Program-made: the position numbers and the translations under genes | Notes under the pieces: model-generated | What the model was told of the DNA's origin: nothing | The model's input: the letters and a program-made list of their open reading frames with translations, nothing else | Database searches by the model: none | Source: Arthrobacter sp. Soil782 | GTDB lineage: Bacteria > Actinomycetota > Actinomycetes > Actinomycetales > Micrococcaceae | Length of the DNA: 64,000 bases | Direction: 5' to 3' | Assembly (NCBI RefSeq): GCF_001428435.1 | Contig: NZ_LMSO01000001.1 | Span: 719,656-783,655, forward strand | Shown: positions 1 to 64,000 of the stretch, one piece after another | How positions within the stretch are numbered: position 1 is the first letter of the stretch | How the letters are laid out: each line of letters begins with the position of its first letter

Positions 1-200
1 CCGACGGTCTGCGCGGTGACGTGAAGATGGTCAGCCAGCTCAACCTGAGACAGCGGGCCGTGAGCCTCGACGGTGCGCAGCGTAATGAAGGCGGCATGCG
101 TAATTCCTAGCGCGTGAAGACGCTCGTTCCAGGCATTCTCGGTCAGGCGGGCAGCGGTGGTGAGCATTCGTTCCGTCGTCCAATGGTCCGTGTCCGGCAT
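1..200 (-). CDS. MarR-family transcriptional regulator, N-terminal part (runs off window)
   Basis: The minus strand opens with ATG at 198-200 and stays open for 66 codons to the window edge, so the C-terminal half lies outside. The translated part starts MPDTDHWTTERM and continues into a winged-helix pattern: a dimerisation helix, then SQVELADHLHVTAQTV, which is the typical MarR helix-turn-helix. MarR proteins are dimeric repressors of small-molecule-responsive genes, often efflux pumps. A DHA2 efflux pump begins at 485 on the other strand with a tRNA between them, so a link is possible but not shown. A short dyad upstream (226-244) may be its own operator. Confidence 0.8.
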   Translation of the reverse strand, partial: MPDTDHWTTERMLTTAARLTENAWNERLHALGITHAAFITLRTVEAHGPLSQVELADHLHVTAQTV

Positions 201-225
201 CTCCGCCTCTTCTCATCTGGGTCCG

Positions 226-244
226 GATTAAGGAATTCGTAATC
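226..244. promoter_or_regulatory. candidate MarR auto-operator dyad
   Basis: GATTA (226-230) and TAATC (240-244) form an inverted repeat with 9 nt between the arms, about 26 nt upstream of the MarR start codon and in AT-richer sequence than its surroundings. The spacing fits a dimeric winged-helix protein. This is only a pattern match; no second copy was found in the window. Confidence 0.3.
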
Positions 245-342
245 AGTGGACCCGTGGATGACTTCTTCCTGCCAGGCCGGTGCAGAATCAACATACCGCG
301 GCGGAAAGGGTATGTGGCGGAAGGTGCCTACGACGGAACAAG

Positions 343-415
343 TGGAGCTTAGGGGAATCGAACCCCTGACCTTTTCATTGCGAACGAAACGCTCTACCAA
401 CTGAGCTAAAGCCCC
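343..415 (-). tRNA. tRNA-Ala (anticodon CGC)
   Basis: A 73-nt cloverleaf reads on the minus strand. The acceptor GGGGCTT pairs with AAGCTCC with one G-T wobble. The D arm is GCTC/GAGC. The anticodon stem TTTCG/TGAAA holds loop TTCGCAA, giving anticodon CGC, which reads alanine codon GCG. The T arm is AGGGG-TTCGATT-CCCCT. The discriminator base is A and CCA is not encoded. It sits alone between the MarR and MFS genes. Confidence 0.95.
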
Positions 416-484
416 GGAGCAACCAAGATACCCCAGCATGCGGGACAAGAACCAACTGTCAGCGCCCGACTGTACCCTCGAATC

Positions 485-1951
485 ATGCAATCCTCCGCTC
501 CGGAGATCCGGGCCTGGCCGGCGCTATGGTCGCTCGTTATCGGGTTCTTCATGATCCTCGTTGACTCGACCATCGTCTCTGTTGCCACGCCCGCCATCAT
601 GGAGGGTCTGCAGGCAGACATAGACAGCGCCATCTGGGTCACGAGCGCCTATCTCCTCGCCTACGCTGTGCCGCTGCTGGTCACGGGACGGCTGGGTGAC
701 AGGTTCGGGCCCCGCCGGATCTACCTCGCCGGCCTGGCCGTCTTCACTGCTTCGAGCGCCATGTGCGGCTTCGCCGGGAGCATCGAACTACTTATCCTCG
801 CCCGCGTTTTCCAGGGGCTGGGTGCGGCCCTCATGACCCCGCAGACAATGTCCGTCATCACCCGCATCTTCCCTCCGGACCGACGGGGCTCAGCCATGGG
901 TCTCTGGGGCTCCGTGGCGGGCATCGCCACTCTTGCCGGCCCCATTCTGGGCGGCGTCCTTGTTGACACGCTCGGCTGGGAATGGATCTTCTTCGTCAAC
1001 CTGCCTGTCGGCGTCATCGGATTCTTCCTGGCCTACCGCCTGGTTCCAAACCTGACCACCACAAACCACTCCTTTGACCTCCTCGGCGTGGTTCTCAGTG
1101 CAGCAGGAATGTTCTGCCTGGTGTTCGGTCTTCAGGAGGGTCAGACCTACAACTGGGGTCCTATTGCCGGTCCCATTTCAGTGTGGTCCCTCATCATCAC
1201 CGGTGCCGTGCTTTTCACTGCCTTCCTGGTATGGCAGCGCTACAACCGCAAAGAACCGCTGGTGCCGCTCAAGCTTTTCCGCGACCGCAACTTCTCGCTC
1301 GCCAATACGGCAATCTCAGCCATGGGTTTCACCATCACAACCATGAGCCTGCCGCTCATGCTCTATGCGCAGAACGTTCGCAACCTCTCACCCACGCAGG
1401 CTGCGATGCTGCTGGCCCCCATGGCGATCATCTCCGGTGCGCTGGCTCCTTTCATCGGAAAGCTCGTCCAACGCGGAAACCCCAAGTACATGGCCATTTT
1501 CGGCTTCACCGGCATGGCAGTTGCATTGTTCTGGCTCGCGTCACTGCTCACACCGACCACCCCCATCTGGCTGCTGTTGCTGCCGCTCGCGCTGATCGGC
1601 CTGGCAAGCGCAGGCATCTGGGCTCCGGTCTCGCTGACAGCCACACGCAATCTCCCGCCGTCGCTCGCCGGCGCCGGATCCGGTGTCTACAACACCACGC
1701 GTCAGGTGGGAGCCGTGATTGGAAGCGCGGGCATCGCGGCCATCATGCAGGCACGCCTGGCGGCAAACGGCGCCGTGGGCACACCGGCGCGGTCTGCGGA
1801 ATATGCGGCAGCCATGGGTGAGTCGCTGCTTCTGCCTGGAACCGTCGTCGTCATCGGTTTGATCGCAGCGCTCTTCTTCGCCCGTCCGGAACAAAACCAC
1901 CTATGGAGCGCTGACGTCGAACCGACGATGCAAACTTCCAAACAGCGGTAG
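485..1951 (+). CDS. DHA2-family MFS drug/proton antiporter (EmrB/QacA type)
   Basis: This 488-residue membrane protein has the length and hydrophobicity pattern of the 14-helix DHA2 drug exporters. The loop after helix 2 has the MFS motif A (GRLGDRFGPRR, about residues 69-79). Helix 1 has the acidic LVDSTIVSVA stretch typical of EmrB/QacA pumps, and helix 5 carries a motif C-like GPILGGVLVD. It should export toxic organic compounds at the cytoplasmic membrane using the proton gradient; the substrate cannot be read from sequence. It starts with ATG at 485, 70 nt from the divergent tRNA. A MarR-like gene upstream is a plausible regulator, by analogy only. Confidence 0.88.
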   Translation: MQSSAPEIRAWPALWSLVIGFFMILVDSTIVSVATPAIMEGLQADIDSAIWVTSAYLLAYAVPLLVTGRLGDRFGPRRIYLAGLAVFTASSAMCGFAGSIELLILARVFQGLGAALMTPQTMSVITRIFPPDRRGSAMGLWGSVAGIATLAGPILGGVLVDTLGWEWIFFVNLPVGVIGFFLAYRLVPNLTTTNHSFDLLGVVLSAAGMFCLVFGLQEGQTYNWGPIAGPISVWSLIITGAVLFTAFLVWQRYNRKEPLVPLKLFRDRNFSLANTAISAMGFTITTMSLPLMLYAQNVRNLSPTQAAMLLAPMAIISGALAPFIGKLVQRGNPKYMAIFGFTGMAVALFWLASLLTPTTPIWLLLLPLALIGLASAGIWAPVSLTATRNLPPSLAGAGSGVYNTTRQVGAVIGSAGIAAIMQARLAANGAVGTPARSAEYAAAMGESLLLPGTVVVIGLIAALFFARPEQNHLWSADVEPTMQTSKQR

Positions 1952-1983
1952 TTGCTTTCCGTAACCACCGATAGGCTCAAGGG

Positions 1984-3462
1984 ATGGCAGAAGAATTCGC
2001 AACTGAAAATACCACCGTCGAGAAAACGGAGCCCGACGCCGTCAAGGAAGTCAGCGACGACTTCGTGACACGGCAGCACACCGCTGCTTCGGGCCTCGAA
2101 TACACCACCACCACCGGCCGGCTGGTTCTGCGGCGTGAAGAAACCAAAGACGGCAAATCGGAGGGGTTCAAGCCGAAGGCCGAAATCTTCGTCGTCGCGT
2201 ACACCAAGGACAACAGCACGTCTGAGCGGCCGGTCACTTTCGCATTCAACGGCGGTCCAGGTTCTTCATCGGTCTGGCTCCATCTCGGACTGCTGGGACC
2301 ACGTCGCGTGGACTCAGGTGATGTCGGGGCGATGACGCCCCCGCCCTTCGGTCTCGTTGACAACCCCGAGACTCTCCTCGAACACAGCGACCTCGTCCTG
2401 ATCGACCCGGTGAGCACCGGCTTCTCGCGGGTGATCGAGGGTGAGAAGACCGACGAGTTCCACGCCTTCGTCGAGGACCGCGACCTCGTGGCGGAAGTCA
2501 TCCGCCTGTGGACTACGCGCAACAACCGATGGCTCTCGCCCAAGTACCTCGTGGGCGAGTCCTACGGAACCCTCCGGGCGGTGGCCGTGGCCGGCCGCCT
2601 GTTCGATGCCTACGGCATGGCGGTCAACGGCCTCGGCCTCATTTCCACGGTGCTCAACATGTCCACACTCCGCTTCTTCCCGGGCAGCGACACCCCGTAC
2701 GCACTCCACCTCCCCACCTACGCGGCGATCGCCCATTATCACGGCCGCCACCCCGGCAGGGAGCTCACCGACGTCGTTCGCGAGGCGGAGGAGTACGCCT
2801 CCCGCGATTTCGGTTATGCCCTCAGTCAGGGCGCCCGGCTCACCCCACCCGAATACGACGACGCCGTCGCCCGCCTGAGCGCGCTCACCACCCTCAACGA
2901 GGGCTTCATCCGCCGCACGAACCTCCGCTGGGCGTACCACGAATTCGCGGCTGAACTCTTGCGGGCGGAGGGACTCGCAGTGGGGCGGATCGACGGGCGC
3001 TTCACCGCGCCGCCGGCCAACCCGCAGTCCTCCAGCTCCACGGATGATCCGAGCATGCGCGCCATCACGGGGCCGTTCGCGGCGGCGATCAACCACTACG
3101 TGCGCGCCGAGCTTGGATATGAAAATGACCTCCCGTACGAGATCCTTACCGCGCGGGTCCAGCCCTGGAGTTACCGGACCTTTGAAGGCGCACCCGTTGA
3201 CGTCAGTGACGTGCTTGAGCGGCTCATGGTCCACAATCCGGCACTGCGGGTACACGTGGATTACGGCTACCAGGACGGCGCCACTCCGCACTTCGCGGCC
3301 GAGTACGTATTCGCCCATATGGCGCTCAATGATGAGGCTCGGGCAAGGATCTCGCACCACTACCACGAGGCCGGTCACATGATGTATCTGAAGCCCGAGT
3401 GCAGGCTTGCGCAACTCGAGGCCCTCAAGAATTTCGTCACCGTCGATCCCGCACAGAATTGA
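1984..3462 (+). CDS. S10-family serine carboxypeptidase-like protein
   Basis: This 492-residue alpha/beta-hydrolase-fold protein has S10 carboxypeptidase hallmarks: FNGGPGSSSVW (residues 88-98, oxyanion-hole region), the nucleophile elbow GESYGT with Ser193, an acid in VDYGYQDGATP near residue 427, and His465 in EAGHMMY. S10 enzymes remove C-terminal residues from peptides. No signal peptide is visible; the N-terminus is acidic and hydrophilic, so it is probably cytoplasmic, as in many actinobacterial homologues, whose true substrates are poorly known. It follows the MFS gene by 32 nt on the same strand and may be co-transcribed. Confidence 0.85.
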   Translation: MAEEFATENTTVEKTEPDAVKEVSDDFVTRQHTAASGLEYTTTTGRLVLRREETKDGKSEGFKPKAEIFVVAYTKDNSTSERPVTFAFNGGPGSSSVWLHLGLLGPRRVDSGDVGAMTPPPFGLVDNPETLLEHSDLVLIDPVSTGFSRVIEGEKTDEFHAFVEDRDLVAEVIRLWTTRNNRWLSPKYLVGESYGTLRAVAVAGRLFDAYGMAVNGLGLISTVLNMSTLRFFPGSDTPYALHLPTYAAIAHYHGRHPGRELTDVVREAEEYASRDFGYALSQGARLTPPEYDDAVARLSALTTLNEGFIRRTNLRWAYHEFAAELLRAEGLAVGRIDGRFTAPPANPQSSSSTDDPSMRAITGPFAAAINHYVRAELGYENDLPYEILTARVQPWSYRTFEGAPVDVSDVLERLMVHNPALRVHVDYGYQDGATPHFAAEYVFAHMALNDEARARISHHYHEAGHMMYLKPECRLAQLEALKNFVTVDPAQN

Positions 3463-3508
3463 TCAGTGTGCTTACTATGGAGGTTCATTCCACGAAAGGC
3501 GGAACAAC

Positions 3509-3631
3509 ATGCTGAAGAAAATCCTTTGGATGCTCGCACCGGTCATTGCGTCAAAACTGCTTGGCAAGCGCCAGCAGGGCCAAACCAGCGCCAAGAACAC
3601 GCGTGGGAAGAACCGCGGCTACCGGCGGTAA
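3509..3631 (+). CDS. small basic membrane-anchored protein (40 aa)
   Basis: A 40-codon reading frame starts with ATG at 3509, preceded by an AAAGGCGG ribosome site at 3496-3503. The product begins MLKKILWMLAPVIASKLLGK: one short hydrophobic helix with basic flanks. It ends in a strongly basic tail (KNTRGKNRGYRR). It could be a single-pass small membrane protein or a membrane-associated peptide. The function is unknown. It lies 46 nt downstream of the S10 gene and its stop is 18 nt from the end of the convergent DUF456 gene. Confidence 0.55.
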   Translation: MLKKILWMLAPVIASKLLGKRQQGQTSAKNTRGKNRGYRR

Positions 3632-3649
3632 GCGTTCATTCCGGGCGGG

Positions 3650-4150
3650 TCAGCGCATGGCGAAATGTGCCCAGACGGCAAGGATCCATGCGCTGCCCGC
3701 CGCGCACGCAAGCAGGAGTTCGACCACGATCCCAAGGCCCAGGGCTTTCAAGGCCTCGCCGCTGGAGGATACAGCCGCCCTGAAATCGCGCAGCCTTGCG
3801 GCTTCGCTGAGCAGCAGGCCAACAACGAACCCGACAACCAATCCCACCACCGGGATGACGAACATCGCCGCGACGCCCAGCACCAGCCCTACAGTGATGG
3901 ACCGCCCCGGAATCTTCCGCTGACGCAGCTTTCGCCCCGTCAATATAGTTCCCGCCAGGAGTCCGGCCAGCGCGCACACCCCGCCCACCGCGAGCGCAGT
4001 CCAGCCGGGACCGCTCGTCACGGTGAAAGCCCACGCCAACAGCGCACCGATGATGAGAATGCTGCCGGGGAGGATGGGGATGACCACGCCAGCCACTCCG
4101 ACGGCGATGGCGAGCCCGCAGATCACGGTGACAAGAATTTCCCAATCCAT
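3650..4150 (-). CDS. DUF456-family membrane protein
   Basis: This is a small polytopic membrane protein of about 166 residues, with start MDWEILVTVICGL chosen at ATG 4148-4150. A longer form beginning at 4201 adds 17 residues that do not look membrane-like. It shows the glycine-rich hydrophobic segments of DUF456, including GVVIPILPGSILIIGALL and VIPVVGLVVGFVVGLLL. Members of this family have no established function. The GG-rich helices suggest tight helix packing. A motif related to one upstream of several stress-type genes (actaaggttgct at 4203-4214) lies about 53 nt upstream of the start. Confidence 0.75.
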   Translation of the reverse strand: MDWEILVTVICGLAIAVGVAGVVIPILPGSILIIGALLAWAFTVTSGPGWTALAVGGVCALAGLLAGTILTGRKLRQRKIPGRSITVGLVLGVAAMFVIPVVGLVVGFVVGLLLSEAARLRDFRAAVSSSGEALKALGLGIVVELLLACAAGSAWILAVWAHFAMR

Positions 4151-4252
4151 ACCCCAAGCATGCCACTGCGGAGCGGCGCCCTTGTATGCACAACGCCGCA
4201 ATACTAAGGTTGCTTATGAAGTCGCCTTAGGGCCCTGACATCAGGAGGCACC

Positions 4253-5152
4253 ATGAGTACACCAGGAACAGGGAACAACGATCGGGACTACCGCCCCAAG
4301 CATGCGGATGAGTCCACCCCTCTGGACGCCGGTGATTCCCGGCGCTCCGACGCGCGCACATCAGAGGCCGAGACCCGGGCGATGGACGTTGACCGCAATA
4401 ACGACGGCGTTGACGACCGCTCCCAGCGCGATGACCGCGCCAGCCACACAGCGGCCGTACCCGTGTCACACACCAGTGACCGGAAGGACCACGACCGTCG
4501 TGGAAGGGACCTCGATCCCGACGCCAACCGGAATTACGACCGCAACCGCGATGTCACGCCGGTTCCCGTCGGAGCGGAGCGGGATGCGCTTCACCAGCGC
4601 GAGAAAGAGACGTTCGGCGGCATGAAGTTCGGCGCGGCCTTCTTCGGCTGGCTGACTGCCACTGGTATGGCTGTCATTCTCACCGCACTGGTAGCGGCTG
4701 CAGGCGCGGCGTTCGGCCTGTCGACCAACACCAGCCTGAATGAGGCAACCAACCAGGCGTCACAGAGTGCCCAGACGGTCGGAATCACAAGCGCGATCAT
4801 CCTGCTTGTCATACTGCTCGTCGCCTACTACTGCGGCGGATACGTTGCGGGGCGCATGGCCCGGTTCAACGGCGCCAAGCAGGGCATTGCAGTGTGGCTG
4901 TGGGCCATCATCATCGCCATCCTCGTTGCCATTCTCGGCCTGATCTTCGGATCGCAGTTCGATGTCCTGGCCAACCTGAACAGCTTCCCCCGCCTGCCCC
5001 TGAATGAGGGCACGCTCACCACGGCCGGCATCATCGCCGTCGTTGTGGCGCTGCTTGCTGCGCTGGCCGGTGCGGTGCTGGGTGGCCTGGCCGGTATGCG
5101 GTATCACCGCAGGATCGACCGCACGGATTACGACGCCATCGACAACCGGTAG
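4253..5152 (+). CDS. membrane protein with long charged N-terminal tail
   Basis: The first ~120 of 299 residues are extremely hydrophilic and Asp/Arg/Asn-rich, with repeated NNDRDYR and NRNYDRNRD-type runs, so they are probably disordered. Four hydrophobic helices follow, at roughly 125-150, 175-197, 208-230 and 255-280. The helical part resembles TIGR04086/YrzE-like small membrane domains. An AGGAGG ribosome site (4241-4246) precedes the ATG well. The function is unknown; the charged tail is likely cytosolic. A strong hairpin of repeat family A follows the stop codon and should terminate the transcript. Confidence 0.7.
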   Translation: MSTPGTGNNDRDYRPKHADESTPLDAGDSRRSDARTSEAETRAMDVDRNNDGVDDRSQRDDRASHTAAVPVSHTSDRKDHDRRGRDLDPDANRNYDRNRDVTPVPVGAERDALHQREKETFGGMKFGAAFFGWLTATGMAVILTALVAAAGAAFGLSTNTSLNEATNQASQSAQTVGITSAIILLVILLVAYYCGGYVAGRMARFNGAKQGIAVWLWAIIIAILVAILGLIFGSQFDVLANLNSFPRLPLNEGTLTTAGIIAVVVALLAALAGAVLGGLAGMRYHRRIDRTDYDAIDNR

Positions 5153-5167
5153 CGCAAGCGGAAGTTC

Positions 5168-5216
5168 TGTGCAGCTCCGGTGGGATCCGACGATGTCGGC
5201 CCACCGGAGCTGCACA
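5168..5216. repeat. dispersed palindrome family A, copy 1 (bidirectional terminator)
   Basis: Arms of 17 bp (5168-5184 and 5200-5216) are perfectly complementary, beginning TGTGCAGCTCCGGTGGG. Inside the loop, CCGAC and GTCGG form a further 5-bp stem. The right arm is followed by ATTTTCG. The element lies exactly between the convergent ends of the membrane-protein gene and the glycosyltransferase gene, so it can end transcription from both sides. Copies with the same arm sequence occur near 24.70 and 46.83 kb. Confidence 0.85.
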
Positions 5217-5238
5217 ATTTTCGCGGGAAGTTAGCTGA

Positions 5239-6210
5239 TCATCGATGCAGTCGGACTTCTTCGTGTACGCGCCTCAGGGAACGCAGTGAGTTCCCTGCCT
5301 TCGCCAGTTTCGATCCGGCGTAAGGAATCCCGCCGGTCAGGCGAAGAAACAGGGCCGCCCAGACGGTCAGCATTCGCTCAGCCATCCACGCCGGTGCCCA
5401 CAGGGCGGCTGTCGCCGGGAAAACCAGCCTGCCGCCCCGCCGTCGTCGTCCTGTTTCTGCCAGACCGACGACGGCGGCAACCGCCGGGACGGCAGGCGCA
5501 CCATAGCAGCGCACTAGCAGGATCAGAGCGGGAAGCAGGGACAGCTCCAGGAGGAGCCGCGGCGGCTGGGCAAAGTCATCGTAGGCCTGCCGCACGCGTT
5601 GCCGGCGGAAGTGCCCGGCGCGAGGCGGGATCCTGCCGACGAACAGGTCATCCGCGCGGATTTCCTTCCCGCCCGCCACGCGCACCGTGCGCAGGAGCTC
5701 GAGATTTTCGAACAGGACGTCGCCGTCATAGCCCCCGGTGGCCCTCAGGATGGAGCGGCGAACACCCACGGTGCCCGGGAAGTCCGAGCCCAGCGCGCGG
5801 TTGAGCAGGGTTCGGCCGGTATCCCAGCGGGCATGCCACGGAAGGGGGAGGAAGTAGTTCTGGGCGCGGACGACGTCGGCTTCGTCGAGTAGCTTGAGCA
5901 TCCGCCGGAACGCAAGCGAATCATAGCGGACGTCGTCGTCGGCGATGATTATCCGCTCGCAGGACGCCTCTGCCAGGCCGGTCAGCACCCCCGCCACCTT
6001 CCCGTTGCGACAGGTGAACCGGGGACGGAGGTGGCGCACCGCGGGCGGCAGTGCCGCTGCATGGCGGTTGAACAGTTCACCCGGCGACCCGTCCACCACG
6101 AGCACCTCAGCCTGCTGCGCAACTTCCTCGAGGTAGACAGCGAGCGCGGCCAGTCCGCAGTCCTCAGTCCACCGCAGGGGCAGGATGTAGGTTGCTGCGG
6201 GAAGTGTCAT
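5239..6210 (-). CDS. family 2 glycosyltransferase, membrane-associated
   Basis: This 323-residue protein has a GT-A core: an N-terminal nucleotide-binding strand (TYILPLRW), a VLVVDGSP segment, and IIIADDDVRY near residue 110, in which the DDD supplies the metal-binding D-x-D. An acceptor-region motif follows (RRQRVRQAYDDF, about residue 205), and hydrophobic segments between about 215 and 285 probably anchor it in the membrane. It would transfer a sugar from a nucleotide donor to an unknown acceptor. Its start overlaps the stop of the iron-redox gene by 4 nt (6207-6210), so the two are very likely translated together. Confidence 0.8.
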   Translation of the reverse strand: MTLPAATYILPLRWTEDCGLAALAVYLEEVAQQAEVLVVDGSPGELFNRHAAALPPAVRHLRPRFTCRNGKVAGVLTGLAEASCERIIIADDDVRYDSLAFRRMLKLLDEADVVRAQNYFLPLPWHARWDTGRTLLNRALGSDFPGTVGVRRSILRATGGYDGDVLFENLELLRTVRVAGGKEIRADDLFVGRIPPRAGHFRRQRVRQAYDDFAQPPRLLLELSLLPALILLVRCYGAPAVPAVAAVVGLAETGRRRRGGRLVFPATAALWAPAWMAERMLTVWAALFLRLTGGIPYAGSKLAKAGNSLRSLRRVHEEVRLHR

Positions 6211-7235
6211 ACCGGAGCGGGCGCGGTTACCCGGAGGGACGATTCACCTTTCTCCCAGCTGGCGATGATGTGCTCGCCCAGCATGCCGTCGAGGGTGAGG
6301 GCAGCCGTTGCTCCGAAGTAGACATCCTCGAGCAGTTCAGGCTCCGCCTCCACCAGCCCGCCCGCGAGGTCCCGCCCTGCGATTTGCTCATGGACGGCGT
6401 CGGCCTCGACGTGCTCGTCAAAGTACCAGGTCACGTCCTCGTCGAATCCGAGCCGTCGGAACCCGTTTCCGTACTGGCGGTTGGGCTGGGACGAGGTCAT
6501 CTCGTACGCCGTGAGGTGTCCCACGATGGCGCCGCGCAGCCGCCGGTGCAGCCCGAACAGGGACATCATGTTGGATGACGCTAGGGTCAAGCCCGGCACG
6601 GCGTCAACGTAGTGACCGTAGGTGTCATCAAGTCCCACGCCGCGCATGGTGCGCGCGAAGAGCGCCGAGTGCATGCGGTCCGGTCGTCCGCCACCATATT
6701 CATCTGCCTGTATCTCGACCATCGCAGCCTTGGCCCGCCCCTTGAGCCGCGGGATGGCCCAGGTGTGAGGGTCGCCTTCCTTGAGCTGGTAGACCGATTT
6801 GTGGATCAGGAACTCCTGCGCCTGCTCAAGGGTGGCCTTCTTCGCAACGAACCGGGACACGCTCGGTCCGGTATCCGCAGCGGTGAGCTCGAACAGAACG
6901 GCCGCCACGCCGTCGCTGTCGCGCGGCTCCAGCGAGGGAAGCTCCACTGCGGCGCGGAGGGCAGCTTCAAAGTCCCGCTCCATCTCCCGGCGGACCGCAA
7001 GAAGCCCGGGTTCCCACTCCCAGTCGGAGTGCGCTCCGTCGATGCCGCCGTAGTGCAGCTCATAGAGGCAAAAGAGGGTCAGCTGAAGGTCTTCATCTGC
7101 CAGTATTCCGGCAGAACTGCCAAGCCCGGCACGCACTGCTTTCCGGAGGGTCTCGATGGCCTCACCATCCGGCGCCTGCGGGAGCCACTCCAACAATGCC
7201 GCGCTGGCGACCCCGCGTGGTTCAGGACTCTTCAT
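6207..7235 (-). CDS. iron-containing redox enzyme family protein (haem-oxygenase-like fold)
   Basis: The 342 residues match the family annotated as iron-containing redox enzymes, a helical haem-oxygenase-like fold that binds a non-haem di-iron centre. Candidate ligands are spread through helices: E and H in LYELHYGG (about 54-61), E and D in VEIQADEYGGG (about 173-183), and DEHVEADAVHE (about 266-276). The E...H...DE...H pattern is what a di-iron site would need, though I cannot assign each ligand. Such enzymes perform oxidative chemistry on small molecules. It is the first gene of a two-gene operon with a GT2, which hints at modification of a glycosylated compound. A shared promoter-region motif lies about 55 nt upstream. 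Confidence 0.72.
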   Translation of the reverse strand: MKSPEPRGVASAALLEWLPQAPDGEAIETLRKAVRAGLGSSAGILADEDLQLTLFCLYELHYGGIDGAHSDWEWEPGLLAVRREMERDFEAALRAAVELPSLEPRDSDGVAAVLFELTAADTGPSVSRFVAKKATLEQAQEFLIHKSVYQLKEGDPHTWAIPRLKGRAKAAMVEIQADEYGGGRPDRMHSALFARTMRGVGLDDTYGHYVDAVPGLTLASSNMMSLFGLHRRLRGAIVGHLTAYEMTSSQPNRQYGNGFRRLGFDEDVTWYFDEHVEADAVHEQIAGRDLAGGLVEAEPELLEDVYFGATAALTLDGMLGEHIIASWEKGESSLRVTAPAPV

Positions 7236-7285
7236 GGCAAACCCCTTTCTACCCGGTGGGCCGACGACGTCGTCCCCATCACCAC

Positions 7286-7307
7286 CATAGTACTAAGCCT
7301 GCTGTTT
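7286..7307 (-). promoter_or_regulatory. promoter-region motif AGCAGGCTTAGTACTATG
   Basis: Read on the minus strand, AGCAGGCTTAGT is followed by ACTATG, including a TACTAT that could act as a -10 box. It lies about 55 nt upstream of the iron-redox gene start. Nearly the same 12-mer occurs upstream of the SDR gene (8844-8855, minus) and the GlsB-type gene (32420-32431, plus). Confidence 0.4.
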
Positions 7308-7329
7308 ATTTTGAGACGTACCGCACGCG

Positions 7330-7363
7330 GAACAGCCCGCGACGCAAGCATGACGGGCTGTTC
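7330..7363. terminator. 10-bp hairpin
   Basis: GAACAGCCCG (7330-7339) and CGGGCTGTTC (7354-7363) are perfectly complementary around a 14-nt loop. No clear T-run follows on either strand, so terminator function is uncertain. It could end transcription of whatever lies in the 7.4-7.9 kb gap. Confidence 0.45.
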
Positions 7364-7470
7364 AACCGAAGGTCGAAACCTACTCCTTGTTCAGCTTGTC
7401 CTGCATGCGTCCGGCCATCTTCAGGATGGGTGGGCGGCGGCATGGGCGCCGATGTCGTGGGTCCGTCGTG

Positions 7471-7569
7471 TTACGTGAATTCACCCTTGCCGTCCGGCGC
7501 AGGACCGGACGCCCAGGAACCCTCGGCGGCCGCTTTCCCATCGGAGAAGTTCCGGTATTGGTAGGACAC
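7471..7569 (-). CDS. possible 32-aa small protein (GTG start)
   Basis: A GTG at 7567-7569 on the minus strand is preceded by AAAGAGGA at a workable distance. It opens a 32-codon frame beginning VSYQYRNFSDGKAAAEG and ending GKGEFT. The composition (Ser, Gly, Ala, Asp, few Arg) differs from the Arg-rich overlapping frames, which is the main argument that it is real. No family is recognised. Confidence 0.3.
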   Translation of the reverse strand: MSYQYRNFSDGKAAAEGSWASGPAPDGKGEFT

Positions 7570-7868
7570 GCTTCGTTCCTCTTTCTTGAGGGGGAAATTG
7601 CTCGGCACAGGAAGGTTCTCCGAGCCTTCTTCCTGCAACTCCCTGCAGGCGTCCCAAGAATTTCCCAAGGTGCGTTCGCCATAGTGAAGGCGCAGGACAG
7701 AGGAGGGCGAGACCACCTTCTCCTCCTGCCGGCACTGGCATTGCCAGAGCCCCCCCGAGCGGGGCCGTCCCGTTTCCCCGACTGAGACGGCCCCGCCCGG
7801 GAATCACTCCGGATGCTTTCTTCTCCCGACGCTGCAGAGCGGCCCCAGAGCGGCGCGCACAAGCCGGG

Positions 7869-8762
7869 TTACGGCGTCGGGCTCCCACCGTTGACGTTCA
7901 GGGTTTCGCCAAGCACGTAACTCGACTCGGGCGACGCAAGGAAGACATACGCGGGCGCGAGCTCGGTGGGCTGGCCGGCACGTCCCAGCGGGGTGGACTT
8001 TCCGAACTCGGGCAGAGCATCCTTCGGCTGCCCATCCGAGACCTGCAGCGGTGTCCAGAAAGGACCGGGCGCGACGGCGTTCACGCGGATGCCGCGCGGC
8101 GCCAACTGCTGGGCGAGGCCCTTGGTGAAGTTGTTGATTGCAGCTTTGGTGCTGGCGTAGTCGAGGAGGGTGGGCGACGGGTTGTATGCCTGGATCGACG
8201 TGGTGTTGATGATGCTCGACCCTGCCGGCAGGTGCTTCAGCGCTTCCCGGGTGATGCGGAAGAACGAGTAGATGTTCGTCTTGAACGTGTGGTCAAGCTG
8301 CTCGTCGTCGATGTCCTCAAGCCGCTCCACCGCGATCTGCTTGCCCGCGTTGTTGACGAGGATGTCGAGGCCTCCCAGGCCCTCCACCGCGCTTGTCACC
8401 AGTTCCTTGCAGAACTCGCCGTCCTTGATGTCGCCGGGCAGCCTTACCGCCGTGCGGCCGCACTCTTCAATCAGGCGCACAATCTCGTCGGCGTCCGCCT
8501 CTTCCTCGGGGAGGTAGGAGAGCGCGACGTCGGCGCCTTCCCGAGCGAAGGCGATAGCCACGGCGGCGCCGATCCCGGAATCCGCTCCCGTGATCAACGC
8601 CTTCCTGCCTTCCAAACGGCCGGTGCCGCGGTACGACTCCTCGCCGCGGTCGCTTTGTGGTTCAAGCTGCTGGTCGAGCCCGGGCTCCGGCTGGTCCTGC
8701 TTGGGCGGAGAGATCTCGGGAAACCTGGTCACAGGGTTCTGGAAGGTGTACTGATCGCTCAT
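7869..8762 (-). CDS. SDR-family oxidoreductase (YghA/YhdF-like)
   Basis: This 297-residue short-chain dehydrogenase has a ~45-residue proline/glutamine-rich N-terminal extension (FPEISPPKQDQPEPG), typical of the YghA/YhdF subgroup linked to general stress. The cofactor motif is TGADSGIG (about 58-65), NNAG lies near 140, Ser in NTTSIQAYN near 190 and the catalytic YASTK near 203-207. It should reduce or oxidise a small carbonyl/alcohol substrate with NAD(P)H in the cytosol. The motif AGTAGGCTTAGC about 80 nt upstream is shared with two other stress-type genes. Confidence 0.85.
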   Translation of the reverse strand: MSDQYTFQNPVTRFPEISPPKQDQPEPGLDQQLEPQSDRGEESYRGTGRLEGRKALITGADSGIGAAVAIAFAREGADVALSYLPEEEADADEIVRLIEECGRTAVRLPGDIKDGEFCKELVTSAVEGLGGLDILVNNAGKQIAVERLEDIDDEQLDHTFKTNIYSFFRITREALKHLPAGSSIINTTSIQAYNPSPTLLDYASTKAAINNFTKGLAQQLAPRGIRVNAVAPGPFWTPLQVSDGQPKDALPEFGKSTPLGRAGQPTELAPAYVFLASPESSYVLGETLNVNGGSPTP

Positions 8763-8843
8763 GCTTTCTCTCCTGGTACATATGGAAGTTTGGGCAGCAC
8801 CCTTGAGGGGCTCTCTGCAGTACAGCTAGGCTCGACACATATT

Positions 8844-8855
8844 GCTAAGCCTACT
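8844..8855 (-). promoter_or_regulatory. promoter-region motif AGTAGGCTTAGC
   Basis: On the minus strand, AGTAGGCTTAGC is followed by AATATG, matching the arrangement at 7286-7307 (AGCAGGCTTAGT, ACTATG). It lies 82-93 nt upstream of the SDR start and between divergent genes, so it could serve either one. Confidence 0.35.
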
Positions 8856-8914
8856 GATCACACTAGGACGGACCGGTTCACCCGTTCAAGAGCCGCCAAT
8901 GGAAAGGTCCGCGC

Positions 8915-9871
8915 ATGCCCCTCATCGGATTTCACGCCTCACACGAACAGATCGCCCCCGCACAGCTCCTCGCCGATGTGCAGTTCGCTGAGCAGGCTGG
9001 TTTCGACGCCGCAATGTGCTCCGACCACTTTGAGCCGTGGTCCGCGGTCCAGGGTCACTCAGGTTTTGCCTGGTCATGGCTGGGAGCCGCGCTTGCCACC
9101 ACCAACCTGCGCTTCGGCGTCGTCACTGCCCCCGGCCAGCGCTACCACCCCGCCATCATCGCGCAGGCAAGCGGCACGCTGGCGAGCATGTTTCCCGGCC
9201 GTTTCTGGGCAGCGCTGGGCAGCGGGGAGAATCTGAACGAACACATCACGGGCGATTCCTGGCCCGCCAAAGAGATCCGGCAGCAGCGCCTGGAGGAGTG
9301 CATAGACATCATCCGCCGGATGCACGACGGCGAGGAGGTTACCCACCGCGGCCTGGTCACCGCAGAGCGGGCGCGGCTCTGGGATGCGCCGGAGGTCAAA
9401 CCACCCTTGATAGCCCCGGCCGTGAGTGTCGAAACCGCGGCGCGGAGCGCCGGTTGGGCTGACGGGCTGGTGACCGTGAACCAGTCGCACGAGAAGCTGA
9501 CGGAAATGATCACTGCTTACCGGAGCAACGGCGGCCAGGGCAAACTCATCCTTCAGGTACACCTGTCCTGGGCACCTACCGAGGATGAAGCTCTCGAGGT
9601 GGCGCGCGTCCAATGGGGGTCAAACTCCCTGACCCCACCCACTACGTGGGATCTCGCCCGCCCGTCCGAGTTCGAGGAAGCAACCCGGGAAGTTACCGAG
9701 GAGCAGCTTCGAAGCACCGTACAAATCTCAGCCGACCTCGCTGTCCACGCCCAACGGTTACGCGAGTTCGTTGATCTCGGCTTCGATGAGCTGTACCTGC
9801 ATTACGTGGGGACGGAGCAGAAGCCGTTTATTGAGGCCTTTGCCGCGCATGTCCTGCCCGAGGTCCGCTGA
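8915..9871 (+). CDS. LLM-class flavin-dependent oxidoreductase (TIGR03885-like)
   Basis: This 318-residue luciferase-like monooxygenase fold begins MPLIGFHASHEQIAP, preceded by a GGAAAGG ribosome site. FDAAMCSDHFEPW, RFGVVTAPGQRYHPAIIAQ and FWAALGSGENLNEHITG are typical of the small subgroup described as probable non-F420 flavin oxidoreductases. Its stop codon shares a base with the start of the following GH13 gene (TGATG at 9869-9873), so translation is coupled. These two families often travel together in actinobacteria, which implies a shared but uncharacterised metabolic step involving a glycoside. Confidence 0.8.
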   Translation: MPLIGFHASHEQIAPAQLLADVQFAEQAGFDAAMCSDHFEPWSAVQGHSGFAWSWLGAALATTNLRFGVVTAPGQRYHPAIIAQASGTLASMFPGRFWAALGSGENLNEHITGDSWPAKEIRQQRLEECIDIIRRMHDGEEVTHRGLVTAERARLWDAPEVKPPLIAPAVSVETAARSAGWADGLVTVNQSHEKLTEMITAYRSNGGQGKLILQVHLSWAPTEDEALEVARVQWGSNSLTPPTTWDLARPSEFEEATREVTEEQLRSTVQISADLAVHAQRLREFVDLGFDELYLHYVGTEQKPFIEAFAAHVLPEVR

Positions 9872-11544
9872 TGCGCGTCACGGACACCTCGGACCTCTGG
9901 TGGAAGAACGCGGTCATCTATTGCCTGGACATCGAGACTTTCTGTGATTCCGACGGCGACGGCGTGGGTGACTTCGCCGGTGCTGCCCAGCGGTTGGATT
10001 ATCTCGCCGAACTCGGCATTACGTGCATCTGGCTGATGCCGTTCTATCCTTCGCCGCAGCGTGATGATGGGTACGACATCGTGGACTTCTACGGCGTAGA
10101 TGGGCGGCTGGGCTCCCTCGGCGATCTGGTGGAGTTCATCCGTACTGCCAAGGACCGCGGGATGCGGGTCATTGCGGATCTGGTGGTCAATCACACCTCA
10201 GACCAGCATCCCTGGTTCACACAGGCCCGATCCTCGAAGGACAACCCCTACCGCGACTTCTACGTCTGGCGATCAGACCCGCCGCCGGATACCTCCAGCG
10301 AGGTGGTGTTTCCGGACAAGGAGAACTCCATCTGGAGCAAGGACCGGAAAACGGGTGAGTGGTATCTGCACCGCTTCTATTCGCACCAGCCGGACCTCAA
10401 TGTTTCGAATCCCATCGTCCGCGACGAGATCGCCAAGGCAATGGGCTTCTGGCTGGAACTCGGCCTTTCGGGGTTCCGCGTGGACGCTGTGCCGTTCTTC
10501 CTGGAGACGAAAGGCATTGATCATCAGGCCGGGGATCCGCACGACTACCTGCGCAACCTCCGCCGGTTCCTCTCCCGGCGCACCGGTGACGCGGTGCTTC
10601 TCGGTGAGGTCAATCTGCCCTACGAGCAGCAGGTTGAGTTCTTCGGGGATGCCGCTGATGAGCTCAACATGCAGTTCGACTTCGTGACCATGCAGCAGAT
10701 GTACCTGTCCTTGGCCCGGGGCGATGCGCGCGCGTTGGCACGTACTCTCACGGACCGGCCCTCGATCGATCCCGACAACCAGTGGGCCACGTTTGTCCGG
10801 AACCATGACGAACTGACCCTGGACAAACTGCTGGACTCCGAACGGCAGGAAGTTTTCGACGCGTTCGGACCTGAGAAGAACATGCAGGTGTACGGCCGCG
10901 GCCTCAAGCGGCGGCTCCCTCCCATGCTGGGCGGGGATCCGCAGCGTATCCGCATGGTGTATTCGCTGCTGTTTTCCCTACCCGGGACGCCGGTGCTCTT
11001 CTACGGCGAGGAGATCGGGATGGGCGAGAACCTGACAGTCGAGGGCCGGCTGGCAGTACGCACCCCGATGCAATGGACAGATGAGGACAGCGCAGGGTTC
11101 TCCTCCGCTCCGCCGGACAAGCTGGTGGCACCTCTCGTGGCAGGCGAGTTTGGGCCCGGTCAGGTCAACGTGGTGGCCGCCCGGCGGGATCCGTCTTCCC
11201 TGCTCAGCTTCATGGGCATCCTGATTCGCCGATACCGGGAATGCCCTGAGCTGGGCTGGGGAACCTTTTCGCTGATCGACACCCCCAACCCCGCTGTGCT
11301 GGCCCACCGTTGTGATTGGGAGGAGAACTCCCTGTTCATCTTCCACAACTTTGCGGCCGAGCCCGCCGAAGTATCGGTGAAACTGAACGACGGCGATGTG
11401 CCGAGCGGCGGCGGCATCCTCACGGACCTGCTCGAGGACACCCGCGCGGAAATCCAGCCGGGCGAGACGCTCACCGTGGAACTTCCCGCCTACGGATACC
11501 GGTGGCTGCGGATTCAGGTTCCGGGTGCCGGCCGCCTGTGGTGA
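9871..11544 (+). CDS. GH13 alpha-amylase-family protein (trehalose-synthase-like)
   Basis: This 557-residue GH13 enzyme has all catalytic residues: DLVVNH (103-108), nucleophile Asp205 in GFRVDAVPFF, acid/base Glu246 in LLGEVNLP and the third carboxylate Asp313 in FVRNHDEL. The opening DLWWKNAVIYCLDIETF and overall length resemble trehalose synthase-like and oligo-1,6-glucosidase enzymes. The C-terminal ~100 residues form the usual beta-sandwich domain. It has no signal peptide and should act on intracellular alpha-glucosides. Coupling to the upstream LLM flavoprotein is unusual for a simple amylase. The exact reaction (isomerase or hydrolase) cannot be read from sequence. Confidence 0.83.
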   Translation: MRVTDTSDLWWKNAVIYCLDIETFCDSDGDGVGDFAGAAQRLDYLAELGITCIWLMPFYPSPQRDDGYDIVDFYGVDGRLGSLGDLVEFIRTAKDRGMRVIADLVVNHTSDQHPWFTQARSSKDNPYRDFYVWRSDPPPDTSSEVVFPDKENSIWSKDRKTGEWYLHRFYSHQPDLNVSNPIVRDEIAKAMGFWLELGLSGFRVDAVPFFLETKGIDHQAGDPHDYLRNLRRFLSRRTGDAVLLGEVNLPYEQQVEFFGDAADELNMQFDFVTMQQMYLSLARGDARALARTLTDRPSIDPDNQWATFVRNHDELTLDKLLDSERQEVFDAFGPEKNMQVYGRGLKRRLPPMLGGDPQRIRMVYSLLFSLPGTPVLFYGEEIGMGENLTVEGRLAVRTPMQWTDEDSAGFSSAPPDKLVAPLVAGEFGPGQVNVVAARRDPSSLLSFMGILIRRYRECPELGWGTFSLIDTPNPAVLAHRCDWEENSLFIFHNFAAEPAEVSVKLNDGDVPSGGGILTDLLEDTRAEIQPGETLTVELPAYGYRWLRIQVPGAGRLW

Positions 11545-11561
11545 ATGCAGCGAAAGTAGCT

Positions 11562-11660
11562 CTAGAAAATGGTGACGAAGAAGCCGGCTCCGATGGAGGC
11601 CACCATGGCGATAACGACGAGCCAGACAATCGGGGTGCGGTACTTGTTGATGAAAGTCAT
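11562..11660 (-). CDS. single-pass membrane micropeptide (32 aa)
   Basis: On the minus strand ATG at 11658-11660 opens MTFINKYRTP, followed by an uninterrupted hydrophobic run (IVWLVVIAMVASIGAG) and FFVTIF before TAG. This is a clean one-helix membrane micropeptide with an Lys/Arg N-terminal flank, implying N-in orientation. It sits in the 148-nt gap between the GH13 gene and DUF3140, antisense to both. The ribosome site is weak (TGGA about 8 nt upstream). The near-perfect TM profile is the main evidence; function unknown. Confidence 0.5.
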   Translation of the reverse strand: MTFINKYRTPIVWLVVIAMVASIGAGFFVTIF

Positions 11661-11692
11661 GATCAATCCAGTGTACGAGGACAGGAGTAGGC

Positions 11693-12031
11693 ATGTCGGA
11701 CACGACCGGCGTTGATGAGGTCTGGGACGAGTGGAAGGAAGCCGTCAATATGACGGCAACCCAAGTGGAGAAGTGGCTGGACACCCAGGAATCGAAGGAG
11801 GTGGGCCAGAAGGACGACGGCGGCGAATCAGTGGGGCACGCATCCGGCCGCCGCATCATCAAAATCCTGTCCACAAAGAAAGCGGACCTCACTGATTCCG
11901 ACGCTGCACACATGCGCAAGGTGGTGGGCTATGTCCACCGGCACCTGGCGCAAAAACCGTCCTCCGACGTCGAGCATTCGAAGTGGCGGTACTCGCTCAT
12001 GAACTGGGGGCATGACCCGTTGAAGGACTGA
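11693..12031 (+). CDS. DUF3140-family protein
   Basis: This 112-residue hydrophilic protein has the DUF3140 pattern: VWDEWKEAVNMTATQVEKWL (residues 10-29), GESVGHASGRRIIKIL in the middle and HMRKVVGYVHRHLAQKP followed by SKWRYSLMNWGHDP at the end. The family is small, soluble and of unknown function, found mainly in actinobacteria and often seen near stress genes. An AGGAG site precedes the ATG. Its last 35 nt overlap the end of the convergent SGNH hydrolase gene. Confidence 0.8.
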   Translation: MSDTTGVDEVWDEWKEAVNMTATQVEKWLDTQESKEVGQKDDGGESVGHASGRRIIKILSTKKADLTDSDAAHMRKVVGYVHRHLAQKPSSDVEHSKWRYSLMNWGHDPLKD

Positions 12032-12818
12032 ACCGCTCGGCTGCCAGCCGCTTCAGCCCGTCTGCCGGACGGATGGGCACCGGCCAACGCGGTTCAAAGT
12101 CATCTCCGAGGGTAACGTTGCGCAGACGCCGTCCGAACATCGGGATCACCCACTCGCCCCACCACACTGATTCCCGGCGGAGCATCTCGGTCATGGTCAG
12201 CCGCTGCCGGGGCCGCAGGGGCTTGGACGTGAGCGTGTGGTCGATGCCGAGCTCGCGCAGTACGTGGGCGGCCATGTTCCTGTGGCCTGCCGGTGACATG
12301 TGAAGCCGGTCGATGTCCCAGAAACGCGGGTCGTGATACTCATCGAAGCACCAGTAATCCACAAGGAGTGCGCCGTACGTTTCGGCGATCCGACGGACGT
12401 GGTCGTTGTAGATCCAGTTTCGGCGTCGCATCGGTTCGAGGACCGGGTGGAGCCGCACGTCAAAGCCCGTGAAAAGGAGCGGGCGGGCACCGGCGGCCGC
12501 GATGCGGGACACCATGTCCTCGTAGGTCTCCATGAGCGGGGTGATGCTGGCGCGCAGTTCGAGGATGTCGTTTCCGCCGGCGTACACACTGACAACGGTG
12601 GGGTGGAGGTCAAGCGCAGGCTGCAGTTGTTCGTCGACGATCTGTCGAAGCCGCTTGCTCCTGATCGCGAGATTGGCGTAGCGCCAGCTTGGGTCTTTTT
12701 TACTCAGCTGTTTGGCAACACGGTCCGCCCAGCCACGGACGCCGTTGGGATAGCGGGAGTCCCAGTCCCCCACTCCCTCCGTGAAGGAATCACCGATTGC
12801 GACATAGAGTCTCGACAC
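11997..12818 (-). CDS. SGNH/GDSL-family hydrolase
   Basis: This 273-residue esterase-like protein has the SGNH blocks: IGDSFTEG with the nucleophile Ser near residue 11, a glycine around residue 45-50, AGGND (about 81-85) and the D-x-x-H block in DIDRLHMSPAGH (about 168-179). It has no signal peptide and should be cytosolic, hydrolysing an ester or thioester of unknown identity. The C-terminal ~70 residues extend beyond the core fold. It overlaps the convergent DUF3140 gene by 35 nt, which makes opposing transcription possible. Confidence 0.83.
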   Translation of the reverse strand: MSRLYVAIGDSFTEGVGDWDSRYPNGVRGWADRVAKQLSKKDPSWRYANLAIRSKRLRQIVDEQLQPALDLHPTVVSVYAGGNDILELRASITPLMETYEDMVSRIAAAGARPLLFTGFDVRLHPVLEPMRRRNWIYNDHVRRIAETYGALLVDYWCFDEYHDPRFWDIDRLHMSPAGHRNMAAHVLRELGIDHTLTSKPLRPRQRLTMTEMLRRESVWWGEWVIPMFGRRLRNVTLGDDFEPRWPVPIRPADGLKRLAAERFSPSTGHAPSS

Positions 12819-12838
12819 CGCTCCACGGTAGGGATGAC

Positions 12839-12860
12839 GGACGACGTCCCTTCGTCGTCC
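12839..12860. terminator. 8-bp hairpin between SGNH and NmrA-like genes
   Basis: GGACGACG (12839-12846) and CGTCGTCC (12853-12860) pair perfectly around TCCCTT. It lies upstream of both divergent genes, so it is more likely a 5'-UTR structure or an operator than a terminator. Confidence 0.3.
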
Positions 12861-12927
12861 ATGTTTCGCTGCGGGAAAGCCAGGGTGAATTCGGAATATC
12901 TGAGCTTGATCGCGCGCTCAACCCAAC

Positions 12928-13764
12928 ATGACTCCACGACTCGCAGTTACCGGCTCAACAGGACACGTCGGCGGCGAAGTAGCCCGCCTCCTGTCCAATG
13001 CGGGATACGAGCAGAAACTCATTGTCCGCGACCCAACTCGGGCGCCCGATCTGCCGGGAGCGAAGATAGCCCAGGCCAGCTACGCCGAGCGGGAGGCCGC
13101 GGTTGAGGCGCTGCGCGGGAGTGAGGTGCTGTTCATGGTGTCCGGCGCCGAAGCCCAGGACCGCGTGGATCAGCACCGTACCTTCATCGATGCCGCCGCC
13201 GAAGCCGGTATTCAGCACATCATCTACACCTCCTTCCTTGCCGCCGCGCCGGACGCAACCTTCACGCTGGGCCGGGACCATTGGGCAACGGAGGAGCACA
13301 TCCGCAACTCCGGGATGGCCTACACATTCCTTCGCGACAACTTCTACCTCGATGTTTTGCCCCTCTTCGCTGGGAACGAAGGCGTGCTGCGCGGACCTGC
13401 CGGCGATGGCCGGGTGGCAGCAGTGGCACGGACAGACGTGGCGCGTGCCGCCGTCGTCGTGCTTGAAAATCCGGTGGCGCACGTAGGGCGGACCTGGGAT
13501 CTCACCGGCCCCGAGGCTCTCTCGCTCAGCGAGGTTGCCGCAATCATCACGCGGGTGACCGGCCGCCCAACCCGCTACGAGGAGGAGACGGTCGAGGAAG
13601 CCTATGCCTCGCGCGCCCCCTACGGGGTGCCGGACTGGCAGCTGGACGCGTGGGTGAGCACCTACACCGCAATTGCCTCCGGCCAGCTGGAACGGACAAC
13701 GACGGCGGTGCAGGAGCTCACCGGGTCAGCACCACTGGATCTCGAAAAACTGCTCACGAGGTAA
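12928..13764 (+). CDS. NmrA-like atypical SDR (QorB-type NAD(P)H quinone oxidoreductase)
   Basis: This 278-residue atypical SDR has the N-terminal dinucleotide motif TGSTGHVGGEVARLL (about 8-22), then YTSFLAA and GRDHWATEEHIRNSGMAYTFLRDNFYLD (split here as a single conserved region around 112-140). This is typical of QorB/NmrA-type proteins, which lack the YxxxK dyad and either reduce quinones or sense NAD(P). It starts ATG at 12928 with only a weak ribosome site, so a leaderless or alternative start is possible. It is monocistronic; the ArsR gene follows after about 100 nt with its own promoter. Confidence 0.8.
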   Translation: MTPRLAVTGSTGHVGGEVARLLSNAGYEQKLIVRDPTRAPDLPGAKIAQASYAEREAAVEALRGSEVLFMVSGAEAQDRVDQHRTFIDAAAEAGIQHIIYTSFLAAAPDATFTLGRDHWATEEHIRNSGMAYTFLRDNFYLDVLPLFAGNEGVLRGPAGDGRVAAVARTDVARAAVVVLENPVAHVGRTWDLTGPEALSLSEVAAIITRVTGRPTRYEEETVEEAYASRAPYGVPDWQLDAWVSTYTAIASGQLERTTTAVQELTGSAPLDLEKLLTR

Positions 13765-13833
13765 GGCGCCTGTGTCCGTTTCGGCGCCGGGAACGATCCT
13801 TGACTCCGTGACACGGCAGGTCTACCGTTGTAT

Positions 13834-13849
13834 TCAACCAACTCGTTGA
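13834..13849. promoter_or_regulatory. candidate ArsR operator
   Basis: TCAAC (13834-13838) and GTTGA (13845-13849) form a perfect inverted repeat with 6 nt between, immediately upstream of the AAAGGA ribosome site and the ArsR start. The position would let the regulator block its own promoter or transcription start. Confidence 0.4.
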
Positions 13850-13867
13850 TAAAGGATACAGTTGACC

Positions 13868-14224
13868 ATGGACGTGGATGCTGATCGTCTGGATCGGGCC
13901 TTTATGGCTCTGGCAGACCCGGCGCGCCGCAGCATCATCGCTCATCTCAGCCGGGGCCCGGCAACCGTCAACGAGTTGGCTGCACCGTTCAACATCACCA
14001 AGCAGGCAATCTCCAGGCACATTCAAGTCCTTGAACAGGCTGAACTGGTAACCCGCTCGCGTGATGCCCAGCGTCGCCCCGTGCACCTGAACCCCGCACG
14101 GCTGGAGTCGCTCACCGCGTGGATTGACCAATACAGGCTTACCCGTGAGAGCCAGTTCCGCGCACTCGATGATCTACTCGGATCTCAGGCCAGAGATGGC
14201 CGTTCACCCAAGGACAAACCATGA
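13868..14224 (+). CDS. ArsR-family regulator paired with an SRPBCC protein
   Basis: This 118-residue winged-helix protein has LADPARRSIIAHLSRGPATVNELA, with the recognition helix ITKQAISRHIQVLEQA near residues 40-55. It has no metal-binding Cys pair, so it belongs to the non-metal ArsR subgroup usually co-transcribed with AHSA1/SRPBCC proteins. AAAGGA at 13851-13856 serves either ATG 13868 or an in-frame TTG two codons upstream. Its stop overlaps the next start by 4 nt (ATGA). It probably represses its own two-gene operon through the dyad at 13834. Confidence 0.87.
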   Translation: MDVDADRLDRAFMALADPARRSIIAHLSRGPATVNELAAPFNITKQAISRHIQVLEQAELVTRSRDAQRRPVHLNPARLESLTAWIDQYRLTRESQFRALDDLLGSQARDGRSPKDKP

Positions 14225-14709
14225 GCAATCCACTGAAGCTTTCCGTGCCGGAAGGCGTTCCCTACATTGACGTCGAGCGGGAGTTCGATTTCCCGGTCGA
14301 AGCCGTCTTCGAAGCCCACAGGGATCCCGCGATGATCGCGAACTGGCTCGGGCCTCGCGGAATGAAGGCGGAGATCGACCACTATGATTTCCGCACCGGC
14401 GGCAGCTACCGCTACACCCATGTCAGCCCGGACGGTGAGCGCTATGACTTCAGCGGCGTGTTCCACACCGTGCGGGACAACGAGTTCGCTATCCAGACCT
14501 TCGAGTTTCTCGGCTATCCCGACGTCGTCAGCATTGAGTTCCTGACCTTTGAGGACCTGGGCGGCGGGCGTTGCAAGCTGGTCGGCCATTCCGTTTATCC
14601 CTCACAGGAGGCCCGGGACGGCATGGCGCAGTCCGGCATGGAAGGCGGCATGACCGAGGGCTACGAGCGCCTTGATGAACTGCTTGCAAGCCTTCCGTCG
14701 CGTGCTTGA
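14221..14709 (+). CDS. SRPBCC/AHSA1-family ligand-binding protein
   Basis: This 162-residue protein has the START/Bet v1-like pattern of AHSA1 proteins: VEREFDFPVEAVFEAHRDPAMIANWLGPRGM near the N-terminus (residues ~18-48), GGSYRYTHVSPDG mid-protein, FSGVFHTV and a closing helix beginning GGMTEGYERLDELL. These proteins bind hydrophobic ligands in a helix-grip cavity; few have known ligands. It is translationally coupled to the ArsR-type regulator, which may respond to the same compound. A strong hairpin terminator follows the stop by 22 nt. Confidence 0.83.
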   Translation: MSNPLKLSVPEGVPYIDVEREFDFPVEAVFEAHRDPAMIANWLGPRGMKAEIDHYDFRTGGSYRYTHVSPDGERYDFSGVFHTVRDNEFAIQTFEFLGYPDVVSIEFLTFEDLGGGRCKLVGHSVYPSQEARDGMAQSGMEGGMTEGYERLDELLASLPSRA

Positions 14710-14731
14710 TGCCGAGCGTCCCAATCAAAGA

Positions 14732-14773
14732 CGGGTTTCACTGGGAGTGTCTGGACATTCCCAGTGAAACCCG
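14732..14773. terminator. 15-bp perfect hairpin terminator
   Basis: CGGGTTTCACTGGGA (14732-14746) pairs perfectly with 14759-14773 around a 12-nt loop that can itself close partly. It follows the SRPBCC gene and precedes the flavin reductase. No long T-run follows, as usual in high-GC actinobacteria. It is similar in design to repeat family A but has an unrelated arm sequence. Confidence 0.75.
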
Positions 14774-14816
14774 CAATCCAGTGGGATGCTGCACCGCCGC
14801 ACCTTAGGCTCGGTAC

Positions 14817-15440
14817 ATGCGCAGGGACTTCTATCGCGACCAGCACTCAGCCGCCGCCTTCTACAAACTCTTGACAGCGACGGTGGTGCCGCGGCCCATT
14901 GCGTGGGTGGCGTCGCGGTCGGAGAACGGTGTCGATAACCTCGCACCGCATTCCTTCTTCACCGTCGCGTCAACAGACCCCCCGATCATCCAGTTCACGT
15001 CTGTCGGCGAGAAGGACAGCTTGCGAAACATCCGTGCGAGCGGCGAGTTCACCGTGAACTTCACGCCGGAGAACCTGTTCGAGCGCGTCAACGCAACGGG
15101 CACCGCGTTCGAGCCGGAGGTGAGCGAGTTCGACGCCGCTGGCTTGCAACGCGAGGCGAGCACCCTGATCAGCACTCCGCGCGTATACGAATCTCCCGTT
15201 GCGCTGGAGTGCCGTCTGCACAGTCTCATTGCCGTCGGGAACTGCACGCTGATCCTGGGTGAGGTGGTCCACGCAGCCGTCTCCGAACAGGTGCTCGACG
15301 GCGATCACCCCCGCGTGGATCTACTCGAACCGTTGTCCCGCCTCGGCCGGGACGAATGGGGAACTCTCGGCGAGGTGCGCCGGATCAGGCGAATCCGCCT
15401 CGAGGACTGGCCCGGCTCATTCTCGGCAGGCGGTCAATGA
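14817..15440 (+). CDS. flavin reductase-like domain protein (FMN-binding split barrel)
   Basis: This 207-residue protein has the flavin-reductase-like pattern: FYKLLTATVVPRPIAWVAS (about 18-36), NLAPHSFFTVASTDPPII (about 44-61), then FTVNF and NATGTAFEPEVSEF. It should bind FMN and use NAD(P)H to reduce it, or act as an FMN-dependent oxidoreductase. It starts at ATG 14817 in a region without an obvious ribosome site. The next gene (alpha/beta hydrolase) follows on the same strand after 64 nt and may be co-transcribed. Confidence 0.8.
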   Translation: MRRDFYRDQHSAAAFYKLLTATVVPRPIAWVASRSENGVDNLAPHSFFTVASTDPPIIQFTSVGEKDSLRNIRASGEFTVNFTPENLFERVNATGTAFEPEVSEFDAAGLQREASTLISTPRVYESPVALECRLHSLIAVGNCTLILGEVVHAAVSEQVLDGDHPRVDLLEPLSRLGRDEWGTLGEVRRIRRIRLEDWPGSFSAGGQ

Positions 15441-15504
15441 TGGTCCCGGGAAACCCGGCCGCCCGGTTCGGGGCCCGGCCCAACTCATGCTCCGCGGACC
15501 GTCG

Positions 15505-16623
15505 ATGACGCCAACCCCGAACCCGATCGCCGGCTTCGAGGACTGGCCCGCAGCTCTGCGGCAACTCGGTAGACACGAGGGACACAACACCGCGAGCGCC
15601 AGTCTTGCCCAAGCCCTCGGCGTACCCGCACCCATCCCCGCACCGCCCGTCACGGTGCGCCGCGCTCAGGTGTTCGACGGCGTCGAGCTGCAGGAACTGG
15701 AGTGGCAGTTGCCGTACGGTCCCCTCACGAAGGGCTACTTGCTGACGCCTGCAGGAGCGAAGAGCCCTCTTCCCGGCGTTCTGTGGTTGCACTGTCATGC
15801 CGGCAACAAGTGGCTGGGTGCAGAGCGCTTGATCGCCGGCGCTGAGACCAGCGCCGACGTGGACACGCTTCAGCGGAACCTCTACTCAGGCCACGCCGTC
15901 GCCAACGACCTGGCTCGCGCAGGCTTCGCCGTGCTGGTCCACGATTCCTTCAGCTGGGGCAGCCGGCGGTTCCTGCTCAATCCGCCACCGGAACGGGTAG
16001 CTGAGGGGCTCGACGCATGGCGGGCGCTCTGGCATCAGGAAGGCGTGCAGCCAACGCCATCCATGGAGTACAACGCCGCTGCCGCCCTCCACGAACATAC
16101 AATCGCGAAGACCGCAGGCCTGCTCGGCACCAGCTACGCCGGGATGGTGGCCTTCGAAGATCTGGTTGCGCTGGATGTCCTGCACAACCTGCCCTGCGTC
16201 GAGAAGGGACGTGTCGGCGTCGGCGGTTTCTCGGGTGGTGGAGGCCGGGCGCTGGTGCTGTCGGCCCTTGCGCCCCAGGCGCGTGCCGCCGTTGTCTGCT
16301 GCATGATGACCACCTTCGAGGGCCTCTTTCCTTCCCACCTGGACGCTCACTCGTGGCTGCTCGCCACTCCGGGGCTGTCGCGGTTGTTCGACTGGCCGGA
16401 ACTTACGGCCGTCAACACCGCGTGCCGCTACCTCGTCCAGTACGCCGGTGAGGACCCACTTTTCACACCCCAGGGCATGCACGACGCCGACGCGGTGTTG
16501 GGTGCACTCGCGCATGATGCGCCGGGTCGCTATACCGGATCCTGGTACGACGCCGGCCATGTGGTCACTGTTGACATGCTTCAGGACGCCCTGATGTTTC
16601 TGGCTGATTCCCTCAGCAACTGA
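15505..16623 (+). CDS. alpha/beta hydrolase (dienelactone hydrolase/acetyl-esterase-like)
   Basis: This is a protein of about 372 residues with an alpha/beta-hydrolase core: GVLWLHCHAGNKW (oxyanion region), nucleophile elbow GGFSGGGGR with Ser, YAGEDPLFT carrying the likely acid, and His in YDAGHVVTV near the C-terminus. The family resembles actinobacterial dienelactone hydrolase-like and acetylxylan-esterase-like proteins. ATG 15505 is chosen because a GGA lies about 8 nt upstream; ATG 15487 is an alternative adding six residues. It has no signal peptide, so the substrate is cytosolic and unknown. Confidence 0.78.
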   Translation: MTPTPNPIAGFEDWPAALRQLGRHEGHNTASASLAQALGVPAPIPAPPVTVRRAQVFDGVELQELEWQLPYGPLTKGYLLTPAGAKSPLPGVLWLHCHAGNKWLGAERLIAGAETSADVDTLQRNLYSGHAVANDLARAGFAVLVHDSFSWGSRRFLLNPPPERVAEGLDAWRALWHQEGVQPTPSMEYNAAAALHEHTIAKTAGLLGTSYAGMVAFEDLVALDVLHNLPCVEKGRVGVGGFSGGGGRALVLSALAPQARAAVVCCMMTTFEGLFPSHLDAHSWLLATPGLSRLFDWPELTAVNTACRYLVQYAGEDPLFTPQGMHDADAVLGALAHDAPGRYTGSWYDAGHVVTVDMLQDALMFLADSLSN

Positions 16624-16690
16624 TCATTCCCTCCCTTCCATAAGGTCCGACCGGCAATTGCGATGGCGTGTGACGGCGGGAGCGCTGCCA

Positions 16691-16702
16691 GAAAACGTTT
16701 TC
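16691..16702. promoter_or_regulatory. LacI-type operator O1 (GAAAACGTTTTC)
   Basis: This perfect 12-bp palindrome lies immediately upstream of a promoter-like pair: TTGACG (16704-16709), a 17-nt spacer, then TAGGGT (16727-16732). The same core recurs at 16745-16762 and in the divergent lacI/Gfo-Idh promoter at 31168-31181. It probably binds the LacI protein encoded at 31273. Confidence 0.7.
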
Positions 16703-16703
16703 C

Positions 16704-16732
16704 TTGACGTGTGGCGCATCACACACTAGGGT
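16704..16732 (+). promoter_or_regulatory. sigma-70-type promoter of the first sugar ABC operon
   Basis: TTGACG and TAGGGT are separated by 17 nt, placed between two LacI-type operators. Occupation of the flanking operators would block polymerase binding or escape, giving tight repression. Confidence 0.55.
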
Positions 16733-16744
16733 CGTTTGCAGTCC

Positions 16745-16762
16745 TGAGAAAGCGTTTTCTCA
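16745..16762. promoter_or_regulatory. LacI-type operator O2 (TGAGAAAGCGTTTTCTCA)
   Basis: This is an 18-nt palindrome with a single mismatch, overlapping the predicted transcription start. Its centre is about 57 nt from that of O1, so looping or cooperative repression is possible. Confidence 0.65.
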
Positions 16763-16802
16763 GATTGCCTGCAAGAGCCCTACAACCCGACAGAAGGTTC
16801 CC

Positions 16803-16889
16803 ATGAAGCTTCCGAACGACGCGTTCGCGACGGCGCCGGAATGCGCCCGCCAGATCGCGGAAAGGAGCGGCGATGTCAGCTCTGAATGA
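16803..16889 (+). CDS. possible 28-codon leader ORF before the permease
   Basis: ATG at 16803, preceded by AGAAGG, opens a 28-codon frame starting MKLPNDAFATAPECARQ. It stops at 16889, 17 nt inside the downstream permease gene. The permease has its own GGAG site inside this frame. It could be a translational leader that keeps ribosomes over the permease start, or chance. No family is recognised. Confidence 0.3.
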   Translation: MKLPNDAFATAPECARQIAERSGDVSSE

Positions 16890-17817
16890 GATGTCCGGGC
16901 TGAAGAAAGAGCCGCGAGGAAAGAAGCGGAAGCTGACAGCCGCCGAGAGGAAGGAGGAGCTGGTTTCCTACCTGTTCCTCGCTCCCTGGCTGGTGGGTCT
17001 GGCCATCATCACAATCGGTCCGATGGCGGCGTCGCTGTACCTTTCCTTCACCGACTACAACCTCCTCCAGCCACCGGAATGGACCGGACTGGACAACTAC
17101 CTTCGGATGTTCGAGGACACCCGGCTCCAGAACTCCCTGGGAGTGACCTTCCTCTACGTCTTTGTCTCCGTTCCCCTCCAGCTCATTGCAGCACTGGCGC
17201 TTGCTCTGATCCTGGACCGCGGCATGCGGGGCCTGAGCTTCTACCGCTCGGTCTACTACCTGCCGTCCCTGCTCGGTGGCTCCGTTGCCATCGCAGTGCT
17301 GTGGCGTCAGATCTTCGGCACCTCCGGGCTCATCAACCAGCTTCTGGCACTGGTCGGTATCGAGGGCATGGGCTGGATCGCTGATCCCTCCACTGCGCTA
17401 GGCACGCTGATGGTGCTCAACGTCTGGACGTTTGGCGCACCGATGGTGATCTTCCTGGCCGGTCTCCGCCAGATCCCCACCATGTACTACGAGGCAGCGG
17501 CAATGGACGGCGCGTCGAAGGTGCGCCAGTTCACCACCATCACGGCCCCGCTGCTGACCCCAATCATCTTCTTCAACCTGGTGCTCCAGATCATCGGTGC
17601 TTTCCAGTCCTTCACCCAGGCATTCGTGGTGTCCGGCGGCACCGGCGGCCCTGCGGACTCAACGATGTTCTTCACGCTGTACCTCTACCAACAGGGCTTC
17701 GGCAATTTCAATATGGGGTACGCCTCGGCCATGGCGTGGCTGCTGCTGCTCATCATCGCCGCCTTTACCTTCATCAACTTCATCGCCTCGAAATGGTGGG
17801 TGTTCTATGACGACTAA
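16873..17817 (+). CDS. sugar ABC transporter permease (MalF-like)
   Basis: This 314-residue inner-membrane permease has six predicted helices after a basic N-terminal tail (KKEPRGKKRKLTAAERK). The cytoplasmic EAA loop reads YEAAAMDGASKVRQFTTI (about residues 207-224) and contacts an ATPase. It forms the heterodimeric channel with the next gene. It is the first structural gene of an operon controlled by two LacI-type operators. The window contains no ATP-binding subunit gene, so a shared MsiK/MsmX-type ATPase is presumed. The substrate is unknown; the downstream enzymes suggest a modified sugar or glycoside. Confidence 0.88.
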   Translation: MSALNEMSGLKKEPRGKKRKLTAAERKEELVSYLFLAPWLVGLAIITIGPMAASLYLSFTDYNLLQPPEWTGLDNYLRMFEDTRLQNSLGVTFLYVFVSVPLQLIAALALALILDRGMRGLSFYRSVYYLPSLLGGSVAIAVLWRQIFGTSGLINQLLALVGIEGMGWIADPSTALGTLMVLNVWTFGAPMVIFLAGLRQIPTMYYEAAAMDGASKVRQFTTITAPLLTPIIFFNLVLQIIGAFQSFTQAFVVSGGTGGPADSTMFFTLYLYQQGFGNFNMGYASAMAWLLLLIIAAFTFINFIASKWWVFYDD

Positions 17818-18745
17818 TATCGCGCCCCAGGCCAACACAGCCCCTGCTGCCACCCGAACGCCGACAAAAGCGGCACCGCCGGTCCGCCGGAAGAAGCGGA
17901 ATGACGAGGAACTGAGCGGAAGCACCGGGAGCCGGTTGCTGAAGCACATTGTGCTCATCGCTTTCGGCATCATCATGCTCTACCCGCTGCTGTGGATGCT
18001 TGTGAGCTCGCTGCGTCCAAACGATGTGATCTTCCGGGAGGCCGGCCTCTGGCTCACCACCTTCGAGATCAGCAACTACACCGAAGGCTGGAACGCCCTT
18101 CAATCACCGTTCGGGCACTACATGATCAATTCGATGATCGTGGTGGTCGGCTCGATCATCGGTAACCTGGTGTCCTGCTCAATGGCCGCCTACGCCTTCG
18201 CCCGGCTGAAATTCCGCCGTCGTAACCTGCTGTTCGCCATCATGCTCATGACGATCATGCTGCCCATTCACGTGATCATCGTGCCGCAGTACATCATCTT
18301 CTCGGAGCTGGGCTGGGTGAACACCTTCATTCCGCTGGTGCTGCCCAAGCTGCTTGCCACGGACGCGTTCTTCGTGTTTCTCATGGTGCAGTTCATCCGC
18401 GGACTGCCGAAAGAGCTGGACGAAGCTGCACGCATCGACGGCTGCGGCCACGTGCGGATCTTCACCCGCATCATCCTCCCCCTGATGATGCCCGCACTGG
18501 CAACAACCACCATCTTCACCTTCATCTGGACCTGGAACGACTTCTTCAGCCAGCTGATCTACCTGACCGACCCCGAAATGTACACGGTGCCCGTTGCGCT
18601 GCGGTCCTTCGTTGACAGCACCGCCACCTCTTCCTGGGGCTCGATGTTCGCCATGTCCATCGTCTCCCTCCTGCCCGTCTTCCTGGTGTTCCTGTTCGGC
18701 CAGAAGTACCTGGTCAAGGGCATCGCCACCACAGGCATCAAATAG
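17807..18745 (+). CDS. sugar ABC transporter permease (MalG-like)
   Basis: This 312-residue partner permease starts at ATG 17807 (MTTNIAPQANTA), overlapping the previous gene by 11 nt. A ~45-residue Pro/Ala/Lys-rich cytoplasmic tail precedes six helices. The EAA loop is DEAARIDGCGHVRIFTRI, about residues 204-221. CUT1-type transporters for oligosaccharides have this two-permease arrangement. The overlap indicates coupled synthesis of equal amounts of the two subunits. Confidence 0.88.
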   Translation: MTTNIAPQANTAPAATRTPTKAAPPVRRKKRNDEELSGSTGSRLLKHIVLIAFGIIMLYPLLWMLVSSLRPNDVIFREAGLWLTTFEISNYTEGWNALQSPFGHYMINSMIVVVGSIIGNLVSCSMAAYAFARLKFRRRNLLFAIMLMTIMLPIHVIIVPQYIIFSELGWVNTFIPLVLPKLLATDAFFVFLMVQFIRGLPKELDEAARIDGCGHVRIFTRIILPLMMPALATTTIFTFIWTWNDFFSQLIYLTDPEMYTVPVALRSFVDSTATSSWGSMFAMSIVSLLPVFLVFLFGQKYLVKGIATTGIK

Positions 18746-18790
18746 ACCGCTCCGGTCACAAGACAACTCGAAAGATTGGAAAGAGATTCA

Positions 18791-20095
18791 ATGAAGAAGT
18801 TCTCGCGTCCTGCCCGCACCCTTACCGCAGCCTCCCTCGCCGTCGTCCTCGGACTATCGATGGGCGCCTGCGGAAACGGCGGAAGTGAATCCGCCGGCGA
18901 CGGCAACCTCCGCTTCTCCTGGTGGGGCTCGGACCCACGCCACGAAGCCACGCAGGAAATCATCGACATCTACGAGTCGAACAACGAGGGCGTCACCGTA
19001 GCCGGTGAATTCTCAGACTTCTCCGGCTACTGGGACAAACTGGCGACGACGACGGCCGGCCGGGATGCGCCGGATGTCATCACCATGGACGAGAAATACA
19101 TCATGGAATACGCCGGCCGCGGCGCGCTGACTGACCTCACCGAACTCGAAAACCTCGACCTGTCCAAGTTCCCCGAGGCCGCACTGGACCTCGGACGCTA
19201 CGAGGACGGCGTGTACGGGCTGAGCACCGGCCAGAACGCCTACTCCGTGATGGTCAACGCGGACCTCTTCGCCGAAGCCGGCGTCGAGATCCCGGATGAC
19301 AGCACCTGGACCTGGGATGACTACTACGAGATCTCGGCCACGATCAGCGAGAACCTGGGCGAGGTTGCGGGAACCGACTACGGCGCACTCGACGGCGACC
19401 TGCGCATCTGGCTGCGCCAGAACGACGAAAAGCTTTACAGCGAGGATGAGCCGGGCACCGTGGGCTACTCGCAGGAGAACCTGCTCTCCTGGTTCGAGCA
19501 CCTGCTCCATGTCCGCGACACCGGTGGCGGCGTCAGCGCGGCACAGTTCACCGAGGCCGCTGCCGGCACCTTCGAGGCCGAGAACTTCCCGACCAAGAAG
19601 ACCGCCATGGGCTGGTACTGGTCCAACCAGCTCGGCGCCCTGCGTGCCGCCACCGGTGACGACATCCGCATTCTCCGGGTGCCCTCGCCGTCCGGCAACG
19701 CCGAGGACAACGGCATGTACTACAAGGCCTCCATGTACTGGTCCGTCTCCAGCCAGTCCGATAACCAGGCAGCCGCAGCGGACTTCGTGAACTTCCTGGC
19801 CAATGATCCCGCGGCCGCCGAGAAGATGCTCGTGGACCGCGGTGTTCCCGCCAACCCGGAGATGGCTGCAGCCATCGAACCGAAGCTCGATGAGTCCCAG
19901 CAGACGGTTGTCTCCTTCCTCGAGGAAATTGAACCCGAGGTCTCCGACTCACCGAAGCCCTCCCCCATTGGAGCGGGAACCGTTCAGGAGACCATCGTCC
20001 GCTACGTCGGTGAGGTCCTGTTCGACAACCTCACTCCGGAAGAGGCAACCGAACAGTTGACCGCTGAAATCGAAGGCATGATCAGCGCAGGCTGA
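18791..20095 (+). CDS. sugar-binding lipoprotein of the ABC importer, paralogue 1
   Basis: This 434-residue extracellular solute-binding protein (family 1) has an export signal MKKFSRPARTL, a hydrophobic stretch and the lipobox-like SMGACG, so it should be lipid-anchored on the outer face of the membrane. LRFSWWGSDPRHEATQEII follows at the start of the mature protein. ATG 18791 is preferred over ATG 18776 because it has the GGAAAGAGATT site and a standard signal peptide. The next gene encodes a close paralogue with the same leader region; one or both could serve the upstream permeases. Confidence 0.88.
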   Translation: MKKFSRPARTLTAASLAVVLGLSMGACGNGGSESAGDGNLRFSWWGSDPRHEATQEIIDIYESNNEGVTVAGEFSDFSGYWDKLATTTAGRDAPDVITMDEKYIMEYAGRGALTDLTELENLDLSKFPEAALDLGRYEDGVYGLSTGQNAYSVMVNADLFAEAGVEIPDDSTWTWDDYYEISATISENLGEVAGTDYGALDGDLRIWLRQNDEKLYSEDEPGTVGYSQENLLSWFEHLLHVRDTGGGVSAAQFTEAAAGTFEAENFPTKKTAMGWYWSNQLGALRAATGDDIRILRVPSPSGNAEDNGMYYKASMYWSVSSQSDNQAAAADFVNFLANDPAAAEKMLVDRGVPANPEMAAAIEPKLDESQQTVVSFLEEIEPEVSDSPKPSPIGAGTVQETIVRYVGEVLFDNLTPEEATEQLTAEIEGMISAG

Positions 20096-20149
20096 CCACG
20101 CAGCATCGAACCGAACCGCTATTCACCCGATAAAACAGGAAGAGATTCA

Positions 20150-21460
20150 ATGAAGAACTTCTCTCGCTCGACGCGAACTCTCACAGCTGCGGCTGCCGCG
20201 GTTGTGCTCACGGTGTCACTGGGCGCCTGCGGGAACGGCGGCGGTGACAGCGCCGCAGCAGGTGACGGGAATCTCCGCTTCTCCTGGTGGGGCTCGGATC
20301 CACGCCACGTAGCCAACCAGGAGATCATCGACATGTTCGAGGCCGAGAACGAGGGCATCACCATCGAGGGTGAATACTCGGACTTCGGCGGCTACTGGGA
20401 CAAGCTCGCGACGACGACGGCCGGCCGGGATGCGCCGGATGTCATCACGATGGATGAAAAGTACCTGCAGGAGTATGCCGGCCGCGGCGCCTTGGCGGAC
20501 CTCAGCACGCTCGAAGGCCTGGACACCTCCAAGTTCGACGACGCCGCCCTCAACCTTGGACGTTATGAGGACGGCCTGTACGGGCTGACCACCGGTCAGA
20601 ACGCCTACGTGATCATGGCAAATCAGGACCTGTTCGCGCAGGCAGGCATGGAACTCCCGGATGACACCACCTGGACGTGGGACGACTACTACCGCATCTC
20701 GGCTGAGCTGACTGAGAAGCTGGGCGGGGACATCGTCGGCACCGAGTATGGCGCCCAGGACGTGGACCTGCGGATCTGGCTCCGCCAGCAGGGTGAAAAC
20801 CTCTACAACGAGGATGAACCCGGCACCGTGGGCTACTCGCCGGAAACTCTGACCGCCTGGTTTGAACACCTCCTGGAGGTGCGCGACGGCGGGGGCCCGA
20901 GTGCCGCCCGCTATACCGAGGAGCTGTCGGGATCCTTCGAAGCCGGCGGTTTCGCCACCAACCGCGCGGCAATGGGTTGGTACTGGTCGAACCAGCTGTC
21001 GGCTGTGGAGTCCGCCAGCGGCAGCGAAGTGACCATGCTTCGTCCGCCGTCGGAGTCAGGTAACGCCGCTGAGAACGGCATGTACTACAAGGCCTCGATG
21101 TACTGGTCCGTCTCCAGCCAGTCCGATGACCAGGAAGCTGCCGCCGAGTTCGTGAACTACCTTGCGAACAACCCTGAGGCTGCGAAGAAGATGCTCGTTG
21201 ATCGCGGGGTACCCGCAAACCCGGACATGGCCGCCGCCATCGCCCCCGAGCTGAACGAAACCGATCAGACGGTGGTCGACTTCCTCGAGGAGATCAGCCC
21301 CGACATGGCCGCAGCCCCGCTGCCCTCCCCTGTTGGTGCCGGTGGCGTCCAGGACACGGTCAAGCGTTACGTCTCCGAGGCCCTCTTCGACAACCTGACT
21401 CCCGCTGAGGCAACGGAGAAACTAACCGCCGAAATCGAAGGGATGATCAGCGCAGGCTGA
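20150..21460 (+). CDS. sugar-binding lipoprotein of the ABC importer, paralogue 2
   Basis: This 436-residue protein is very similar throughout to its upstream neighbour: NLRFSWWGSDPRH, YWDKLATTTAGRDAPDVITM, GRYEDG and the C-terminal EATEKLTAEIEGMISAG all recur. The lipobox is SLGACG. The ribosome site and start are nearly identical in both genes (AAGAGATTCAATGAAGAA), evidence of tandem duplication including the leader. Differences are concentrated in the central domain, for example around residues 205-260, which may alter ligand preference. Confidence 0.88.
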   Translation: MKNFSRSTRTLTAAAAAVVLTVSLGACGNGGGDSAAAGDGNLRFSWWGSDPRHVANQEIIDMFEAENEGITIEGEYSDFGGYWDKLATTTAGRDAPDVITMDEKYLQEYAGRGALADLSTLEGLDTSKFDDAALNLGRYEDGLYGLTTGQNAYVIMANQDLFAQAGMELPDDTTWTWDDYYRISAELTEKLGGDIVGTEYGAQDVDLRIWLRQQGENLYNEDEPGTVGYSPETLTAWFEHLLEVRDGGGPSAARYTEELSGSFEAGGFATNRAAMGWYWSNQLSAVESASGSEVTMLRPPSESGNAAENGMYYKASMYWSVSSQSDDQEAAAEFVNYLANNPEAAKKMLVDRGVPANPDMAAAIAPELNETDQTVVDFLEEISPDMAAAPLPSPVGAGGVQDTVKRYVSEALFDNLTPAEATEKLTAEIEGMISAG

Positions 21461-21484
21461 TTGTCCCGGAACGGAACATTGATC

Positions 21485-23542
21485 ATGCTTGACCCCGCAT
21501 CCCGTCTGGCGCCTTCCCGGTACAGGACAGGAAACCCCGTTGCTGACGACCCCGCCCGCGTTGCACGTGTGGCCCTGGTGGGCGTTCATGGCTTCGGTGC
21601 CCGGCACCTCGACAACCTTCGCCGGTTGGAGGACGACGGCGCCGCCCGGCTGGTTGCCGTGGCGGACCCCCGTCCGCCCGAGGACGGGACGCTGGGTGCC
21701 GGGGTCGGTGTGTTCAACAATCTGGAGGACCTTCTCGCCGCAGGGGTGGCGCCCGACGTCGTCGTTATTGCCACCCCCATCCAGGCGCACGCGCCGCTCG
21801 CCCATGCGGCGATCGAGGCCGGCGCGGATGTGTACGTGGAGAAGCCTCCGGTGGCGTCGATGGAGCAGTACCACTCGCTCCTCGCCGCTGCTGACAAAGC
21901 AGGCGTTGCCGTGCAGACCGGGTTTCAGAGCCTGGGCTCGGCAGCGCTTGACCGGCTCGACGATCTCGTGGCATCGGGATCGCTGGGTTCGGTTCGGGGC
22001 GTCAGTGCGCTGGGGACCTGGGTGCGAACCCGGGGCTACTTTGGACGTTCCCGTTGGGCGGGAAAGCGAACGCTGGACGGCGTGGACGTGGTCGACGGCG
22101 TGGCCACCAATCCGCTTGCCCATGCGGTTGCGACCGCCCTTCGTGTGGCCGGTGCACGGAAGACGTCCGACGTGGCTACCGTCGAGACGGACCTGTACCG
22201 GGCCCACGACATCGAGTGCGATGACACGTCCACCATCCGGGTTCGGACGGCGTCCGGGACGGTGGTCATGCTCGCACTCACCCTGTGTGCCGCGGAGCAG
22301 ACGCGACCCAGCGTCACGCTCCACGGCACGCAGGGAACCGCCGTGCTGTATTACACGGAGGACGAACTGGCCGTCACCACGGCGGACGGCACCGTCATTG
22401 AGCACTTCGGGCGCGCCAACCTGCTGGAGAATCTGCTCGAACACCGGGCGTCCGGCACTCCCCTGCTCAGCCCGCTCGCCTGCTCCGGCGCGTTCATGCG
22501 GGTGCTCGACGCCGTCCGGCTGGCCCCACCGCCGCAACCCATTGATCCCTCGTACGTCACCTGGATCGGCGACGGCGACGAAGCCCACCCCGTGGTGCAC
22601 GGCATCGAGGACCTCCTGCAGCGCGCGTGTCACGCCCAGGCGACTATCGGCGAACTGTGCCCGGGCTGGGCGCGGCCGTCGCCGTCGTCGTCCGTGTCGC
22701 CGTCGTCGTTACCGCTTGTGCTGGACGGCCGCGAGGTCGGGTTCTACCGGGACGGCATCGCCGTCTCTCCCTTCCTTTCGCCGCGCCCCTACCTGCATCC
22801 CGTGGCCACGCGCGACGGCGTCATTGTCACCGACCACTTTCCCGCGGACCACGTGTGGCACCTCGGCGCGGGCATTGCGGTGCAGGACGTCGACGGCGTC
22901 AACGTCTGGGGCGGCCGGACCTACCGTCGCGAGGCGCAGGGTTACGTGTGGCGCGCGGACCACGGCCGGATCTCCCGCACCGGAATCACGCAGCATGGCG
23001 ACTCCCTCGAGGAGACGCTGCGCTGGAGCGGCCCCGACGGCGGCGCCCTGCTGCACGAAGCCCGCCGCATCAGCTGGCGTACGGTGAACGAGGCCGCCTG
23101 GGCGCTCACCATCGACTTCTCGCTGACACCCGCCGGCGAGAACCCGGTGGCCCTTGGGAGCCCGGGCTCGAATGGGCGGTCCGGCGGCGGCTACGGCGGC
23201 TTTTTCTGGCGCCTCCCCACCAGCGAAAACATCACTATCACGACGGCGGATGCCTCCGGTGAAGCGGGTGTCCACGGCACAGTGTCGGATTGGCTGTGCT
23301 GGCAGGGCATCTTTAGCGGCCGGCCGGCGACGCTTCTTTTCCTGCCCAACGACAACGCCATCGACCCCTGGTTCGTGAGGGCAGAGGGTTACCCCGGGGT
23401 GGGGCTTGCCCTCGCCTGGGACCGGCCGGTCACCACCACGCGCGAGGCTCCCCTGGCCCGCTCCGTCACCATCCTCATTGCCGACGGCGCTCTGACTCCT
23501 GACGCCGTGAGCACCCTCGCGGCCGAAGAAAGGCACCCATGA
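21485..23542 (+). CDS. Gfo/Idh/MocA oxidoreductase fused to a DUF6807 (PmoA-like) domain
   Basis: This two-domain protein has about 685 residues. The first ~390 are a Gfo/Idh/MocA oxidoreductase with a Rossmann motif (VALVGVHGFGARHLDNL) and the family signature YVEKPP near residue 120. From about residue 410, after a Ser/Pro-rich linker, the sequence becomes a DUF6807/PmoA-like beta-sandwich (PRPYLHPVATRDG, FPADHVWHLGAGIAVQDVDG, GGFFWRLPTSENI). Such domains usually occur as separate proteins in sugar-catabolism loci. The likely role is NAD(P)-dependent oxidation of an imported glycoside with the second domain aiding substrate handling. ATG 21485 is chosen over TTG 21461. It overlaps the next gene by 4 nt. 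Confidence 0.78.
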   Translation: MLDPASRLAPSRYRTGNPVADDPARVARVALVGVHGFGARHLDNLRRLEDDGAARLVAVADPRPPEDGTLGAGVGVFNNLEDLLAAGVAPDVVVIATPIQAHAPLAHAAIEAGADVYVEKPPVASMEQYHSLLAAADKAGVAVQTGFQSLGSAALDRLDDLVASGSLGSVRGVSALGTWVRTRGYFGRSRWAGKRTLDGVDVVDGVATNPLAHAVATALRVAGARKTSDVATVETDLYRAHDIECDDTSTIRVRTASGTVVMLALTLCAAEQTRPSVTLHGTQGTAVLYYTEDELAVTTADGTVIEHFGRANLLENLLEHRASGTPLLSPLACSGAFMRVLDAVRLAPPPQPIDPSYVTWIGDGDEAHPVVHGIEDLLQRACHAQATIGELCPGWARPSPSSSVSPSSLPLVLDGREVGFYRDGIAVSPFLSPRPYLHPVATRDGVIVTDHFPADHVWHLGAGIAVQDVDGVNVWGGRTYRREAQGYVWRADHGRISRTGITQHGDSLEETLRWSGPDGGALLHEARRISWRTVNEAAWALTIDFSLTPAGENPVALGSPGSNGRSGGGYGGFFWRLPTSENITITTADASGEAGVHGTVSDWLCWQGIFSGRPATLLFLPNDNAIDPWFVRAEGYPGVGLALAWDRPVTTTREAPLARSVTILIADGALTPDAVSTLAAEERHP

Positions 23543-24669
23543 CCACCACTTCAGCCCCCGGCCTTGACACGCTTTCGGCTCCAACTGCCGCGCCAACTGC
23601 CGCGCGTGTCGATGACTCCGGCGACGAGCGCGCCATCAAGCGCAGCCGGGTACTTGAGATTCTTGACCGTACCGGCCACGAGTCCCTGCTGTTGACCAGC
23701 AACACGGCGATGACGTGGTACCTGGGCGGGAGCCGTCTGCACATCAGCCTCGCGGGGGATCCCATCGCCATGCTGCTTGTTGACCGCGAACGGGACCACC
23801 TGGTCACGTTCAATAACGAAGCGGACCGGCTGATGCGCGAGGAGCTGCCGGCCGACGTCGTCGTTCATCCGGTTCCCTGGCACGGATCCATGCACGAGGT
23901 GATGAGCCGGCTGTCCCCTTCGCAGCCGCTGGATGAGGCGAGCGTGCGGCGGGAGCTGCGCAACGCGAGGCAGTCGCTGCTTCCCGTGGAAGTGGAGCAG
24001 TACACAGAACTGAACACGGAGGTCGCGGGTGCGCTGACCGATGTGCTCTCCGCTGCCAGGCCGCATACACCGGAACGGGACATCGCCGCTGAACTGGGCG
24101 CGCGGGTCATCGCCATGGGCGCTGAGCCACTGGTTCTGCTCTGCAACGGCCGTGAGCGGTCTGCTTTCCGGCACCCGCTGCCGACGTCGTCGCCATTGGG
24201 TCGGCGGGCGATGGCGGTCGTGTGCGCGCGGCGTCGGGGAATGGTTGCTAACGTCACGCGTTGGGTCCGGTTTGACGGGTCAACGGCCGCCGAGCGTGAC
24301 GCCGAAGCACGCATTGCTGCCGTGGAGGCTGACATTTTCGCGGCGACCGTGCCGGGTGCGCGGTTGGACGGAATTTTCGATGTCATCCACAGTTCCTATG
24401 CCGCTCACGGCTTCGGGCCCGACCAGTGGCGGCTGCACCATCAGGGCGGCCCCGCCGGCTACGCGGGCAGGGATCCGCGGGTCACGGCGTCGACTGATGA
24501 CGAGGTTGTGCCCAATCAAGCGTTCACCTGGAACCCGTCCGGCCCCGGAGTGAAAATCGAGGACACCGTGCTGCTCACTGCCGAAGGGATCCGGGTGCTC
24601 AGCGTCGATGAACGCTGGCCGACGGTCGAGGTGAACGGCCTGCAGCGGCCAATGACCCTCGAAATCTAG
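23539..24669 (+). CDS. M24 (creatinase/aminopeptidase-fold) protein lacking key metal ligands
   Basis: This 376-residue pita-bread-fold protein has a creatinase-like N-terminal half (ESLLLTSNTAMTWYLGGSR) and an M24-like C-terminal half. One histidine (LHHQGGPAGYAGRD) and one glutamate (GVKIEDTVLL) of the usual metal set are visible, but the two aspartates normally in a D-x-G...D-x-T-R region are absent: the region reads MVANVTRWVRFDG. It may be catalytically inactive as a peptidase, or use creatinase-like metal-free chemistry. Translational coupling to the Gfo/Idh-DUF6807 gene points to a sugar-pathway role. Confidence 0.72.
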   Translation: MTTTSAPGLDTLSAPTAAPTAARVDDSGDERAIKRSRVLEILDRTGHESLLLTSNTAMTWYLGGSRLHISLAGDPIAMLLVDRERDHLVTFNNEADRLMREELPADVVVHPVPWHGSMHEVMSRLSPSQPLDEASVRRELRNARQSLLPVEVEQYTELNTEVAGALTDVLSAARPHTPERDIAAELGARVIAMGAEPLVLLCNGRERSAFRHPLPTSSPLGRRAMAVVCARRRGMVANVTRWVRFDGSTAAERDAEARIAAVEADIFAATVPGARLDGIFDVIHSSYAAHGFGPDQWRLHHQGGPAGYAGRDPRVTASTDDEVVPNQAFTWNPSGPGVKIEDTVLLTAEGIRVLSVDERWPTVEVNGLQRPMTLEI

Positions 24670-24674
24670 GGCAC

Positions 24675-24730
24675 TTTTGCGCAGCTCCGGTGGGTTCCAG
24701 CGCCGTGGAACCCACCAGAGCTGCACAAAA
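24675..24730. repeat. dispersed palindrome family A, copy 2 (bidirectional terminator)
   Basis: Arms of 25 bp (24675-24699 and 24706-24730) pair with two C/A mismatches around a 6-nt loop. The left arm begins TTTTGCGCAGCTCCGGTGGG and the right ends in CACAAAA, giving T-runs on either strand. It lies between the convergent ends of the M24-like gene and the esterase gene, an ideal bidirectional terminator position. Confidence 0.85.
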
Positions 24731-24757
24731 TTTCCTGTTCGATGGAGTTCCTGGAGG

Positions 24758-25384
24758 TCAGCGGCGGCCCAGCCAGTCAACCGCCGCTTCCAGGTCTGCG
24801 CGATCAATACCGTGACCGCCCTCCCGAAGAACCTGTTCGACGTCGGCGCCCTGCCGCTGCAATTCGCCCACCAGCGTAGTGACGCTGGGCAGCGGCGCCA
24901 TGGGGTCGGACCGCCCATTCAGCACCAGGAAGCTGCTGCCGGAAAGGGAAACCTCCGTGCTCCGCTCACCGAACGGGTACATGCCCGAGAACGCAACCAC
25001 GCGCTTCAGCGCTTCCGGGTGCAGCATCGCGGTGGCCAAAGCGATGTTGGCACCATTGGAGAAGCCGACGGCGATGATCTCCCGGTTGCCGGCGTCATAG
25101 TGCTGCCGCGCTTCGGCGATGAAACCGGCCAGTTCTCCCGCACGGAGGATGACGTCGTCGACGTCGAACACGCCCTCCGCGCGCCGGGCAAACCAGCGCA
25201 GCATGCCGTTCTCCTGCACCCTGCCGCGTGGCGCAAGCACAGCTGCGGCCGGATCCAGCTGCGCTGCGAGCGTCGCAATGTCCTCCTCGTTTGAACCCGT
25301 ACCGTGCAGCATCAGGAGGAGTGAACGCCCGGGGTCGCCCTCATGGTAGAGGTGCGGCCAGTCATTGAATTGCGGTGCGGACAT
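24758..25384 (-). CDS. phospholipase/carboxylesterase-type alpha/beta hydrolase
   Basis: This 208-residue small esterase has LLLMLHGTGSNEED (oxyanion loop, about 21-34), nucleophile motif GFSNGANIAL with Ser near 108, acid in NGRSDPMAP and His in EGGHGID. The family hydrolyses carboxylic esters in the cytosol. Its start shares one base with the stop of the upstream dioxygenase gene (TGATG, 25382-25386). This pairing of a VOC ring-cleaving dioxygenase with an esterase matches the MhqO/MhqD-type quinone-stress pair known in Bacillus, an inference from arrangement. Confidence 0.85.
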   Translation of the reverse strand: MSAPQFNDWPHLYHEGDPGRSLLLMLHGTGSNEEDIATLAAQLDPAAAVLAPRGRVQENGMLRWFARRAEGVFDVDDVILRAGELAGFIAEARQHYDAGNREIIAVGFSNGANIALATAMLHPEALKRVVAFSGMYPFGERSTEVSLSGSSFLVLNGRSDPMAPLPSVTTLVGELQRQGADVEQVLREGGHGIDRADLEAAVDWLGRR

Positions 25385-26379
25385 CAGGCGATGCCTCCGG
25401 CTGGCTGATCATTGTGGCCGGCGAGCACATTGTTGTCTTCCGGAACCTCGATACGCGCCACCGAGGCTTCGATGTCCTCGCGCGAGGGCTCGAGCCACGG
25501 CGGCAGCTTCAGTGAGCGCCCGAGTTCCAGGAGCGGCTCATCGACGTTGAAGCCCGGAGTGTCCGTCGCAATCTCGAAGAGCACGCCGCCCGGTTCGCGG
25601 AAGTAGATCGAGGTGAAGTACTGGCGGTCGAGAATCGCTGTCACCGCGAACCCGCGCTCAACGAGATCCTGTCGCCACAGCTCCTGGGTCGCCTTATCCG
25701 GAACCCGGAAGGCGATGTGGTGCACGGTTCCGCCGGCCACGAGTCCGTAGGGCCCGGCAGGATCAGCAATGACGTCGATAATGTTCCCGGGGCCGCCGTC
25801 GCCTGCTTGTAAACGGGTGCGTCCGGGAGCCTCGTCGGAGATTCTCAGCCCGAGGTCTTCGGTGAGGACGCGCAGGGTGTGCTCGGGGTTCGAAACCGTT
25901 AACACGGAGGAGTGCTGGCCGCGGACGGCATGCTCCGCAGGGACAAAGGACGAGTCCCAGGGGTTGCGGGGATCGGAGGTCGAGGAGGCCACGAGGTCGA
26001 GCTGGAGTCCGTCAGGATCGCGCAGCGAAAGCCTTTCCTCATCCTCGGACGCCAGCGAGATGGAGGACTCCACGCCGAGGTCGCGGAAGTGGTTCTGCCA
26101 CCAGCCGAGGCTCCCCTCGGGCACCGAGAAGGCGGTGGTGGTGGACTGGCCCGAACCGATTCGACCGGGTGCCACCTGGCCCCACGGGAAGAAGGTCATG
26201 AGCGAGCCCGGTCGGCCGGCGTCGTCGCCGTAGTACAGGTGATAGGTGGACGGGTCATCGAAGTTGACCGTCTTCTTCACAAGCCGCAGTCCGAGTCCGC
26301 GGATATAGAAGTCGATGTTGGCCTGCGGGTCACCCGCAATGGCGGTGACATGGTGCAGGCCAGTGGTGTGCGCTGTCAT
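25384..26379 (-). CDS. VOC-family ring-cleaving dioxygenase (MhqO-like)
   Basis: This 331-residue protein has two tandem glyoxalase/extradiol domains. His in GLHHVTAIAGDPQ (near residue 9) is in the first, and FRVPDK, YFTSIYFREPGGVLFEIATD (about 252-271) in the second supplies Glu/His ligands. MhqO-type enzymes are thought to cleave hydroquinone or catechol-like rings, protecting against quinones. It is the first gene of a two-gene operon; a strong dyad (26423-26442) upstream probably binds its regulator, which is not encoded nearby. Confidence 0.85.
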   Translation of the reverse strand: MTAHTTGLHHVTAIAGDPQANIDFYIRGLGLRLVKKTVNFDDPSTYHLYYGDDAGRPGSLMTFFPWGQVAPGRIGSGQSTTTAFSVPEGSLGWWQNHFRDLGVESSISLASEDEERLSLRDPDGLQLDLVASSTSDPRNPWDSSFVPAEHAVRGQHSSVLTVSNPEHTLRVLTEDLGLRISDEAPGRTRLQAGDGGPGNIIDVIADPAGPYGLVAGGTVHHIAFRVPDKATQELWRQDLVERGFAVTAILDRQYFTSIYFREPGGVLFEIATDTPGFNVDEPLLELGRSLKLPPWLEPSREDIEASVARIEVPEDNNVLAGHNDQPAGGIA

Positions 26380-26422
26380 GGTGATCCTCCGGAAGGTTCC
26401 GGTCGGCCCGGCGGTCGACGTT

Positions 26423-26442
26423 GTACATGCAAATGCATATAC
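26423..26442. promoter_or_regulatory. 20-bp dyad operator upstream of the VOC dioxygenase
   Basis: GTACATGCAA and ATGCATATAC form a two-fold symmetric site with four mismatched positions in 20 bp, core ATGCAAATGCAT. It is AT-rich in a GC-rich region and lies 44-63 nt upstream of the dioxygenase start and 35 nt from the divergent APH-like gene. It suits a MarR/TetR-size dimer sensing quinones; the protein is not in this window. Confidence 0.5.
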
Positions 26443-26476
26443 CTTCGCACTTATTCCCCGGACCGGACGCTAGTGT

Positions 26477-27568
26477 GTGACCGTGAACGATGCGCTCTAC
26501 GAGCTGAAAGCAGCCGTTACCGACGCCGTGGGCGGCCCCGTTACTGCACTGGCTGACGTCGAGCGGATCCCGCTGGATTACGACGCCTTCCTCGCCCACC
26601 GGACGGTGAGCCGAATCCAGGGACACGCGCTCGTTGGGGGTGAACGCGTTGCATGGTCCATGATCGAGAAGCGCACCGAGGGGCCGGCCCTGGCCTCCGC
26701 GTACCTTCTTGACAACGGACGGCGTGAGGTCAACGCCTACGCCTCCGGAGTGCTGGCTGGAATAGCTCCCGGCATCGGCACACCACGGATGCACGGGAAA
26801 TTGCGTGATGCGGAGGGAGGAATGACCCTCTGGCTTGAGGAGATCCGTCATGGAGGTGCAAGACCGCTGGACGCGGAGACTGTCCTCGCCGCAGCGCGTG
26901 ATCTGGGCGGCATGGGCGGGCTGTGGGCCGGGCGCCGGCTCTCAGAACCCTGGTACTTCTCTGGGTGGATTGACCGCCATAGCCAGCCTGAAGCCATTGA
27001 GCAGGGCCTGGCCACACTGCGGCGCCGGGACCCACGCGCAGCTGCCCATCTCGGTGACCGGCTGGCTGCCGCCGAGCAGCTGGTCCTCAACCAAGCCCGT
27101 TACCGCGGGATTCTGGAATCGCTCCCGCAGACCCTGTGCCACCACGATGCCGGAGGCGCAAACGTCTTCCACTCGGGCGGCCGGACCGTTCTGATCGACT
27201 GGGAATCCATCGGTCCCGGCCCCGTGGGAGCGGACCTGGCTTCGTTGCTTTTCTCCTCGGTCCGCCGTGGCGATGCCCTCGCGAGCGTCGTGATGCCGCT
27301 GGTTGAAGAGGCTCTGGACGCTTACTCCACAGCCCTCAGGGCAGAAGCACCCACCGTCACGTTTGAGGACATCCGCCTGGGGTTCGACGCCGCGGTTGCA
27401 CTTCGCTGGAAGCTGGCCGTCGACGTCGTCGCTGGTATCGAGAAGGGTGAGCCCCCGCGGCGGGGAAGCCTCCCGGACGAGGACCCGGCAGCGGCACTGG
27501 AGGAGCTGATAGCACTCGTGGATCTGCTCCTCGCGTCAGCCGGCCGCGCACTCCACAAAGCCCCGTGA
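26477..27568 (+). CDS. aminoglycoside phosphotransferase-family kinase
   Basis: This 363-residue protein has an APH-type kinase fold. The catalytic Brenner loop reads CHHDAGGANVF (H-D-x4-N) near residues 220-228 and the metal-binding Asp is in VLIDWESIGPGPVGADLAS. The N-terminal domain is less conserved than in drug-modifying APHs, so the substrate may be a sugar or other small alcohol rather than an antibiotic. It starts at GTG 26477, and its 3' end overlaps the convergent enolase-superfamily gene by 33 nt. Confidence 0.78.
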   Translation: MTVNDALYELKAAVTDAVGGPVTALADVERIPLDYDAFLAHRTVSRIQGHALVGGERVAWSMIEKRTEGPALASAYLLDNGRREVNAYASGVLAGIAPGIGTPRMHGKLRDAEGGMTLWLEEIRHGGARPLDAETVLAAARDLGGMGGLWAGRRLSEPWYFSGWIDRHSQPEAIEQGLATLRRRDPRAAAHLGDRLAAAEQLVLNQARYRGILESLPQTLCHHDAGGANVFHSGGRTVLIDWESIGPGPVGADLASLLFSSVRRGDALASVVMPLVEEALDAYSTALRAEAPTVTFEDIRLGFDAAVALRWKLAVDVVAGIEKGEPPRRGSLPDEDPAAALEELIALVDLLLASAGRALHKAP

Positions 27569-28636
27569 GTTAGGTACGATCTCCAGGCCCAGTCCCGGCT
27601 GGCCGGTCACCGTAAGCCCGGATTCCGTGATGCTGACCGGCGAAGGACCGGCGAGGATGCCCAGCTCAGTCATGGTGGCGCCGTCGACCGCTTCCACCCA
27701 CACCGTCTCCGCCAGGGTGGAGGCAAGCTGTCCCGAAAGCTCCGGAAGCAGGTGCGGAGCCACTGCGATGCTGTTGGCCCGGGCAAGCTCAACGATGCGC
27801 CGGAACGGAGTGATTCCACCGACGCGGATGATGTTGGGTTGGATGATGTCGACGGCGTCCGCCTCGATAAAGTCCCGGAACCGGTAGATGGTGTGCACGT
27901 TTTCACCCAGTGCGATGGGCACCGGCGAGGAGCGACGCAGCCGCCGGTAGGCAGAGAGGTCGTCTGCGCGGATCGGTTCTTCGAGCCAGTGCAGGCCGTA
28001 TTCCGCCAGCCGTTCAAGCGCCCGCAGGGTTGTGGGCAGGTCCCACCGCTGGTTGGCGTCAATCATCAGTGCGCGGTCGGGACCGATGACCTCGCGGACT
28101 GCGGCGATCCGCTCCGCATCCTCGCGCAGGTCCGGCTTACCCACCTTCACCTTGACCGCCTGCCGGCCTTCTGTAACCCACCGCTGGGCCTGCTCAACGA
28201 GCTCCTCAAGCGTGTAGTGCAGGTTCACTCCCGATCCATACACCGGCACGGTTTCCCGACGGCGGCCCAACAGGTCAGGTACGGAACACCCGGCCTGCTT
28301 CCCTGCCAGATCCCACAGCGCAAGGTCGACGCCAGCCATCGCGATGGTGGTCAGCCCTCCCCCGCCTGCCTCATGGAGCCGGACCCAGAGTGCATCCCAC
28401 ACCTCCTCCGCACGGGCAGAGAGGCCCTCCACAAAGGGGGCGATGTCATATTCCAGCAACGCCAGCACTGCCTGCGGCCCGATGGTGGGCGTCCACGAAA
28501 AGCCGTGTCCCACACCGCCGTCGTCGGTTGTCACCGTCGTCGCGATGAAGTGGTTTTCCGGCACGTCCGCTCCCCAGGCACGCCGAAGCGGCGCCGTGAC
28601 CACGCGCGAGGACAGGCCGGTGATCTTGACATTCAT
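27536..28636 (-). CDS. enolase-superfamily dehydratase/racemase (mandelate racemase type)
   Basis: This 366-residue protein has the mandelate-racemase/muconate-cycloisomerase layout. The general base KVKVG supplies Lys162/Lys164, metal ligands are Asp193 (MIDAN), Glu219 (LEEP) and Glu245 (LGEN), and His295 (VAPHLLPE) is in the position of the second base. Lys plus His suggests a sugar-acid dehydratase or racemase. It is the last gene of a minus-strand series with an SDR epimerase and Gfo/Idh oxidoreductase, which together could convert an imported uronate- or aldonate-type compound. Confidence 0.82.
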   Translation of the reverse strand: MNVKITGLSSRVVTAPLRRAWGADVPENHFIATTVTTDDGGVGHGFSWTPTIGPQAVLALLEYDIAPFVEGLSARAEEVWDALWVRLHEAGGGGLTTIAMAGVDLALWDLAGKQAGCSVPDLLGRRRETVPVYGSGVNLHYTLEELVEQAQRWVTEGRQAVKVKVGKPDLREDAERIAAVREVIGPDRALMIDANQRWDLPTTLRALERLAEYGLHWLEEPIRADDLSAYRRLRRSSPVPIALGENVHTIYRFRDFIEADAVDIIQPNIIRVGGITPFRRIVELARANSIAVAPHLLPELSGQLASTLAETVWVEAVDGATMTELGILAGPSPVSITESGLTVTGQPGLGLEIVPNSRGFVECAAG

Positions 28637-28689
28637 GCGCCCACGAGCTCACGGCCGGCGGCAGGAACGGCCTTATTGAACTGCATGAC

Positions 28690-29652
28690 TCACCGTGCTT
28701 CCTGGCTTGCGGTTGCGAGCTCCGGTGGAACGAGTTCCAATGGAACGAGTTCCTTGCGCCAGCTACGTTTCGGCTCCCAGCCGAGCAGCTTGCGCGCCTT
28801 GTCGATCGAGAAGGCCGGGCTGGTTCCGTGCAGGTTCCCGGCGAGCGCACCCACCGCGGGGAGGTAGCGCGGGATGAGCTCGGACAGCGGCTCGCGTGCC
28901 AGTGCATCGGCTGCGCCCACGAAGAAGGTCTCAGCGTTCGGGATTCTATCCATGGACTGCAGCAGCACGTCAAGGAAATCCGCGACGTCCCGTGCGTCCA
29001 CGTAGTTGAAAATGGCCGGCGCGGACAACGCGGGATCATCCAGCCGTTCGACGACGGTGTGCCCCTGCTGCGTCGGCGCACCAGCCCACTCCTCCGGCGA
29101 GATGACATAGCAGGGCCGGAACGCGGCGTACCGGATCCGCTCGCCCTGCGCGGCCGCGAACATGCGCATGGTTTGCTCGGCAAGCAGCTTGGAGAGCGCG
29201 TAAGCGTTCCAGGGCTTCGGCGTTGTCTGCTCATTCAGCGGGAAGGCGTCCGGCATCCAACCGGCGGGTGCGCCGTAGCCAAGCACCGTGGGGCTTGACG
29301 CCGTGATGATCCTGCCGACACCAAGGGTGGTCGCTGCGTCCATCACCTGGAAGGCGAGTTGGCTGTTGGTCTGCAGGATCACGTCCTCCGGCGCACTGAA
29401 GGGCACGGCGATCGCGGCAAGGTGGATGACGGCGTCGGGCCGGTGGTTTTCCAGCACGCTTAGCGCAACGCCGGGAGCCAGCAGGTCAGCCGCTTCCTGG
29501 CGGATCTGAGTGGGGAACACGCCGTCGAGAACCGGCGCGCGGTCCACAGAGACGACGTCGTAGCCTGCCTCAGCGAGGCCGGTCACCACACTGCGGCCCA
29601 GCCTGCCGGAGCCTCCCGTCACCAGGACGGTAGTCTGCGCCAGCTCAGCCAC
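28690..29652 (-). CDS. NAD-dependent epimerase/dehydratase (extended SDR)
   Basis: This 320-residue extended SDR has Rossmann motif TVLVTGGSGRLGRSV (about 10-24), Ser in ITASSPTVLGYG and the YALSK catalytic dyad near residue 162. GTG at 29652 is chosen: it overlaps the stop of the upstream Gfo/Idh gene by 8 nt, and nothing homologous lies before it. It probably oxidises or epimerises a sugar or sugar acid. Its position between the Gfo/Idh gene and the enolase-superfamily gene supports a three-step pathway. Confidence 0.82.
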   Translation of the reverse strand: MAELAQTTVLVTGGSGRLGRSVVTGLAEAGYDVVSVDRAPVLDGVFPTQIRQEAADLLAPGVALSVLENHRPDAVIHLAAIAVPFSAPEDVILQTNSQLAFQVMDAATTLGVGRIITASSPTVLGYGAPAGWMPDAFPLNEQTTPKPWNAYALSKLLAEQTMRMFAAAQGERIRYAAFRPCYVISPEEWAGAPTQQGHTVVERLDDPALSAPAIFNYVDARDVADFLDVLLQSMDRIPNAETFFVGAADALAREPLSELIPRYLPAVGALAGNLHGTSPAFSIDKARKLLGWEPKRSWRKELVPLELVPPELATASQEAR

Positions 29653-31090
29653 GGCGCACCGCGCCCTTGGACGCGCGGTCGTCGGCGGCACGGTCGGCTG
29701 CAAGGTCCGCTCCGAGGCCGAGTTCGCTGATGCGTACGGGCAGCGAGGATTCGAGTGAGGCGTTGCCGGCAATACCGACCGCGACGGCGCGCAGACCGTC
29801 CAGATAGCCTGACGGCCTGCCCAGCGGGTCCTCGCCGGGGCCCTCGAAGAGGTCCGTGAGCAGCAGCGCATCACCGCCGCCGTGGCCGCCCTCTCCGTTC
29901 ACAATCGGCACTTCGACGGCGGGTTCCCAGTGGCGCTGCAGAATGAGGCGTTCGCCGTTGATCCGGACGGCGTCGTCTTCCTGCACCGGTGTGGCATTGG
30001 GATCGACGACGTTCTTTTGATCCGTGCTGCCGGAAACTGCGGCCCGCTCCACGACCTCGAGTTCAACGCGGCCCAGCGTTCCGTTCACGGCAACCCGGTA
30101 GCCCTCCCAGGGGCTGTGCGCGTTCAGCGAGTAGCTGAGGGTCGCTCCGGAGGCGTAGTCCACCACGAGGGCAAGGTTGTCCTCAATGGTGATGCCGGGG
30201 GCGAAGACGTCCTGGTCGCGCTGATACCCGTCGTGGTGTTCGTTGGCGTAGTAGAGGTTGTTCAGCTTCTCATCCTCACGCAGGTCGAGGGCGAACGGAT
30301 CCCCCGCGGCCGAGTCTGTGGTTCCGCGCCCCGGCCGGTCCGTCAGCCCGCGCCCGGCAGCGTTGCGGTCCCCGTAAAAACGCAGCCCGCCGCTGGCGAA
30401 GACACGTTCAGGGACGTCATCGATCCACCAGTTCACGAGGTCGAAGTGATGTGACGCCTTGTGAATCAGCAACCCGCCGGAGTTCTCCTTCTGCCGGTGC
30501 CAGCGGCGGAAGTAGTCGGCGCCGTGGACAGTGTCCAGCATCCAGCTGAAGTCGATGGACGTCACGGTGCCGATCGCGCCGCTCCGGATGATCTCCTTCA
30601 GCGCGCTGTTGCGAGGTGAATACCGGTAATTGAAGGTCACGACGACGTCGCGTCGCGTGCGGTCAACTGCCTCGCAGATCCGGCGGCAACCCTGGGTATT
30701 GATGGTCAGCGGCTTTTCGACGACGACGTCCGCTCCCGCTTCCAGCGCCTCGACGATGTAATCGGCATGCGTGTAGTCAGGTGTGGTCACGATGACGCGG
30801 TCAATGCCGTTGTCCCGGATGAACTGCGTCAGCTCCTCCGGGCGGAACTGCGCGACTTCTGTCTCCGCCGAGAGTTCGGCGGCGAGATCGAGGTAATACT
30901 CCACCCGTCCCGGGTTGGTGTCGCTGATTGCCACGAGCTCGGCTGAGGACGCATGATCGCCGAGGGCAGCGCGTACGTACATTTCCGCCCGCGAGCCGGT
31001 GCCCACGAGCACCAGACGGGTACGTTTGCGTTGCTCCGACGTCGAATTGGCCTGCTGCTGGGCAGGAAGCGTATGGGGGGCGGTGCTCAT
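29645..31090 (-). CDS. Gfo/Idh/MocA-family oxidoreductase
   Basis: This 481-residue NAD(P)-dependent oxidoreductase has a Rossmann motif LVLVGTGSRAEMYVRAAL (about 27-44), the EKPL signature in VVVEKPLTIN near residue 125 and a long C-terminal beta-sheet domain with IHKASHHFDLVNWWI. It is longer than typical members (about 350-400), with an inserted segment around 240-290. It is the first gene after the divergent operator at 31168, so it is almost surely controlled by the adjacent LacI. It probably oxidises a specific hydroxyl of the substrate imported by the 16.9-24.7 kb operon. Confidence 0.85.
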   Translation of the reverse strand: MSTAPHTLPAQQQANSTSEQRKRTRLVLVGTGSRAEMYVRAALGDHASSAELVAISDTNPGRVEYYLDLAAELSAETEVAQFRPEELTQFIRDNGIDRVIVTTPDYTHADYIVEALEAGADVVVEKPLTINTQGCRRICEAVDRTRRDVVVTFNYRYSPRNSALKEIIRSGAIGTVTSIDFSWMLDTVHGADYFRRWHRQKENSGGLLIHKASHHFDLVNWWIDDVPERVFASGGLRFYGDRNAAGRGLTDRPGRGTTDSAAGDPFALDLREDEKLNNLYYANEHHDGYQRDQDVFAPGITIEDNLALVVDYASGATLSYSLNAHSPWEGYRVAVNGTLGRVELEVVERAAVSGSTDQKNVVDPNATPVQEDDAVRINGERLILQRHWEPAVEVPIVNGEGGHGGGDALLLTDLFEGPGEDPLGRPSGYLDGLRAVAVGIAGNASLESSLPVRISELGLGADLAADRAADDRASKGAVRRG

Positions 31091-31167
31091 GGGGCTCCTT
31101 CGGGTACCTGCATCAGCGGAAGATGCGACACCGTGACTGTGAGAAGTAACTGTCAGCGAAAACTATG

Positions 31168-31181
31168 AGAAAACGTTTTCT
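31168..31181. promoter_or_regulatory. LacI-type operator O3 (AGAAAACGTTTTCT)
   Basis: This perfect 14-bp palindrome lies in the 182-nt divergent promoter between lacI (31273) and the Gfo/Idh gene (31090). Its core is identical to the operator at 16691-16702, linking two operons 14 kb apart. Confidence 0.7.
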
Positions 31182-31272
31182 GAATTAGGTTATATGCTTT
31201 CTATCAACACACCGGCGTACCCGTCAACCATTCGCTGCCGGTACGCCGATCTCCAGCCCGGATGAGGAACCT

Positions 31273-32292
31273 ATGGCCAGGAAAGCAGCCAACCGCAGGG
31301 TAGGCATCACGGACGTCGCGCAGCGTGCAGGAGTCTCGCTGGCCTCGGTTTCGCGCGTCATGAACGGCAACTTCTCCGTGGACCCGGACATAGCGGCCCG
31401 GGTCCGGAGCGCAGCCGCGGAACTGAACTACCAGCCCAACGCGGTGGGACGGAGCCTGGCGCTGGGCAAGACCGACACCATCGGCGTCGTCGTGCCGGAT
31501 CTGGCCAACCCCACCTTCCAGGGGATGCTCCGCGGAGTAAGCCGCGCGGCCGCACAGGATGGCTACCGCGTGCTGATCGCGGACTCCTCCGAAGTGTCCA
31601 GCGAGGAATCGATTCTGGCGGGCGAAGCACGACGGCGGTGTGACGGCGTCGTACTCTGTGCACCACGCATGAACGAGGCAGAACTGGAGGCCCTCCTTCC
31701 GTCGCTGCGCCCGCTGGTTCTGGTCAACCGCTCGACGGCGGACGCCGAGACTCCCAGCCTGGTGGTCGACTACGGGCAGGGCGTGCAGGATCTGGCTGCG
31801 CACCTCGTGGAGCTCGGCCACACCACTCTTGCGTTTCTAGAGGGGCCTGAGCGAAGCGCGTCCAACCAGGCACGGCTGCAGGGGCTCGAGAAGTTCCGCG
31901 TGGACAACCCGGAAATTCAGCTGACGGTCCTTTCGGGAGGGTCGAGCTTCGAGGCCGGGCACGGTTCGGTGGACAGCGTCCTCGGAACCGGCGCTACCGG
32001 CGTGCTGGCCTTCAACGACCTCGTCGCCATGGGGCTTTTGAGCGGACTTCATGAACGTGGCATTGACGTCCCCAGGCAGATCTCGATCACCGGGTTCGAT
32101 GACATCCCGTTCGCGAACTACACCACGCCGCCGCTCACCACCGCGGCGGTGCCGATCAATGACATCGGCGAGCAGGCGTGGCACGAGATGCGCCGGCTCC
32201 TGGGGGACGGCGGGGATGAGCCCTCGCACACCACGTTCCAGCCTGAGCTCAGGCGCCGCGGAAGCACGGGCCCGGCCGCCCGCCCGCAGTAG
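31273..32292 (+). CDS. LacI-family repressor of the split carbohydrate regulon
   Basis: This 339-residue LacI/GalR protein has helix-turn-helix ITDVAQRAGVSLASVSRVMNG (about 12-31; hinge AVGRSLALGK) and a periplasmic-binding-protein-like effector domain (TIGVVVPDLANPTF and TGFDDIPFANYTTPPLTT). It probably binds the GAAAACGTTTTC sites at 16691, 16745 and 31168, repressing importer and enzymes until the ligand is present. The linkage is inferred from proximity and shared operator. Repeat family B copy 1 follows its stop by 17 nt. Confidence 0.87.
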   Translation: MARKAANRRVGITDVAQRAGVSLASVSRVMNGNFSVDPDIAARVRSAAAELNYQPNAVGRSLALGKTDTIGVVVPDLANPTFQGMLRGVSRAAAQDGYRVLIADSSEVSSEESILAGEARRRCDGVVLCAPRMNEAELEALLPSLRPLVLVNRSTADAETPSLVVDYGQGVQDLAAHLVELGHTTLAFLEGPERSASNQARLQGLEKFRVDNPEIQLTVLSGGSSFEAGHGSVDSVLGTGATGVLAFNDLVAMGLLSGLHERGIDVPRQISITGFDDIPFANYTTPPLTTAAVPINDIGEQAWHEMRRLLGDGGDEPSHTTFQPELRRRGSTGPAARPQ

Positions 32293-32308
32293 GGCGCCCT
32301 TCCTCACT

Positions 32309-32376
32309 CAGAAACTGCCCGCGGGTGCAGGGTCGCCGGTTCGAACCGGCGACCCTGCACCTCCGGGCAGTTTCTG
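32309..32376. repeat. dispersed palindrome family B, copy 1
   Basis: This 68-nt element is centred on TTCGAA (32342/32343). Its two 34-nt arms pair with only two mismatches, starting CAGAAACTGCCCG. It lies just downstream of the LacI gene and could act as its terminator, but the same sequence recurs at 48671-48740 and 49651-49720, so it is a dispersed element. No ORF lies within it. Confidence 0.88.
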
Positions 32377-32419
32377 TGCGATTGAGTCCGGCAACCGCAG
32401 CGAGTTGCCCTCACTAGAA

Positions 32420-32431
32420 AGCAGGCTTAGT
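32420..32431 (+). promoter_or_regulatory. promoter-region motif AGCAGGCTTAGT
   Basis: This is the same 12-mer as upstream of the iron-redox gene, here 36 nt before the GlsB-type start and followed by GTTCTC. AGTGTT and AACACT (32429-32449) just after it can form a small hairpin with GGAGGA in the loop. Confidence 0.4.
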
Positions 32432-32466
32432 GTTCTCGGAGGAAACACTCATCTACAGGAGGCATC

Positions 32467-32733
32467 ATGATTGGTTTCATCATCGCCGGATTGATCATCG
32501 GGGCACTCGCTCGGCTCATCAAACCGGGTAAGCAGAACCTCGGACTGCTCGCGACCCTGCTGCTGGGGCTTGCCGGCTCCGTCATCGGCGGTTTGATAGC
32601 AAGCTTCTTCCACACCGGCGGGATCTTTGAGCTGAACATTCTCGGCTTCATCCTGGCAGTGATCGCGGCGGTTCTGCTGATCGGCGTCGCTGAGTCACTT
32701 TCGGGCCGCCGCAACCGCAGCGTCCGCCGGTAG
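32467..32733 (+). CDS. GlsB/YeaQ/YmgE-family stress membrane protein
   Basis: This 88-residue protein has three transmembrane helices and the family's glycine-zipper pattern: MIGFIIAGLIIGALARLIKPG at the N-terminus and LLGLAGSVIGGLIASFF in the middle. The C-terminus is basic (GRRNRSVRR). These transglycosylase-associated-type proteins are induced by envelope or acid stress; their mechanism is unknown. A strong AGGAGG site (32457-32462) precedes ATG. The shared motif at 32420 suggests a stress promoter. Confidence 0.88.
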   Translation: MIGFIIAGLIIGALARLIKPGKQNLGLLATLLLGLAGSVIGGLIASFFHTGGIFELNILGFILAVIAAVLLIGVAESLSGRRNRSVRR

Positions 32734-32752
32734 TTCACCAGCAACGCTCCAA

Positions 32753-32929
32753 GTGGCCATAACACTCGGCTCGAAGCCCACACTGGCGCCCGAACAGCGG
32801 CAGTCAGTCTTCTCAATCATCGCCGACGTTGACCCGCGGCTTGGGTTGTTTGCATCCTTCACGATGGCCGTGACAATTGCCTTCCTGATGCGCGAGCGCA
32901 TGGCAGGCAAGCTTGGCGGCGGCCACTGA
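32753..32929 (+). pseudogene. possible remnant: 3' end of a membrane-protein gene
   Basis: A frame open through 32753-32929 encodes a C-terminal-looking peptide with helix GLFASFTMAVTIAFLM, then RERMAGKLGGGH and a stop. It has no ribosome site or ATG, and the frame continues upstream into the GlsB gene, so this looks like the tail of a lost transporter gene rather than a live gene. The parent family is not recognised. Confidence 0.25.
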
Positions 32930-32946
32930 GGTAGATGCGGGTGCCC

Positions 32947-33963
32947 TCAGGCGGACTCCCGCCACACCACAGAGGTGTTGAGCATCCGCACCTCAGCCTC
33001 GTTGCCCTCGATCTGGGCGAGGACAAGCTCTGCGGCCGCGCGCCCCAGCAGGTCCGCCGGCTGCTTGACCGTGGACAGTTGCGGCTTGCAGCGCAGTGCC
33101 CAACTGCTGTCATCAAAGCCAACTATCCCGACGTCGTCCGGCACCCGCCTGCCCTGCTCCTGCAGGGTGGCCATGGCGCCCGCGGCCACCGCGTCAGAGG
33201 CGGCGAAAACGCCGTCGATATCCGGGCGCCTGCGCAGGAGTTCAGCCATGCCGTCAGCGCCGGCAGCATAGGTGTAGAGCGGAAACTCAAGAACAAGGTC
33301 CGGGTCGAATGCCGGCCCCAGCGCTGTCCGGAAACCTTCAAGCCGGTCCTGGCCGGAATCGCGGTCCAGCGCACAGGCGATCATGCCCACCCGCGTCCTG
33401 CCGGTGTCCAGCAGCCGCCGCACAATTGTCTGGGCGGCTGCCACATTATCGATCCCCACATACGGAATGTCCGGCGTGCCCGGCGGATGGCCGACGAACG
33501 CAGCCGGAATCTTCAGGTTCCGCACCGCCGTCGCAATGGGATCGGAGGTTCGTGCAGAGATGATGACAGCACCGTCCACGAGCCCTCCGCGCAGGTAGTC
33601 CGCCACCCGCCGGCTGTCCCGTGCCGTGTCGATTATCAGGGAGACCAGCTGGTAGTCCGCGGCGGAAAGCACCGAGTTGGCGCCGAGGAGGATCGATCCG
33701 ATGTTGGGATCCTCGAACAACAGGGAGTGCGGCTCGTGGATGATGAGGCCGATAGCCCGGGACTCCTGCCGCACGAGGTTCCGGGCCGCCGAGTTCCGCA
33801 CGTAACCGACCTGCGCGATAGCCGACTCCACGGCCATCTTCGCCTCGGGCGAGACGTACTTCTCCCCGTTGACCACACGCGAGACCGTCCCCCGGGACAG
33901 GCCCGCCGCGGAGGCAACATCATTGATTGTTGCCCGCCGGCGGCGAACGCGAGTGGAGTCCAT
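32947..33963 (-). CDS. LacI-family repressor of the beta-galactoside locus
   Basis: This 338-residue LacI protein starts at ATG 33961-33963 (MDSTRVRRRRATINDVAS). A longer frame to 34098 is rejected because it runs over the operators and promoter. The DNA-binding helix is TINDVASAAGLSRGTVSRV and the effector domain contains GIVGFDDSSWALRCKPQLST. It faces the GH42 operon and probably binds the paired TGTGAACGTTCCCA sites in the shared intergenic region, with a galactoside or its derivative as inducer. Confidence 0.87.
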   Translation of the reverse strand: MDSTRVRRRRATINDVASAAGLSRGTVSRVVNGEKYVSPEAKMAVESAIAQVGYVRNSAARNLVRQESRAIGLIIHEPHSLLFEDPNIGSILLGANSVLSAADYQLVSLIIDTARDSRRVADYLRGGLVDGAVIISARTSDPIATAVRNLKIPAAFVGHPPGTPDIPYVGIDNVAAAQTIVRRLLDTGRTRVGMIACALDRDSGQDRLEGFRTALGPAFDPDLVLEFPLYTYAAGADGMAELLRRRPDIDGVFAASDAVAAGAMATLQEQGRRVPDDVGIVGFDDSSWALRCKPQLSTVKQPADLLGRAAAELVLAQIEGNEAEVRMLNTSVVWRESA

Positions 33964-34011
33964 ACCGATACTGTAACGGAGCTGTCGAAGCGGTGGATCC
34001 GAATTAAAACG

Positions 34012-34041
34012 TTGACACGTCGGTGTGACGCAGACTACTCT
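34012..34041 (+). promoter_or_regulatory. promoter of the GH42 operon
   Basis: TTGACA (34012-34017), an 18-nt spacer and TACTCT (34036-34041) form a good sigma-70-type promoter. The -10 box abuts operator OA, so a bound LacI protein would exclude polymerase. Confidence 0.6.
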
Positions 34042-34099
34042 GTGAACGTTCCCAGATTGAGCAGAACATCGCGCTTCGCACTTTCTGGGAACGTTCACA
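34041..34099. promoter_or_regulatory. pair of mirrored LacI-type operators
   Basis: TGTGAACGTTCCCAGA at 34041-34056 and its reverse complement TCTGGGAACGTTCACA at 34084-34099 each contain a near-palindrome around GAACGTTC. The centres are about 43 nt apart. They flank the likely transcription start, so two LacI dimers could bind in mirrored orientation. Confidence 0.65.
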
Positions 34100-34128
34100 G
34101 AAGCAACAGCGAACAGTCAAGGAACTCC

Positions 34129-36171
34129 GTGCCGCCCAACACCTCGCCGATCACCCAACTCGCCCCCGACGGCGGTCTGGTGTTCGGCTGCGACTACAAC
34201 CCGGAACAGTGGGACGAGGCCACGTGGGCCGAAGACATGCGGCTGATGCGCAAGGCCGGGGTCAACCTGGTGGCAGTCAACATCTTCGGCTGGGCGGAAC
34301 TCCAGCCCGACGCCGAAACCTTCCATTTCGACCGGCTGGACGCCATTCTGGACCTCCTCCATGAGAACGGCATCGGCGTCAACCTGGGAACAGGCACCGC
34401 TTCCCCGCCGCCATGGCTCACCACGGCGCACCCCGGGATCCTTCCCGTGACGGTTGACGGCGCCACCCGCTGGCCCGGCGGGCGCCAGGCCTGGTGCCCC
34501 AGCTCCCCCGTCTTCCGGTCCTCTGCACTCACGCTGGTTGAAGCAGTTGCCCGGAGGTACGGCGCGCATCCCGCAGTGCGCCTCTGGCACGTATCGAATG
34601 AGCTCGGCTGCCACAATGCGCTGTGCTACTGCGACACGTCCGCCGCATCCTTCCGGCGCTGGCTGCAGGACCGTTACCTCACACTGGACGCCCTGAACAC
34701 TGCGTGGGGTACGGCGTTCTGGAGCCAGCGGTACTCGGCCTGGGAACAAATCCTCCCACCGCGCACCCCGCACGCCACACCCAACCCCACTCAGGTCCTG
34801 GACTTCCGCCGCTTCAGCTCCGACGAACTCCTCGCGTACTACCGGGCCGAAGCAGATACCCTCCGCGCACACAGCACGCTGCCCGTCACCACCAACTTCA
34901 TGGTCACCGCGCACATCCGCACCCAGAACTACTGGCAGTGGGCGCCGGAGATGGACTTCATCGCCAATGACCACTACCCGGACCACCGGCTCGAGGACCC
35001 CGTACAGGAGATCGCCCTGGCCGCTGACCTCACCCGCGGTCTGGCCCGGAACCGGCCCTGGATCCTGATGGAACACGCCACCAGCGCAGTCAACTGGCAG
35101 CCCCGGAATATCGCCAAGGCGCCCGGCGAGCTGCTGCGCAACTCCCTTTCCCACCTGGCCCGCGGTGCGGACGGCCTGTGCTTCTTCCAGTGGCGCGCCT
35201 CCCTGCAGGGCAGCGAAAAGTTCCACTCGGCCATGCTCCCCCACGCGGGCACGGACTCGAAGATCTGGCGCGAGGTCACCGAGCTGGGCGAGACGCTGGG
35301 CCGGTTGCGTGAAGTCGCAGGCAGCACTGTCACGGCGCGGGCAGCCGTGATCTTCAGCTGGGAGGCCTGGTGGGCCTGCGATTCCGACTCCCACCCTTCC
35401 GCCGACCTCCGCTACCTCGATCAGGTGCACGCACTCTACGGCGCGCTGTGGGATGCCGGCATCACCGCTGATTTCCTGCCGCCGGACGGCGACTTCACCG
35501 GTTATGACCTGGTGCTTGTCCCTGCCCTCTACCTCGTCGCCGACGACGACGCCGACCGGATCACCGACTACGTCCGCAGCGGCGGCACCGCCGTCGTCTC
35601 CTTCTTCAGCGGCATCGTGGATGAAAACGAGAGGGTGCGCCCGGGCGGTTACCCCGGCGCCTTCCGCGACCTGCTTGGCATCCGCGTCGAAGAGTTCCAC
35701 CCGCTGGCCGCCGGCCAGAAACTACAGCTCTCAAACGGCACGACGGCGGCACTGTGGAGCGAAGCCCTCCGCACCACAGGCGCTGAAGCCGTTCTCACCA
35801 TCACCGAGGGTCACCTCGCAGGAACAGCTGCGGTCACCCGCAATTCCTTCGGGAACGGCGACGCCTGGTACCTGGGCACGTCGCTCGGCAAGGAAACCCT
35901 GCTGGAAGTTCTCGGCGACGCCGCCCGTTCGGCCGGGATCCCTGCCTCGGGGACGCGCGGCGTCGAAACTGTCGAGCGGGTATCCGGGGACGCACACTAT
36001 CTCTTCGTCATCAACCACACCACGCACGACTACAAGCACCGGGTCACCGGAACTGAACTGGTGTTCGGCACGGAAGTTGCCGACGTCGTCGTTGTTCCGG
36101 CGGGCACCGTCCGCGTTGTACGCACTCATTCAACAGGCAGCACCGTATCAACAGGCAAGGAGGCCTCCTGA
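34129..36171 (+). CDS. GH42 beta-galactosidase
   Basis: This 680-residue GH42 enzyme has acid/base Glu158 (WHVSNELG) and nucleophile Glu315 (LMEHATSAVNW). The N-terminal barrel opens with FGCDYNPEQWDE. Cysteines near 123, 161, 166 and 168 are reminiscent of the GH42 zinc site but the usual fourth ligand is unclear. A trimerisation-like domain (from ~395) and a C-terminal beta domain complete it. GTG at 34129 has AAGGA at 34119-34123. It has no signal peptide, so it should hydrolyse imported beta-galactosides in the cytosol. Its stop overlaps the next start (TGATG). Confidence 0.92.
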   Translation: MPPNTSPITQLAPDGGLVFGCDYNPEQWDEATWAEDMRLMRKAGVNLVAVNIFGWAELQPDAETFHFDRLDAILDLLHENGIGVNLGTGTASPPPWLTTAHPGILPVTVDGATRWPGGRQAWCPSSPVFRSSALTLVEAVARRYGAHPAVRLWHVSNELGCHNALCYCDTSAASFRRWLQDRYLTLDALNTAWGTAFWSQRYSAWEQILPPRTPHATPNPTQVLDFRRFSSDELLAYYRAEADTLRAHSTLPVTTNFMVTAHIRTQNYWQWAPEMDFIANDHYPDHRLEDPVQEIALAADLTRGLARNRPWILMEHATSAVNWQPRNIAKAPGELLRNSLSHLARGADGLCFFQWRASLQGSEKFHSAMLPHAGTDSKIWREVTELGETLGRLREVAGSTVTARAAVIFSWEAWWACDSDSHPSADLRYLDQVHALYGALWDAGITADFLPPDGDFTGYDLVLVPALYLVADDDADRITDYVRSGGTAVVSFFSGIVDENERVRPGGYPGAFRDLLGIRVEEFHPLAAGQKLQLSNGTTAALWSEALRTTGAEAVLTITEGHLAGTAAVTRNSFGNGDAWYLGTSLGKETLLEVLGDAARSAGIPASGTRGVETVERVSGDAHYLFVINHTTHDYKHRVTGTELVFGTEVADVVVVPAGTVRVVRTHSTGSTVSTGKEAS

Positions 36172-37115
36172 TGGCTACCCTGGACCAGGCCCAGAACCCG
36201 CCGGGCACCAACCCGCCGGGCAACAAAAATTCCCGGCTTGTTTCGAACAAACGGCGCAGCACGCGCAAAGCAGTTGCCGTGTTCGTGGCGCCGTTCGCCG
36301 TGCTCTTCATCCTCTTCTACGCGGCACCGATCATCTTCGCGATCATCCAGTCGCTCCTGGTGGTCGAGCGGGAGGGAACGTTCGGGGCACCGCAGCAGGT
36401 CTTCGGCGGTCTCAGCCAGTACGCTCTCGTCTTCCAGGACCAGGCGTTCTGGGCCTCCGTGGGCAGGGTACTGCTCTTCGGCGTCGTACAGGTGCCGATC
36501 ATGTTGGGCATGGCGTTGCTGTTTGCACTGCTGCTCGATTCGCCGCTGCTCAAGGGAAAGAAGTTCTTCCGGCTGGCATTCTTCGCTCCGTACGCGGTAC
36601 CGGGTGTTATTGCCGCCATCATGTGGGGGTTTCTGTACTCCCCCTCGCTCTCACCGTTCAGCGCGGTCACCTCGGAAATCAACTTCCTCGACGGGTCCCT
36701 GGTCCTGTGGTCCATCGCGAACATCGTCACCTGGGTGTACGTGGGCTACAACATGCTCATCATCTACGCGTCACTGCTTGCCATCCCCACGGAAATTTAC
36801 GAGGCGGCACGGCTTGACGGCGCTTCCAACGCCCAGATCGCCTGGCGGATCAAGATCCCGCTGGTGACTCCCGCGATCATCCTCACCGGGGTGTTCTCCA
36901 TCATCGGCACCCTCCAACTCCTCGCCGAACCCCAGACCCTGCGCAGCTTCAGCTCGGCGATCAGCAGCACCTACACACCGAACCTCGCGGTCTACACCAC
37001 GGCGTCGATCCCCAACTACAACCTCGCCGCTGCATTCTCGGTTGTCCTCGCGATCGCCACCTTCATCCTCTCCTTCGTCTTCCTGAAGGCAACCCAGCGG
37101 AAGGTATCCCAATGA
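36171..37115 (+). CDS. sugar ABC transporter permease of the galactoside locus (first)
   Basis: This 314-residue CUT1-type permease has a Pro/Gly/Asn-rich cytoplasmic tail and six helices. The EAA loop is YEAARLDGASNAQIAWRI (about residues 204-221). It starts on the stop codon of the GH42 gene and overlaps the next gene by 4 nt (ATGA), so enzyme and importer are synthesised together. It probably transports galacto-oligosaccharides or beta-galactosides; the shared operator and GH42 neighbour support that. Confidence 0.9.
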   Translation: MATLDQAQNPPGTNPPGNKNSRLVSNKRRSTRKAVAVFVAPFAVLFILFYAAPIIFAIIQSLLVVEREGTFGAPQQVFGGLSQYALVFQDQAFWASVGRVLLFGVVQVPIMLGMALLFALLLDSPLLKGKKFFRLAFFAPYAVPGVIAAIMWGFLYSPSLSPFSAVTSEINFLDGSLVLWSIANIVTWVYVGYNMLIIYASLLAIPTEIYEAARLDGASNAQIAWRIKIPLVTPAIILTGVFSIIGTLQLLAEPQTLRSFSSAISSTYTPNLAVYTTASIPNYNLAAAFSVVLAIATFILSFVFLKATQRKVSQ

Positions 37116-38014
37116 CCACGGCAGCCGTCCCCCAGTCCGCTCCGGAGAAGCCGCGCTCCCGGGGCCCGCGCCAAAGCATCATGTCCCGCAGTGCAGCCAT
37201 GCTCATCATGGGCGTCTTCACCCTGTACTTCCTGACCCCGATCTGGTGGCTATTGGTCACCTCGACGAAATCGGGCGGAGACATCACCGGGACGTCCGCG
37301 CTGTGGTTCACCCCCGACTCCGTTGCCACGTTCTTCACCAACATCACCGGCCTGTTCGCGTATGAAAACGGACTCTTCGTCAAGTGGCTGCTGAACAGTG
37401 CCCTGTACGCGGGGGTCGGTGCTTTCCTTGGCACCATCATTGCGGCGATGTGCGGTTACGCGTTGTCCAAATATGAGTTCAAGGGCCGCGAAGCCATCTT
37501 CAACGTGGTCCTCAGCGGAGTACTGGTCCCAGCCACCGCGTTGGCGCTGCCGCTATTCCTGATTTTCAGCGAAGTGAACCTGACCAACACCTACTGGGCG
37601 GTCTTCCTGCCCAGCCTCGTCAGCCCGTTCGGCGTCTACCTTGCGCGGATCTACGCCGCTGCATCGGTTCCCGGCGAGCTCCTCGAGGCTGCCCGGCTGG
37701 ACGGCTCCGGTGAGGTGCGAACCTTCTTCACCGTCTCCAGCCGCCTCATGGCGCCGGCGCTGGTCACGATCTTCCTCTTCCAGTTCGTCACCATCTGGAA
37801 CAACTTCTTCCTTCCGCTGATCATGCTCCGCGATCAGGCTCTCTTCCCGGTGACGCTGGGCCTATACGCGTGGAACAGCCAGATCAGCCAGATCCCGGAG
37901 CTGCGCACGTTTGTGATCATCGGTGCGCTCGTTTCCATCCTGCCTCTCATCATCGCCTTCCTCGGTCTGCAGCGCTTCTGGAGCAGCGGACTCGGTGCCG
38001 GAAGCGTCAAGTAA
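37112..38014 (+). CDS. sugar ABC transporter permease of the galactoside locus (second)
   Basis: This 300-residue MalG-like partner has six helices; its EAA loop starts LEAARLDGSGEVRTFFTV but continues SSRLMAPAL, lacking the usual I-x-L-P end seen in the other five permeases here. This may affect which ATPase it contacts. It is translationally coupled to the first permease. The C-terminal GLQRFWSSGLGAGSVK is standard. Confidence 0.9.
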   Translation: MTTAAVPQSAPEKPRSRGPRQSIMSRSAAMLIMGVFTLYFLTPIWWLLVTSTKSGGDITGTSALWFTPDSVATFFTNITGLFAYENGLFVKWLLNSALYAGVGAFLGTIIAAMCGYALSKYEFKGREAIFNVVLSGVLVPATALALPLFLIFSEVNLTNTYWAVFLPSLVSPFGVYLARIYAAASVPGELLEAARLDGSGEVRTFFTVSSRLMAPALVTIFLFQFVTIWNNFFLPLIMLRDQALFPVTLGLYAWNSQISQIPELRTFVIIGALVSILPLIIAFLGLQRFWSSGLGAGSVK

Positions 38015-38081
38015 ACAAGACCGCAAGAAACTGCCGGAGACACCCGTCGCCGGCACCGTCCATACACAAAGGAAAAACAGA

Positions 38082-39413
38082 ATGCGTATGCATCACGGAA
38101 AGACCACCGCCGCCGTCGTCATGGTCTCCGCTCTGGCCCTCGCGGGATGCGCCGGTGGAGGCGACAGCTCCGGCGCTCCCGAAGCAGCAGCGTGCGAGCC
38201 CTCGAGCGAGCCCGTGGAACTGACCTTCACCACGTGGGTTCCGGGCATGGACGAGGTGGTGAAGCTGTGGAACGAGGAGAACCCGGACATCCAGGTCGAG
38301 GTTCAGACCGGCCCCAACGGCAACTCCGGCACGTACCAGAACTTCTTCAACCAGCTGCAGGCGGGCAACGCGCCGGACCTCGGCCAGATCGAGTATGACG
38401 CCCTACCGAACTTCCGTGTCCAGGACGGGCTCGAAAACATCGCCGCCTGTGAGGGCGTCGGTAATGCCGGGGACCAGTTCATCGACTGGACCTGGAACCA
38501 GGTGACCTTCGGTGAGGAAGACGCGGTCTACGCCATCCCGCAGGACAGCGGACCCATGGCCCTCTTCTATCGGGCGGACCTCTTCGAGCAGGCCGGCATT
38601 GAGGTTCCGACCACCTGGGAGGAGTATGCAACCGCCGCCGAGCAGATCCGTGAGGAAGGCGCGTACATCACCAACTTCCCGCGTTCGGATGTGAACTGGT
38701 TCGCTGGCCTCGTCTGGCAGGCGGGCGGCGAGTGGTTCAGCAGCGAGGACGACGGCTGGGAGGTCAACCTGACCGGCGAAGAGTCAACGCAGGTGGCCGA
38801 GTACTGGCAGGGGCTGCTCGAGGATGACCTCGTGTCCACCCTCCCCTCCTTCTCCGACGAGTGGAACGCGTCCTTCAACGAGGGCGACCAGTGGACCTGG
38901 GTCTCCGCAGTCTGGGGTACCTCGACGCTGCAGAGCGGTGCACCGGATACCGCGGGTAAGTGGGCTGTTGCGCCCATGCCGCAGTGGGACGCCGGCCAGA
39001 GTGCTGCAGGCAACTGGGGCGGCTCGTCCACAGCAGTCCTGAAGGGCTCGGATCACCCGTACGAGGCCTCGCAGTTTGCACTGTGGCTGAACACCGATCC
39101 TGAAGCGCTGGCGCTGGCGAACGAGCTCGGCGGACTGTACCCGGCTGCGAGTGCCGGTGCGGACCTCGAAGCCTTCGCCGGTGAGTCCGAGTTCTTCGGC
39201 GGACAGGCCGTCTATGACGTCTTCGCCGAGGCCTCTGAAAACGTCGACCCCGAATTCACCTGGGGCCCCACCATGACGCAGACCTACACGGATGTCTCTG
39301 ACGGCTTCGGCGCTGCCATCGGCGGCGAGTCCACCCTCACGGAGGCGCTGCAGCGCGGTGAACAGCAGACCATCGACGCATTGAAGGCGCAGTCCATCCC
39401 TGTCATCGAGTAA
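38082..39413 (+). CDS. sugar-binding lipoprotein of the galactoside importer
   Basis: This 443-residue extracellular solute-binding protein starts at ATG 38082 after AAAGGA (38069-38074). It has a signal peptide with a canonical lipobox LALAGC and an Asp/Glu/Ala-rich mature start, then a type-1 binding fold (LTFTTWVPGMDEVVKLWNE). Anchored by the lipidated Cys, it delivers the sugar to the two permeases. A strong terminator follows about 28 nt downstream. It is the last gene of the operon. Confidence 0.9.
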   Translation: MRMHHGKTTAAVVMVSALALAGCAGGGDSSGAPEAAACEPSSEPVELTFTTWVPGMDEVVKLWNEENPDIQVEVQTGPNGNSGTYQNFFNQLQAGNAPDLGQIEYDALPNFRVQDGLENIAACEGVGNAGDQFIDWTWNQVTFGEEDAVYAIPQDSGPMALFYRADLFEQAGIEVPTTWEEYATAAEQIREEGAYITNFPRSDVNWFAGLVWQAGGEWFSSEDDGWEVNLTGEESTQVAEYWQGLLEDDLVSTLPSFSDEWNASFNEGDQWTWVSAVWGTSTLQSGAPDTAGKWAVAPMPQWDAGQSAAGNWGGSSTAVLKGSDHPYEASQFALWLNTDPEALALANELGGLYPAASAGADLEAFAGESEFFGGQAVYDVFAEASENVDPEFTWGPTMTQTYTDVSDGFGAAIGGESTLTEALQRGEQQTIDALKAQSIPVIE

Positions 39414-39440
39414 CCGCTTCCCCTTTTCGGGCCAGCCGTT

Positions 39441-39500
39441 CGCCGGCTTGCTGCCAGGCCACCGTTGATTTCGGTAGGTCGGGCAGCAGGCCGGCGTTTT
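39441..39500 (+). terminator. terminator of the galactoside operon
   Basis: CGCCGGCTTGCTGCC (39441-39455) pairs with GGCAGCAGGCCGGCG (39482-39496) with one mismatch, and TTTT follows. The loop of about 26 nt can fold further. It sits 28 nt after the binding-protein gene stop. Confidence 0.7.
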
Positions 39501-39645
39501 CGCGTCCGCGGTCGTGACGTTGAATAGTCAGCAGACTGCATATTTCCAGCGCACCATCAGGCAGCGCCTGTAGCATTGGAGGATCTTCGGGGAAATGGGG
39601 ACCCTTTCACGGCTGGGAAGTCGATTTTCGACCTCAGGGATTTTC

Positions 39646-40728
39646 ATGACCATCACTTCACCCGCCCGCAAAGTTCGCGTTTCAAAACCGAACGACGTCG
39701 TTGCCTCCTACGCCACGCTGCTCAAGCAGGTGCGCAAGGAAGGCCTGCTGACCCGCAAGCGCGGCTTCTACATCTCGATCATGGTGCTTCTCGGCCTGGC
39801 TCTTGGGGCGGCCTGGACCGGTTTCGCACTGCTCGGTGACACCTGGTTCCAGCTGCTGATCGCTGGTGCACTGGGGGTCGTCATGACGCAGATCGCGTTC
39901 CTGGCGCATGAGGCGTCTCACCGCCAGATCTTTGCCTCCCGCGGCGCGAACGATTGGTCCGGTCGCATCCTGGCTGCCGGCGTCGTCGGGATCAGCTACC
40001 AGTGGTGGATGAACAAGCACTCCCGCCACCACAATGACCCCAACGTTGTGGGCAAGGACCCAGACATCGAGGTGGATACCATCTCCTTCCTGGAGGAAGA
40101 CGCCGCCAAAGCCAAGGGGATCCAGGCCTGGATCACGCGCCGCCAGGGTTACCTGTTCTTCCCGCTCCTCACCTTCGAAGGCCTGAACCTTCACGCCCGC
40201 TCGATTGCCACTCTGTTCCGCCCGGGCGCAGTCCAGGGCCGGTGGGTTGAGCTTGCGCTCCTCGCGACGCGCTTCGGCCTTTACCTCGGCGTGCTGTTCT
40301 GGTTCCTGCCCGTCGGCATGGCGTTCGCATTCCTTGGCGTGCAGATGGCGGTCTTCGGCATCTACATGGGCGCCTCATTCGCGCCGAACCACAAGGGCAT
40401 GCCGGTTATCCCGAAAGACAGCAAGCTGGACTTCTTCCAGAAGCAGGTCCTCACCTCACGCAACATCCGCGGCGGCAACTTCATCAACAACGCCTTCGGC
40501 GGCCTGAACTTCCAGATTGAGCACCACCTCTTCCCCGACATGCCGCGCCCACACCTGCGCAAGGCAGCGGTGATTGTGCGCGAGCACTGCGAACGCCTCA
40601 AGGTCCCCTACACCGAGGTTGGTGTGGCGGCGTCCTACGGTGCGGTTGTCTCCTACCTCAACCGGGTGGGACTCGCAGCCCGCGATCCCTTCGATTGCCC
40701 CATGGTCAACCGGTACCGCCGGCGCTGA
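39646..40728 (+). CDS. membrane fatty-acid desaturase (acyl-CoA/linoleoyl-CoA desaturase type)
   Basis: This 360-residue membrane di-iron desaturase has three histidine boxes: HEASH (88-92), HSRHH (125-129) and HH in IEHHLFP (293-294). Four hydrophobic segments sit between them. It inserts a double bond into fatty-acyl chains, needing electrons from a reductase not found here, and helps adjust membrane fluidity. ATG 39646 has AGGGA nearby (39636-39640). A long hairpin terminator follows at 40747. Confidence 0.9.
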   Translation: MTITSPARKVRVSKPNDVVASYATLLKQVRKEGLLTRKRGFYISIMVLLGLALGAAWTGFALLGDTWFQLLIAGALGVVMTQIAFLAHEASHRQIFASRGANDWSGRILAAGVVGISYQWWMNKHSRHHNDPNVVGKDPDIEVDTISFLEEDAAKAKGIQAWITRRQGYLFFPLLTFEGLNLHARSIATLFRPGAVQGRWVELALLATRFGLYLGVLFWFLPVGMAFAFLGVQMAVFGIYMGASFAPNHKGMPVIPKDSKLDFFQKQVLTSRNIRGGNFINNAFGGLNFQIEHHLFPDMPRPHLRKAAVIVREHCERLKVPYTEVGVAASYGAVVSYLNRVGLAARDPFDCPMVNRYRRR

Positions 40729-40746
40729 TTTCACACCGCTATGACG

Positions 40747-40792
40747 ACGACGGCGACCCTCACCCTTCGGTGAGCGGTCGCCGTCGTTGTTT
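40747..40792. terminator. strong terminator between desaturase and CitE-like genes
   Basis: ACGACGGCGACC (40747-40758) pairs with GGTCGCCGTCGT (40776-40787), and inside it CTCACC pairs with GGTGAG around a CTTC loop. TTGTTTGT follows. It lies between convergent genes and can work both ways. Confidence 0.85.
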
Positions 40793-40820
40793 GTGCTGTT
40801 GTTCTTTGTGCTGGAGAAGG

Positions 40821-41666
40821 TCAGGCGTTCCAGAGTCCGTAGGAGTCCGCCAGCGAAGAGATCTTCTGAGCGCGGGCAAGCCGTGGCAGGTAGGAGCCGT
40901 CACCCACTACGGCGCCGGAGGCGTGGGCGTCGAGGAGTTCGTGGGCCCACTGGATCTCGGACTCGCTGGGCGAGAGGCCGTGGTTGATGGTGTCCGCGGC
41001 GTCGGGGCGCAGGCAGAGCTTTCCGGTCATGCCCATCGATGCGGTGACCTTGCACGCCTCCAGCAAGTCGTCGCCGAGGGCGCCAACGGTGGGTCCGTCG
41101 ATTGGGCCGGGGAGCTGCCCCACCCGGGAGGCGACCACCAGCTTGGCGCGGGCGTAAGCGAGGGCCATCGGATCGTCAGAGGCGCCGGTGTCGCGGCGGA
41201 AATCGCCCACTCCGAATGCCAGACGGAACGTGCCCGGAGCGCTGGCAATGGCCGTAGCATTCTCGATGCCCAGCGCCGATTCAACCAACGCGAGCACCGG
41301 AGTGCCTGCCTGGAGCCGCATCGCCGTGTGCGTGACCTGCTCCGGCTTCTCCGTCATCGCGAGCATGACGCCCCGGAGGCCCGGCGCTTTGGACAGCGCC
41401 GCAAGGTCCTCGGCCCAGTAATCGGTTTCAATACCGTTGACCCTGACCCAGGCCGTCATGCCGGTGGAGAGAGCCTCGACCACCCGTTCACGCGCCTCCG
41501 GCTTGGACTCCGCAGGCACGGCATCCTCAATATCGAAGACCACAGAATCGGCCTCGGAGGCGAGCGCCGGCGCGAAGTTTTGTTCCGATGCTGCCGAGGC
41601 GAGCAGCCAGGAACGGGACAGCTTGGCGGGAAGCGCAGCAGCGCGGCTATTACGAAGGGGGGCCAT
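40821..41666 (-). CDS. HpcH/HpaI-family CoA ester lyase (CitE-like)
   Basis: This 281-residue TIM-barrel aldolase/lyase starts at ATG 41664-41666 (MAPLRNSRAAALPAKL). VFDIEDAVPAESKPEARE (about 42-59) contains the conserved acidic residues for metal binding, and ALVESALGIENA (about 131-142) the Glu region. Such CitE-like enzymes cleave or hydrolyse short CoA esters such as citramalyl- or malyl-CoA, or related substrates. It is monocistronic; the longer upstream frame to 41762 is not supported. Confidence 0.83.
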   Translation of the reverse strand: MAPLRNSRAAALPAKLSRSWLLASAASEQNFAPALASEADSVVFDIEDAVPAESKPEARERVVEALSTGMTAWVRVNGIETDYWAEDLAALSKAPGLRGVMLAMTEKPEQVTHTAMRLQAGTPVLALVESALGIENATAIASAPGTFRLAFGVGDFRRDTGASDDPMALAYARAKLVVASRVGQLPGPIDGPTVGALGDDLLEACKVTASMGMTGKLCLRPDAADTINHGLSPSESEIQWAHELLDAHASGAVVGDGSYLPRLARAQKISSLADSYGLWNA

Positions 41667-41823
41667 ACCTAGAACCTTACGCAACCGGCGTCGTCGTAAT
41701 CCACCGTCCGGCCGGATGGAATGGTGAACACTACGACCAAAAGAGTCTTTTGACCGCTCCACCTGTGGAAACTAAGCTTCTCACAATACAGTAATGAAAT
41801 ATCACTAGACGAAAGAGTAGCGC

Positions 41824-42294
41824 ATGAGTAATCAGCTTGCGGTCGGAGATCCGGCCCCCTCGTTCACCCTTCCTGACGCTGACGGGCAGTCGGTCAGCCT
41901 CGCCGAGTTCCGCGACCGCAGCGTTGTCGTGTACTTCTACCCCAAGGCGGAGACGCCGGGCTGCACCACCGAGGCCTGCGATTTCCGGGACAACCTCGCG
42001 TCGCTGCAGGGCGCGGGCTTCAGCGTTGTGGGCATCTCGCCGGATGGCCCGGAGGAGCTCGCTTCGTTCACCAGCAACCATGGGCTCGCGTTTCCCCTGC
42101 TCTCGGACGTGGACCATGAAGTCGCCAAAGCCTGGGGCGCCTACGGCGAGAAACAGTTCAAGGGTGAGACCGTCGTCGGCATCATCCGGTCCACTGTCGT
42201 CGTGGGTCCGGACGGCACAGTGCAGCACGCGGAGTACGGCGTTGACGCGAAGGGTCATGTGGCACGCCTGCGGGAGCAGCTGAACGTCGCCTGA
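41824..42294 (+). CDS. bcp: thioredoxin-dependent thiol peroxidase (Bcp/PrxQ)
   Basis: This 156-residue peroxiredoxin of the Bcp/PrxQ class has peroxidatic Cys47 in TPGCTTEAC and a resolving Cys52 five residues on, the PrxQ hallmark. YFYPKAETPG precedes it. It reduces hydrogen peroxide and organic peroxides using thioredoxin in the cytosol. The start is ATG 41824. A strong stem terminator (42338-42370) lies 43 nt after the stop. Confidence 0.93.
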   Translation: MSNQLAVGDPAPSFTLPDADGQSVSLAEFRDRSVVVYFYPKAETPGCTTEACDFRDNLASLQGAGFSVVGISPDGPEELASFTSNHGLAFPLLSDVDHEVAKAWGAYGEKQFKGETVVGIIRSTVVVGPDGTVQHAEYGVDAKGHVARLREQLNVA

Positions 42295-42337
42295 CTCCGT
42301 GTAGTCCAGCACTGCAAGAGGTAGTGGAGTAATGCAA

Positions 42338-42370
42338 AAGGCCCTCCCGCGGCGAAAGGGGGAGGGCCTT
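42338..42370. terminator. bidirectional terminator after bcp
   Basis: AAGGCCCTCCC (42338-42348) pairs perfectly with GGGAGGGCCTT (42360-42370). AAAA on the left and TT on the right give U-tracts in both directions. It separates bcp from the allantoinase operon. Confidence 0.88.
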
Positions 42371-42414
42371 CTGCGTTCCCGGACGGACGTGCTAGCACCC
42401 TTCCGGAGTCTGTC

Positions 42415-42478
42415 GCATCGAGGAGGCGCTAACTACCTGCGCTCGCACGAGAGGTGGTTCTGCGCGCCCACTCGATGC
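42415..42478. other. three-tier nested stem-loop (candidate structured RNA)
   Basis: GCATCGAG (42415-42422) pairs with CTCGATGC (42471-42478). Inside it GGCGC (42425-42429) pairs with GCGCC (42464-42468), and inside that ACTACCT (42432-42438) with AGGTGGT (42452-42458), including one U-G wobble on the plus strand. A small CTC/GAG stem caps it. It lies between allB's stop and the bcp terminator. It could be the 3'-UTR structure of the allB transcript or a short RNA; I recognise no known family. Confidence 0.45.
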
Positions 42479-42493
42479 ATGTCCTGTGTCGGA

Positions 42494-43837
42494 TCAGGCC
42501 GCTCCTCGGCGGAGCAGGCGACCCGTCGGCTTCTCAAGATCCAGCACCTCACCGCGGAGGTAGGTCGTGCGGACGATCCCGGACAACGCCTTGCCCGCGT
42601 AGGGCGAGATGGGGTTCTTGTGATGGAGCTTGTTCACGTCCACCACGAAGGTGTCATCCGCTGCGAAAACGGAGAAGTCCGCGTCGTAGCCCAGCGCGAG
42701 CTGACCCTTGCGCTGCAGGCGGGCCAGCTTGGCCGGACGGGCCGACATCCACTCCACAACCCGCTCAAGCGGAATGCCTCGCTTCCGAGCCTCCGACCAG
42801 ATCAGCGAGAGGCCCAGCTGCAGCGAGGACACACCGCCCCAGGCCACGCCGAAGTCACCGTTCTCGAGATCCTTGAGGTCCAGGGTGGACGGCGAGTGGT
42901 CAGACACAATGCAGTCGATTGTCCCGTCCACCAACCCCTGCCACAGCAGCTCGCGGTTGGACGCTTCACGGATCGGTGGGCAGCACTTGAATGCCGTGGC
43001 CCCGTTCGGAATCTCCTCCGACAATAGCGTCAGGTAGTGCGGGCACGTCTCAACGGTGAGGTGCACGCCGTCGCGCTTGGCCGTTGCAATCATGGGCAGC
43101 GCGTCCGACGACGACAGGTGCAGGATGTGCGCACGAGCACCCGTCCAGCGGGCACGTTCAATGACCTCGGCGATAGCCACGTTCTCGGCACCGCGTGGGC
43201 GGGAGGCGAGGAACTTCGAGTACTGGTCCCCCTCCGCGGACGGTGCACGGTCAATGGAGCGCGAGTCTTCGGCGTGAACGATCATCAGGGAGTCGAAGGT
43301 CTTCAACTCCGCCATGTCCGTTTCCATCTCATCGGCCTCGAGATGTGGGAACTCGTCCACACCGGAGTGGAGCAGGAAGCACTTGAACCCGAAGACGCCC
43401 TCGTCATGAAGCGGACGCAGATCCGCTGTATTGCCGGGGATGGCACCGCCCCAGAAGCCGACGTCAACGAAGGACTGAGTTTCCGCCGCCGCACGTTTCT
43501 GCTCAAGCGCGTCCACGTTGACCGTGGGCGGGATGCTGTTCAGCGGCATGTCGATGATGGTGGTCACTCCCCCGGCAGCAGCAGCCTTCGTGGCGGACGC
43601 GAAGCCCTCCCACTCGGTGCGGCCGGGTTCGTTGACGTGCACGTGCGAGTCAACCAGACCCGGGATCAGCGTCTCATCGGGAGCGAGTTCGACCACCGTG
43701 GCGCCGTCGAGGGCGTTGCCCAGGGGCTCCATTGCCACAATGACGCCGTCCCGAACGCCGATTTCGCGCGGCGCGATCCCCGCCGTGGTCAGGATCCGCT
43801 CACCGCGGATAACGAGGTCGTATGTTTCGCTGCTCAT
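42494..43837 (-). CDS. allB: allantoinase
   Basis: This 447-residue amidohydrolase has the metal motif DSHVHVNEPGRTEWEGF (about 62-78), the catalytic-lysine region GVFGFKCFLLHSG, HAEDS near 187, HILHLSS near 237 and the final metal Asp in CIVSDHSP near 312. It opens the allantoin ring to allantoate in purine breakdown. It is the last gene of the operon hyi-glxR-gcl-glxK-allB. Its start overlaps the glxK stop by 4 nt (43834-43837). Glyoxylate formed later from allantoin is handled by the operon's other enzymes. Confidence 0.93.
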   Translation of the reverse strand: MSSETYDLVIRGERILTTAGIAPREIGVRDGVIVAMEPLGNALDGATVVELAPDETLIPGLVDSHVHVNEPGRTEWEGFASATKAAAAGGVTTIIDMPLNSIPPTVNVDALEQKRAAAETQSFVDVGFWGGAIPGNTADLRPLHDEGVFGFKCFLLHSGVDEFPHLEADEMETDMAELKTFDSLMIVHAEDSRSIDRAPSAEGDQYSKFLASRPRGAENVAIAEVIERARWTGARAHILHLSSSDALPMIATAKRDGVHLTVETCPHYLTLLSEEIPNGATAFKCCPPIREASNRELLWQGLVDGTIDCIVSDHSPSTLDLKDLENGDFGVAWGGVSSLQLGLSLIWSEARKRGIPLERVVEWMSARPAKLARLQRKGQLALGYDADFSVFAADDTFVVDVNKLHHKNPISPYAGKALSGIVRTTYLRGEVLDLEKPTGRLLRRGAA

Positions 43838-44979
43838 GGCTTTCCTCCGTTTCCGGCCCCCACGCCAATGGAGGCGGCAATATTTTGCCCTACCTGCTCA
43901 AGCAATACCCCGGCGTTGGCGATGCATGTGCCGACGTCGGGCTCCAGGTCGGTCAGCGCGTACACGCTCTTGAACCCTGCCGCTGTGACCTGTTCATGAG
44001 TCAACGTTGTGCGCCCGCACACGGCAATCACCGGGATATTCCCGGCCGCCATGGCCACTCCCAGCGGGGTCTTGCCGCCGAGGCTTTGCTCATCCAGGCT
44101 CCCCTCGCCGGTGATCACCAGATCCGCACCGTCCAGCTTTCCAGCCAGTCCGGTGAGCTCCAGTACGACGTCGATACCCGGTCTGCGCTCGGCGTTCAGT
44201 ACAGCAAGGGCTGCGTAACCGACACCACCTGCGGCGCCGGCACCGGGCGCCGCAGCCAGTGCGGCGGCACGCGGACCCAGTTCCTTCTCCAGCACCTCAA
44301 CGAAGCGGGCCAGGGCCCCGTCCAGGTGAGCGACGTCGTCGGGCGTTGCTCCCTTCTGGGGGCCGAATACGGCTGCAGCACCATTGGTGCCCAGCAGGGG
44401 ATTGTCGACGTCGGACGCGAGGGTGATCGCCGTCGTGGCAAGCCGCGGGTCAAGGTCTGACAGATCGATCCAGGCGAGGTCCGCGAGCGCCGCGCCCCCG
44501 CCGGGGAGGGCGCTGCCGGCGTCGTCAAGCAAAGCGGCGCCGAGGCCGGTAAGCATCCCGGCGCCGCCGTCTGTGTTCGCGCTGCCGCCGACTCCGAGCA
44601 CAATATTGGTGCAGCCGGAGTCCAGTGCGTAGCGGATCAGCTCACCGGTGCCGAGACTCGTCGCTTCGCGGGCCCGCAGCACTCCCCCGGGGAGAACGGC
44701 AAGGCCGGACGCGAGCGCCATCTCGATCACCGCAGTCGAATCGCGGATGGCAATCGGAGCTTCGATCGGTTCGCCCGTCGGTCCGGAGACCGTGACCGTA
44801 TGGCGGTCGAACCCGGCGGCGAGGGCGGCATCGAGTGTGCCCTCACCGCCGTCGGCCACGGGGACGGTGTCCACGGTCAGGCCCGGGTCCGCGATCAGCA
44901 GCCCGGCATGCAGCCGTTCTGCGACCTCGGGAGCCGTGAGCGAGCCCTTGAACTTATCCGGTGCAATGACGATTCGCAT
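43834..44979 (-). CDS. glxK: glycerate kinase
   Basis: This 381-residue glycerate kinase of the GarK/GlxK family opens with MRIVIAPDKFKGSLTAPEVAE, its signature start. GVGGSANTDGGAGML (near 130) and ALDSGCTNIVLG are conserved. It phosphorylates D-glycerate made by glxR/hyi, delivering 2- or 3-phosphoglycerate to glycolysis. It lies 20 nt downstream of gcl and overlaps allB by 4 nt, so it is part of the same transcript. Confidence 0.92.
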   Translation of the reverse strand: MRIVIAPDKFKGSLTAPEVAERLHAGLLIADPGLTVDTVPVADGGEGTLDAALAAGFDRHTVTVSGPTGEPIEAPIAIRDSTAVIEMALASGLAVLPGGVLRAREATSLGTGELIRYALDSGCTNIVLGVGGSANTDGGAGMLTGLGAALLDDAGSALPGGGAALADLAWIDLSDLDPRLATTAITLASDVDNPLLGTNGAAAVFGPQKGATPDDVAHLDGALARFVEVLEKELGPRAAALAAAPGAGAAGGVGYAALAVLNAERRPGIDVVLELTGLAGKLDGADLVITGEGSLDEQSLGGKTPLGVAMAAGNIPVIAVCGRTTLTHEQVTAAGFKSVYALTDLEPDVGTCIANAGVLLEQVGQNIAASIGVGAGNGGKP

Positions 44980-44999
44980 GACGCTATTGAACCAGCCCT

Positions 45000-46778
45000 C
45001 TAGACGAGCAGGGAGATGGCGGTGGGGGCGTCGTCGGAAGATTCGGCGAGGTCCTCGAACTCGTTGACCGCGTCGATTCCGGCGGCGCCCATCGAGATGT
45101 TGGTGACGCGTTCGAGGATGACCTCCACGACCACCGGCACACGGTACTCCTGCATGAGGGCGCGGGCCTTCTCGAAAGCAGCCTGCAGGTCATCAGCCTC
45201 GCGGACGCGGATCGCCTTGCAGCCCAGGCCCTCAGCGACCTTGATGTGGTCCACGCCGTAGCCGTCAAGCTCGGGTGCATTCACGTTCTCGAAGGCGAGG
45301 GACACGTGGTAGTCCATCTCGAACCCGCGCTGCGCCTGGCGGATAAGGCCGAGGTAGGAGTTGTTCACAACCACGTGGATGTACGGCAGCTGGAACTGCG
45401 CACCGACGGCCAGCTCTTCGATCATGAACTGGAAGTCGTAGTCACCGGAAAGCGCGACGACGGTCTCCCCCGGACTTGCCTGTGCAACGCCGAGCGCTGC
45501 GGGAAGGGTCCACCCCAGCGGGCCTGCCTGGCCGCAGTTGATCCAGTTCCGTGCCTGGTAAACGTGCAGGAACTGAGCGCCGGCGATCTGAGAGAGCCCG
45601 ATGGTCGAAACGTAGCGGGTGTCCCGACCAAAGGCGCTGTTCATTTCCTGGTACACGCGCTGCGGCTTGACCGGAACGTTGGTGAAGTTGGTCTTGCGCT
45701 GCAGCATGGACTTCCGCTGCGCACAGTCTTTGACCCAGGCGTTCCAGTCCGGAAGGCCCTGCTGCTCCTTGCGTTCGCGGGCCACTTCGACCAGACCGCT
45801 GAGGGCGGCACCGGCGTCGGACACGATGCCGAAATCCGGCGCGAACACGCGGCCGATCTGCGTGGGCTCGATGTCGATGTGCACGAACGTGCGGCCCTTG
45901 GTGTAGACGTCCAGGGCACCGGTGTGGCGGTTGGCCCACCGGTTGCCAATGCCGATCACGAAGTCCGACTCCAGCATGGTCGCATTGCCGTAGCGGTGTG
46001 AGGTCTGCAGGCCCACCATGCCGGCCATCAGCTCGTGGTCGTCCGGGATGGTGCCCCAGCCCATGAGGGTCGGGATGACGGGGATGTTCAGCAGTTCGGC
46101 GAGCTCCACCAGCTGCTCGGAGGCGTTGGCGTTGATGATGCCGCCGCCGGCCACGATCAGGGGCTTCTCCGCCGCCGTCAGCATGTCCAGGGCCTTCTCC
46201 AGCTGCTTGCGCGTGGCTGCCGGCTTGTGGACCTGGAGCGGCTCGTAGGTCTCGGGATCGAACTCGATCATTGTCTGCTGGACGTCGATCGGCAGGTCGA
46301 TCAGCACGGGCCCCGGGCGGGCGGTCCGCATTTCGTGGAACGCCTTCTGGAACGTGCCGGGAACCTGGCCCGCTTCCATGACGGTCACGGCCATCTTGGT
46401 GACCGGTCCGGCGATGGATGCGATATCCACGGCCTGGAAATCTTCCTTGTGCAGCTTGGCCACGGGCGCCTGGCCGGTGATGCAGAGGATGGGGATGGAA
46501 TCCGCCATGGCGGAGTAGAGCCCGGTGATCATGTCCGTCCCGGCGGGGCCGGAGGTGCCGATGCAAACGCCGATGTTGCCCGGCTTGGCACGGGTGAAAC
46601 CCTCGGCCATGTGCGAGGCGCCCTCAACGTGGCGGGCGAGGACGTGGTGGATGCCGCCGTGGGCGCGCATCGCGGAATAGAAGGGGTTGATTGCTGCTCC
46701 GGGCAGGCCGAACGCCGTGGTGGCGCCCTCCTTCTCCAGGATCGCAACGGCTGCATCGACAGCGCGCATTTTAGGCAT
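45000..46778 (-). CDS. gcl: glyoxylate carboligase (tartronate-semialdehyde synthase)
   Basis: This 592-residue ThDP enzyme has Val51 in [13 protein letters not shown], where nearly all ThDP enzymes have a catalytic Glu; this Val is diagnostic for Gcl. The C-terminal ThDP/Mg motif begins [15 protein letters not shown] and reaches NNSYLGLI. It condenses two glyoxylates to tartronate semialdehyde with release of CO2. It lies downstream of glxR, separated by 86 nt that hold a family-A palindrome, and 20 nt upstream of glxK. Confidence 0.95.
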
Positions 46779-46800
46779 GGTGTGCTCCTACTTCGGGAAG

Positions 46801-46855
46801 TTTTGCGCAGCTAAGGTGACTTCCGACGTCGTCGGCTCGCCTGATCTGCACGAAA
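46801..46855. repeat. dispersed palindrome family A, copy 3 (divergent)
   Basis: This hairpin starts TTTTGCGCAGCTAAGG and ends CTGATCTGCACGAAA. The inner CCGAC/GTCGG stem and the outer TTTTGCGCAG/CTGCACGAAA arms match copies 1 and 2; the middle has diverged, with several mismatches. Unlike them, it lies between two genes of the same operon (glxR and gcl), so it may cause partial termination or protect mRNA ends. Confidence 0.65.
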
Positions 46856-46864
46856 GTTTGGGGT

Positions 46865-47740
46865 CTATTTGCCGGACAGCTGGTTGATCAGCTTGAAGAG
46901 GCCGGAGTGGTCGAGGCCGCCGTCGCCCGTGTTGACGAGCGAGGCAACCAACTGCGCGACGACGGCACCCAGTGGGGTAGCCACGCCGGCTTCGCGGGCG
47001 GCTGAGGTGACAATGCCGAGATCCTTGTGGTGAAGGGCTAGCCGGAAGCCCGGGTCGAAGTTGCGGTCCAGCATCTTCTGGCCCTTCTGGTCGAGCACCT
47101 TGGAGCCGGCAAGGCCGCCGCCAAGGACCTTGAGGGCGGCGTCCGTGTCGACGCCATAGGCCTCGAGGAAGACGATAGCTTCAGACAGGACGCCGATGTT
47201 GACGGCGACGATGAGCTGGTTGGCGGCTTTCACGGTCTGGCCGGAGCCGGACGGACCCACATGCACGATGGTCTTGCCTACGGCGGTCAAAACGTCCTGT
47301 GCGGCGTCGAAGTCTTCCTTCTCTCCGCCGACCATGATCGAGAGCACGGCGTCGATGGCGCCCTGCTCGCCGCCGGAGACCGGCGCATCCAGCGGCTTCA
47401 GACCGGCGTCGCGCGCCTGCCTGGAAAGCTCAACCGCGACATCCGGCCGGATGCTGCTGGCGTCGATCCAGAGGGCGCCCTTTTGCGCGTTGGCGAAGAC
47501 GCCGTCGTCCCCGCTCACCACGCCCTCGACATCCGGTGAGTCCGGCACCATGGTGATGACGACGTCGGCATCCTTGACGGCGTCAGCGATGCTGGTTGCC
47601 GCTGAACCGCCCTCGGAGACAAGCTTGTCCATCTTGTCCTGGCTGCGGTTGAAGCCGGTGACGGTGTGGCCGGCCTTGACGAGGTTGATGGCCATGGGCA
47701 GGCCCATGATGCCGAGTCCGATGACTGTTACTTTGCTCAT
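46865..47740 (-). CDS. glxR: 2-hydroxy-3-oxopropionate (tartronate semialdehyde) reductase
   Basis: This 291-residue beta-hydroxyacid dehydrogenase starts at ATG 47738-47740 (MSKVTVIGLGIMGLPMAINL), with GGAA upstream. DAPVSGGEQGAIDAVLSIMVGG (about 115-136) and the catalytic Lys in GSGQTVKAANQLI near 165 are typical. It reduces tartronate semialdehyde from Gcl to D-glycerate with NAD(P)H. It lies 29 nt downstream of hyi and leads into gcl. Confidence 0.93.
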   Translation of the reverse strand: MSKVTVIGLGIMGLPMAINLVKAGHTVTGFNRSQDKMDKLVSEGGSAATSIADAVKDADVVITMVPDSPDVEGVVSGDDGVFANAQKGALWIDASSIRPDVAVELSRQARDAGLKPLDAPVSGGEQGAIDAVLSIMVGGEKEDFDAAQDVLTAVGKTIVHVGPSGSGQTVKAANQLIVAVNIGVLSEAIVFLEAYGVDTDAALKVLGGGLAGSKVLDQKGQKMLDRNFDPGFRLALHHKDLGIVTSAAREAGVATPLGAVVAQLVASLVNTGDGGLDHSGLFKLINQLSGK

Positions 47741-47769
47741 AGCGAGTTCCTTTGTAAGTTCTTTGGGGC

Positions 47770-48558
47770 TTAGCGGGAGGCGTGTTCGCGGATGGCCCAG
47801 TTGAAGGCGGTGTCCGCCGGTTCCTTGTACTCGAGCCCGATGTAGCCCTCGTACCCGAGTTCGCGGCTGCGGGAGATCCACTCTCCGAGCGGGAGGTTGC
47901 CACTTCCGGGAGCTCCGCGGCCGGGGGCGTCGGCAATCTGGATGTGGCCGAAGTCCTTGGCGTGGTTCTCGATGACCTGCGCAACGTCATCGCCGTTGAC
48001 CGCCAGGTGGTAGAAGTCAGCGAGGAGCTTGATGTTGCTCCTGCCGGTCTTCGCGATCACGTTCAGCGCGTCCTGTGCCGTGAGCAGCGGGTACTTCTCG
48101 GCACCGCTGACCGGCTCCACAAGAACGACGCCGCCAATTGCAGCAACGGCTTCAGCCGCGAAAGCCAGATTGCCGACGGCGACCGCGTCCTGTTCCTCGG
48201 CGCTCACGCCATCGATCCGGTTGCCGTACAGCGCGTTGAAGGCCTTGCAGCCCAGCCGCTCACCGATCCCGACGACGACCGGCACGTTCGCGCGGAACTC
48301 ATCCTGCTGCTCCGGCCAGGAGACCAGTCCGCGATCGCCGCCGGGCATATTGCCGGCGTTGAAGTTGAGGCCGGTGAGCTGAACACCTGCATTGGTGATA
48401 GCGCTCTCGAAGGCTTGCAGGTCAGCCTCGGACGGCGTGGAGGTTTCGAACGGCCACCAGAACTCGACGGCGTCAAAGCCGGCCTTCTTCGCAGCAGCCG
48501 GCCGCTCCAGCAGCGGCAGTTCGGTGAGGAGGATGGAGCAGTTCACGGTGTAGGTCAT
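47770..48558 (-). CDS. hyi: hydroxypyruvate isomerase
   Basis: This 262-residue xylose-isomerase-like TIM barrel begins MTYTVNCSILLTELPLLERP. Metal-binding residues are visible in VLVEPVSG (Glu near 142), LLADFYHL (Asp near 178) and IGLEYKEP (Glu near 244). It interconverts hydroxypyruvate and tartronate semialdehyde. It is the first gene of the operon; an inverted repeat 36-52 nt upstream of its start is a candidate operator. Confidence 0.93.
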   Translation of the reverse strand: MTYTVNCSILLTELPLLERPAAAKKAGFDAVEFWWPFETSTPSEADLQAFESAITNAGVQLTGLNFNAGNMPGGDRGLVSWPEQQDEFRANVPVVVGIGERLGCKAFNALYGNRIDGVSAEEQDAVAVGNLAFAAEAVAAIGGVVLVEPVSGAEKYPLLTAQDALNVIAKTGRSNIKLLADFYHLAVNGDDVAQVIENHAKDFGHIQIADAPGRGAPGSGNLPLGEWISRSRELGYEGYIGLEYKEPADTAFNWAIREHASR

Positions 48559-48593
48559 CGTCGATCCCTTTGCGTTCTTTCGGCCTGATCGTT

Positions 48594-48610
48594 CTTCCGT
48601 AATGTGGAAG
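48594..48610. promoter_or_regulatory. candidate operator of the glyoxylate/allantoin operon
   Basis: CTTCC (48594-48598), a 7-nt spacer and GGAAG (48606-48610) form a perfect dyad, TTCCGTAATGTGGAA at its core. The form and place (36-52 nt upstream of hyi) suit an IclR/AllR-like dimer that senses glyoxylate or allantoin. No such regulator is encoded in the window. Confidence 0.45.
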
Positions 48611-48655
48611 GAACTTTCTGTCTTATGAAATGGTAGGGGTTAGATGTGATGTGAG

Positions 48656-49573
48656 TCAACCGGCGGAGGGACAGAAACTGCCCGGAGGTGCAGGGACGCC
48701 GCTTCGAACCGGCAGCCCTGCACCTCCCGGCAGTTTCTGTGGGTTAGGAGGGACAGCCAGGGAGCCATCACGAAAGAGCACCTCGTCCGTCGGTGCATAG
48801 TCGAAGTACTTCGTTCGACCGTCAAACTCCAGCGCGAGCTTGATGCCCTGCCAAGCGAAATCCAGCCGATGCACACCGTTGTGCATGGGAACCGTGAATT
48901 GCTGGACCGGCATCGGCAGGCGCATCTTCCTCAGAAAACTCCAGGTGAGCGTTTCCCCTGGAGATTCCGACAGGGCACTGGCATGCGCGAATACGTTCCT
49001 GGCTCGGGCGACACCCTTGTAGCCGGCCAAACGGTCGATGGTTTTCCGGATCAGTTCCGAATCTGCGCCGAGGTGAAGCGCATGCTCAGCGATAATCAGC
49101 GCCTGCCTGAACGGGAGTATTCGGGCGCAATCCACTACCGTCCGCTCCAGGGACGTGACCCGTAGGTTGGACCTCCGCGTCACTTCGAACGGCTCCAGCC
49201 GTGCTTGATGATTCCGGACGTCCGATGCGTGACTTGTGGCTGAGATATTCGACGGCTGCGTCAGGTGTATGACCGAGTCAACCTCCCACAGGTAGAGCCC
49301 GTGGCCTCGGGCAGCAGTCGTGTGGCTGTAGGTTCCGGACCCTGAACCCGTTGCAACCGTGGCGTGCCTGTGTGCGTGGATCAGTCGGAGAGCACCGGCG
49401 CTCGGCGACAGCTTCTTCCAGGCCCTGGCTGACATGTAGCAGCCCCTTCGGAGCCGCACGAGCTGGCCCGACTTCACCAGAGTCTGAAGGTTCCGCTTCG
49501 TCAGGCCCCTGTCCATGAGCGCCTCAGTGAGCCAGAGAGTATCGCCGCCGGTGAGCCATTCAGTCGATTTCAC
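48656..49573 (-). pseudogene. AbiEi-type antitoxin/DUF559-like protein with 3' end replaced by a repeat
   Basis: This 305-residue frame has an AbiEi-like winged helix at the N-terminus (LTKRNLQTLVKSGQLVRLRRG, about 24-44) and a region leading into a DUF559/Vsr-like nuclease-type domain (HRLDFAWQGIKLALEFDG near 239-256). After PTDEVLF near 268 the homology stops; codons from about 278 on are encoded by palindrome family B (48671-48740). The usual ~40 C-terminal residues are lost. It may be an inactive remnant or a shortened DNA-binding protein. A second repeat copy lies 78 nt upstream of its start, so the gene is flanked by the repeat. Confidence 0.7.
48671..48740. repeat. dispersed palindrome family B, copy 2 (inside coding sequence)
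   Basis: This 70-nt near-palindrome is centred on TTCGAA (48705/48706), with arms starting ACAGAAACTGCCCGGAGG and only a few mismatches. It forms the last codons of the AbiEi/DUF559-like frame, which ends 12 nt beyond it. Confidence 0.9.
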
Positions 49574-49650
49574 CCTTCAAGGATGGAAGGTCGTCGGGTC
49601 CCGCGGGCCGAGTACCTGGCGTATGTGGATAAGTCGGAGCGGAGGCGAAC

Positions 49651-49720
49651 ACAGAAACTGCCCGGAGGTGCAGGGCCGCCGCTTCGAACCGGCAGGGCTG
49701 CGCCTCCGGGCAGTTCCTGC
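49651..49720. repeat. dispersed palindrome family B, copy 3
   Basis: This 70-nt near-palindrome is centred on TTCGAA (49685/49686). Its left arm is almost identical to copy 2; the right arm has more changes (GGGCAGTTCCTGC). It lies 78 nt from the start of the AbiEi-like gene, in the gap before the 49804 gene. Confidence 0.9.
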
Positions 49721-49733
49721 GGTTAGCGCGCGA

Positions 49734-49765
49734 GCGCCGTGCGGGTCGCACGGGCCGCACGGCGC
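49734..49765. terminator. 10-bp GC-rich hairpin
   Basis: GCGCCGTGCG (49734-49743) and CGCACGGCGC (49756-49765) pair perfectly around 12 nt. It follows repeat B copy 3 and lies 38 nt before the next start, so it may be a 5'-UTR structure. There is no T-run. Confidence 0.35.
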
Positions 49766-49803
49766 ACGCCGGCGCGATAGCCTTAAGGGAGGAGAGGGGA
49801 CCG

Positions 49804-50112
49804 ATGCAACGCGCGCACAGGCATGACGAACTTACGGCAATGATCGAATGGCCGCGACCCTTGAGCCCGCAGGCACTCAAGATCATCAAGAACGTCCTGC
49901 TCGGTGTGCTGGTTGTCACCGCGCTCGTGCAGATCATTCCGTTTCAGGTGCTCGGCGGTCTGGTCAACCACCTCTTCACGATTCTCCTCCTCCTGTCCTG
50001 GGCCGGACCGGCGCGGCGCTTCCTGCGGCGACGAGCCGCTGAACGCAACGGCGACACCAACGAGGGACGAAACGAAGAACGCGAGGGACCGGCAGCGCCC
50101 GAGGAAAAGTAG
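49804..50112 (+). CDS. small two-helix membrane protein
   Basis: This 102-residue protein has a GAGGGGA ribosome site directly before ATG 49804. After a short polar start, two adjacent hydrophobic segments (IIKNVLLGVLVVTALVQI and VLGGLVNHLFTILLLLSW, about 28-66) form a hairpin. The C-terminal third is charged (RRRAAERNGDTNEGRNEER). The function is unknown. It converges on the GH3 gene with 18 nt between stops. Confidence 0.6.
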   Translation: MQRAHRHDELTAMIEWPRPLSPQALKIIKNVLLGVLVVTALVQIIPFQVLGGLVNHLFTILLLLSWAGPARRFLRRRAAERNGDTNEGRNEEREGPAAPEEK

Positions 50113-50130
50113 CCAGCAACCGGAACCGAA

Positions 50131-52935
50131 TCAGGGTTCAGGAACCAGAAGCTCGCTCACGGTGACGCCCCCTTCAATAACCAGCCGGACCACCGCCGGC
50201 ATGGCATCAGACCCCCCCGCAAGAGGAATCTCCACGTCCCCGGCGTAGCCGGCCGCAACGAACGCCGCACCCCATTCCCGCCAGGTATCCGCAGGCCCGG
50301 GCACCACAATCCGCAGCAACCCACCGGCACTCCGGGCAACGCGCACCGAGACCGACGCCGGCGCAGCCCCGCCCCACCCGCGGTAAGTCAGCAAAGCACG
50401 CAGCAGGGCGGGGTCGGCGACGGTCACGGCAGTCCCCTGCAGGGGCGTCTCCGGCACCAGCAGCGCGTTTACGGATTCGTCGAAGAGTTCAGCCCGGATC
50501 CAGGAGCCACGCCTCCGCGCCGGACTACCCGAGCCGGACACCACGAGGGCAACCGCCAACGGCAGGTCCACCGCGGAACGTCCAATCAGCAGGTCATACG
50601 TTCCCGGCTCCACCAGCATTCGCCCCGCAGCCGGGCTGAAGACTGCAAGTTTCTCCTCTGCCACCGGAATCGAAACCACCGTCCGTTCCCCTGGCTTCAG
50701 CGACACCCTCGCGTGCGCAACAAGCCGCCGCCTGGGGTAGCCCGGCAGATCCGAGGTGCCATACACCTGCACCAGTTCATGAACATCCCGCCCACCGGCG
50801 TTCCGCACGGACACCGCGAGCGCACCGTCACCATACGATGCCGACTCGTACTCCACAGCTGCGTAACCCAGCCCGTGACCCAGCGGGTAGAGCGGTTCAG
50901 CAGTGCTGTAGGAATAGGTGGACCGGGACCCGATGATGTCGTAGTCGAGGATGTCAGCGAGGTCCGCATCCCGCGCCCACCACGTCTGCGGCAGCCGCCC
51001 GGATGGTTCATGGTCACCGCTGAGCACGTCCGCCACTCCGCGCCCGAGCTCCTGCCCTCCGTGCGAGGACCACACAATTGACGGCACCCCCGCCAGCTCC
51101 CCGAGCGCGTAGGGGTAGGACGAGACGATCACCAGCACCGTCCGCGGATTCGCCTCCCGCACCACCCGGATCAGCTCCTGCTCACTCTGCGGCAGGTCCA
51201 GCGTAGTGCGGTCGATTGTCTCCCGCCCGCCCAGATGCGGATCATTACCGACGACGACGACGGCGACATCCGCTGACGCCGCTGCCTTGCGTGCCGCTTC
51301 AGCTCCGGACCGGATGGTGCGCAGGGCGAAGCGGTCCGCGTCCTGCTCGGATCCCGTCACGAGCACGGCGCTGCCTGTTCCTTCCTCCACCCGGACCCAC
51401 TTTCCGGAAGCAATGTGCCGCAGGGCGACCGAACCCTCAACTGAGCGGTGCAGCGCGAACGTCTCCTGAACCACCCAGCCACCAACCCGCTCCGAGGTGG
51501 CACGGAGATACCCGCTCTCACCCGAGACAAAGCGTCCGTTCACCGAGGACCGCAGCGTGTACTCGCCATTCCCCCAGTCCTTGAGCACAAGTGATTCCGC
51601 AGAACCCGGTGACCCCGCCAAAGCTGTCAGCGCCGCAGAGCCATCCGGCACTCCCACATACCGGTTGGTGCGGGTGCTGCGAAGCGCAACGAGGTCCAGC
51701 CCTTCCTCCGCGATCACGCTGCCGTACCGCTCCTCGATGCCGGCCGCGATACTCACGGGATGCACGAGAGTTCCGCTGTACCAGTCGCTCAGCACGTGGG
51801 CCCCCAGCGATCCGATGACGGCGATGGCGCCCGGCTCGTCCCGCAGGGGAAGGATAGGACCGGCATCAGCTGAGATTCCAACGGAGGAAGCGGCGTTGCG
51901 GAGAACCACTACGGACTTCCGAGCCGCCTCCCGGGCAAGGGCAGCGTGCTCGGGAGTCAGAAGCTCATCCGCAGGGATCGACCCATACACGCCGCCGTCG
52001 GACTCGAACTCGCCCGTGCGTTCGCGCAGGGTCAGCAAGCGAAGGACCGCCGCGTCGATATCCGCAACAGAGATGAGCCCACGTTCCAGCGCCTCCTCAA
52101 GGTAGGCAATGGACGGCGCGGAGTCGTCGCCGTCGTCCGTGAAACTGTCAACGCCGGCACGCAGGGCAGCTGCGTAGGCAGAAGCGCCGTCGTCGAAATA
52201 CTTCTCGGCCGTGAACAGGGAGGACGGTGCGCCGGCGTCCGTCACGACAGCGAGTGAGTCGCCATTGCGCCACGTGCGCAGGTGTTCGGCCACCAGATCG
52301 GAGACGTGTGCGGGCCGCCCGTTGACCAGGTTGTAGGACAGCATGACGGCGCCCGCGGCACCCGATTCGATGGGAAGCCGGTAAGCGGGCAGTTCGTATT
52401 CGTGCAGGACGCGCGGCGGCAGCTGGCTTGAGGTGACGTTGCGGTCGCGCTCATTGTTGTAGCCGAGGAAGTGCTTCAGCGTAGGGACGGTCAGCCACTG
52501 CTCGGCGGAATCACCCTTTAGGCCTTCACAGTAAGCGGTGGCCAGCGAAGCAGTGAGCCCGGAATCCTCCGAAAATCCCTCCTCATTCCGCCCCCACAGC
52601 GGGTGCCGGAGCGGATTGACCACGGGCGCCCAGACGTTCAGGCTCACGGTCGGATCGGCGGCCTTTTTTGCGCGCATCTCGACGCCGACAGCCCGCCCCA
52701 CCCGCCGCAGCAGGTCCTCGTCCCAGCTGGCCGCGAGACCGACGGTCTGCGGAAAGACCGTCGCGTCACCGAGCCAGGCAACCCCGTGCGCCGCCTCCGC
52801 GCCGGTATGGAAGTAGGCCAGACCGGCGTCGGGAAGTGCCGGCGAGTGCTGATGGAGTAGGGCGATCTTCTCGGCCCGGGAGAGCGTTGCGAGGATGCCC
52901 TGCGCGGTACGGACGGCCAAACGGGTTTCGGTCAC
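50131..52935 (-). CDS. GH3 beta-glucosidase/xylosidase with inserted beta-trefoil-like domain
   Basis: This 934-residue GH3 enzyme is longer than usual (about 700-850). KHFLGYNNER (154-163) and nucleophile Asp233 (VVTDAGAPSS) mark the barrel. The second alpha/beta domain is split by an insertion at about 414-543 with fascin/ricin-like repeats (RYVGVPDGS, GEYTLRSSVNGRFVSG, GSVALRHIASGKWV). An FnIII-like domain follows (about 697-800) and a further beta-rich tail ends the protein. The insertion may bind carbohydrate near the active site. It starts at GTG 52935, has no signal peptide, and faces the importer operon. Substrates are probably imported beta-glucosides or xylosides. Confidence 0.85.
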   Translation of the reverse strand: MTETRLAVRTAQGILATLSRAEKIALLHQHSPALPDAGLAYFHTGAEAAHGVAWLGDATVFPQTVGLAASWDEDLLRRVGRAVGVEMRAKKAADPTVSLNVWAPVVNPLRHPLWGRNEEGFSEDSGLTASLATAYCEGLKGDSAEQWLTVPTLKHFLGYNNERDRNVTSSQLPPRVLHEYELPAYRLPIESGAAGAVMLSYNLVNGRPAHVSDLVAEHLRTWRNGDSLAVVTDAGAPSSLFTAEKYFDDGASAYAAALRAGVDSFTDDGDDSAPSIAYLEEALERGLISVADIDAAVLRLLTLRERTGEFESDGGVYGSIPADELLTPEHAALAREAARKSVVVLRNAASSVGISADAGPILPLRDEPGAIAVIGSLGAHVLSDWYSGTLVHPVSIAAGIEERYGSVIAEEGLDLVALRSTRTNRYVGVPDGSAALTALAGSPGSAESLVLKDWGNGEYTLRSSVNGRFVSGESGYLRATSERVGGWVVQETFALHRSVEGSVALRHIASGKWVRVEEGTGSAVLVTGSEQDADRFALRTIRSGAEAARKAAASADVAVVVVGNDPHLGGRETIDRTTLDLPQSEQELIRVVREANPRTVLVIVSSYPYALGELAGVPSIVWSSHGGQELGRGVADVLSGDHEPSGRLPQTWWARDADLADILDYDIIGSRSTYSYSTAEPLYPLGHGLGYAAVEYESASYGDGALAVSVRNAGGRDVHELVQVYGTSDLPGYPRRRLVAHARVSLKPGERTVVSIPVAEEKLAVFSPAAGRMLVEPGTYDLLIGRSAVDLPLAVALVVSGSGSPARRRGSWIRAELFDESVNALLVPETPLQGTAVTVADPALLRALLTYRGWGGAAPASVSVRVARSAGGLLRIVVPGPADTWREWGAAFVAAGYAGDVEIPLAGGSDAMPAVVRLVIEGGVTVSELLVPEP

Positions 52936-52963
52936 GAAAAAGTTCCGATCCTTGGGAGAATTG

Positions 52964-52977
52964 TTTAAGCGCTTGCA
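52964..52977. promoter_or_regulatory. LacI-type operator with AAGCGCTT core (GH3 side)
   Basis: TTTAAGCGCTTGCA contains the palindrome AAGCGCTT (52967-52974), 32 nt upstream of the GH3 start. The core matches sites at 53074 and 57868, suggesting control by the LacI encoded at 56798. Confidence 0.5.
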
Positions 52978-53036
52978 CAGCGCTGTTCGACCACCATGCT
53001 GACATTACGCGCTGTGATACGCAACACAGTTTCCTA

Positions 53037-53050
53037 TTGTCTCGAGACAA
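53037..53050. promoter_or_regulatory. unassigned 14-bp perfect palindrome TTGTCTCGAGACAA
   Basis: This perfect palindrome lies midway in the divergent GH3/importer promoter region, 24 nt before the AAGCGCTT site. Its sequence differs from the LacI-type sites, so a second regulator may act here. No second copy was noticed. Confidence 0.4.
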
Positions 53051-53073
53051 AAGATGCCCTACGGTTGGATCAA

Positions 53074-53087
53074 TCGAAGCGCTTCGA
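53074..53087. promoter_or_regulatory. LacI-type operator TCGAAGCGCTTCGA (importer side)
   Basis: This perfect 14-bp palindrome lies 87-100 nt upstream of the binding-protein start. It shares the AAGCGCTT core with 52967-52974 and 57868-57877, and also resembles common LacI/GalR operators. Confidence 0.65.
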
Positions 53088-53173
53088 CTAATCGACCCGG
53101 ACGACGCGCCGCCAATTCTGATTGCAACCATGCAAGCGCCCTATCGGCGCGCCTGGACACGAAGGAGTGCACC

Positions 53174-54847
53174 ATGCCAAACATCTCGGACGCCGCGAAC
53201 GGCACAACTACCCGCAAGCCCCTCGGTCGCCGGTCTTTCCTCGGCCTGCTGGGCGGAGCTGCCTTCTTCGCCGCCTCCCCGGCACTGTTGACCGCATGCA
53301 GCACCGGTGCGTCAGCTCCGCAAGCAACGACGGCGGGCGGGTTGGCGGAAGCCGTCGCCAAGCTGGTGCCCAAGTACATTCCGATGAATCTGGTCCAGCC
53401 GGACATCCCGGGTGTCAACGGGTCCACGCCGGGATTCACTACAATCCCCACCCAACTGGTGAAGTCCGTCCCGAAGCCTCCCGGAAGCGGCGGCACCTAC
53501 ACGGCCATGTCGCCCGCGTGGTGGGCCATTCCCCGCGGCCTGCCGGACAACGCGTACTACCAGGCGGTGAATGAGCGCCTTGGCGCCACCGTCGAGTTCC
53601 AGGCCAATGACGGCAATACCTACGGCGATAAAATCCAGACCGTCCTCGCCTCCCCGCGCGACGTTCCCGACTGGGTGGTCATCCCCTCCTGGAACATCCC
53701 GCCGCGGTTCGGACAGGCAGCCAAGGGTCTGTTCACGGACCTCTCCCCCTACCTCGCGGGCGACAAGGTCGAGAAGTACCCCAACCTCGCCAACATTCCG
53801 ACGGCAGCGTGGAAGTACAGCTGCTTCGAGGGCGGACTCTACGGTCTGCCCATGCCTACGCCGCTGGTCAATGACGCGTTCTTTTACCGCACGGACCTGT
53901 TCGAGGAGATGGGACTCGAACAGCCGAAGACCGCAGATGAATACATCACCATCGCCAAGGAAATCACTGACCCGTCGAAGAACCGCTGGGGTTCCGAGGA
54001 CGTCTGGAACGGCGCGCAGATCATGCACGGGGTCGTCCCAAAGTGGAAGCTCGTGGACGGCACGCTGGTGAACAAGTTCGAGACCGAGGAATACCGGGCC
54101 GCCCTCGAGTGGATCATCAAGCTCTTCAAGTCCGGCGCTGTCCACCCGGACGCTGTTGCGGGCAACGCCCAGCAGGCAAAGCCGCGCTTCGAGTCCGGTG
54201 CCACGCTGATGACGGTCGACGGCGTCGGCGGCTGGCACGAGGCACTCGGCCGCGTACTGCCCACCAACCCGGACTTCAACATGCAGCCGATGGACTTCTT
54301 TGCGCCCGACGGCGGTGATCCCACCCTATTCAGCGGCCAACCGGCCGGAATCTTCAGTTTCATCAAAAAGACTGGGGACACCGCAAGGATTGAAGAACTC
54401 CTGGCACTTGCGAACTTCATGGCCGCACCCTTCGGAACGGAAGAGAACCTCCTCATCACCAGCGGCGTCGAGGGCAAGCACTTCACGCGCGACGCCCAGA
54501 ACATCCCGCAGATGACTGACCTCGGACGCGCGGAAGTCACGAGCACGTACCAGTTCCTCGTCAGCCCGCCCACCGTCAACTCGCAGGTCCAGTATCCCGG
54601 CTTCGTCGAGGCCAAGACCGAGTGGGAAGCCCGCCAGGCCCCCTTCGTGCAGGAAGACGTCTTCTTCGGCATGCAGATCCAGGAGCCGCCGCAGTACGGA
54701 TCCCTCGGCGCACCGTTCGACGACCTCGCCAAGGACATCGCCCGCGGCCGCAAGAGCCTCAAGGATCTGGATTCGGAGATTGCCACCTGGAAGCAGAACG
54801 GCGGCGAAAAACTCCGCGAGTTCTACGCCGGCTTCCTGACCGCATAG
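53174..54847 (+). CDS. extracellular solute-binding protein with Tat-type lipoprotein signal (LplA-like)
   Basis: This 557-residue binding protein starts at ATG 53174 after AAGGAG (53162-53167). Its signal RRSFLGLLGGAAFFAASP has the twin-arginine pattern, and LLTACS provides a lipobox, so it may be exported folded and lipidated. The mature part is longer than CUT1 binding proteins (about 400-440) and resembles LplA-type proteins that deliver larger oligosaccharides. Two LplB/LplC-like permeases follow directly. The adjacent GH3 and GH31 enzymes suggest xylose-decorated glucan oligosaccharides. Confidence 0.88.
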   Translation: MPNISDAANGTTTRKPLGRRSFLGLLGGAAFFAASPALLTACSTGASAPQATTAGGLAEAVAKLVPKYIPMNLVQPDIPGVNGSTPGFTTIPTQLVKSVPKPPGSGGTYTAMSPAWWAIPRGLPDNAYYQAVNERLGATVEFQANDGNTYGDKIQTVLASPRDVPDWVVIPSWNIPPRFGQAAKGLFTDLSPYLAGDKVEKYPNLANIPTAAWKYSCFEGGLYGLPMPTPLVNDAFFYRTDLFEEMGLEQPKTADEYITIAKEITDPSKNRWGSEDVWNGAQIMHGVVPKWKLVDGTLVNKFETEEYRAALEWIIKLFKSGAVHPDAVAGNAQQAKPRFESGATLMTVDGVGGWHEALGRVLPTNPDFNMQPMDFFAPDGGDPTLFSGQPAGIFSFIKKTGDTARIEELLALANFMAAPFGTEENLLITSGVEGKHFTRDAQNIPQMTDLGRAEVTSTYQFLVSPPTVNSQVQYPGFVEAKTEWEARQAPFVQEDVFFGMQIQEPPQYGSLGAPFDDLAKDIARGRKSLKDLDSEIATWKQNGGEKLREFYAGFLTA

Positions 54848-54855
54848 CACCGGCC

Positions 54856-55863
54856 ATGACCACCACAGATTTCATCCGCCGCGGCAACCGGGCGGCAGGC
54901 AAGCACGACGACGACGTCACGACCTTGCCCGCCCCGCCGCCTGTCCGGCGCAAGCAGGGTTTGAAAGCCCGGTTCCGCCGCGACCGCTCGCTGGTCCTGA
55001 TGGCACTTCCCGTCGTCGTCCTTCTGGTTGTGTTTGCCTACGTGCCCTTGCTCGGCAATGTGGTCGCGTTCCAGAGTTACTCGCCGTTCATCGGTATCCC
55101 GGCCAGCCCCTGGGTGGGCCTGGAGAACTTCGCGCGGGTGTTCGGCGATCCGAACTTCTGGAACGCAGTCCGCAACACGCTGGTCATCACGGGCTTCCAG
55201 CTCGTGTTCTTCTTTCCCGTCCCGATTGCGCTGGCACTGCTGCTCAACTCCCTGCTTCGGCCGGCGATGCGTGCCACCATCCAGGCGATCGTCTACCTCC
55301 CGCACTTCTTCTCATGGGTGCTCGTGGTGTCCGTCTTCCAGCAACTGCTGGGCGGCGCGGGGCTCCTGAGTCAGATGCTCCGGGCCAATGGCTGGAGCGG
55401 CATGGACATCATGACCAACCCGGACACGTTCCTGTTCCTCATCACGTCCCAGGCGGTCTGGAAGGACGCGGGGTGGGGAATCATCGTCTTCCTGGCCGCC
55501 CTGGCCGCCATTGACCCCGAGCAGTACGAGGCAGCGGCCGTCGATGGCGCCAACCGGTGGCGCCGCATGTGGCACGTGACGCTTCCGGGGCTGCGGTCCG
55601 TCATCGTCCTGCTGCTCATCCTGCGGCTGGGCGACGCACTGACAGTCGGGTTCGAGCAAATGATCCTGCAGCGCGACGCCGTGGGCGCCGAGGCTGCAGA
55701 GGTGCTGGACACCTTCGTCTACTACACCGGCATCCAGAACGGTGATTGGAGCTACGCGGCTGCCGCCGGGCTCATCAAGGGCGTCATCTCGCTCGGGCTC
55801 ATTCTCGCCGCCAACAAGGTGGCCCATCTCTTCGGTGAAAACGGGGTGTATTCCAAGTCATGA
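54856..55863 (+). CDS. ABC transporter permease (LplB-like)
   Basis: This 335-residue permease starts at ATG 54856 (MTTTDFIRRGNRAAG), 8 nt after the binding-protein stop. A ~50-residue charged cytosolic tail precedes six helices. The EAA loop is YEAAAVDGANRWRRMWHV (about residues 223-240), the LplB pattern. It overlaps the next gene by 4 nt. It forms the channel with the LplC-like partner; no ATPase gene is present. Confidence 0.9.
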   Translation: MTTTDFIRRGNRAAGKHDDDVTTLPAPPPVRRKQGLKARFRRDRSLVLMALPVVVLLVVFAYVPLLGNVVAFQSYSPFIGIPASPWVGLENFARVFGDPNFWNAVRNTLVITGFQLVFFFPVPIALALLLNSLLRPAMRATIQAIVYLPHFFSWVLVVSVFQQLLGGAGLLSQMLRANGWSGMDIMTNPDTFLFLITSQAVWKDAGWGIIVFLAALAAIDPEQYEAAAVDGANRWRRMWHVTLPGLRSVIVLLLILRLGDALTVGFEQMILQRDAVGAEAAEVLDTFVYYTGIQNGDWSYAAAAGLIKGVISLGLILAANKVAHLFGENGVYSKS

Positions 55864-56783
55864 CAACGATCATCAAGCCAGCCCGGCCCCGCCGTAGCGG
55901 TCCTTCGCGGCCCGCGTGGGAAGAAGAACCGGGAATTGCGACCAAGGCGGGAAAGGTAGTGATCCTGACCCTCGTGGTGCTCGCAGTCCTCGGCCCGCTC
56001 TACACCATCCTGCTCACGAGCATCTCGTCACAGGGCACCATCACCCAGGCGGGCGGCCTCGTCCTCATCCCGGGTGAATTCTCACTCGACGCGTACCGCC
56101 AGATCCTGAACGGCGGCGTGGTGACCCGCGCCGTGCTGGTGAGTGTCGGCATCACCGTCACCGGAACCCTGCTCAGCATGGTGGTGTCGATCCTGTGCGC
56201 CTACGGCCTCTCACGGCCGGGCTCCTTTGCTCATACGCCGATCCTGTTCACCCTGCTGATCACGATGTTCTTCAGCGCCGGAATGATCCCGTCCTACCTG
56301 CTGGTTTCCGGCCTCGGCCTCATCAACTCCTACTGGGCACTGATCCTGCCGAGTGCGGTGTCCGTCTTCAACATCATCATCCTGCGCGGATTCTTCATGG
56401 GGATTGACCGCGGCATCCTCGACAGCGCGCGCATCGACGGGGCCAGCGAGTGGCGCATCCTCGCCCAGATCGTGCTGCCCATGTCCAAGGCGGTGACTGC
56501 CGTGATCGCGCTGTTCTACGGCGTCGGCTACTGGAACGCCTTCTTCAACGCGGTGCTCTACATCAATGACAGCTCCAAGAACCCACTACAGGTGGTACTG
56601 CGCTCCTACGTGCTGCAGGGTGTGTCCGTGCCGGGGCAGATCGACGTCGGCCAGGGCGTGGCGCCATCGCTCGCCCTGCAGATGGCGGTCATCGTGATCG
56701 CCATGGTGCCGATCCTCATGGTCTACCCGTTTGTGCAGAAGCACTTCACCAAGGGCGTCATGATCGGCGCGGTGAAAGGATGA
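55860..56783 (+). CDS. ABC transporter permease (LplC-like)
   Basis: This 307-residue partner permease has six helices and an EAA loop LDSARIDGASEWRILAQIVLP (split: about 184-203). The C-terminus VYPFVQKHFTKGVMIGAVKG is the conserved end of LplC-like proteins. It is translationally coupled to the LplB-like gene; its stop lies 14 nt from the convergent LacI gene end. Confidence 0.9.
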   Translation: MTTIIKPARPRRSGPSRPAWEEEPGIATKAGKVVILTLVVLAVLGPLYTILLTSISSQGTITQAGGLVLIPGEFSLDAYRQILNGGVVTRAVLVSVGITVTGTLLSMVVSILCAYGLSRPGSFAHTPILFTLLITMFFSAGMIPSYLLVSGLGLINSYWALILPSAVSVFNIIILRGFFMGIDRGILDSARIDGASEWRILAQIVLPMSKAVTAVIALFYGVGYWNAFFNAVLYINDSSKNPLQVVLRSYVLQGVSVPGQIDVGQGVAPSLALQMAVIVIAMVPILMVYPFVQKHFTKGVMIGAVKG

Positions 56784-56797
56784 CGGCGTTGTGCAGG

Positions 56798-57811
56798 TCA
56801 GCGCGCGCTCGACGTCTCCCGCTGGACCAGCGTCGGAACGATCAGCCGCACCTCAACCGGCTTGTCCGAGTTGAGCCGGTCCATGACCATTTCCACGGCG
56901 GCGCGGCCGATGTCGTGCGCCGGAATGGAGACGGCAGTCCATGGCCTGGCGGCGGCGAGCGCCACGTCCTCCGGGGCAATCACTACTACCGAAATGTCCT
57001 CGGGAATGTGCAGGCCGCGCCCGGCCAGGGCCTCATGCAGCAGCGGCAGCAGTCCCTCGTTATGCACCACGAGGGCAGTGACTGCGGTGGCGCCGCCGTC
57101 GTCGAGCACTGCAGTGAGCGCCTCGGTGAGGGCTAGCATGGAAGCCTCGCAGGCACGCAGCGTAGAGCTGACACCGGCGGCATCGCAGGCCTCGGTGAAA
57201 CCCTTGCGGGCGCGGTCGGCGTACGTGGCGTGGCGCTCAAGGGAGGCCTGCGGGGATCCGATGAAACCGATACTGCGGTGATTCAGGTCCACCAGGTGCC
57301 GGACCGCCGTCCGGGAGGCGCCCGCGAAGTCGAAGTCAACGCAGCTGAGCCCCTGCGGATCATCCGGGAGGCCGATCAGCACTGCCGGCTTGCGCAGTTT
57401 GGCGAGCAGGGGGATGCGCGGATCGCGCGCTTCGATGTCCATCATCAGCAGTCCGTCCACCATGGACTGCGACGTGACGCGTTCCAGCCCGCCGGCGTCG
57501 TCCTGGGTCAGGAGAAGGACGTCCTGGTTGTAGGTGCGCGCCGTGGTGACCACGGCTGCCACGAACTGCATAATCACGCTGACGTTCACGTCCGCACGGA
57601 GCGGCGCCATCAGTCCCAGCACGTTGGAGCGGTTGGAGGCGAGCGCCCGGGCACCGGAATGGGGGCTGTAATCGAGCTTCCGGATTGCACTCTGAACAGC
57701 CAGCCGGGTCTCTTCGGAGATGGTTCGCTTCCCGCTCAGTACGTAGGAAACAGTGCTCAGCGATACCCCGGCTTCCCGGGCGACATCATTCATGGTGGCC
57801 ACGGCTTCCAT
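56798..57811 (-). CDS. LacI-family repressor of the GH3/GH31 locus
   Basis: This 337-residue LacI protein has the helix-turn-helix MNDVAREAGVSLSTVSYVLSG directly after MEAVAT. ATG 57811 is chosen; an upstream ATG at 57853 overlaps the divergent promoter and adds Glu/Arg-rich residues not seen in the family. The effector domain has VLGLMAPLRADVNVS and GFIGSPQASLERH. It probably binds AAGCGCTT palindromes before GH3, the importer and GH31. The inducer is unknown, perhaps a xylose-containing oligosaccharide. Confidence 0.87.
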   Translation of the reverse strand: MEAVATMNDVAREAGVSLSTVSYVLSGKRTISEETRLAVQSAIRKLDYSPHSGARALASNRSNVLGLMAPLRADVNVSVIMQFVAAVVTTARTYNQDVLLLTQDDAGGLERVTSQSMVDGLLMMDIEARDPRIPLLAKLRKPAVLIGLPDDPQGLSCVDFDFAGASRTAVRHLVDLNHRSIGFIGSPQASLERHATYADRARKGFTEACDAAGVSSTLRACEASMLALTEALTAVLDDGGATAVTALVVHNEGLLPLLHEALAGRGLHIPEDISVVVIAPEDVALAAARPWTAVSIPAHDIGRAAVEMVMDRLNSDKPVEVRLIVPTLVQRETSSAR

Positions 57812-57867
57812 CCTAGCTTCGACACGCTTCGATTCGTATTCGTAACGATTCAACCGTCCGCGAAAGA

Positions 57868-57877
57868 GAAGCGCTTC
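57868..57877. promoter_or_regulatory. LacI-type operator GAAGCGCTTC (GH31 side)
   Basis: This perfect 10-bp palindrome lies between divergent lacI and GH31 genes, 45 nt upstream of the GH31 start, and shares the AAGCGCTT core with the two sites at 53.0 kb. A related half-site (CGCTTCGA) lies near 57828-57835. Confidence 0.6.
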
Positions 57878-57921
57878 GACACCGACACACCAACTTTGAA
57901 CGCACCATCTGAAGGAACATC

Positions 57922-60102
57922 ATGAAATTCACTGACGGTTACTGGATGTACCGCAAGGGCCTCGCCGCCCTGCATCCACGGGACATTTCCGACGTCGTTG
58001 CCACCGATTCCGGACTCGAGATCTACGCGCCGACGCAGCGGATCAATGCCCGCGGCGATGCGCTGAACTGCCCTCAGCTGACGGTCTCCTTCACGTCGCC
58101 GCTTGAAGGCGTGATCGGCGTGACCATCGAGCACTTCCAGGGCGCACTCGATCCCAATCCACGGTTTGAACTGCAGGACGCGCACCCAGCCGTCGACGTG
58201 TCCGTCGGCGAAACGCACGCCACTTTGACCTCCGGTGCGCTCACCGCGTCCGTCAGCCTGAGCGGTGACTGGACGGTTGACTTCACCGGCGACGGGAAGC
58301 TGCTCACCAGTTCGGTGCCGCGGAGCGTGGGTTTCATTACCGACGACGCCGGCCGCTCCTTTGTGCATGAGCAGCTCACCCTGGGCGTCGGTACCAATGT
58401 GTACGGGCTCGGCGAGCGCTTCGGCGCGTTCGTGAAAAACGGCCAGTCGGTGGACGTGTGGAATGAGGACGGCGGGACCTCCAGCGACCTCGCCTACAAG
58501 AACGTGCCGTTCTTCCTGACCAACTCCGGCTACGGGGTATTCGTGAATCACCCCGAGCGGGTCTCGTTCGAGATCGGGTCAGAGGTGGTCTCCCGTGCAC
58601 AGTTCAGCGTGGAGGGCCAGAAGCTCCAGTACTTCGTGATCTACGGACCGTCCCCCAAGGACATCCTGCGCCGGTACACGGAGTTGACCGGCAGGCCTGC
58701 GCGGATTCCTGCGTGGTCCTACGGGCTGTGGCTTTCCACCTCCTTCACCACCGATTACGACGAGGACACCGTCATGTCCTTCATCGACGGGATGGCGGAA
58801 CGAAATTTGCCGCTCTCCGTGTTCCACTTCGACTGCCACTGGATGCGTGCCTTCCACTGGAGCGACTTCGTTTGGGATCCCGCAACGTTCCCGGACTCCG
58901 AGGGGATGCTCCGGCGCCTGCACGAGCGCGGGCTCAAGGTGTGCGTGTGGATCAACCCGTACATCGCGCAGCGGTCCCACCTGTTCCGGGAGGGCCAGGA
59001 GCTTGGCTACCTGGTGCAGCGGGCTGACGGTTCCGTGTGGCAGTGGGACCTTTGGCAGGCAGGTATGGGGCTGGTGGACTTCACCAATCCCGACGCCGTC
59101 CGCTGGTACCAGGACAAGCTCCGCACGCTGCTGGGGCAGGGCGTGGACTCATTCAAGACCGACTTCGGCGAGCGCATCCCCACCGACGTGGTCTGGCATG
59201 ACGGTTCGGACCCGCAGCGGATGCACAACTACTACACCCAGCTGTACAACGAGGCAGTGTTCCAGTTGCTCGAAAAAGAGTTGGGGGTTGGCGAAGCGGT
59301 CCTGTTCGCGAGGTCGGCAACCACCGGCGGCCAGAAGCTGCCCGTCCACTGGGGCGGGGACTGTGAATCGACCTTTGCCGCAATGTCCGAATCCCTGCGC
59401 GGCGGCTTGTCCCTGGCGTCCTCCGGGTTTGCGTTCTGGAGCCATGACATCGGCGGGTTCGAGGGCACGCCGGAGCCGGAGATGTTCAAGCGCTGGATCG
59501 CGTTCGGCCTGCTGTCATCGCACTCGCGTCTACACGGGTCCAACTCCTATAGGGTGCCGTGGCTGGTCGATGAAGAGTCCGTCGATGTGCTGCGCCACTT
59601 CACCGAGCTGAAGATGAGCCTGATGCCGTACCTGGCCGGCGCAGCCGAGGAAGCCTATTCCTCCGGGACTCCGGTGATGCGTCCCATGTTCCTGGAGTTC
59701 CCCGGCGATCCCGGGTGCGCGCATCTGGACCGGCAGTACATGCTTGGCGGCAGCCTGCTGGTTGCGCCGGTGCTTGAGCCGGGCGGTGAGCACTCCTTCT
59801 ACCTTCCGGAGGGGACGTGGACGCACCTCGAGTCGGGCGACACCCTTGAGGGCCCCCGCTGGCACACCCGGTCTTTCTCGGTGCTGGAAGCTCCGGTCTT
59901 CGTTCGGCCCGGGACCATCCTGCCGCTGGGCACGGTCTCCAACCGGCCGGATTACGACTGGGCAGCCAACGTCGAATTCAGCGCCTTCGTGGTCGGGGAG
60001 GGGCATCGCTCACGTGTTCAGGTGCCCTCTCCCGACGGTTCATCGACCACTTATGAGGTGACCGCCGCCCAGGGTAAGGCGAGCGCCGTCGTCGTGGGCT
60101 AG
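57922..60102 (+). CDS. yicI: GH31 alpha-xylosidase (YicI-like)
   Basis: This 726-residue GH31 enzyme begins MKFTDGYWMYRKG, the YicI-type start. The nucleophile is Asp414 in FKTDFGERIP and the acid/base Asp480 in HWGGDCES, close to the numbering of E. coli YicI (416 and 482). CHWMRAFHWSDFVWDP (305-320) is a xylosidase-specific aglycone/xylose-site stretch. It releases alpha-1,6-xylose from xyloglucan oligosaccharides such as isoprimeverose. GAAGGAACATC precedes ATG. It probably works with GH3 beta-glucosidase after import. Confidence 0.93.
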   Translation: MKFTDGYWMYRKGLAALHPRDISDVVATDSGLEIYAPTQRINARGDALNCPQLTVSFTSPLEGVIGVTIEHFQGALDPNPRFELQDAHPAVDVSVGETHATLTSGALTASVSLSGDWTVDFTGDGKLLTSSVPRSVGFITDDAGRSFVHEQLTLGVGTNVYGLGERFGAFVKNGQSVDVWNEDGGTSSDLAYKNVPFFLTNSGYGVFVNHPERVSFEIGSEVVSRAQFSVEGQKLQYFVIYGPSPKDILRRYTELTGRPARIPAWSYGLWLSTSFTTDYDEDTVMSFIDGMAERNLPLSVFHFDCHWMRAFHWSDFVWDPATFPDSEGMLRRLHERGLKVCVWINPYIAQRSHLFREGQELGYLVQRADGSVWQWDLWQAGMGLVDFTNPDAVRWYQDKLRTLLGQGVDSFKTDFGERIPTDVVWHDGSDPQRMHNYYTQLYNEAVFQLLEKELGVGEAVLFARSATTGGQKLPVHWGGDCESTFAAMSESLRGGLSLASSGFAFWSHDIGGFEGTPEPEMFKRWIAFGLLSSHSRLHGSNSYRVPWLVDEESVDVLRHFTELKMSLMPYLAGAAEEAYSSGTPVMRPMFLEFPGDPGCAHLDRQYMLGGSLLVAPVLEPGGEHSFYLPEGTWTHLESGDTLEGPRWHTRSFSVLEAPVFVRPGTILPLGTVSNRPDYDWAANVEFSAFVVGEGHRSRVQVPSPDGSSTTYEVTAAQGKASAVVVG

Positions 60103-60157
60103 CTGTTGCTGGCCGGGAGGTTGTTGGCACGCGCCCTCGTAGGGCTGGGATCCAATA

Positions 60158-60724
60158 TCACTGGAGTAGGCGATCGACGAACTCGTTTATGGCGGCGTCG
60201 ACGGACAACCCGGTATCGAGTGGGGCGGTGAGGTGGTCAAGCATCAGGCCGTCAATGGCGTAGTGAAACAGGGCTATCTCCGTTGGCCCCCCGGGCAGAC
60301 CGGAGTCACCATTGAATGCGACATCCTCCTGGAACGCCCGCTGTCGCCACGCTCCAAGCGCCTCAGCAACAGCAGGGCGTCTAGCAGCTTCCAATCTCAG
60401 CTCGAAGAGAGCGAGCGACACATGCGGATCAGCGCTGAGTCGTCGCACGACGTCGCGCAGATAGTCGGCAAAGAGTGCCCGGTCAGCAGACCGGGAGTTG
60501 TGAGAAGGAACGGCCTCGGGGTCGGGCAAGAGCCGCTCTCCGATGCGCTCAACCAATGCAGAGATGAGATCGTCGCGGGTCGGGAAGTAATTCGATGCGG
60601 TGCCGCGCGGCGTGCCGGCCACGGCGTCAACAGCGCGGTGAGTGAGGCCGCGGGCTCCCTCCTCGGCGAGCACGCGGATCCCGGCGTCGGCGAGAGCGGA
60701 GCGTCGTTGGTCGTTGCGAGCCAT
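60158..60724 (-). CDS. TetR-family regulator
   Basis: This 188-residue TetR protein (MARNDQRRSALADAG) has helix-turn-helix GLTHRAVDAVAGTPRGTASNYF (split: about 27-48), with the characteristic SNYFPTRDDL at its end. The C-terminal helices form a ligand pocket of unknown specificity. It is divergent from the RibD-like reductase gene, with dyads between, so it probably regulates that gene and itself. An ATG three codons upstream is an alternative start. Confidence 0.87.
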   Translation of the reverse strand: MARNDQRRSALADAGIRVLAEEGARGLTHRAVDAVAGTPRGTASNYFPTRDDLISALVERIGERLLPDPEAVPSHNSRSADRALFADYLRDVVRRLSADPHVSLALFELRLEAARRPAVAEALGAWRQRAFQEDVAFNGDSGLPGGPTEIALFHYAIDGLMLDHLTAPLDTGLSVDAAINEFVDRLLQ

Positions 60725-60744
60725 GTAGCCCACACTAGCGAAAC

Positions 60745-60783
60745 CACGACTCCTGTTGTACTTTAACTAGGACAGATGTCGTG
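60745..60783. promoter_or_regulatory. inverted repeat in the TetR/RibD-like divergent promoter
   Basis: CACGAC (60745-60750) and GTCGTG (60778-60783) are complementary, and TCCTGTT...AACTAGGA lies inside in dyad form. TetR-type dimers often bind such long imperfect dyads. The site sits between the two starts. Confidence 0.4.
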
Positions 60784-60795
60784 ATTGGAGATGCC

Positions 60796-61371
60796 TTGCG
60801 AAACCTCGTCTACTACGTCGCCGTTAGCGTCGACGGATACATCGCGGACCCGACAGGCGGGTTCGATGCGTTCCTCGTCGAAGGCGATCACGCGTCCGTG
60901 GTGTTCGGCGAGTACGCGGATGCGCTGCCCGCACATGCGCACGCAGCGCTGAAGATCAAGCCGCCGAACACGCGATTCGACACCGTAATTATGGGGTGGA
61001 ATACGCTCACCCCCGCGCTTGATAGTGGTATTACCAGCCCCTACCCACACCTGCGTCAGGTCGTAGCAAGCCGTCACCCACGCGACGTCGACCACGCGAT
61101 CACCCTCACTGACGCTCCGCTCGCAACGGTTCGCAGCCTGAAGCAGGAAGACGGCCTGGACATCTGGCTCTGTGGTGGCGGCGAGCTCGCGGGCGCCCTC
61201 CTATCCGAGATCGACCACCTCGTCCTGAAACGCAATCCCGTCATCTTTGGCTCCGGCATCCCCATGTTCGGCAACGCCCCCTACAAGCCGCGCGCGTTCG
61301 ACTTGACCGGAACCCGCTCATTCGAGTCGGGTGTCGTGATCGAGGAGCACGTCTCCCGAGGCAGAGCGTGA
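60796..61371 (+). CDS. RibD C-terminal/dihydrofolate reductase-like protein
   Basis: This 191-residue protein starts at TTG 60796 (read MRNLVYYVAVSVDGYIADP), favoured over GTG 60781 because TTGGAG lies five nt upstream and the family begins at this point. IMGWNTLTP and IWLCGGGELAGALLSEIDHLVL are RibD C-terminal fold markers. It should reduce a ketone or pteridine-like substrate with NADPH; biological substrates of this subgroup are unknown. Control by the adjacent TetR protein is likely. Confidence 0.82.
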   Translation: MRNLVYYVAVSVDGYIADPTGGFDAFLVEGDHASVVFGEYADALPAHAHAALKIKPPNTRFDTVIMGWNTLTPALDSGITSPYPHLRQVVASRHPRDVDHAITLTDAPLATVRSLKQEDGLDIWLCGGGELAGALLSEIDHLVLKRNPVIFGSGIPMFGNAPYKPRAFDLTGTRSFESGVVIEEHVSRGRA

Positions 61372-61431
61372 GCACCGTGATTGTGCAGGGTCCGTCGCCG
61401 TCAACAACCTCCTGACCCCATACAGCAGGCG

Positions 61432-63126
61432 CTACTTCTTGATCGCCACCGACTCCGCCATGAACTCGGCGACCACCTGCTGGGAGATGGCGACGTCGAG
61501 GACGAAGACGCCGTCGTCGTTGGTTGCCAGCCAGGTCTCCAGTTCGGCGAGGTCGGCGAGGGTGTGCGCCTTGGCGCCCTTGGCACCGAGGGCGCGCCCG
61601 ACGGCGGCGAAGTCCACCTCATCGATGAGCATCGCCTGGTTGTGCAGGCCTTTGGCCGCGTACTGGTGGAGTTCGGCGCCGTAGGCGGAGTCGTTGAGCA
61701 CGATCAGCACACCCCTGCGGGTGGCGCGGAGGAAGGTCTCGAAGTCGGCCAGGCCCATGAGGCCGCCGCCGTCGCCGCTGACCAGGACGGTGATGCGTTC
61801 CGGCCGTGCCACCGACACGCCGGCTGCGGATCCGAAGCCCATGCCGATGGACTGGAAGGCGGTGCCCACCAGGATCATGGCGTGCGGATCGGGCACGGAC
61901 AGGTACATGGGCGCCCAGCCAATGAAGTGCCCGCCGTCCATGACCACGGAGCGCTCGGCCGGGAGGATGTCCTCCAGTGCGGCGACCACGGCCCGGGGGT
62001 TGAGGCGTCCGTCGGGGCCGAACTCGACGGGATCTTCGATGGGATGGGAGGAGCGGAACTCCGCCTCGGCGACCTCAGGGATTTCCTGTCGCCAGGTGGG
62101 CGTTGTTGCCGGCTGCACGCGCTCCAGGAGGCCCTCAACGAACGGGCGGATGTCCGAGCGGATGTAATCCACCACGATGGGATGCTTCTCGTCAGGCTCG
62201 TTGTCCACGCGGATGATGCGGGTGCCCTCCGGGAACAGGGTTCCATACCGGGTCTGGAAGATGTTCATGCTGGCACCGACTACCAGGACGACGTCGGCCC
62301 TACGTGCCACTTCCAGTCGGTGGCGGCGCGTGAAGCCTCCGGCGACTCCCAGGTCCCACTCGCTGTCGAAGGCGTTGATCGCCATGACGGACGTCATAAA
62401 GAGGGTGCCGAGGCGATCACCGACCTCCTTGAGCGGCGCCGCGGCGTCCGCGAGGACCACCCCGCGGCCGGCGATCACGACCGGACGCTTTGCCGAGGCT
62501 AGCAGTTCGGTCACGCGCTCAAGGTCCGCCTCCTCCGGTGGCCATACGGCTTTGCCGGGCAGCGGCTCGAGGGGCTCGGGGTCGGTGAGCGGCGCAGTGG
62601 CGAGGTCATACGGGATGGCGACGATGACGGGCTGCACCGTCTGCAGGGCGAGGTCGAAGGCGCGGTGAGTGATCTCGGTGGCGTTGCCGGGACGGGCAAC
62701 GAGGGTGGTCACCCCAGCCGCTTCGGCAGCTTTCGTCTGGTCGATGTCGAAGTTCCGCGGGGCCGCCGCCGGTGCATCGCCGACCACCAACACGAGCGGG
62801 ATCCTCGCGATGCGCGCTTCCGCGAGCGTCGTGTAGGCGTTGGTGAAGCCTGCGCCGTACGTCGTAGTTGCCGCAGCCACCCCACCCGTTGCCCGGTGAT
62901 ACGCGTCAGCCATGGCAACGGTTGCGGATTCATGCCGGGCGGAGGTGAAGGGGAAGCCTCGCCTTGTAAGCCGGCTGATGAGGTGTGCGTTGCCGTTGCC
63001 CATGAGTCCGAACAGGTGGCCGGCCCGCTCCGCCACCGCATCAGCCACAGCCGCCGAAACGTGGCCCTCGTCGGGAAGCATCCCTGCCTCATCGGCTGCC
63101 TGGTCTTGTGCGCTGGCGCTCGTCAT
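61432..63126 (-). CDS. thiamine-diphosphate-dependent enzyme (acetolactate-synthase-like)
   Basis: This 564-residue ThDP enzyme has three domains. SARHESATVAMADAYHRATGG (about 62-82) contains catalytic Glu, as in decarboxylases and acetolactate synthases, unlike Val in Gcl at 45.0 kb. The cofactor motif GDGGGLMGLADFETFLRATRRG reaches NDSAYGAEL (about 454-484). The FAD-binding mid-domain pattern is weak, so it may be a decarboxylase or a carboligase; the substrate is not predictable. ATG 63126 follows an AGGAG 12 nt upstream. It is monocistronic. Confidence 0.82.
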   Translation of the reverse strand: MTSASAQDQAADEAGMLPDEGHVSAAVADAVAERAGHLFGLMGNGNAHLISRLTRRGFPFTSARHESATVAMADAYHRATGGVAAATTTYGAGFTNAYTTLAEARIARIPLVLVVGDAPAAAPRNFDIDQTKAAEAAGVTTLVARPGNATEITHRAFDLALQTVQPVIVAIPYDLATAPLTDPEPLEPLPGKAVWPPEEADLERVTELLASAKRPVVIAGRGVVLADAAAPLKEVGDRLGTLFMTSVMAINAFDSEWDLGVAGGFTRRHRLEVARRADVVLVVGASMNIFQTRYGTLFPEGTRIIRVDNEPDEKHPIVVDYIRSDIRPFVEGLLERVQPATTPTWRQEIPEVAEAEFRSSHPIEDPVEFGPDGRLNPRAVVAALEDILPAERSVVMDGGHFIGWAPMYLSVPDPHAMILVGTAFQSIGMGFGSAAGVSVARPERITVLVSGDGGGLMGLADFETFLRATRRGVLIVLNDSAYGAELHQYAAKGLHNQAMLIDEVDFAAVGRALGAKGAKAHTLADLAELETWLATNDDGVFVLDVAISQQVVAEFMAESVAIKK

Positions 63127-63286
63127 GGTGTAAGTCCACTCCTTCGTGTTTGTCCTCACTAGGTTAAGTGCTCCCAGTCAGCGCGCCCGCATCGCGGCTA
63201 GCCCGCCACAGCGCAAGGGACTTTGCCTTAAGCTCAGGAAGTTCAGTTCCGACAACCCGGCCTACAAAAACCAGTAAGGAAACCGC

Positions 63287-63583
63287 ATGTCGTTCCAGGC
63301 TTACCTCGACGCTATTGAAGACAAGACCGGCAGAACTCCACGTGAGCTGGTTGAGCAGGCGAATGAGCGCGGTTTTGATAGCCCTGCCGTCAAAGCAACG
63401 GAGATAGTGGACTGGCTGAAGGCGGACTACGGCCTGGGCCGCGGGCATGCCATGGCGCTGGTCCACGTCATCAAGAAAGGTCCGCAGATCAGCGAAAAGC
63501 ACGTCGGTTCCGATGGCACGCATCGGGATGAGTCCGCCGAATTGTGGCTGGACGGGAAAGCCACCAGGCCCGCGGACGAGTGA
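63287..63583 (+). CDS. DUF4287-family protein
   Basis: This 98-residue soluble protein has the DUF4287 pattern: MSFQAYLDAIEDKTGRTPREL (about 1-20), then VDWLKADYGLGRGHAMALVHVI and a charged C-terminus. The family is often annotated as unknown and found near stress or repair genes. A GGAA site (AAGGAAACCGC) precedes ATG. It abuts the end of the GH42-like gene (stop-to-stop 1 nt). Confidence 0.8.
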   Translation: MSFQAYLDAIEDKTGRTPRELVEQANERGFDSPAVKATEIVDWLKADYGLGRGHAMALVHVIKKGPQISEKHVGSDGTHRDESAELWLDGKATRPADE

Positions 63584-63584
63584 C

Positions 63585-64000
63585 CTACGCCTGACGCACC
63601 AGTGCGTACCCGAATGACTCCAGATGCACCTTGTCCACGGCCTCACCGCTCAGCAGATCTGTCCCCGACACCTCGATTGCGACGGCGTCAACACCATGGT
63701 TGATTAGCGTCACCACGTCGCCGCGCTGCGCTGCTTCCACCAACTCCGGCAGCCCTTCAAGCACAGGCACGACGCCGGCACCTGCGAACACGTGCGCACT
63801 CACGAGGTGTGCGCCGTCGTCGTCGGGCACTGTTGCGAGGTAGTAGGCGCGGCCTTCACCGGCTGCACGCCCGGTGAAGGCGGGGAGACCCTCGGTGCGG
63901 CCGCCGCTGAAGGAGGCGATCACCTCCGCGTCGCCTGCGGCGATCTCCTCGGCCAGGTACAGTCCGTCGAAGGTTTCCGAACCGAAGGCGATGGGGGCAG
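63585..64000 (-). CDS. second GH42 beta-galactosidase, C-terminal part (runs off window)
   Basis: The frame is open from the stop at 63585 to the window edge (about 138 codons). FGSETFDGLYLAEEIAAGDAE and GRAYYLATVPDD match the GH42 trimerisation domain, and VVTLINHGVDAVAIEVSG with DLLSGEAVDKVHLESFGYALV matches its C-terminal beta domain. The barrel and catalytic residues lie beyond position 64000. The apparent GTG at 63923 is internal, not a start. Confidence 0.82.
   Translation of the reverse strand, partial: APIAFGSETFDGLYLAEEIAAGDAEVIASFSGGRTEGLPAFTGRAAGEGRAYYLATVPDDDGAHLVSAHVFAGAGVVPVLEGLPELVEAAQRGDVVTLINHGVDAVAIEVSGTDLLSGEAVDKVHLESFGYALVRQA

Follow-up and report, generated by a model that had tools for sequence, protein, structure and literature searches.

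The 64,000-nucleotide stretch of Arthrobacter sp. Soil782 DNA analysed here, referred to below as the window, contains two gene blocks about 14 kb apart that carry the same LacI-type operator. This raises the question of whether the two blocks form one regulon and, if so, which substrate they serve.

Predicted operators and their probable regulator

The regulatory features of the two blocks are as follows.

16691..16702, no strand: predicted operator O1, GAAAACGTTTTC, separated by 1 base from a downstream TTGACG -35-like hexamer
16704..16732, plus strand: sigma-70-like promoter lying between O1 and O2, TTGACG-17 bp-TAGGGT, placed by visual inspection
16748..16759, no strand: predicted operator O2, GAAAGCGTTTTC, in the importer promoter
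31169..31180, no strand: predicted operator GAAAACGTTTTC, in the divergent Gfo/Idh-lacI promoter
31273..32292, plus strand: LacI-family regulator (PF00356 and PF13377)

The operator is thus present both at the importer operon and at the divergent Gfo/Idh-lacI promoter. As the preliminary description of this DNA had stated, the sites at 16691 and 31169 are identical, and a scan of the window and of the 3.42-Mb genome found them to be the only two exact copies. A first-order Markov estimate gives an expectation of 0.0013 exact copies of the 12-mer per window and ~0.07 per genome. The near-copy in the same promoter is also present, as GAAAGCGTTTTC inside the 16-bp GAGAAAGCGTTTTCTC, but at position 16748 and not at 16745 as first described. 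When up to two mismatches are allowed, the window has 5 matches, compared to a mean of 1.24 in shuffled sequence, and 5 were reached in 1 of 100 shuffles. The two-mismatch matches at 27158 and 54653 are no better than chance expectation.

The importer promoter could be aligned in seven genomes, G022, G032 and G007 being left out owing to contig ends. O1 is exact in six of the seven and has one mismatch in G021, and the TTGACG hexamer and O2 are invariant in all seven, in an alignment whose mean column identity is 47% with end gaps counted. The lacI-side operator is exact in 10/10 orthologous intergenic regions (mean column identity 51%, end gaps counted).

The regulator encoded at 31273 combines a helix-turn-helix domain with a periplasmic-binding-protein-like sensor domain, both over the cut-off. 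It is the only one of the genome's 15 LacI-type helix-turn-helix proteins with the palindrome GAGAAAACGTTTTCTG within 600 bp upstream of its gene. The exact site is found in 10 of 38 Arthrobacter genomes, the same 10 that have a close orthologue of this LacI (69-100% identity), and in none of the remaining 28. Neither the site nor the LacI occurs in 27 genomes; the exact site is also absent from G025, whose LacI is 56% identical and comes with a different palindrome. A reversed control pattern gave 0 matches in all 38 genomes. The occurrence of the site and the LacI orthologue in the same genomes ties the one to the other, although the relatedness of the 38 genomes means that these joint occurrences do not count as independent. 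These comparisons support the 31273 LacI as the predicted regulator of both loci through one common operator, in line with the single regulator for two transcription units that had been proposed.

A second LacI, at C1:709335, has a similar recognition helix and the related palindrome TGGAAAGCGCTTTCCA, and O2 and a site found before a PL11 lyase gene (see below) are intermediate in sequence. The two loci could then each answer to a LacI paralogue of its own through operators that converged in sequence, the common site being due to coincidence or ancestry. Such an arrangement is very improbable given the joint distribution of site and orthologue and the absence of GAGAAAACGTTTTCTG upstream of any other LacI-type gene in the genome. 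The GH42 locus that begins at 32.9 kb was also considered as a part of the regulon and was ruled out by its own LacI, which has the palindromes CTGTGAACGTTCCCAG and CTGGGAACGTTCACAG.

The LacI-family regulators UxaR, UxuR, KdgR and ExuR are described in PMC4052901 as recognizing even palindromes with a central CG, located mostly 30-140 bp upstream of uronate genes. The window LacI resembles them in family, palindrome type, site distance and association with probable uronate genes. GAGAAAACGTTTTCTG is an even palindrome with a central CG. The 31169 site is 78 bp away from the start of Gfo/Idh and 92 bp away from that of lacI; of the other two gaps to a start codon one is 113 bp and that of O1 is 170 bp, so that three of the four fit the published range and O1 is beyond the distances found most often. 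Unlike the window LacI, the UxaR, UxuR and KdgR of that work were described from Bacteroides, and the word 'Arthrobacter' is absent from its main text. A literature search at the level of titles and abstract openings found no Arthrobacter galacturonate LacI regulon.

Gene content and arrangement of the two halves

The genes of the importer side, the intervening block and the catabolic side are listed below.

16873..17817, plus strand: ABC sugar permease 1 (PF00528)
17807..18745, plus strand: ABC sugar permease 2 (PF00528), start set by comparison with G034
18791..20095, plus strand: solute-binding protein 1 (PF13416/PF01547)
20150..21460, plus strand: solute-binding protein 2, 72% identical to solute-binding protein 1
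21485..23542, plus strand: Gfo/Idh/MocA dehydrogenase-DUF6807 fusion (PF01408, PF22725, PF14100)
23539..24669, plus strand: M24-fold protein, metal-ligand-poor (PF00557)
24758..27568, no strand: MhqD-like esterase, glyoxalase and APH, a variable block between the halves and outside the regulon
27536..28636, minus strand: enolase-superfamily (MR_MLE) enzyme (PF13378), putative acid-sugar dehydratase or lactone cycloisomerase
28633..28686, minus strand: kdgD remnant of 54 bp, 17 codons in frame, recognized by comparison with relatives
28690..29652, minus strand: epimerase-family SDR (PF01370), proposed uronate C1 dehydrogenase
29645..31090, minus strand: Gfo/Idh/MocA dehydrogenase of 481 aa, whose PDB relatives include the glucuronide-3-dehydrogenase 8tdi

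Every gene named in the preliminary description was recovered, namely the permease pair, both binding proteins, the fusion, the M24 protein, the MR_MLE enzyme, the epimerase-type SDR, the Gfo/Idh dehydrogenase and the LacI. The split, which had been taken for a special feature, does not stand out as one. In G021 the importer and lacI-side loci abut, and in the 10 fusion-carrying genomes the halves lie within ~20 kb of each other (across a contig break in G022). None of the intervening trio was matched in G021, while G024 has the APH only and G003 the esterase and glyoxalase only. The 14-kb separation is largely made up of intervening genes, since the loci abut in G021. Judged by gene content, the two halves of the regulon are separable, which counts against the reading favored below. 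L109 (G025), in which the fusion is not matched, is the one locus among seven more distant ones where the SDR and MR_MLE were matched, and the other six have DUF6807 or its Gfo/Idh part without SDR or MR_MLE (E 1e-10 throughout).

The probable link to pectin

The 10 site-carrying Arthrobacter genomes contain 23 exact copies of the operator, all upstream of pathway genes: lacI/Gfo-Idh (10), the importer or its remnant (6), a PF13347 symporter (4), pectate lyase (2) and a PL11 rhamnogalacturonan lyase (1). Searches of 11 genomes gave three pectate-lyase homologues (E 1e-15), all with the site upstream, two exact and one with one mismatch, and two of the three adjoin lacI. Similarly, all five orthologues of the PF13347 sugar symporter (E 1e-50, 11 genomes) have the site upstream (four exact, one with one mismatch). 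The PL11 gene has the operator upstream in G022 (exact) and in G003 (one mismatch). The presence of the same operator before the pectinase genes of relatives ties the regulon to pectin. This link comes mainly from relatives because neither the pectate lyase of G034 (E 1e-15) nor the symporter (E 1e-50) is matched in the Soil782 genome. No polygalacturonase was found among the window proteins scanned.

The Soil782 genome does encode a PL11 lyase (C1:792409-794967), which has GAAAGCGTTTTC 30 bp before its start. Nine PL11 genes, including this one, were taken as orthologues; four carry GAAAGCGTTTTC, four GAAAGCGCTTTC and one GTAAACGTTTTC. Because these sites differ, the one in Soil782 may belong to the other LacI, C1:709335, with its palindrome TGGAAAGCGCTTTCCA. 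The PL11 genes of G025 and G032 C51 carry GAAAGCGGTTTC. Six further PL11 copies have no site at up to two mismatches, the corresponding stretch lying inside longer open frames and not in a promoter.

A single regulator over a secreted pectate lyase, a digalacturonate ABC importer and galacturonate catabolism is described for UxaR of Thermotoga maritima in PMC3750489. The present regulon would be similar in placing pectate lyase, ABC importer and catabolism under one regulator, but the T. maritima UxaR is a GntR-family protein, unlike the window LacI, and the catabolic enzymes differ.

Proposed route and the additional enzymes

The best NCBIfam match of the MR_MLE enzyme is TalGalacDh (229 bits against a cut-off of 500, E 8e-68), and it also matches arabinonate dehydratase (E 5e-42). 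Its PDB relatives include the talarate/galactarate dehydratase 2pp0 and 4ggb (6e-46), which we take to be the galactarolactone cycloisomerase Gci. In 10 relatives a full-length kdgD, encoding 5-dehydro-4-deoxyglucarate dehydratase, lies between the SDR and MR_MLE genes, with products 73-92% identical to the G034 query in eight genomes and 62% in G025. In NCBIfam, the KdgD of G034 scores over the subfamily cut-off (395.8 vs 278 bits) and misses the equivalog cut-off (276 vs 374 bits). The window cluster has only the kdgD remnant; this loss and the missed equivalog cut-off count against the hexuronate route. A paralogue with 42% identity is located elsewhere in the genome (C1:1295568), beside an aldehyde dehydrogenase gene.

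A pentose pathway of the Weimberg type would use a pentonate dehydratase and, in place of KdgD, a DapA-family 2-keto-3-deoxypentonate dehydratase. The arabinonate dehydratase match and the missed KdgD equivalog cut-off are in its favor, but the TalGalacDh match is far better, the operator is common to pectinases, and in the distant loci L110 and L111 the DUF6807 homologues have galactarate-dehydratase-like genes beside them. We therefore regard a pentose route as very unlikely.

Y148 and K152 of the SDR's YxxxK motif are invariant in 11/11 sequences. Its match to the uronate dehydrogenase Udh 3rft (1.1e-6) is weaker than those to epimerase-type proteins, and a fold model (mean pLDDT 69) matches general epimerase-type SDRs, with no uronate dehydrogenase among the 50 matches listed, an absence that does not argue against this activity. 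By these comparisons the SDR is not recognizably a uronate dehydrogenase, which counts against the hexuronate route favored below. The 481-aa Gfo/Idh protein has a weak sequence match to 8tdi (E 1.7e-13). No 2-ketoglutarate semialdehyde dehydrogenase was found among the window cluster proteins scanned. An Aldedh gene adjoins MR_MLE in L100, L101 and L109.

The M24 protein has weak prolidase matches only. M24 metallopeptidases have five metal ligands, and in a phmmer alignment to 5cdl (E 5e-4) three of these five are missing: V227 and N238 stand opposite two Asp, one Glu is unmatched, and H301 and E341 remain. All four residues are invariant in 10/10 aligned sequences, G028, which was matched in pieces, being left out. 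The DUF6807 part of the fusion models as a galactose-mutarotase-like fold. In a literature search a single paper named DUF6807, as a Pfam number only, and neither PmoA together with Gfo and pectin nor peptidase M24/creatinase with Gfo, uronate and gene cluster was found.

To our knowledge, two Gfo/Idh enzymes, DUF6807 and an M24 protein are part of no uronate route. This favors a single LacI regulon whose substrate is the unusual glycoside or sugar acid suggested earlier, with no connection to pectin, as do the failure of all 10 proteins scanned to reach the equivalog cut-off of any NCBIfam family of hexuronate enzymes and the lack of the relatives' pectate lyase and symporter in Soil782. The operators before all three pectate-lyase homologues and before PL11 in G022 and G003, as well as KdgD in the relatives' cluster, make such a substrate improbable.

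The Agrobacterium tumefaciens oxidative hexuronate pathway, as outlined in PMC6353982, consists of Udh, Gli, Gci, KdgD and 2-ketoglutarate semialdehyde dehydrogenase. It resembles the adjoining SDR, enolase-superfamily enzyme and KdgD of the relatives, with an aldehyde dehydrogenase in three of the loci scanned. The earlier statement that no characterized pathway combines these genes is not supported, because KdgD and the aldehyde dehydrogenase of the relatives resemble this pathway. Unlike in A. tumefaciens, the SDR here is longer, epimerase-type and not a recognizable Udh, the gene set additionally has DUF6807, M24 and two Gfo/Idh enzymes, and the window kdgD is deleted.

We consider it likely that the two blocks form a LacI-repressed regulon for galacturonate or oligogalacturonate (pectin-derived hexuronate) that feeds an oxidative hexuronate route. 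Without inducer, LacI would bind its own divergent promoter as well as O1 and O2 on either side of the importer promoter, and galacturonate or an oligogalacturonide would release it. The ABC importer would take up the substrate, the uronate would be oxidized by a Gfo/Idh enzyme and/or the SDR, and the aldarate or its lactone would be dehydrated by MR_MLE. KdgD and a semialdehyde dehydrogenase would complete the route to 2-oxoglutarate; in this strain, where kdgD appears to have been lost from the cluster, the 42%-identical paralogue may stand in. The fusion and the M24 protein would act earlier, on a glycoside or other conjugate from which the uronate has yet to be released. The order proposed earlier, in which a sugar acid is imported, then oxidized and dehydrated, is supported, its chemistry by family resemblance only.

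Gfo/Idh enzymes reportedly initiate the 3-keto-glycoside cleavage of the levoglucosan pathway, and the dehydrogenases here are of the same superfamily as those of levoglucosan and of glucuronide-3-dehydrogenase 8tdi. An AP_endonuc_2-type lyase in the locus is a feature of the 3-keto-glycoside pathway; none was found among 20 window proteins scanned, and DUF6807 is fused instead. A rather speculative proposal, which we hold to be unlikely, is that the fusion, the 481-aa Gfo/Idh protein and M24 perform an undescribed oxidative cleavage of galacturonides in which the ring is first oxidized, DUF6807 acting as a keto-sugar lyase, hydrolase or epimerase, and that this replaces polygalacturonase.

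The two neighboring blocks are thus probably one system for importing and burning sugar acids of plant pectin. DUF6807 and the metal-ligand-poor M24 protein gain a concrete setting among sugar acids from pectin, along with a named regulator and a candidate operator, so that the substrates on which to assay both are narrowed down to a few. The pectinases and transporters of this LacI regulon vary between species, while its core operator stays identical.

Operator sites in the window and in the genome

The operator, a 12-mer of sequence GAAAACGTTTTC, is found exactly at positions 16691 and 31169 of the window, and its near-copy GAAAGCGTTTTC is found at 16748. The features to which these sites belong are as follows.

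Importer operon: permease, permease, two binding proteins, the Gfo/Idh-DUF6807 fusion and M24
Promoter-like TTGACG-17-TAGGGT (by eye): operator O1 (16691) ends one base before it; operator O2 (16748) lies just after it
Minus-strand operon: Gfo/Idh, epimerase-family SDR and the enolase-superfamily enzyme MR_MLE; lacI (31273..32292) is divergent from it

The two binding proteins are 72% identical. The importer promoter, assigned by eye, would thus be bracketed by two operators. Directly upstream of O1, at 14817-16623, are a flavin-reductase-like gene (by eye) and an alpha/beta-hydrolase gene, kept in several relatives; the operators lie downstream of this pair.

The exact operator occurs at just these two places, 16691 and 31169, in the whole genome (3,422,365 bases, 14 contigs), in which a reversed control pattern has no matches; a first-order Markov estimate puts the expected number of exact sites at 0.0013 for a window and about 0.07 for a genome. 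The preliminary description was right to report identical LacI-type operators at two loci, and the observation is stronger than was known at that time. Allowing one mismatch adds four places: O2, one site upstream of a PL11 gene and two intragenic sites, the latter within coding sequences resembling ABC-transporter ATPases (by eye). In the PL11 case a gap of 30 bp separates the site from the start of the gene, which lies 58 kb from O1 and encodes a rhamnogalacturonan lyase that is probably secreted. A second, separate Gfo/Idh and DUF6807-like pair (L181, 2404-4408; G000 C1:805.9-807.9 kb) is in a locus that holds an FGGY kinase, with a PL11 lyase some 11 kb before the pair, and may be a rhamnose/rhamnogalacturonan locus.

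The proposed cognate LacI and the distribution of the operator

Of the LacI-type HTHs encoded in the genome, 14 score above the cut-off and one scores under it; solely the 31273 LacI has GAGAAAACGTTTTCTG within 600 bp upstream. Other palindromes lie upstream of the neighbouring GH42 regulator and of the LacI near the PL11 lyase. Another LacI, at C1:709335, has the related palindrome TGGAAAGCGCTTTCCA, and GAAAGCGCTTTC-type sites are therefore ambiguous. At L183 (5925-10331) and L100 (14780), a paralogous LacI with the palindrome TGGAAAGCGCTTTCCA adjoins genes resembling AP_endonuc_2 and Gfo/Idh types (by eye), and in G007 the palindrome precedes a Gfo/Idh gene. At the GH42 beta-galactosidase locus (window 32947-36171) a separate LacI is encoded divergently, and there are two mirrored palindromes.

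The fusion, in one frame or in pieces, is present at 64-100% identity in 10 of the 57 genomes searched (own included), and LacI and the 481-aa Gfo/Idh are near it in all 10, in G022 across a contig break. Among 38 genomes of the genus Arthrobacter, LacI is matched at E 1e-60 or better in 11, the eleventh being G025 (56%). The exact operator is found in 10 of the 38, the same set minus G025, where another palindrome, GTGAAACCGCTTTCAC, is located between lacI and the importer. By our own arithmetic, if 10 of the 38 genomes were drawn twice at random, the chance that both draws coincide would be near 2e-9; this is not a true probability because the genomes are related.

Positions of the 23 exact operator copies in 38 genomes
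10: in the Gfo/Idh-lacI intergenic region
6: upstream of the importer (of its remnant in G028)
4: before a PF13347 transporter, in G034, G003, G024 and G017
1: before a pectate lyase, G034
1: before a PL11 lyase, G022
1: before a pectate lyase adjoining lacI, G003

The PF13347 assignment comes from a Pfam scan of the G034 transporter, to which the other three are 72-84% identical. One-mismatch sites precede the pectate lyase adjoining lacI in G022 and the transporter adjoining lacI in G007. Among the 11 genomes searched, a site is therefore carried by all 3 of the pectate-lyase homologues found (E 1e-15) and by all 5 of the transporter orthologues found (E 1e-50); at these thresholds neither gene is matched in the window's genome.

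The lacI site is exact in 10/10 genomes, in an alignment with 51% mean column identity. The importer promoter is readable in seven of the 10 (G022, G032 and G007 end in contig breaks), and O1 is exact in 6/7 and O2 in 7/7. In G028 (L101, 3061-7589) the importer half has apparently decayed, with no permease match, a partial SBP1, and the fusion and M24 matched in pieces; the operators and the lacI half are kept.

Loss of kdgD from the window

In relatives a gene of about 301 codons, encoding 5-dehydro-4-deoxyglucarate dehydratase (kdgD), lies between SDR and MR_MLE; it is there in all 10 other genomes searched. The G034 protein scores 395.8 bits against the subfamily model (cut-off 278) and 276 bits against the equivalog KdgD model, below its cut-off of 374. 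In the window (28633-28686, minus strand) the gene is cut to a clean 17-codon in-frame remnant of 54 bp, MQFNKAVPAAGRELVGA; relative to G034, 852 bp have been lost without a shift of frame. A paralogue (42%) at C1:1295568, where another MR_MLE gene and an aldehyde dehydrogenase gene adjoin it, may compensate for the loss.

The 14-kb split and more distant loci

The M24 and MR_MLE genes adjoin each other in G021, and the MhqD-like, glyoxalase and APH genes that separate them in the window are variable among genomes. Seven more distant loci (L105, L109-L114) were read. Five of these (L105, L109, L111, L112 and L113) contain permeases, a binding protein, a LacI, and Gfo/Idh and/or the DUF6807 part, in an order that varies. 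The LacI match in L114 is weaker, and L110 contains the Gfo/Idh and DUF6807 parts only. SDR and MR_MLE are matched (E 1e-10) solely in L109, from G025, which is without the fusion, and have no match at that threshold in the other six. Within this Arthrobacter group there is therefore one locus with an insertion, but further afield the DUF6807 half can be present without the SDR-MR_MLE half and vice versa. In distant genomes, DUF6807 homologues share their stretch with galactarate/altronate dehydratase-like (GD_AH) genes (L111, 15501-17093; L110, 7636-9222).

Of the split regulon proposed earlier, the shared regulon stands as a prediction, whereas the split is not a special feature, given the adjacent halves in G021 and the variable intervening genes. 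The reading of one LacI regulon is right, with LacI binding and the effector predicted and all enzyme activities putative; on the pathway the earlier reading was too cautious. The separable halves weaken any proposal of a single fixed pathway to which every part contributes.
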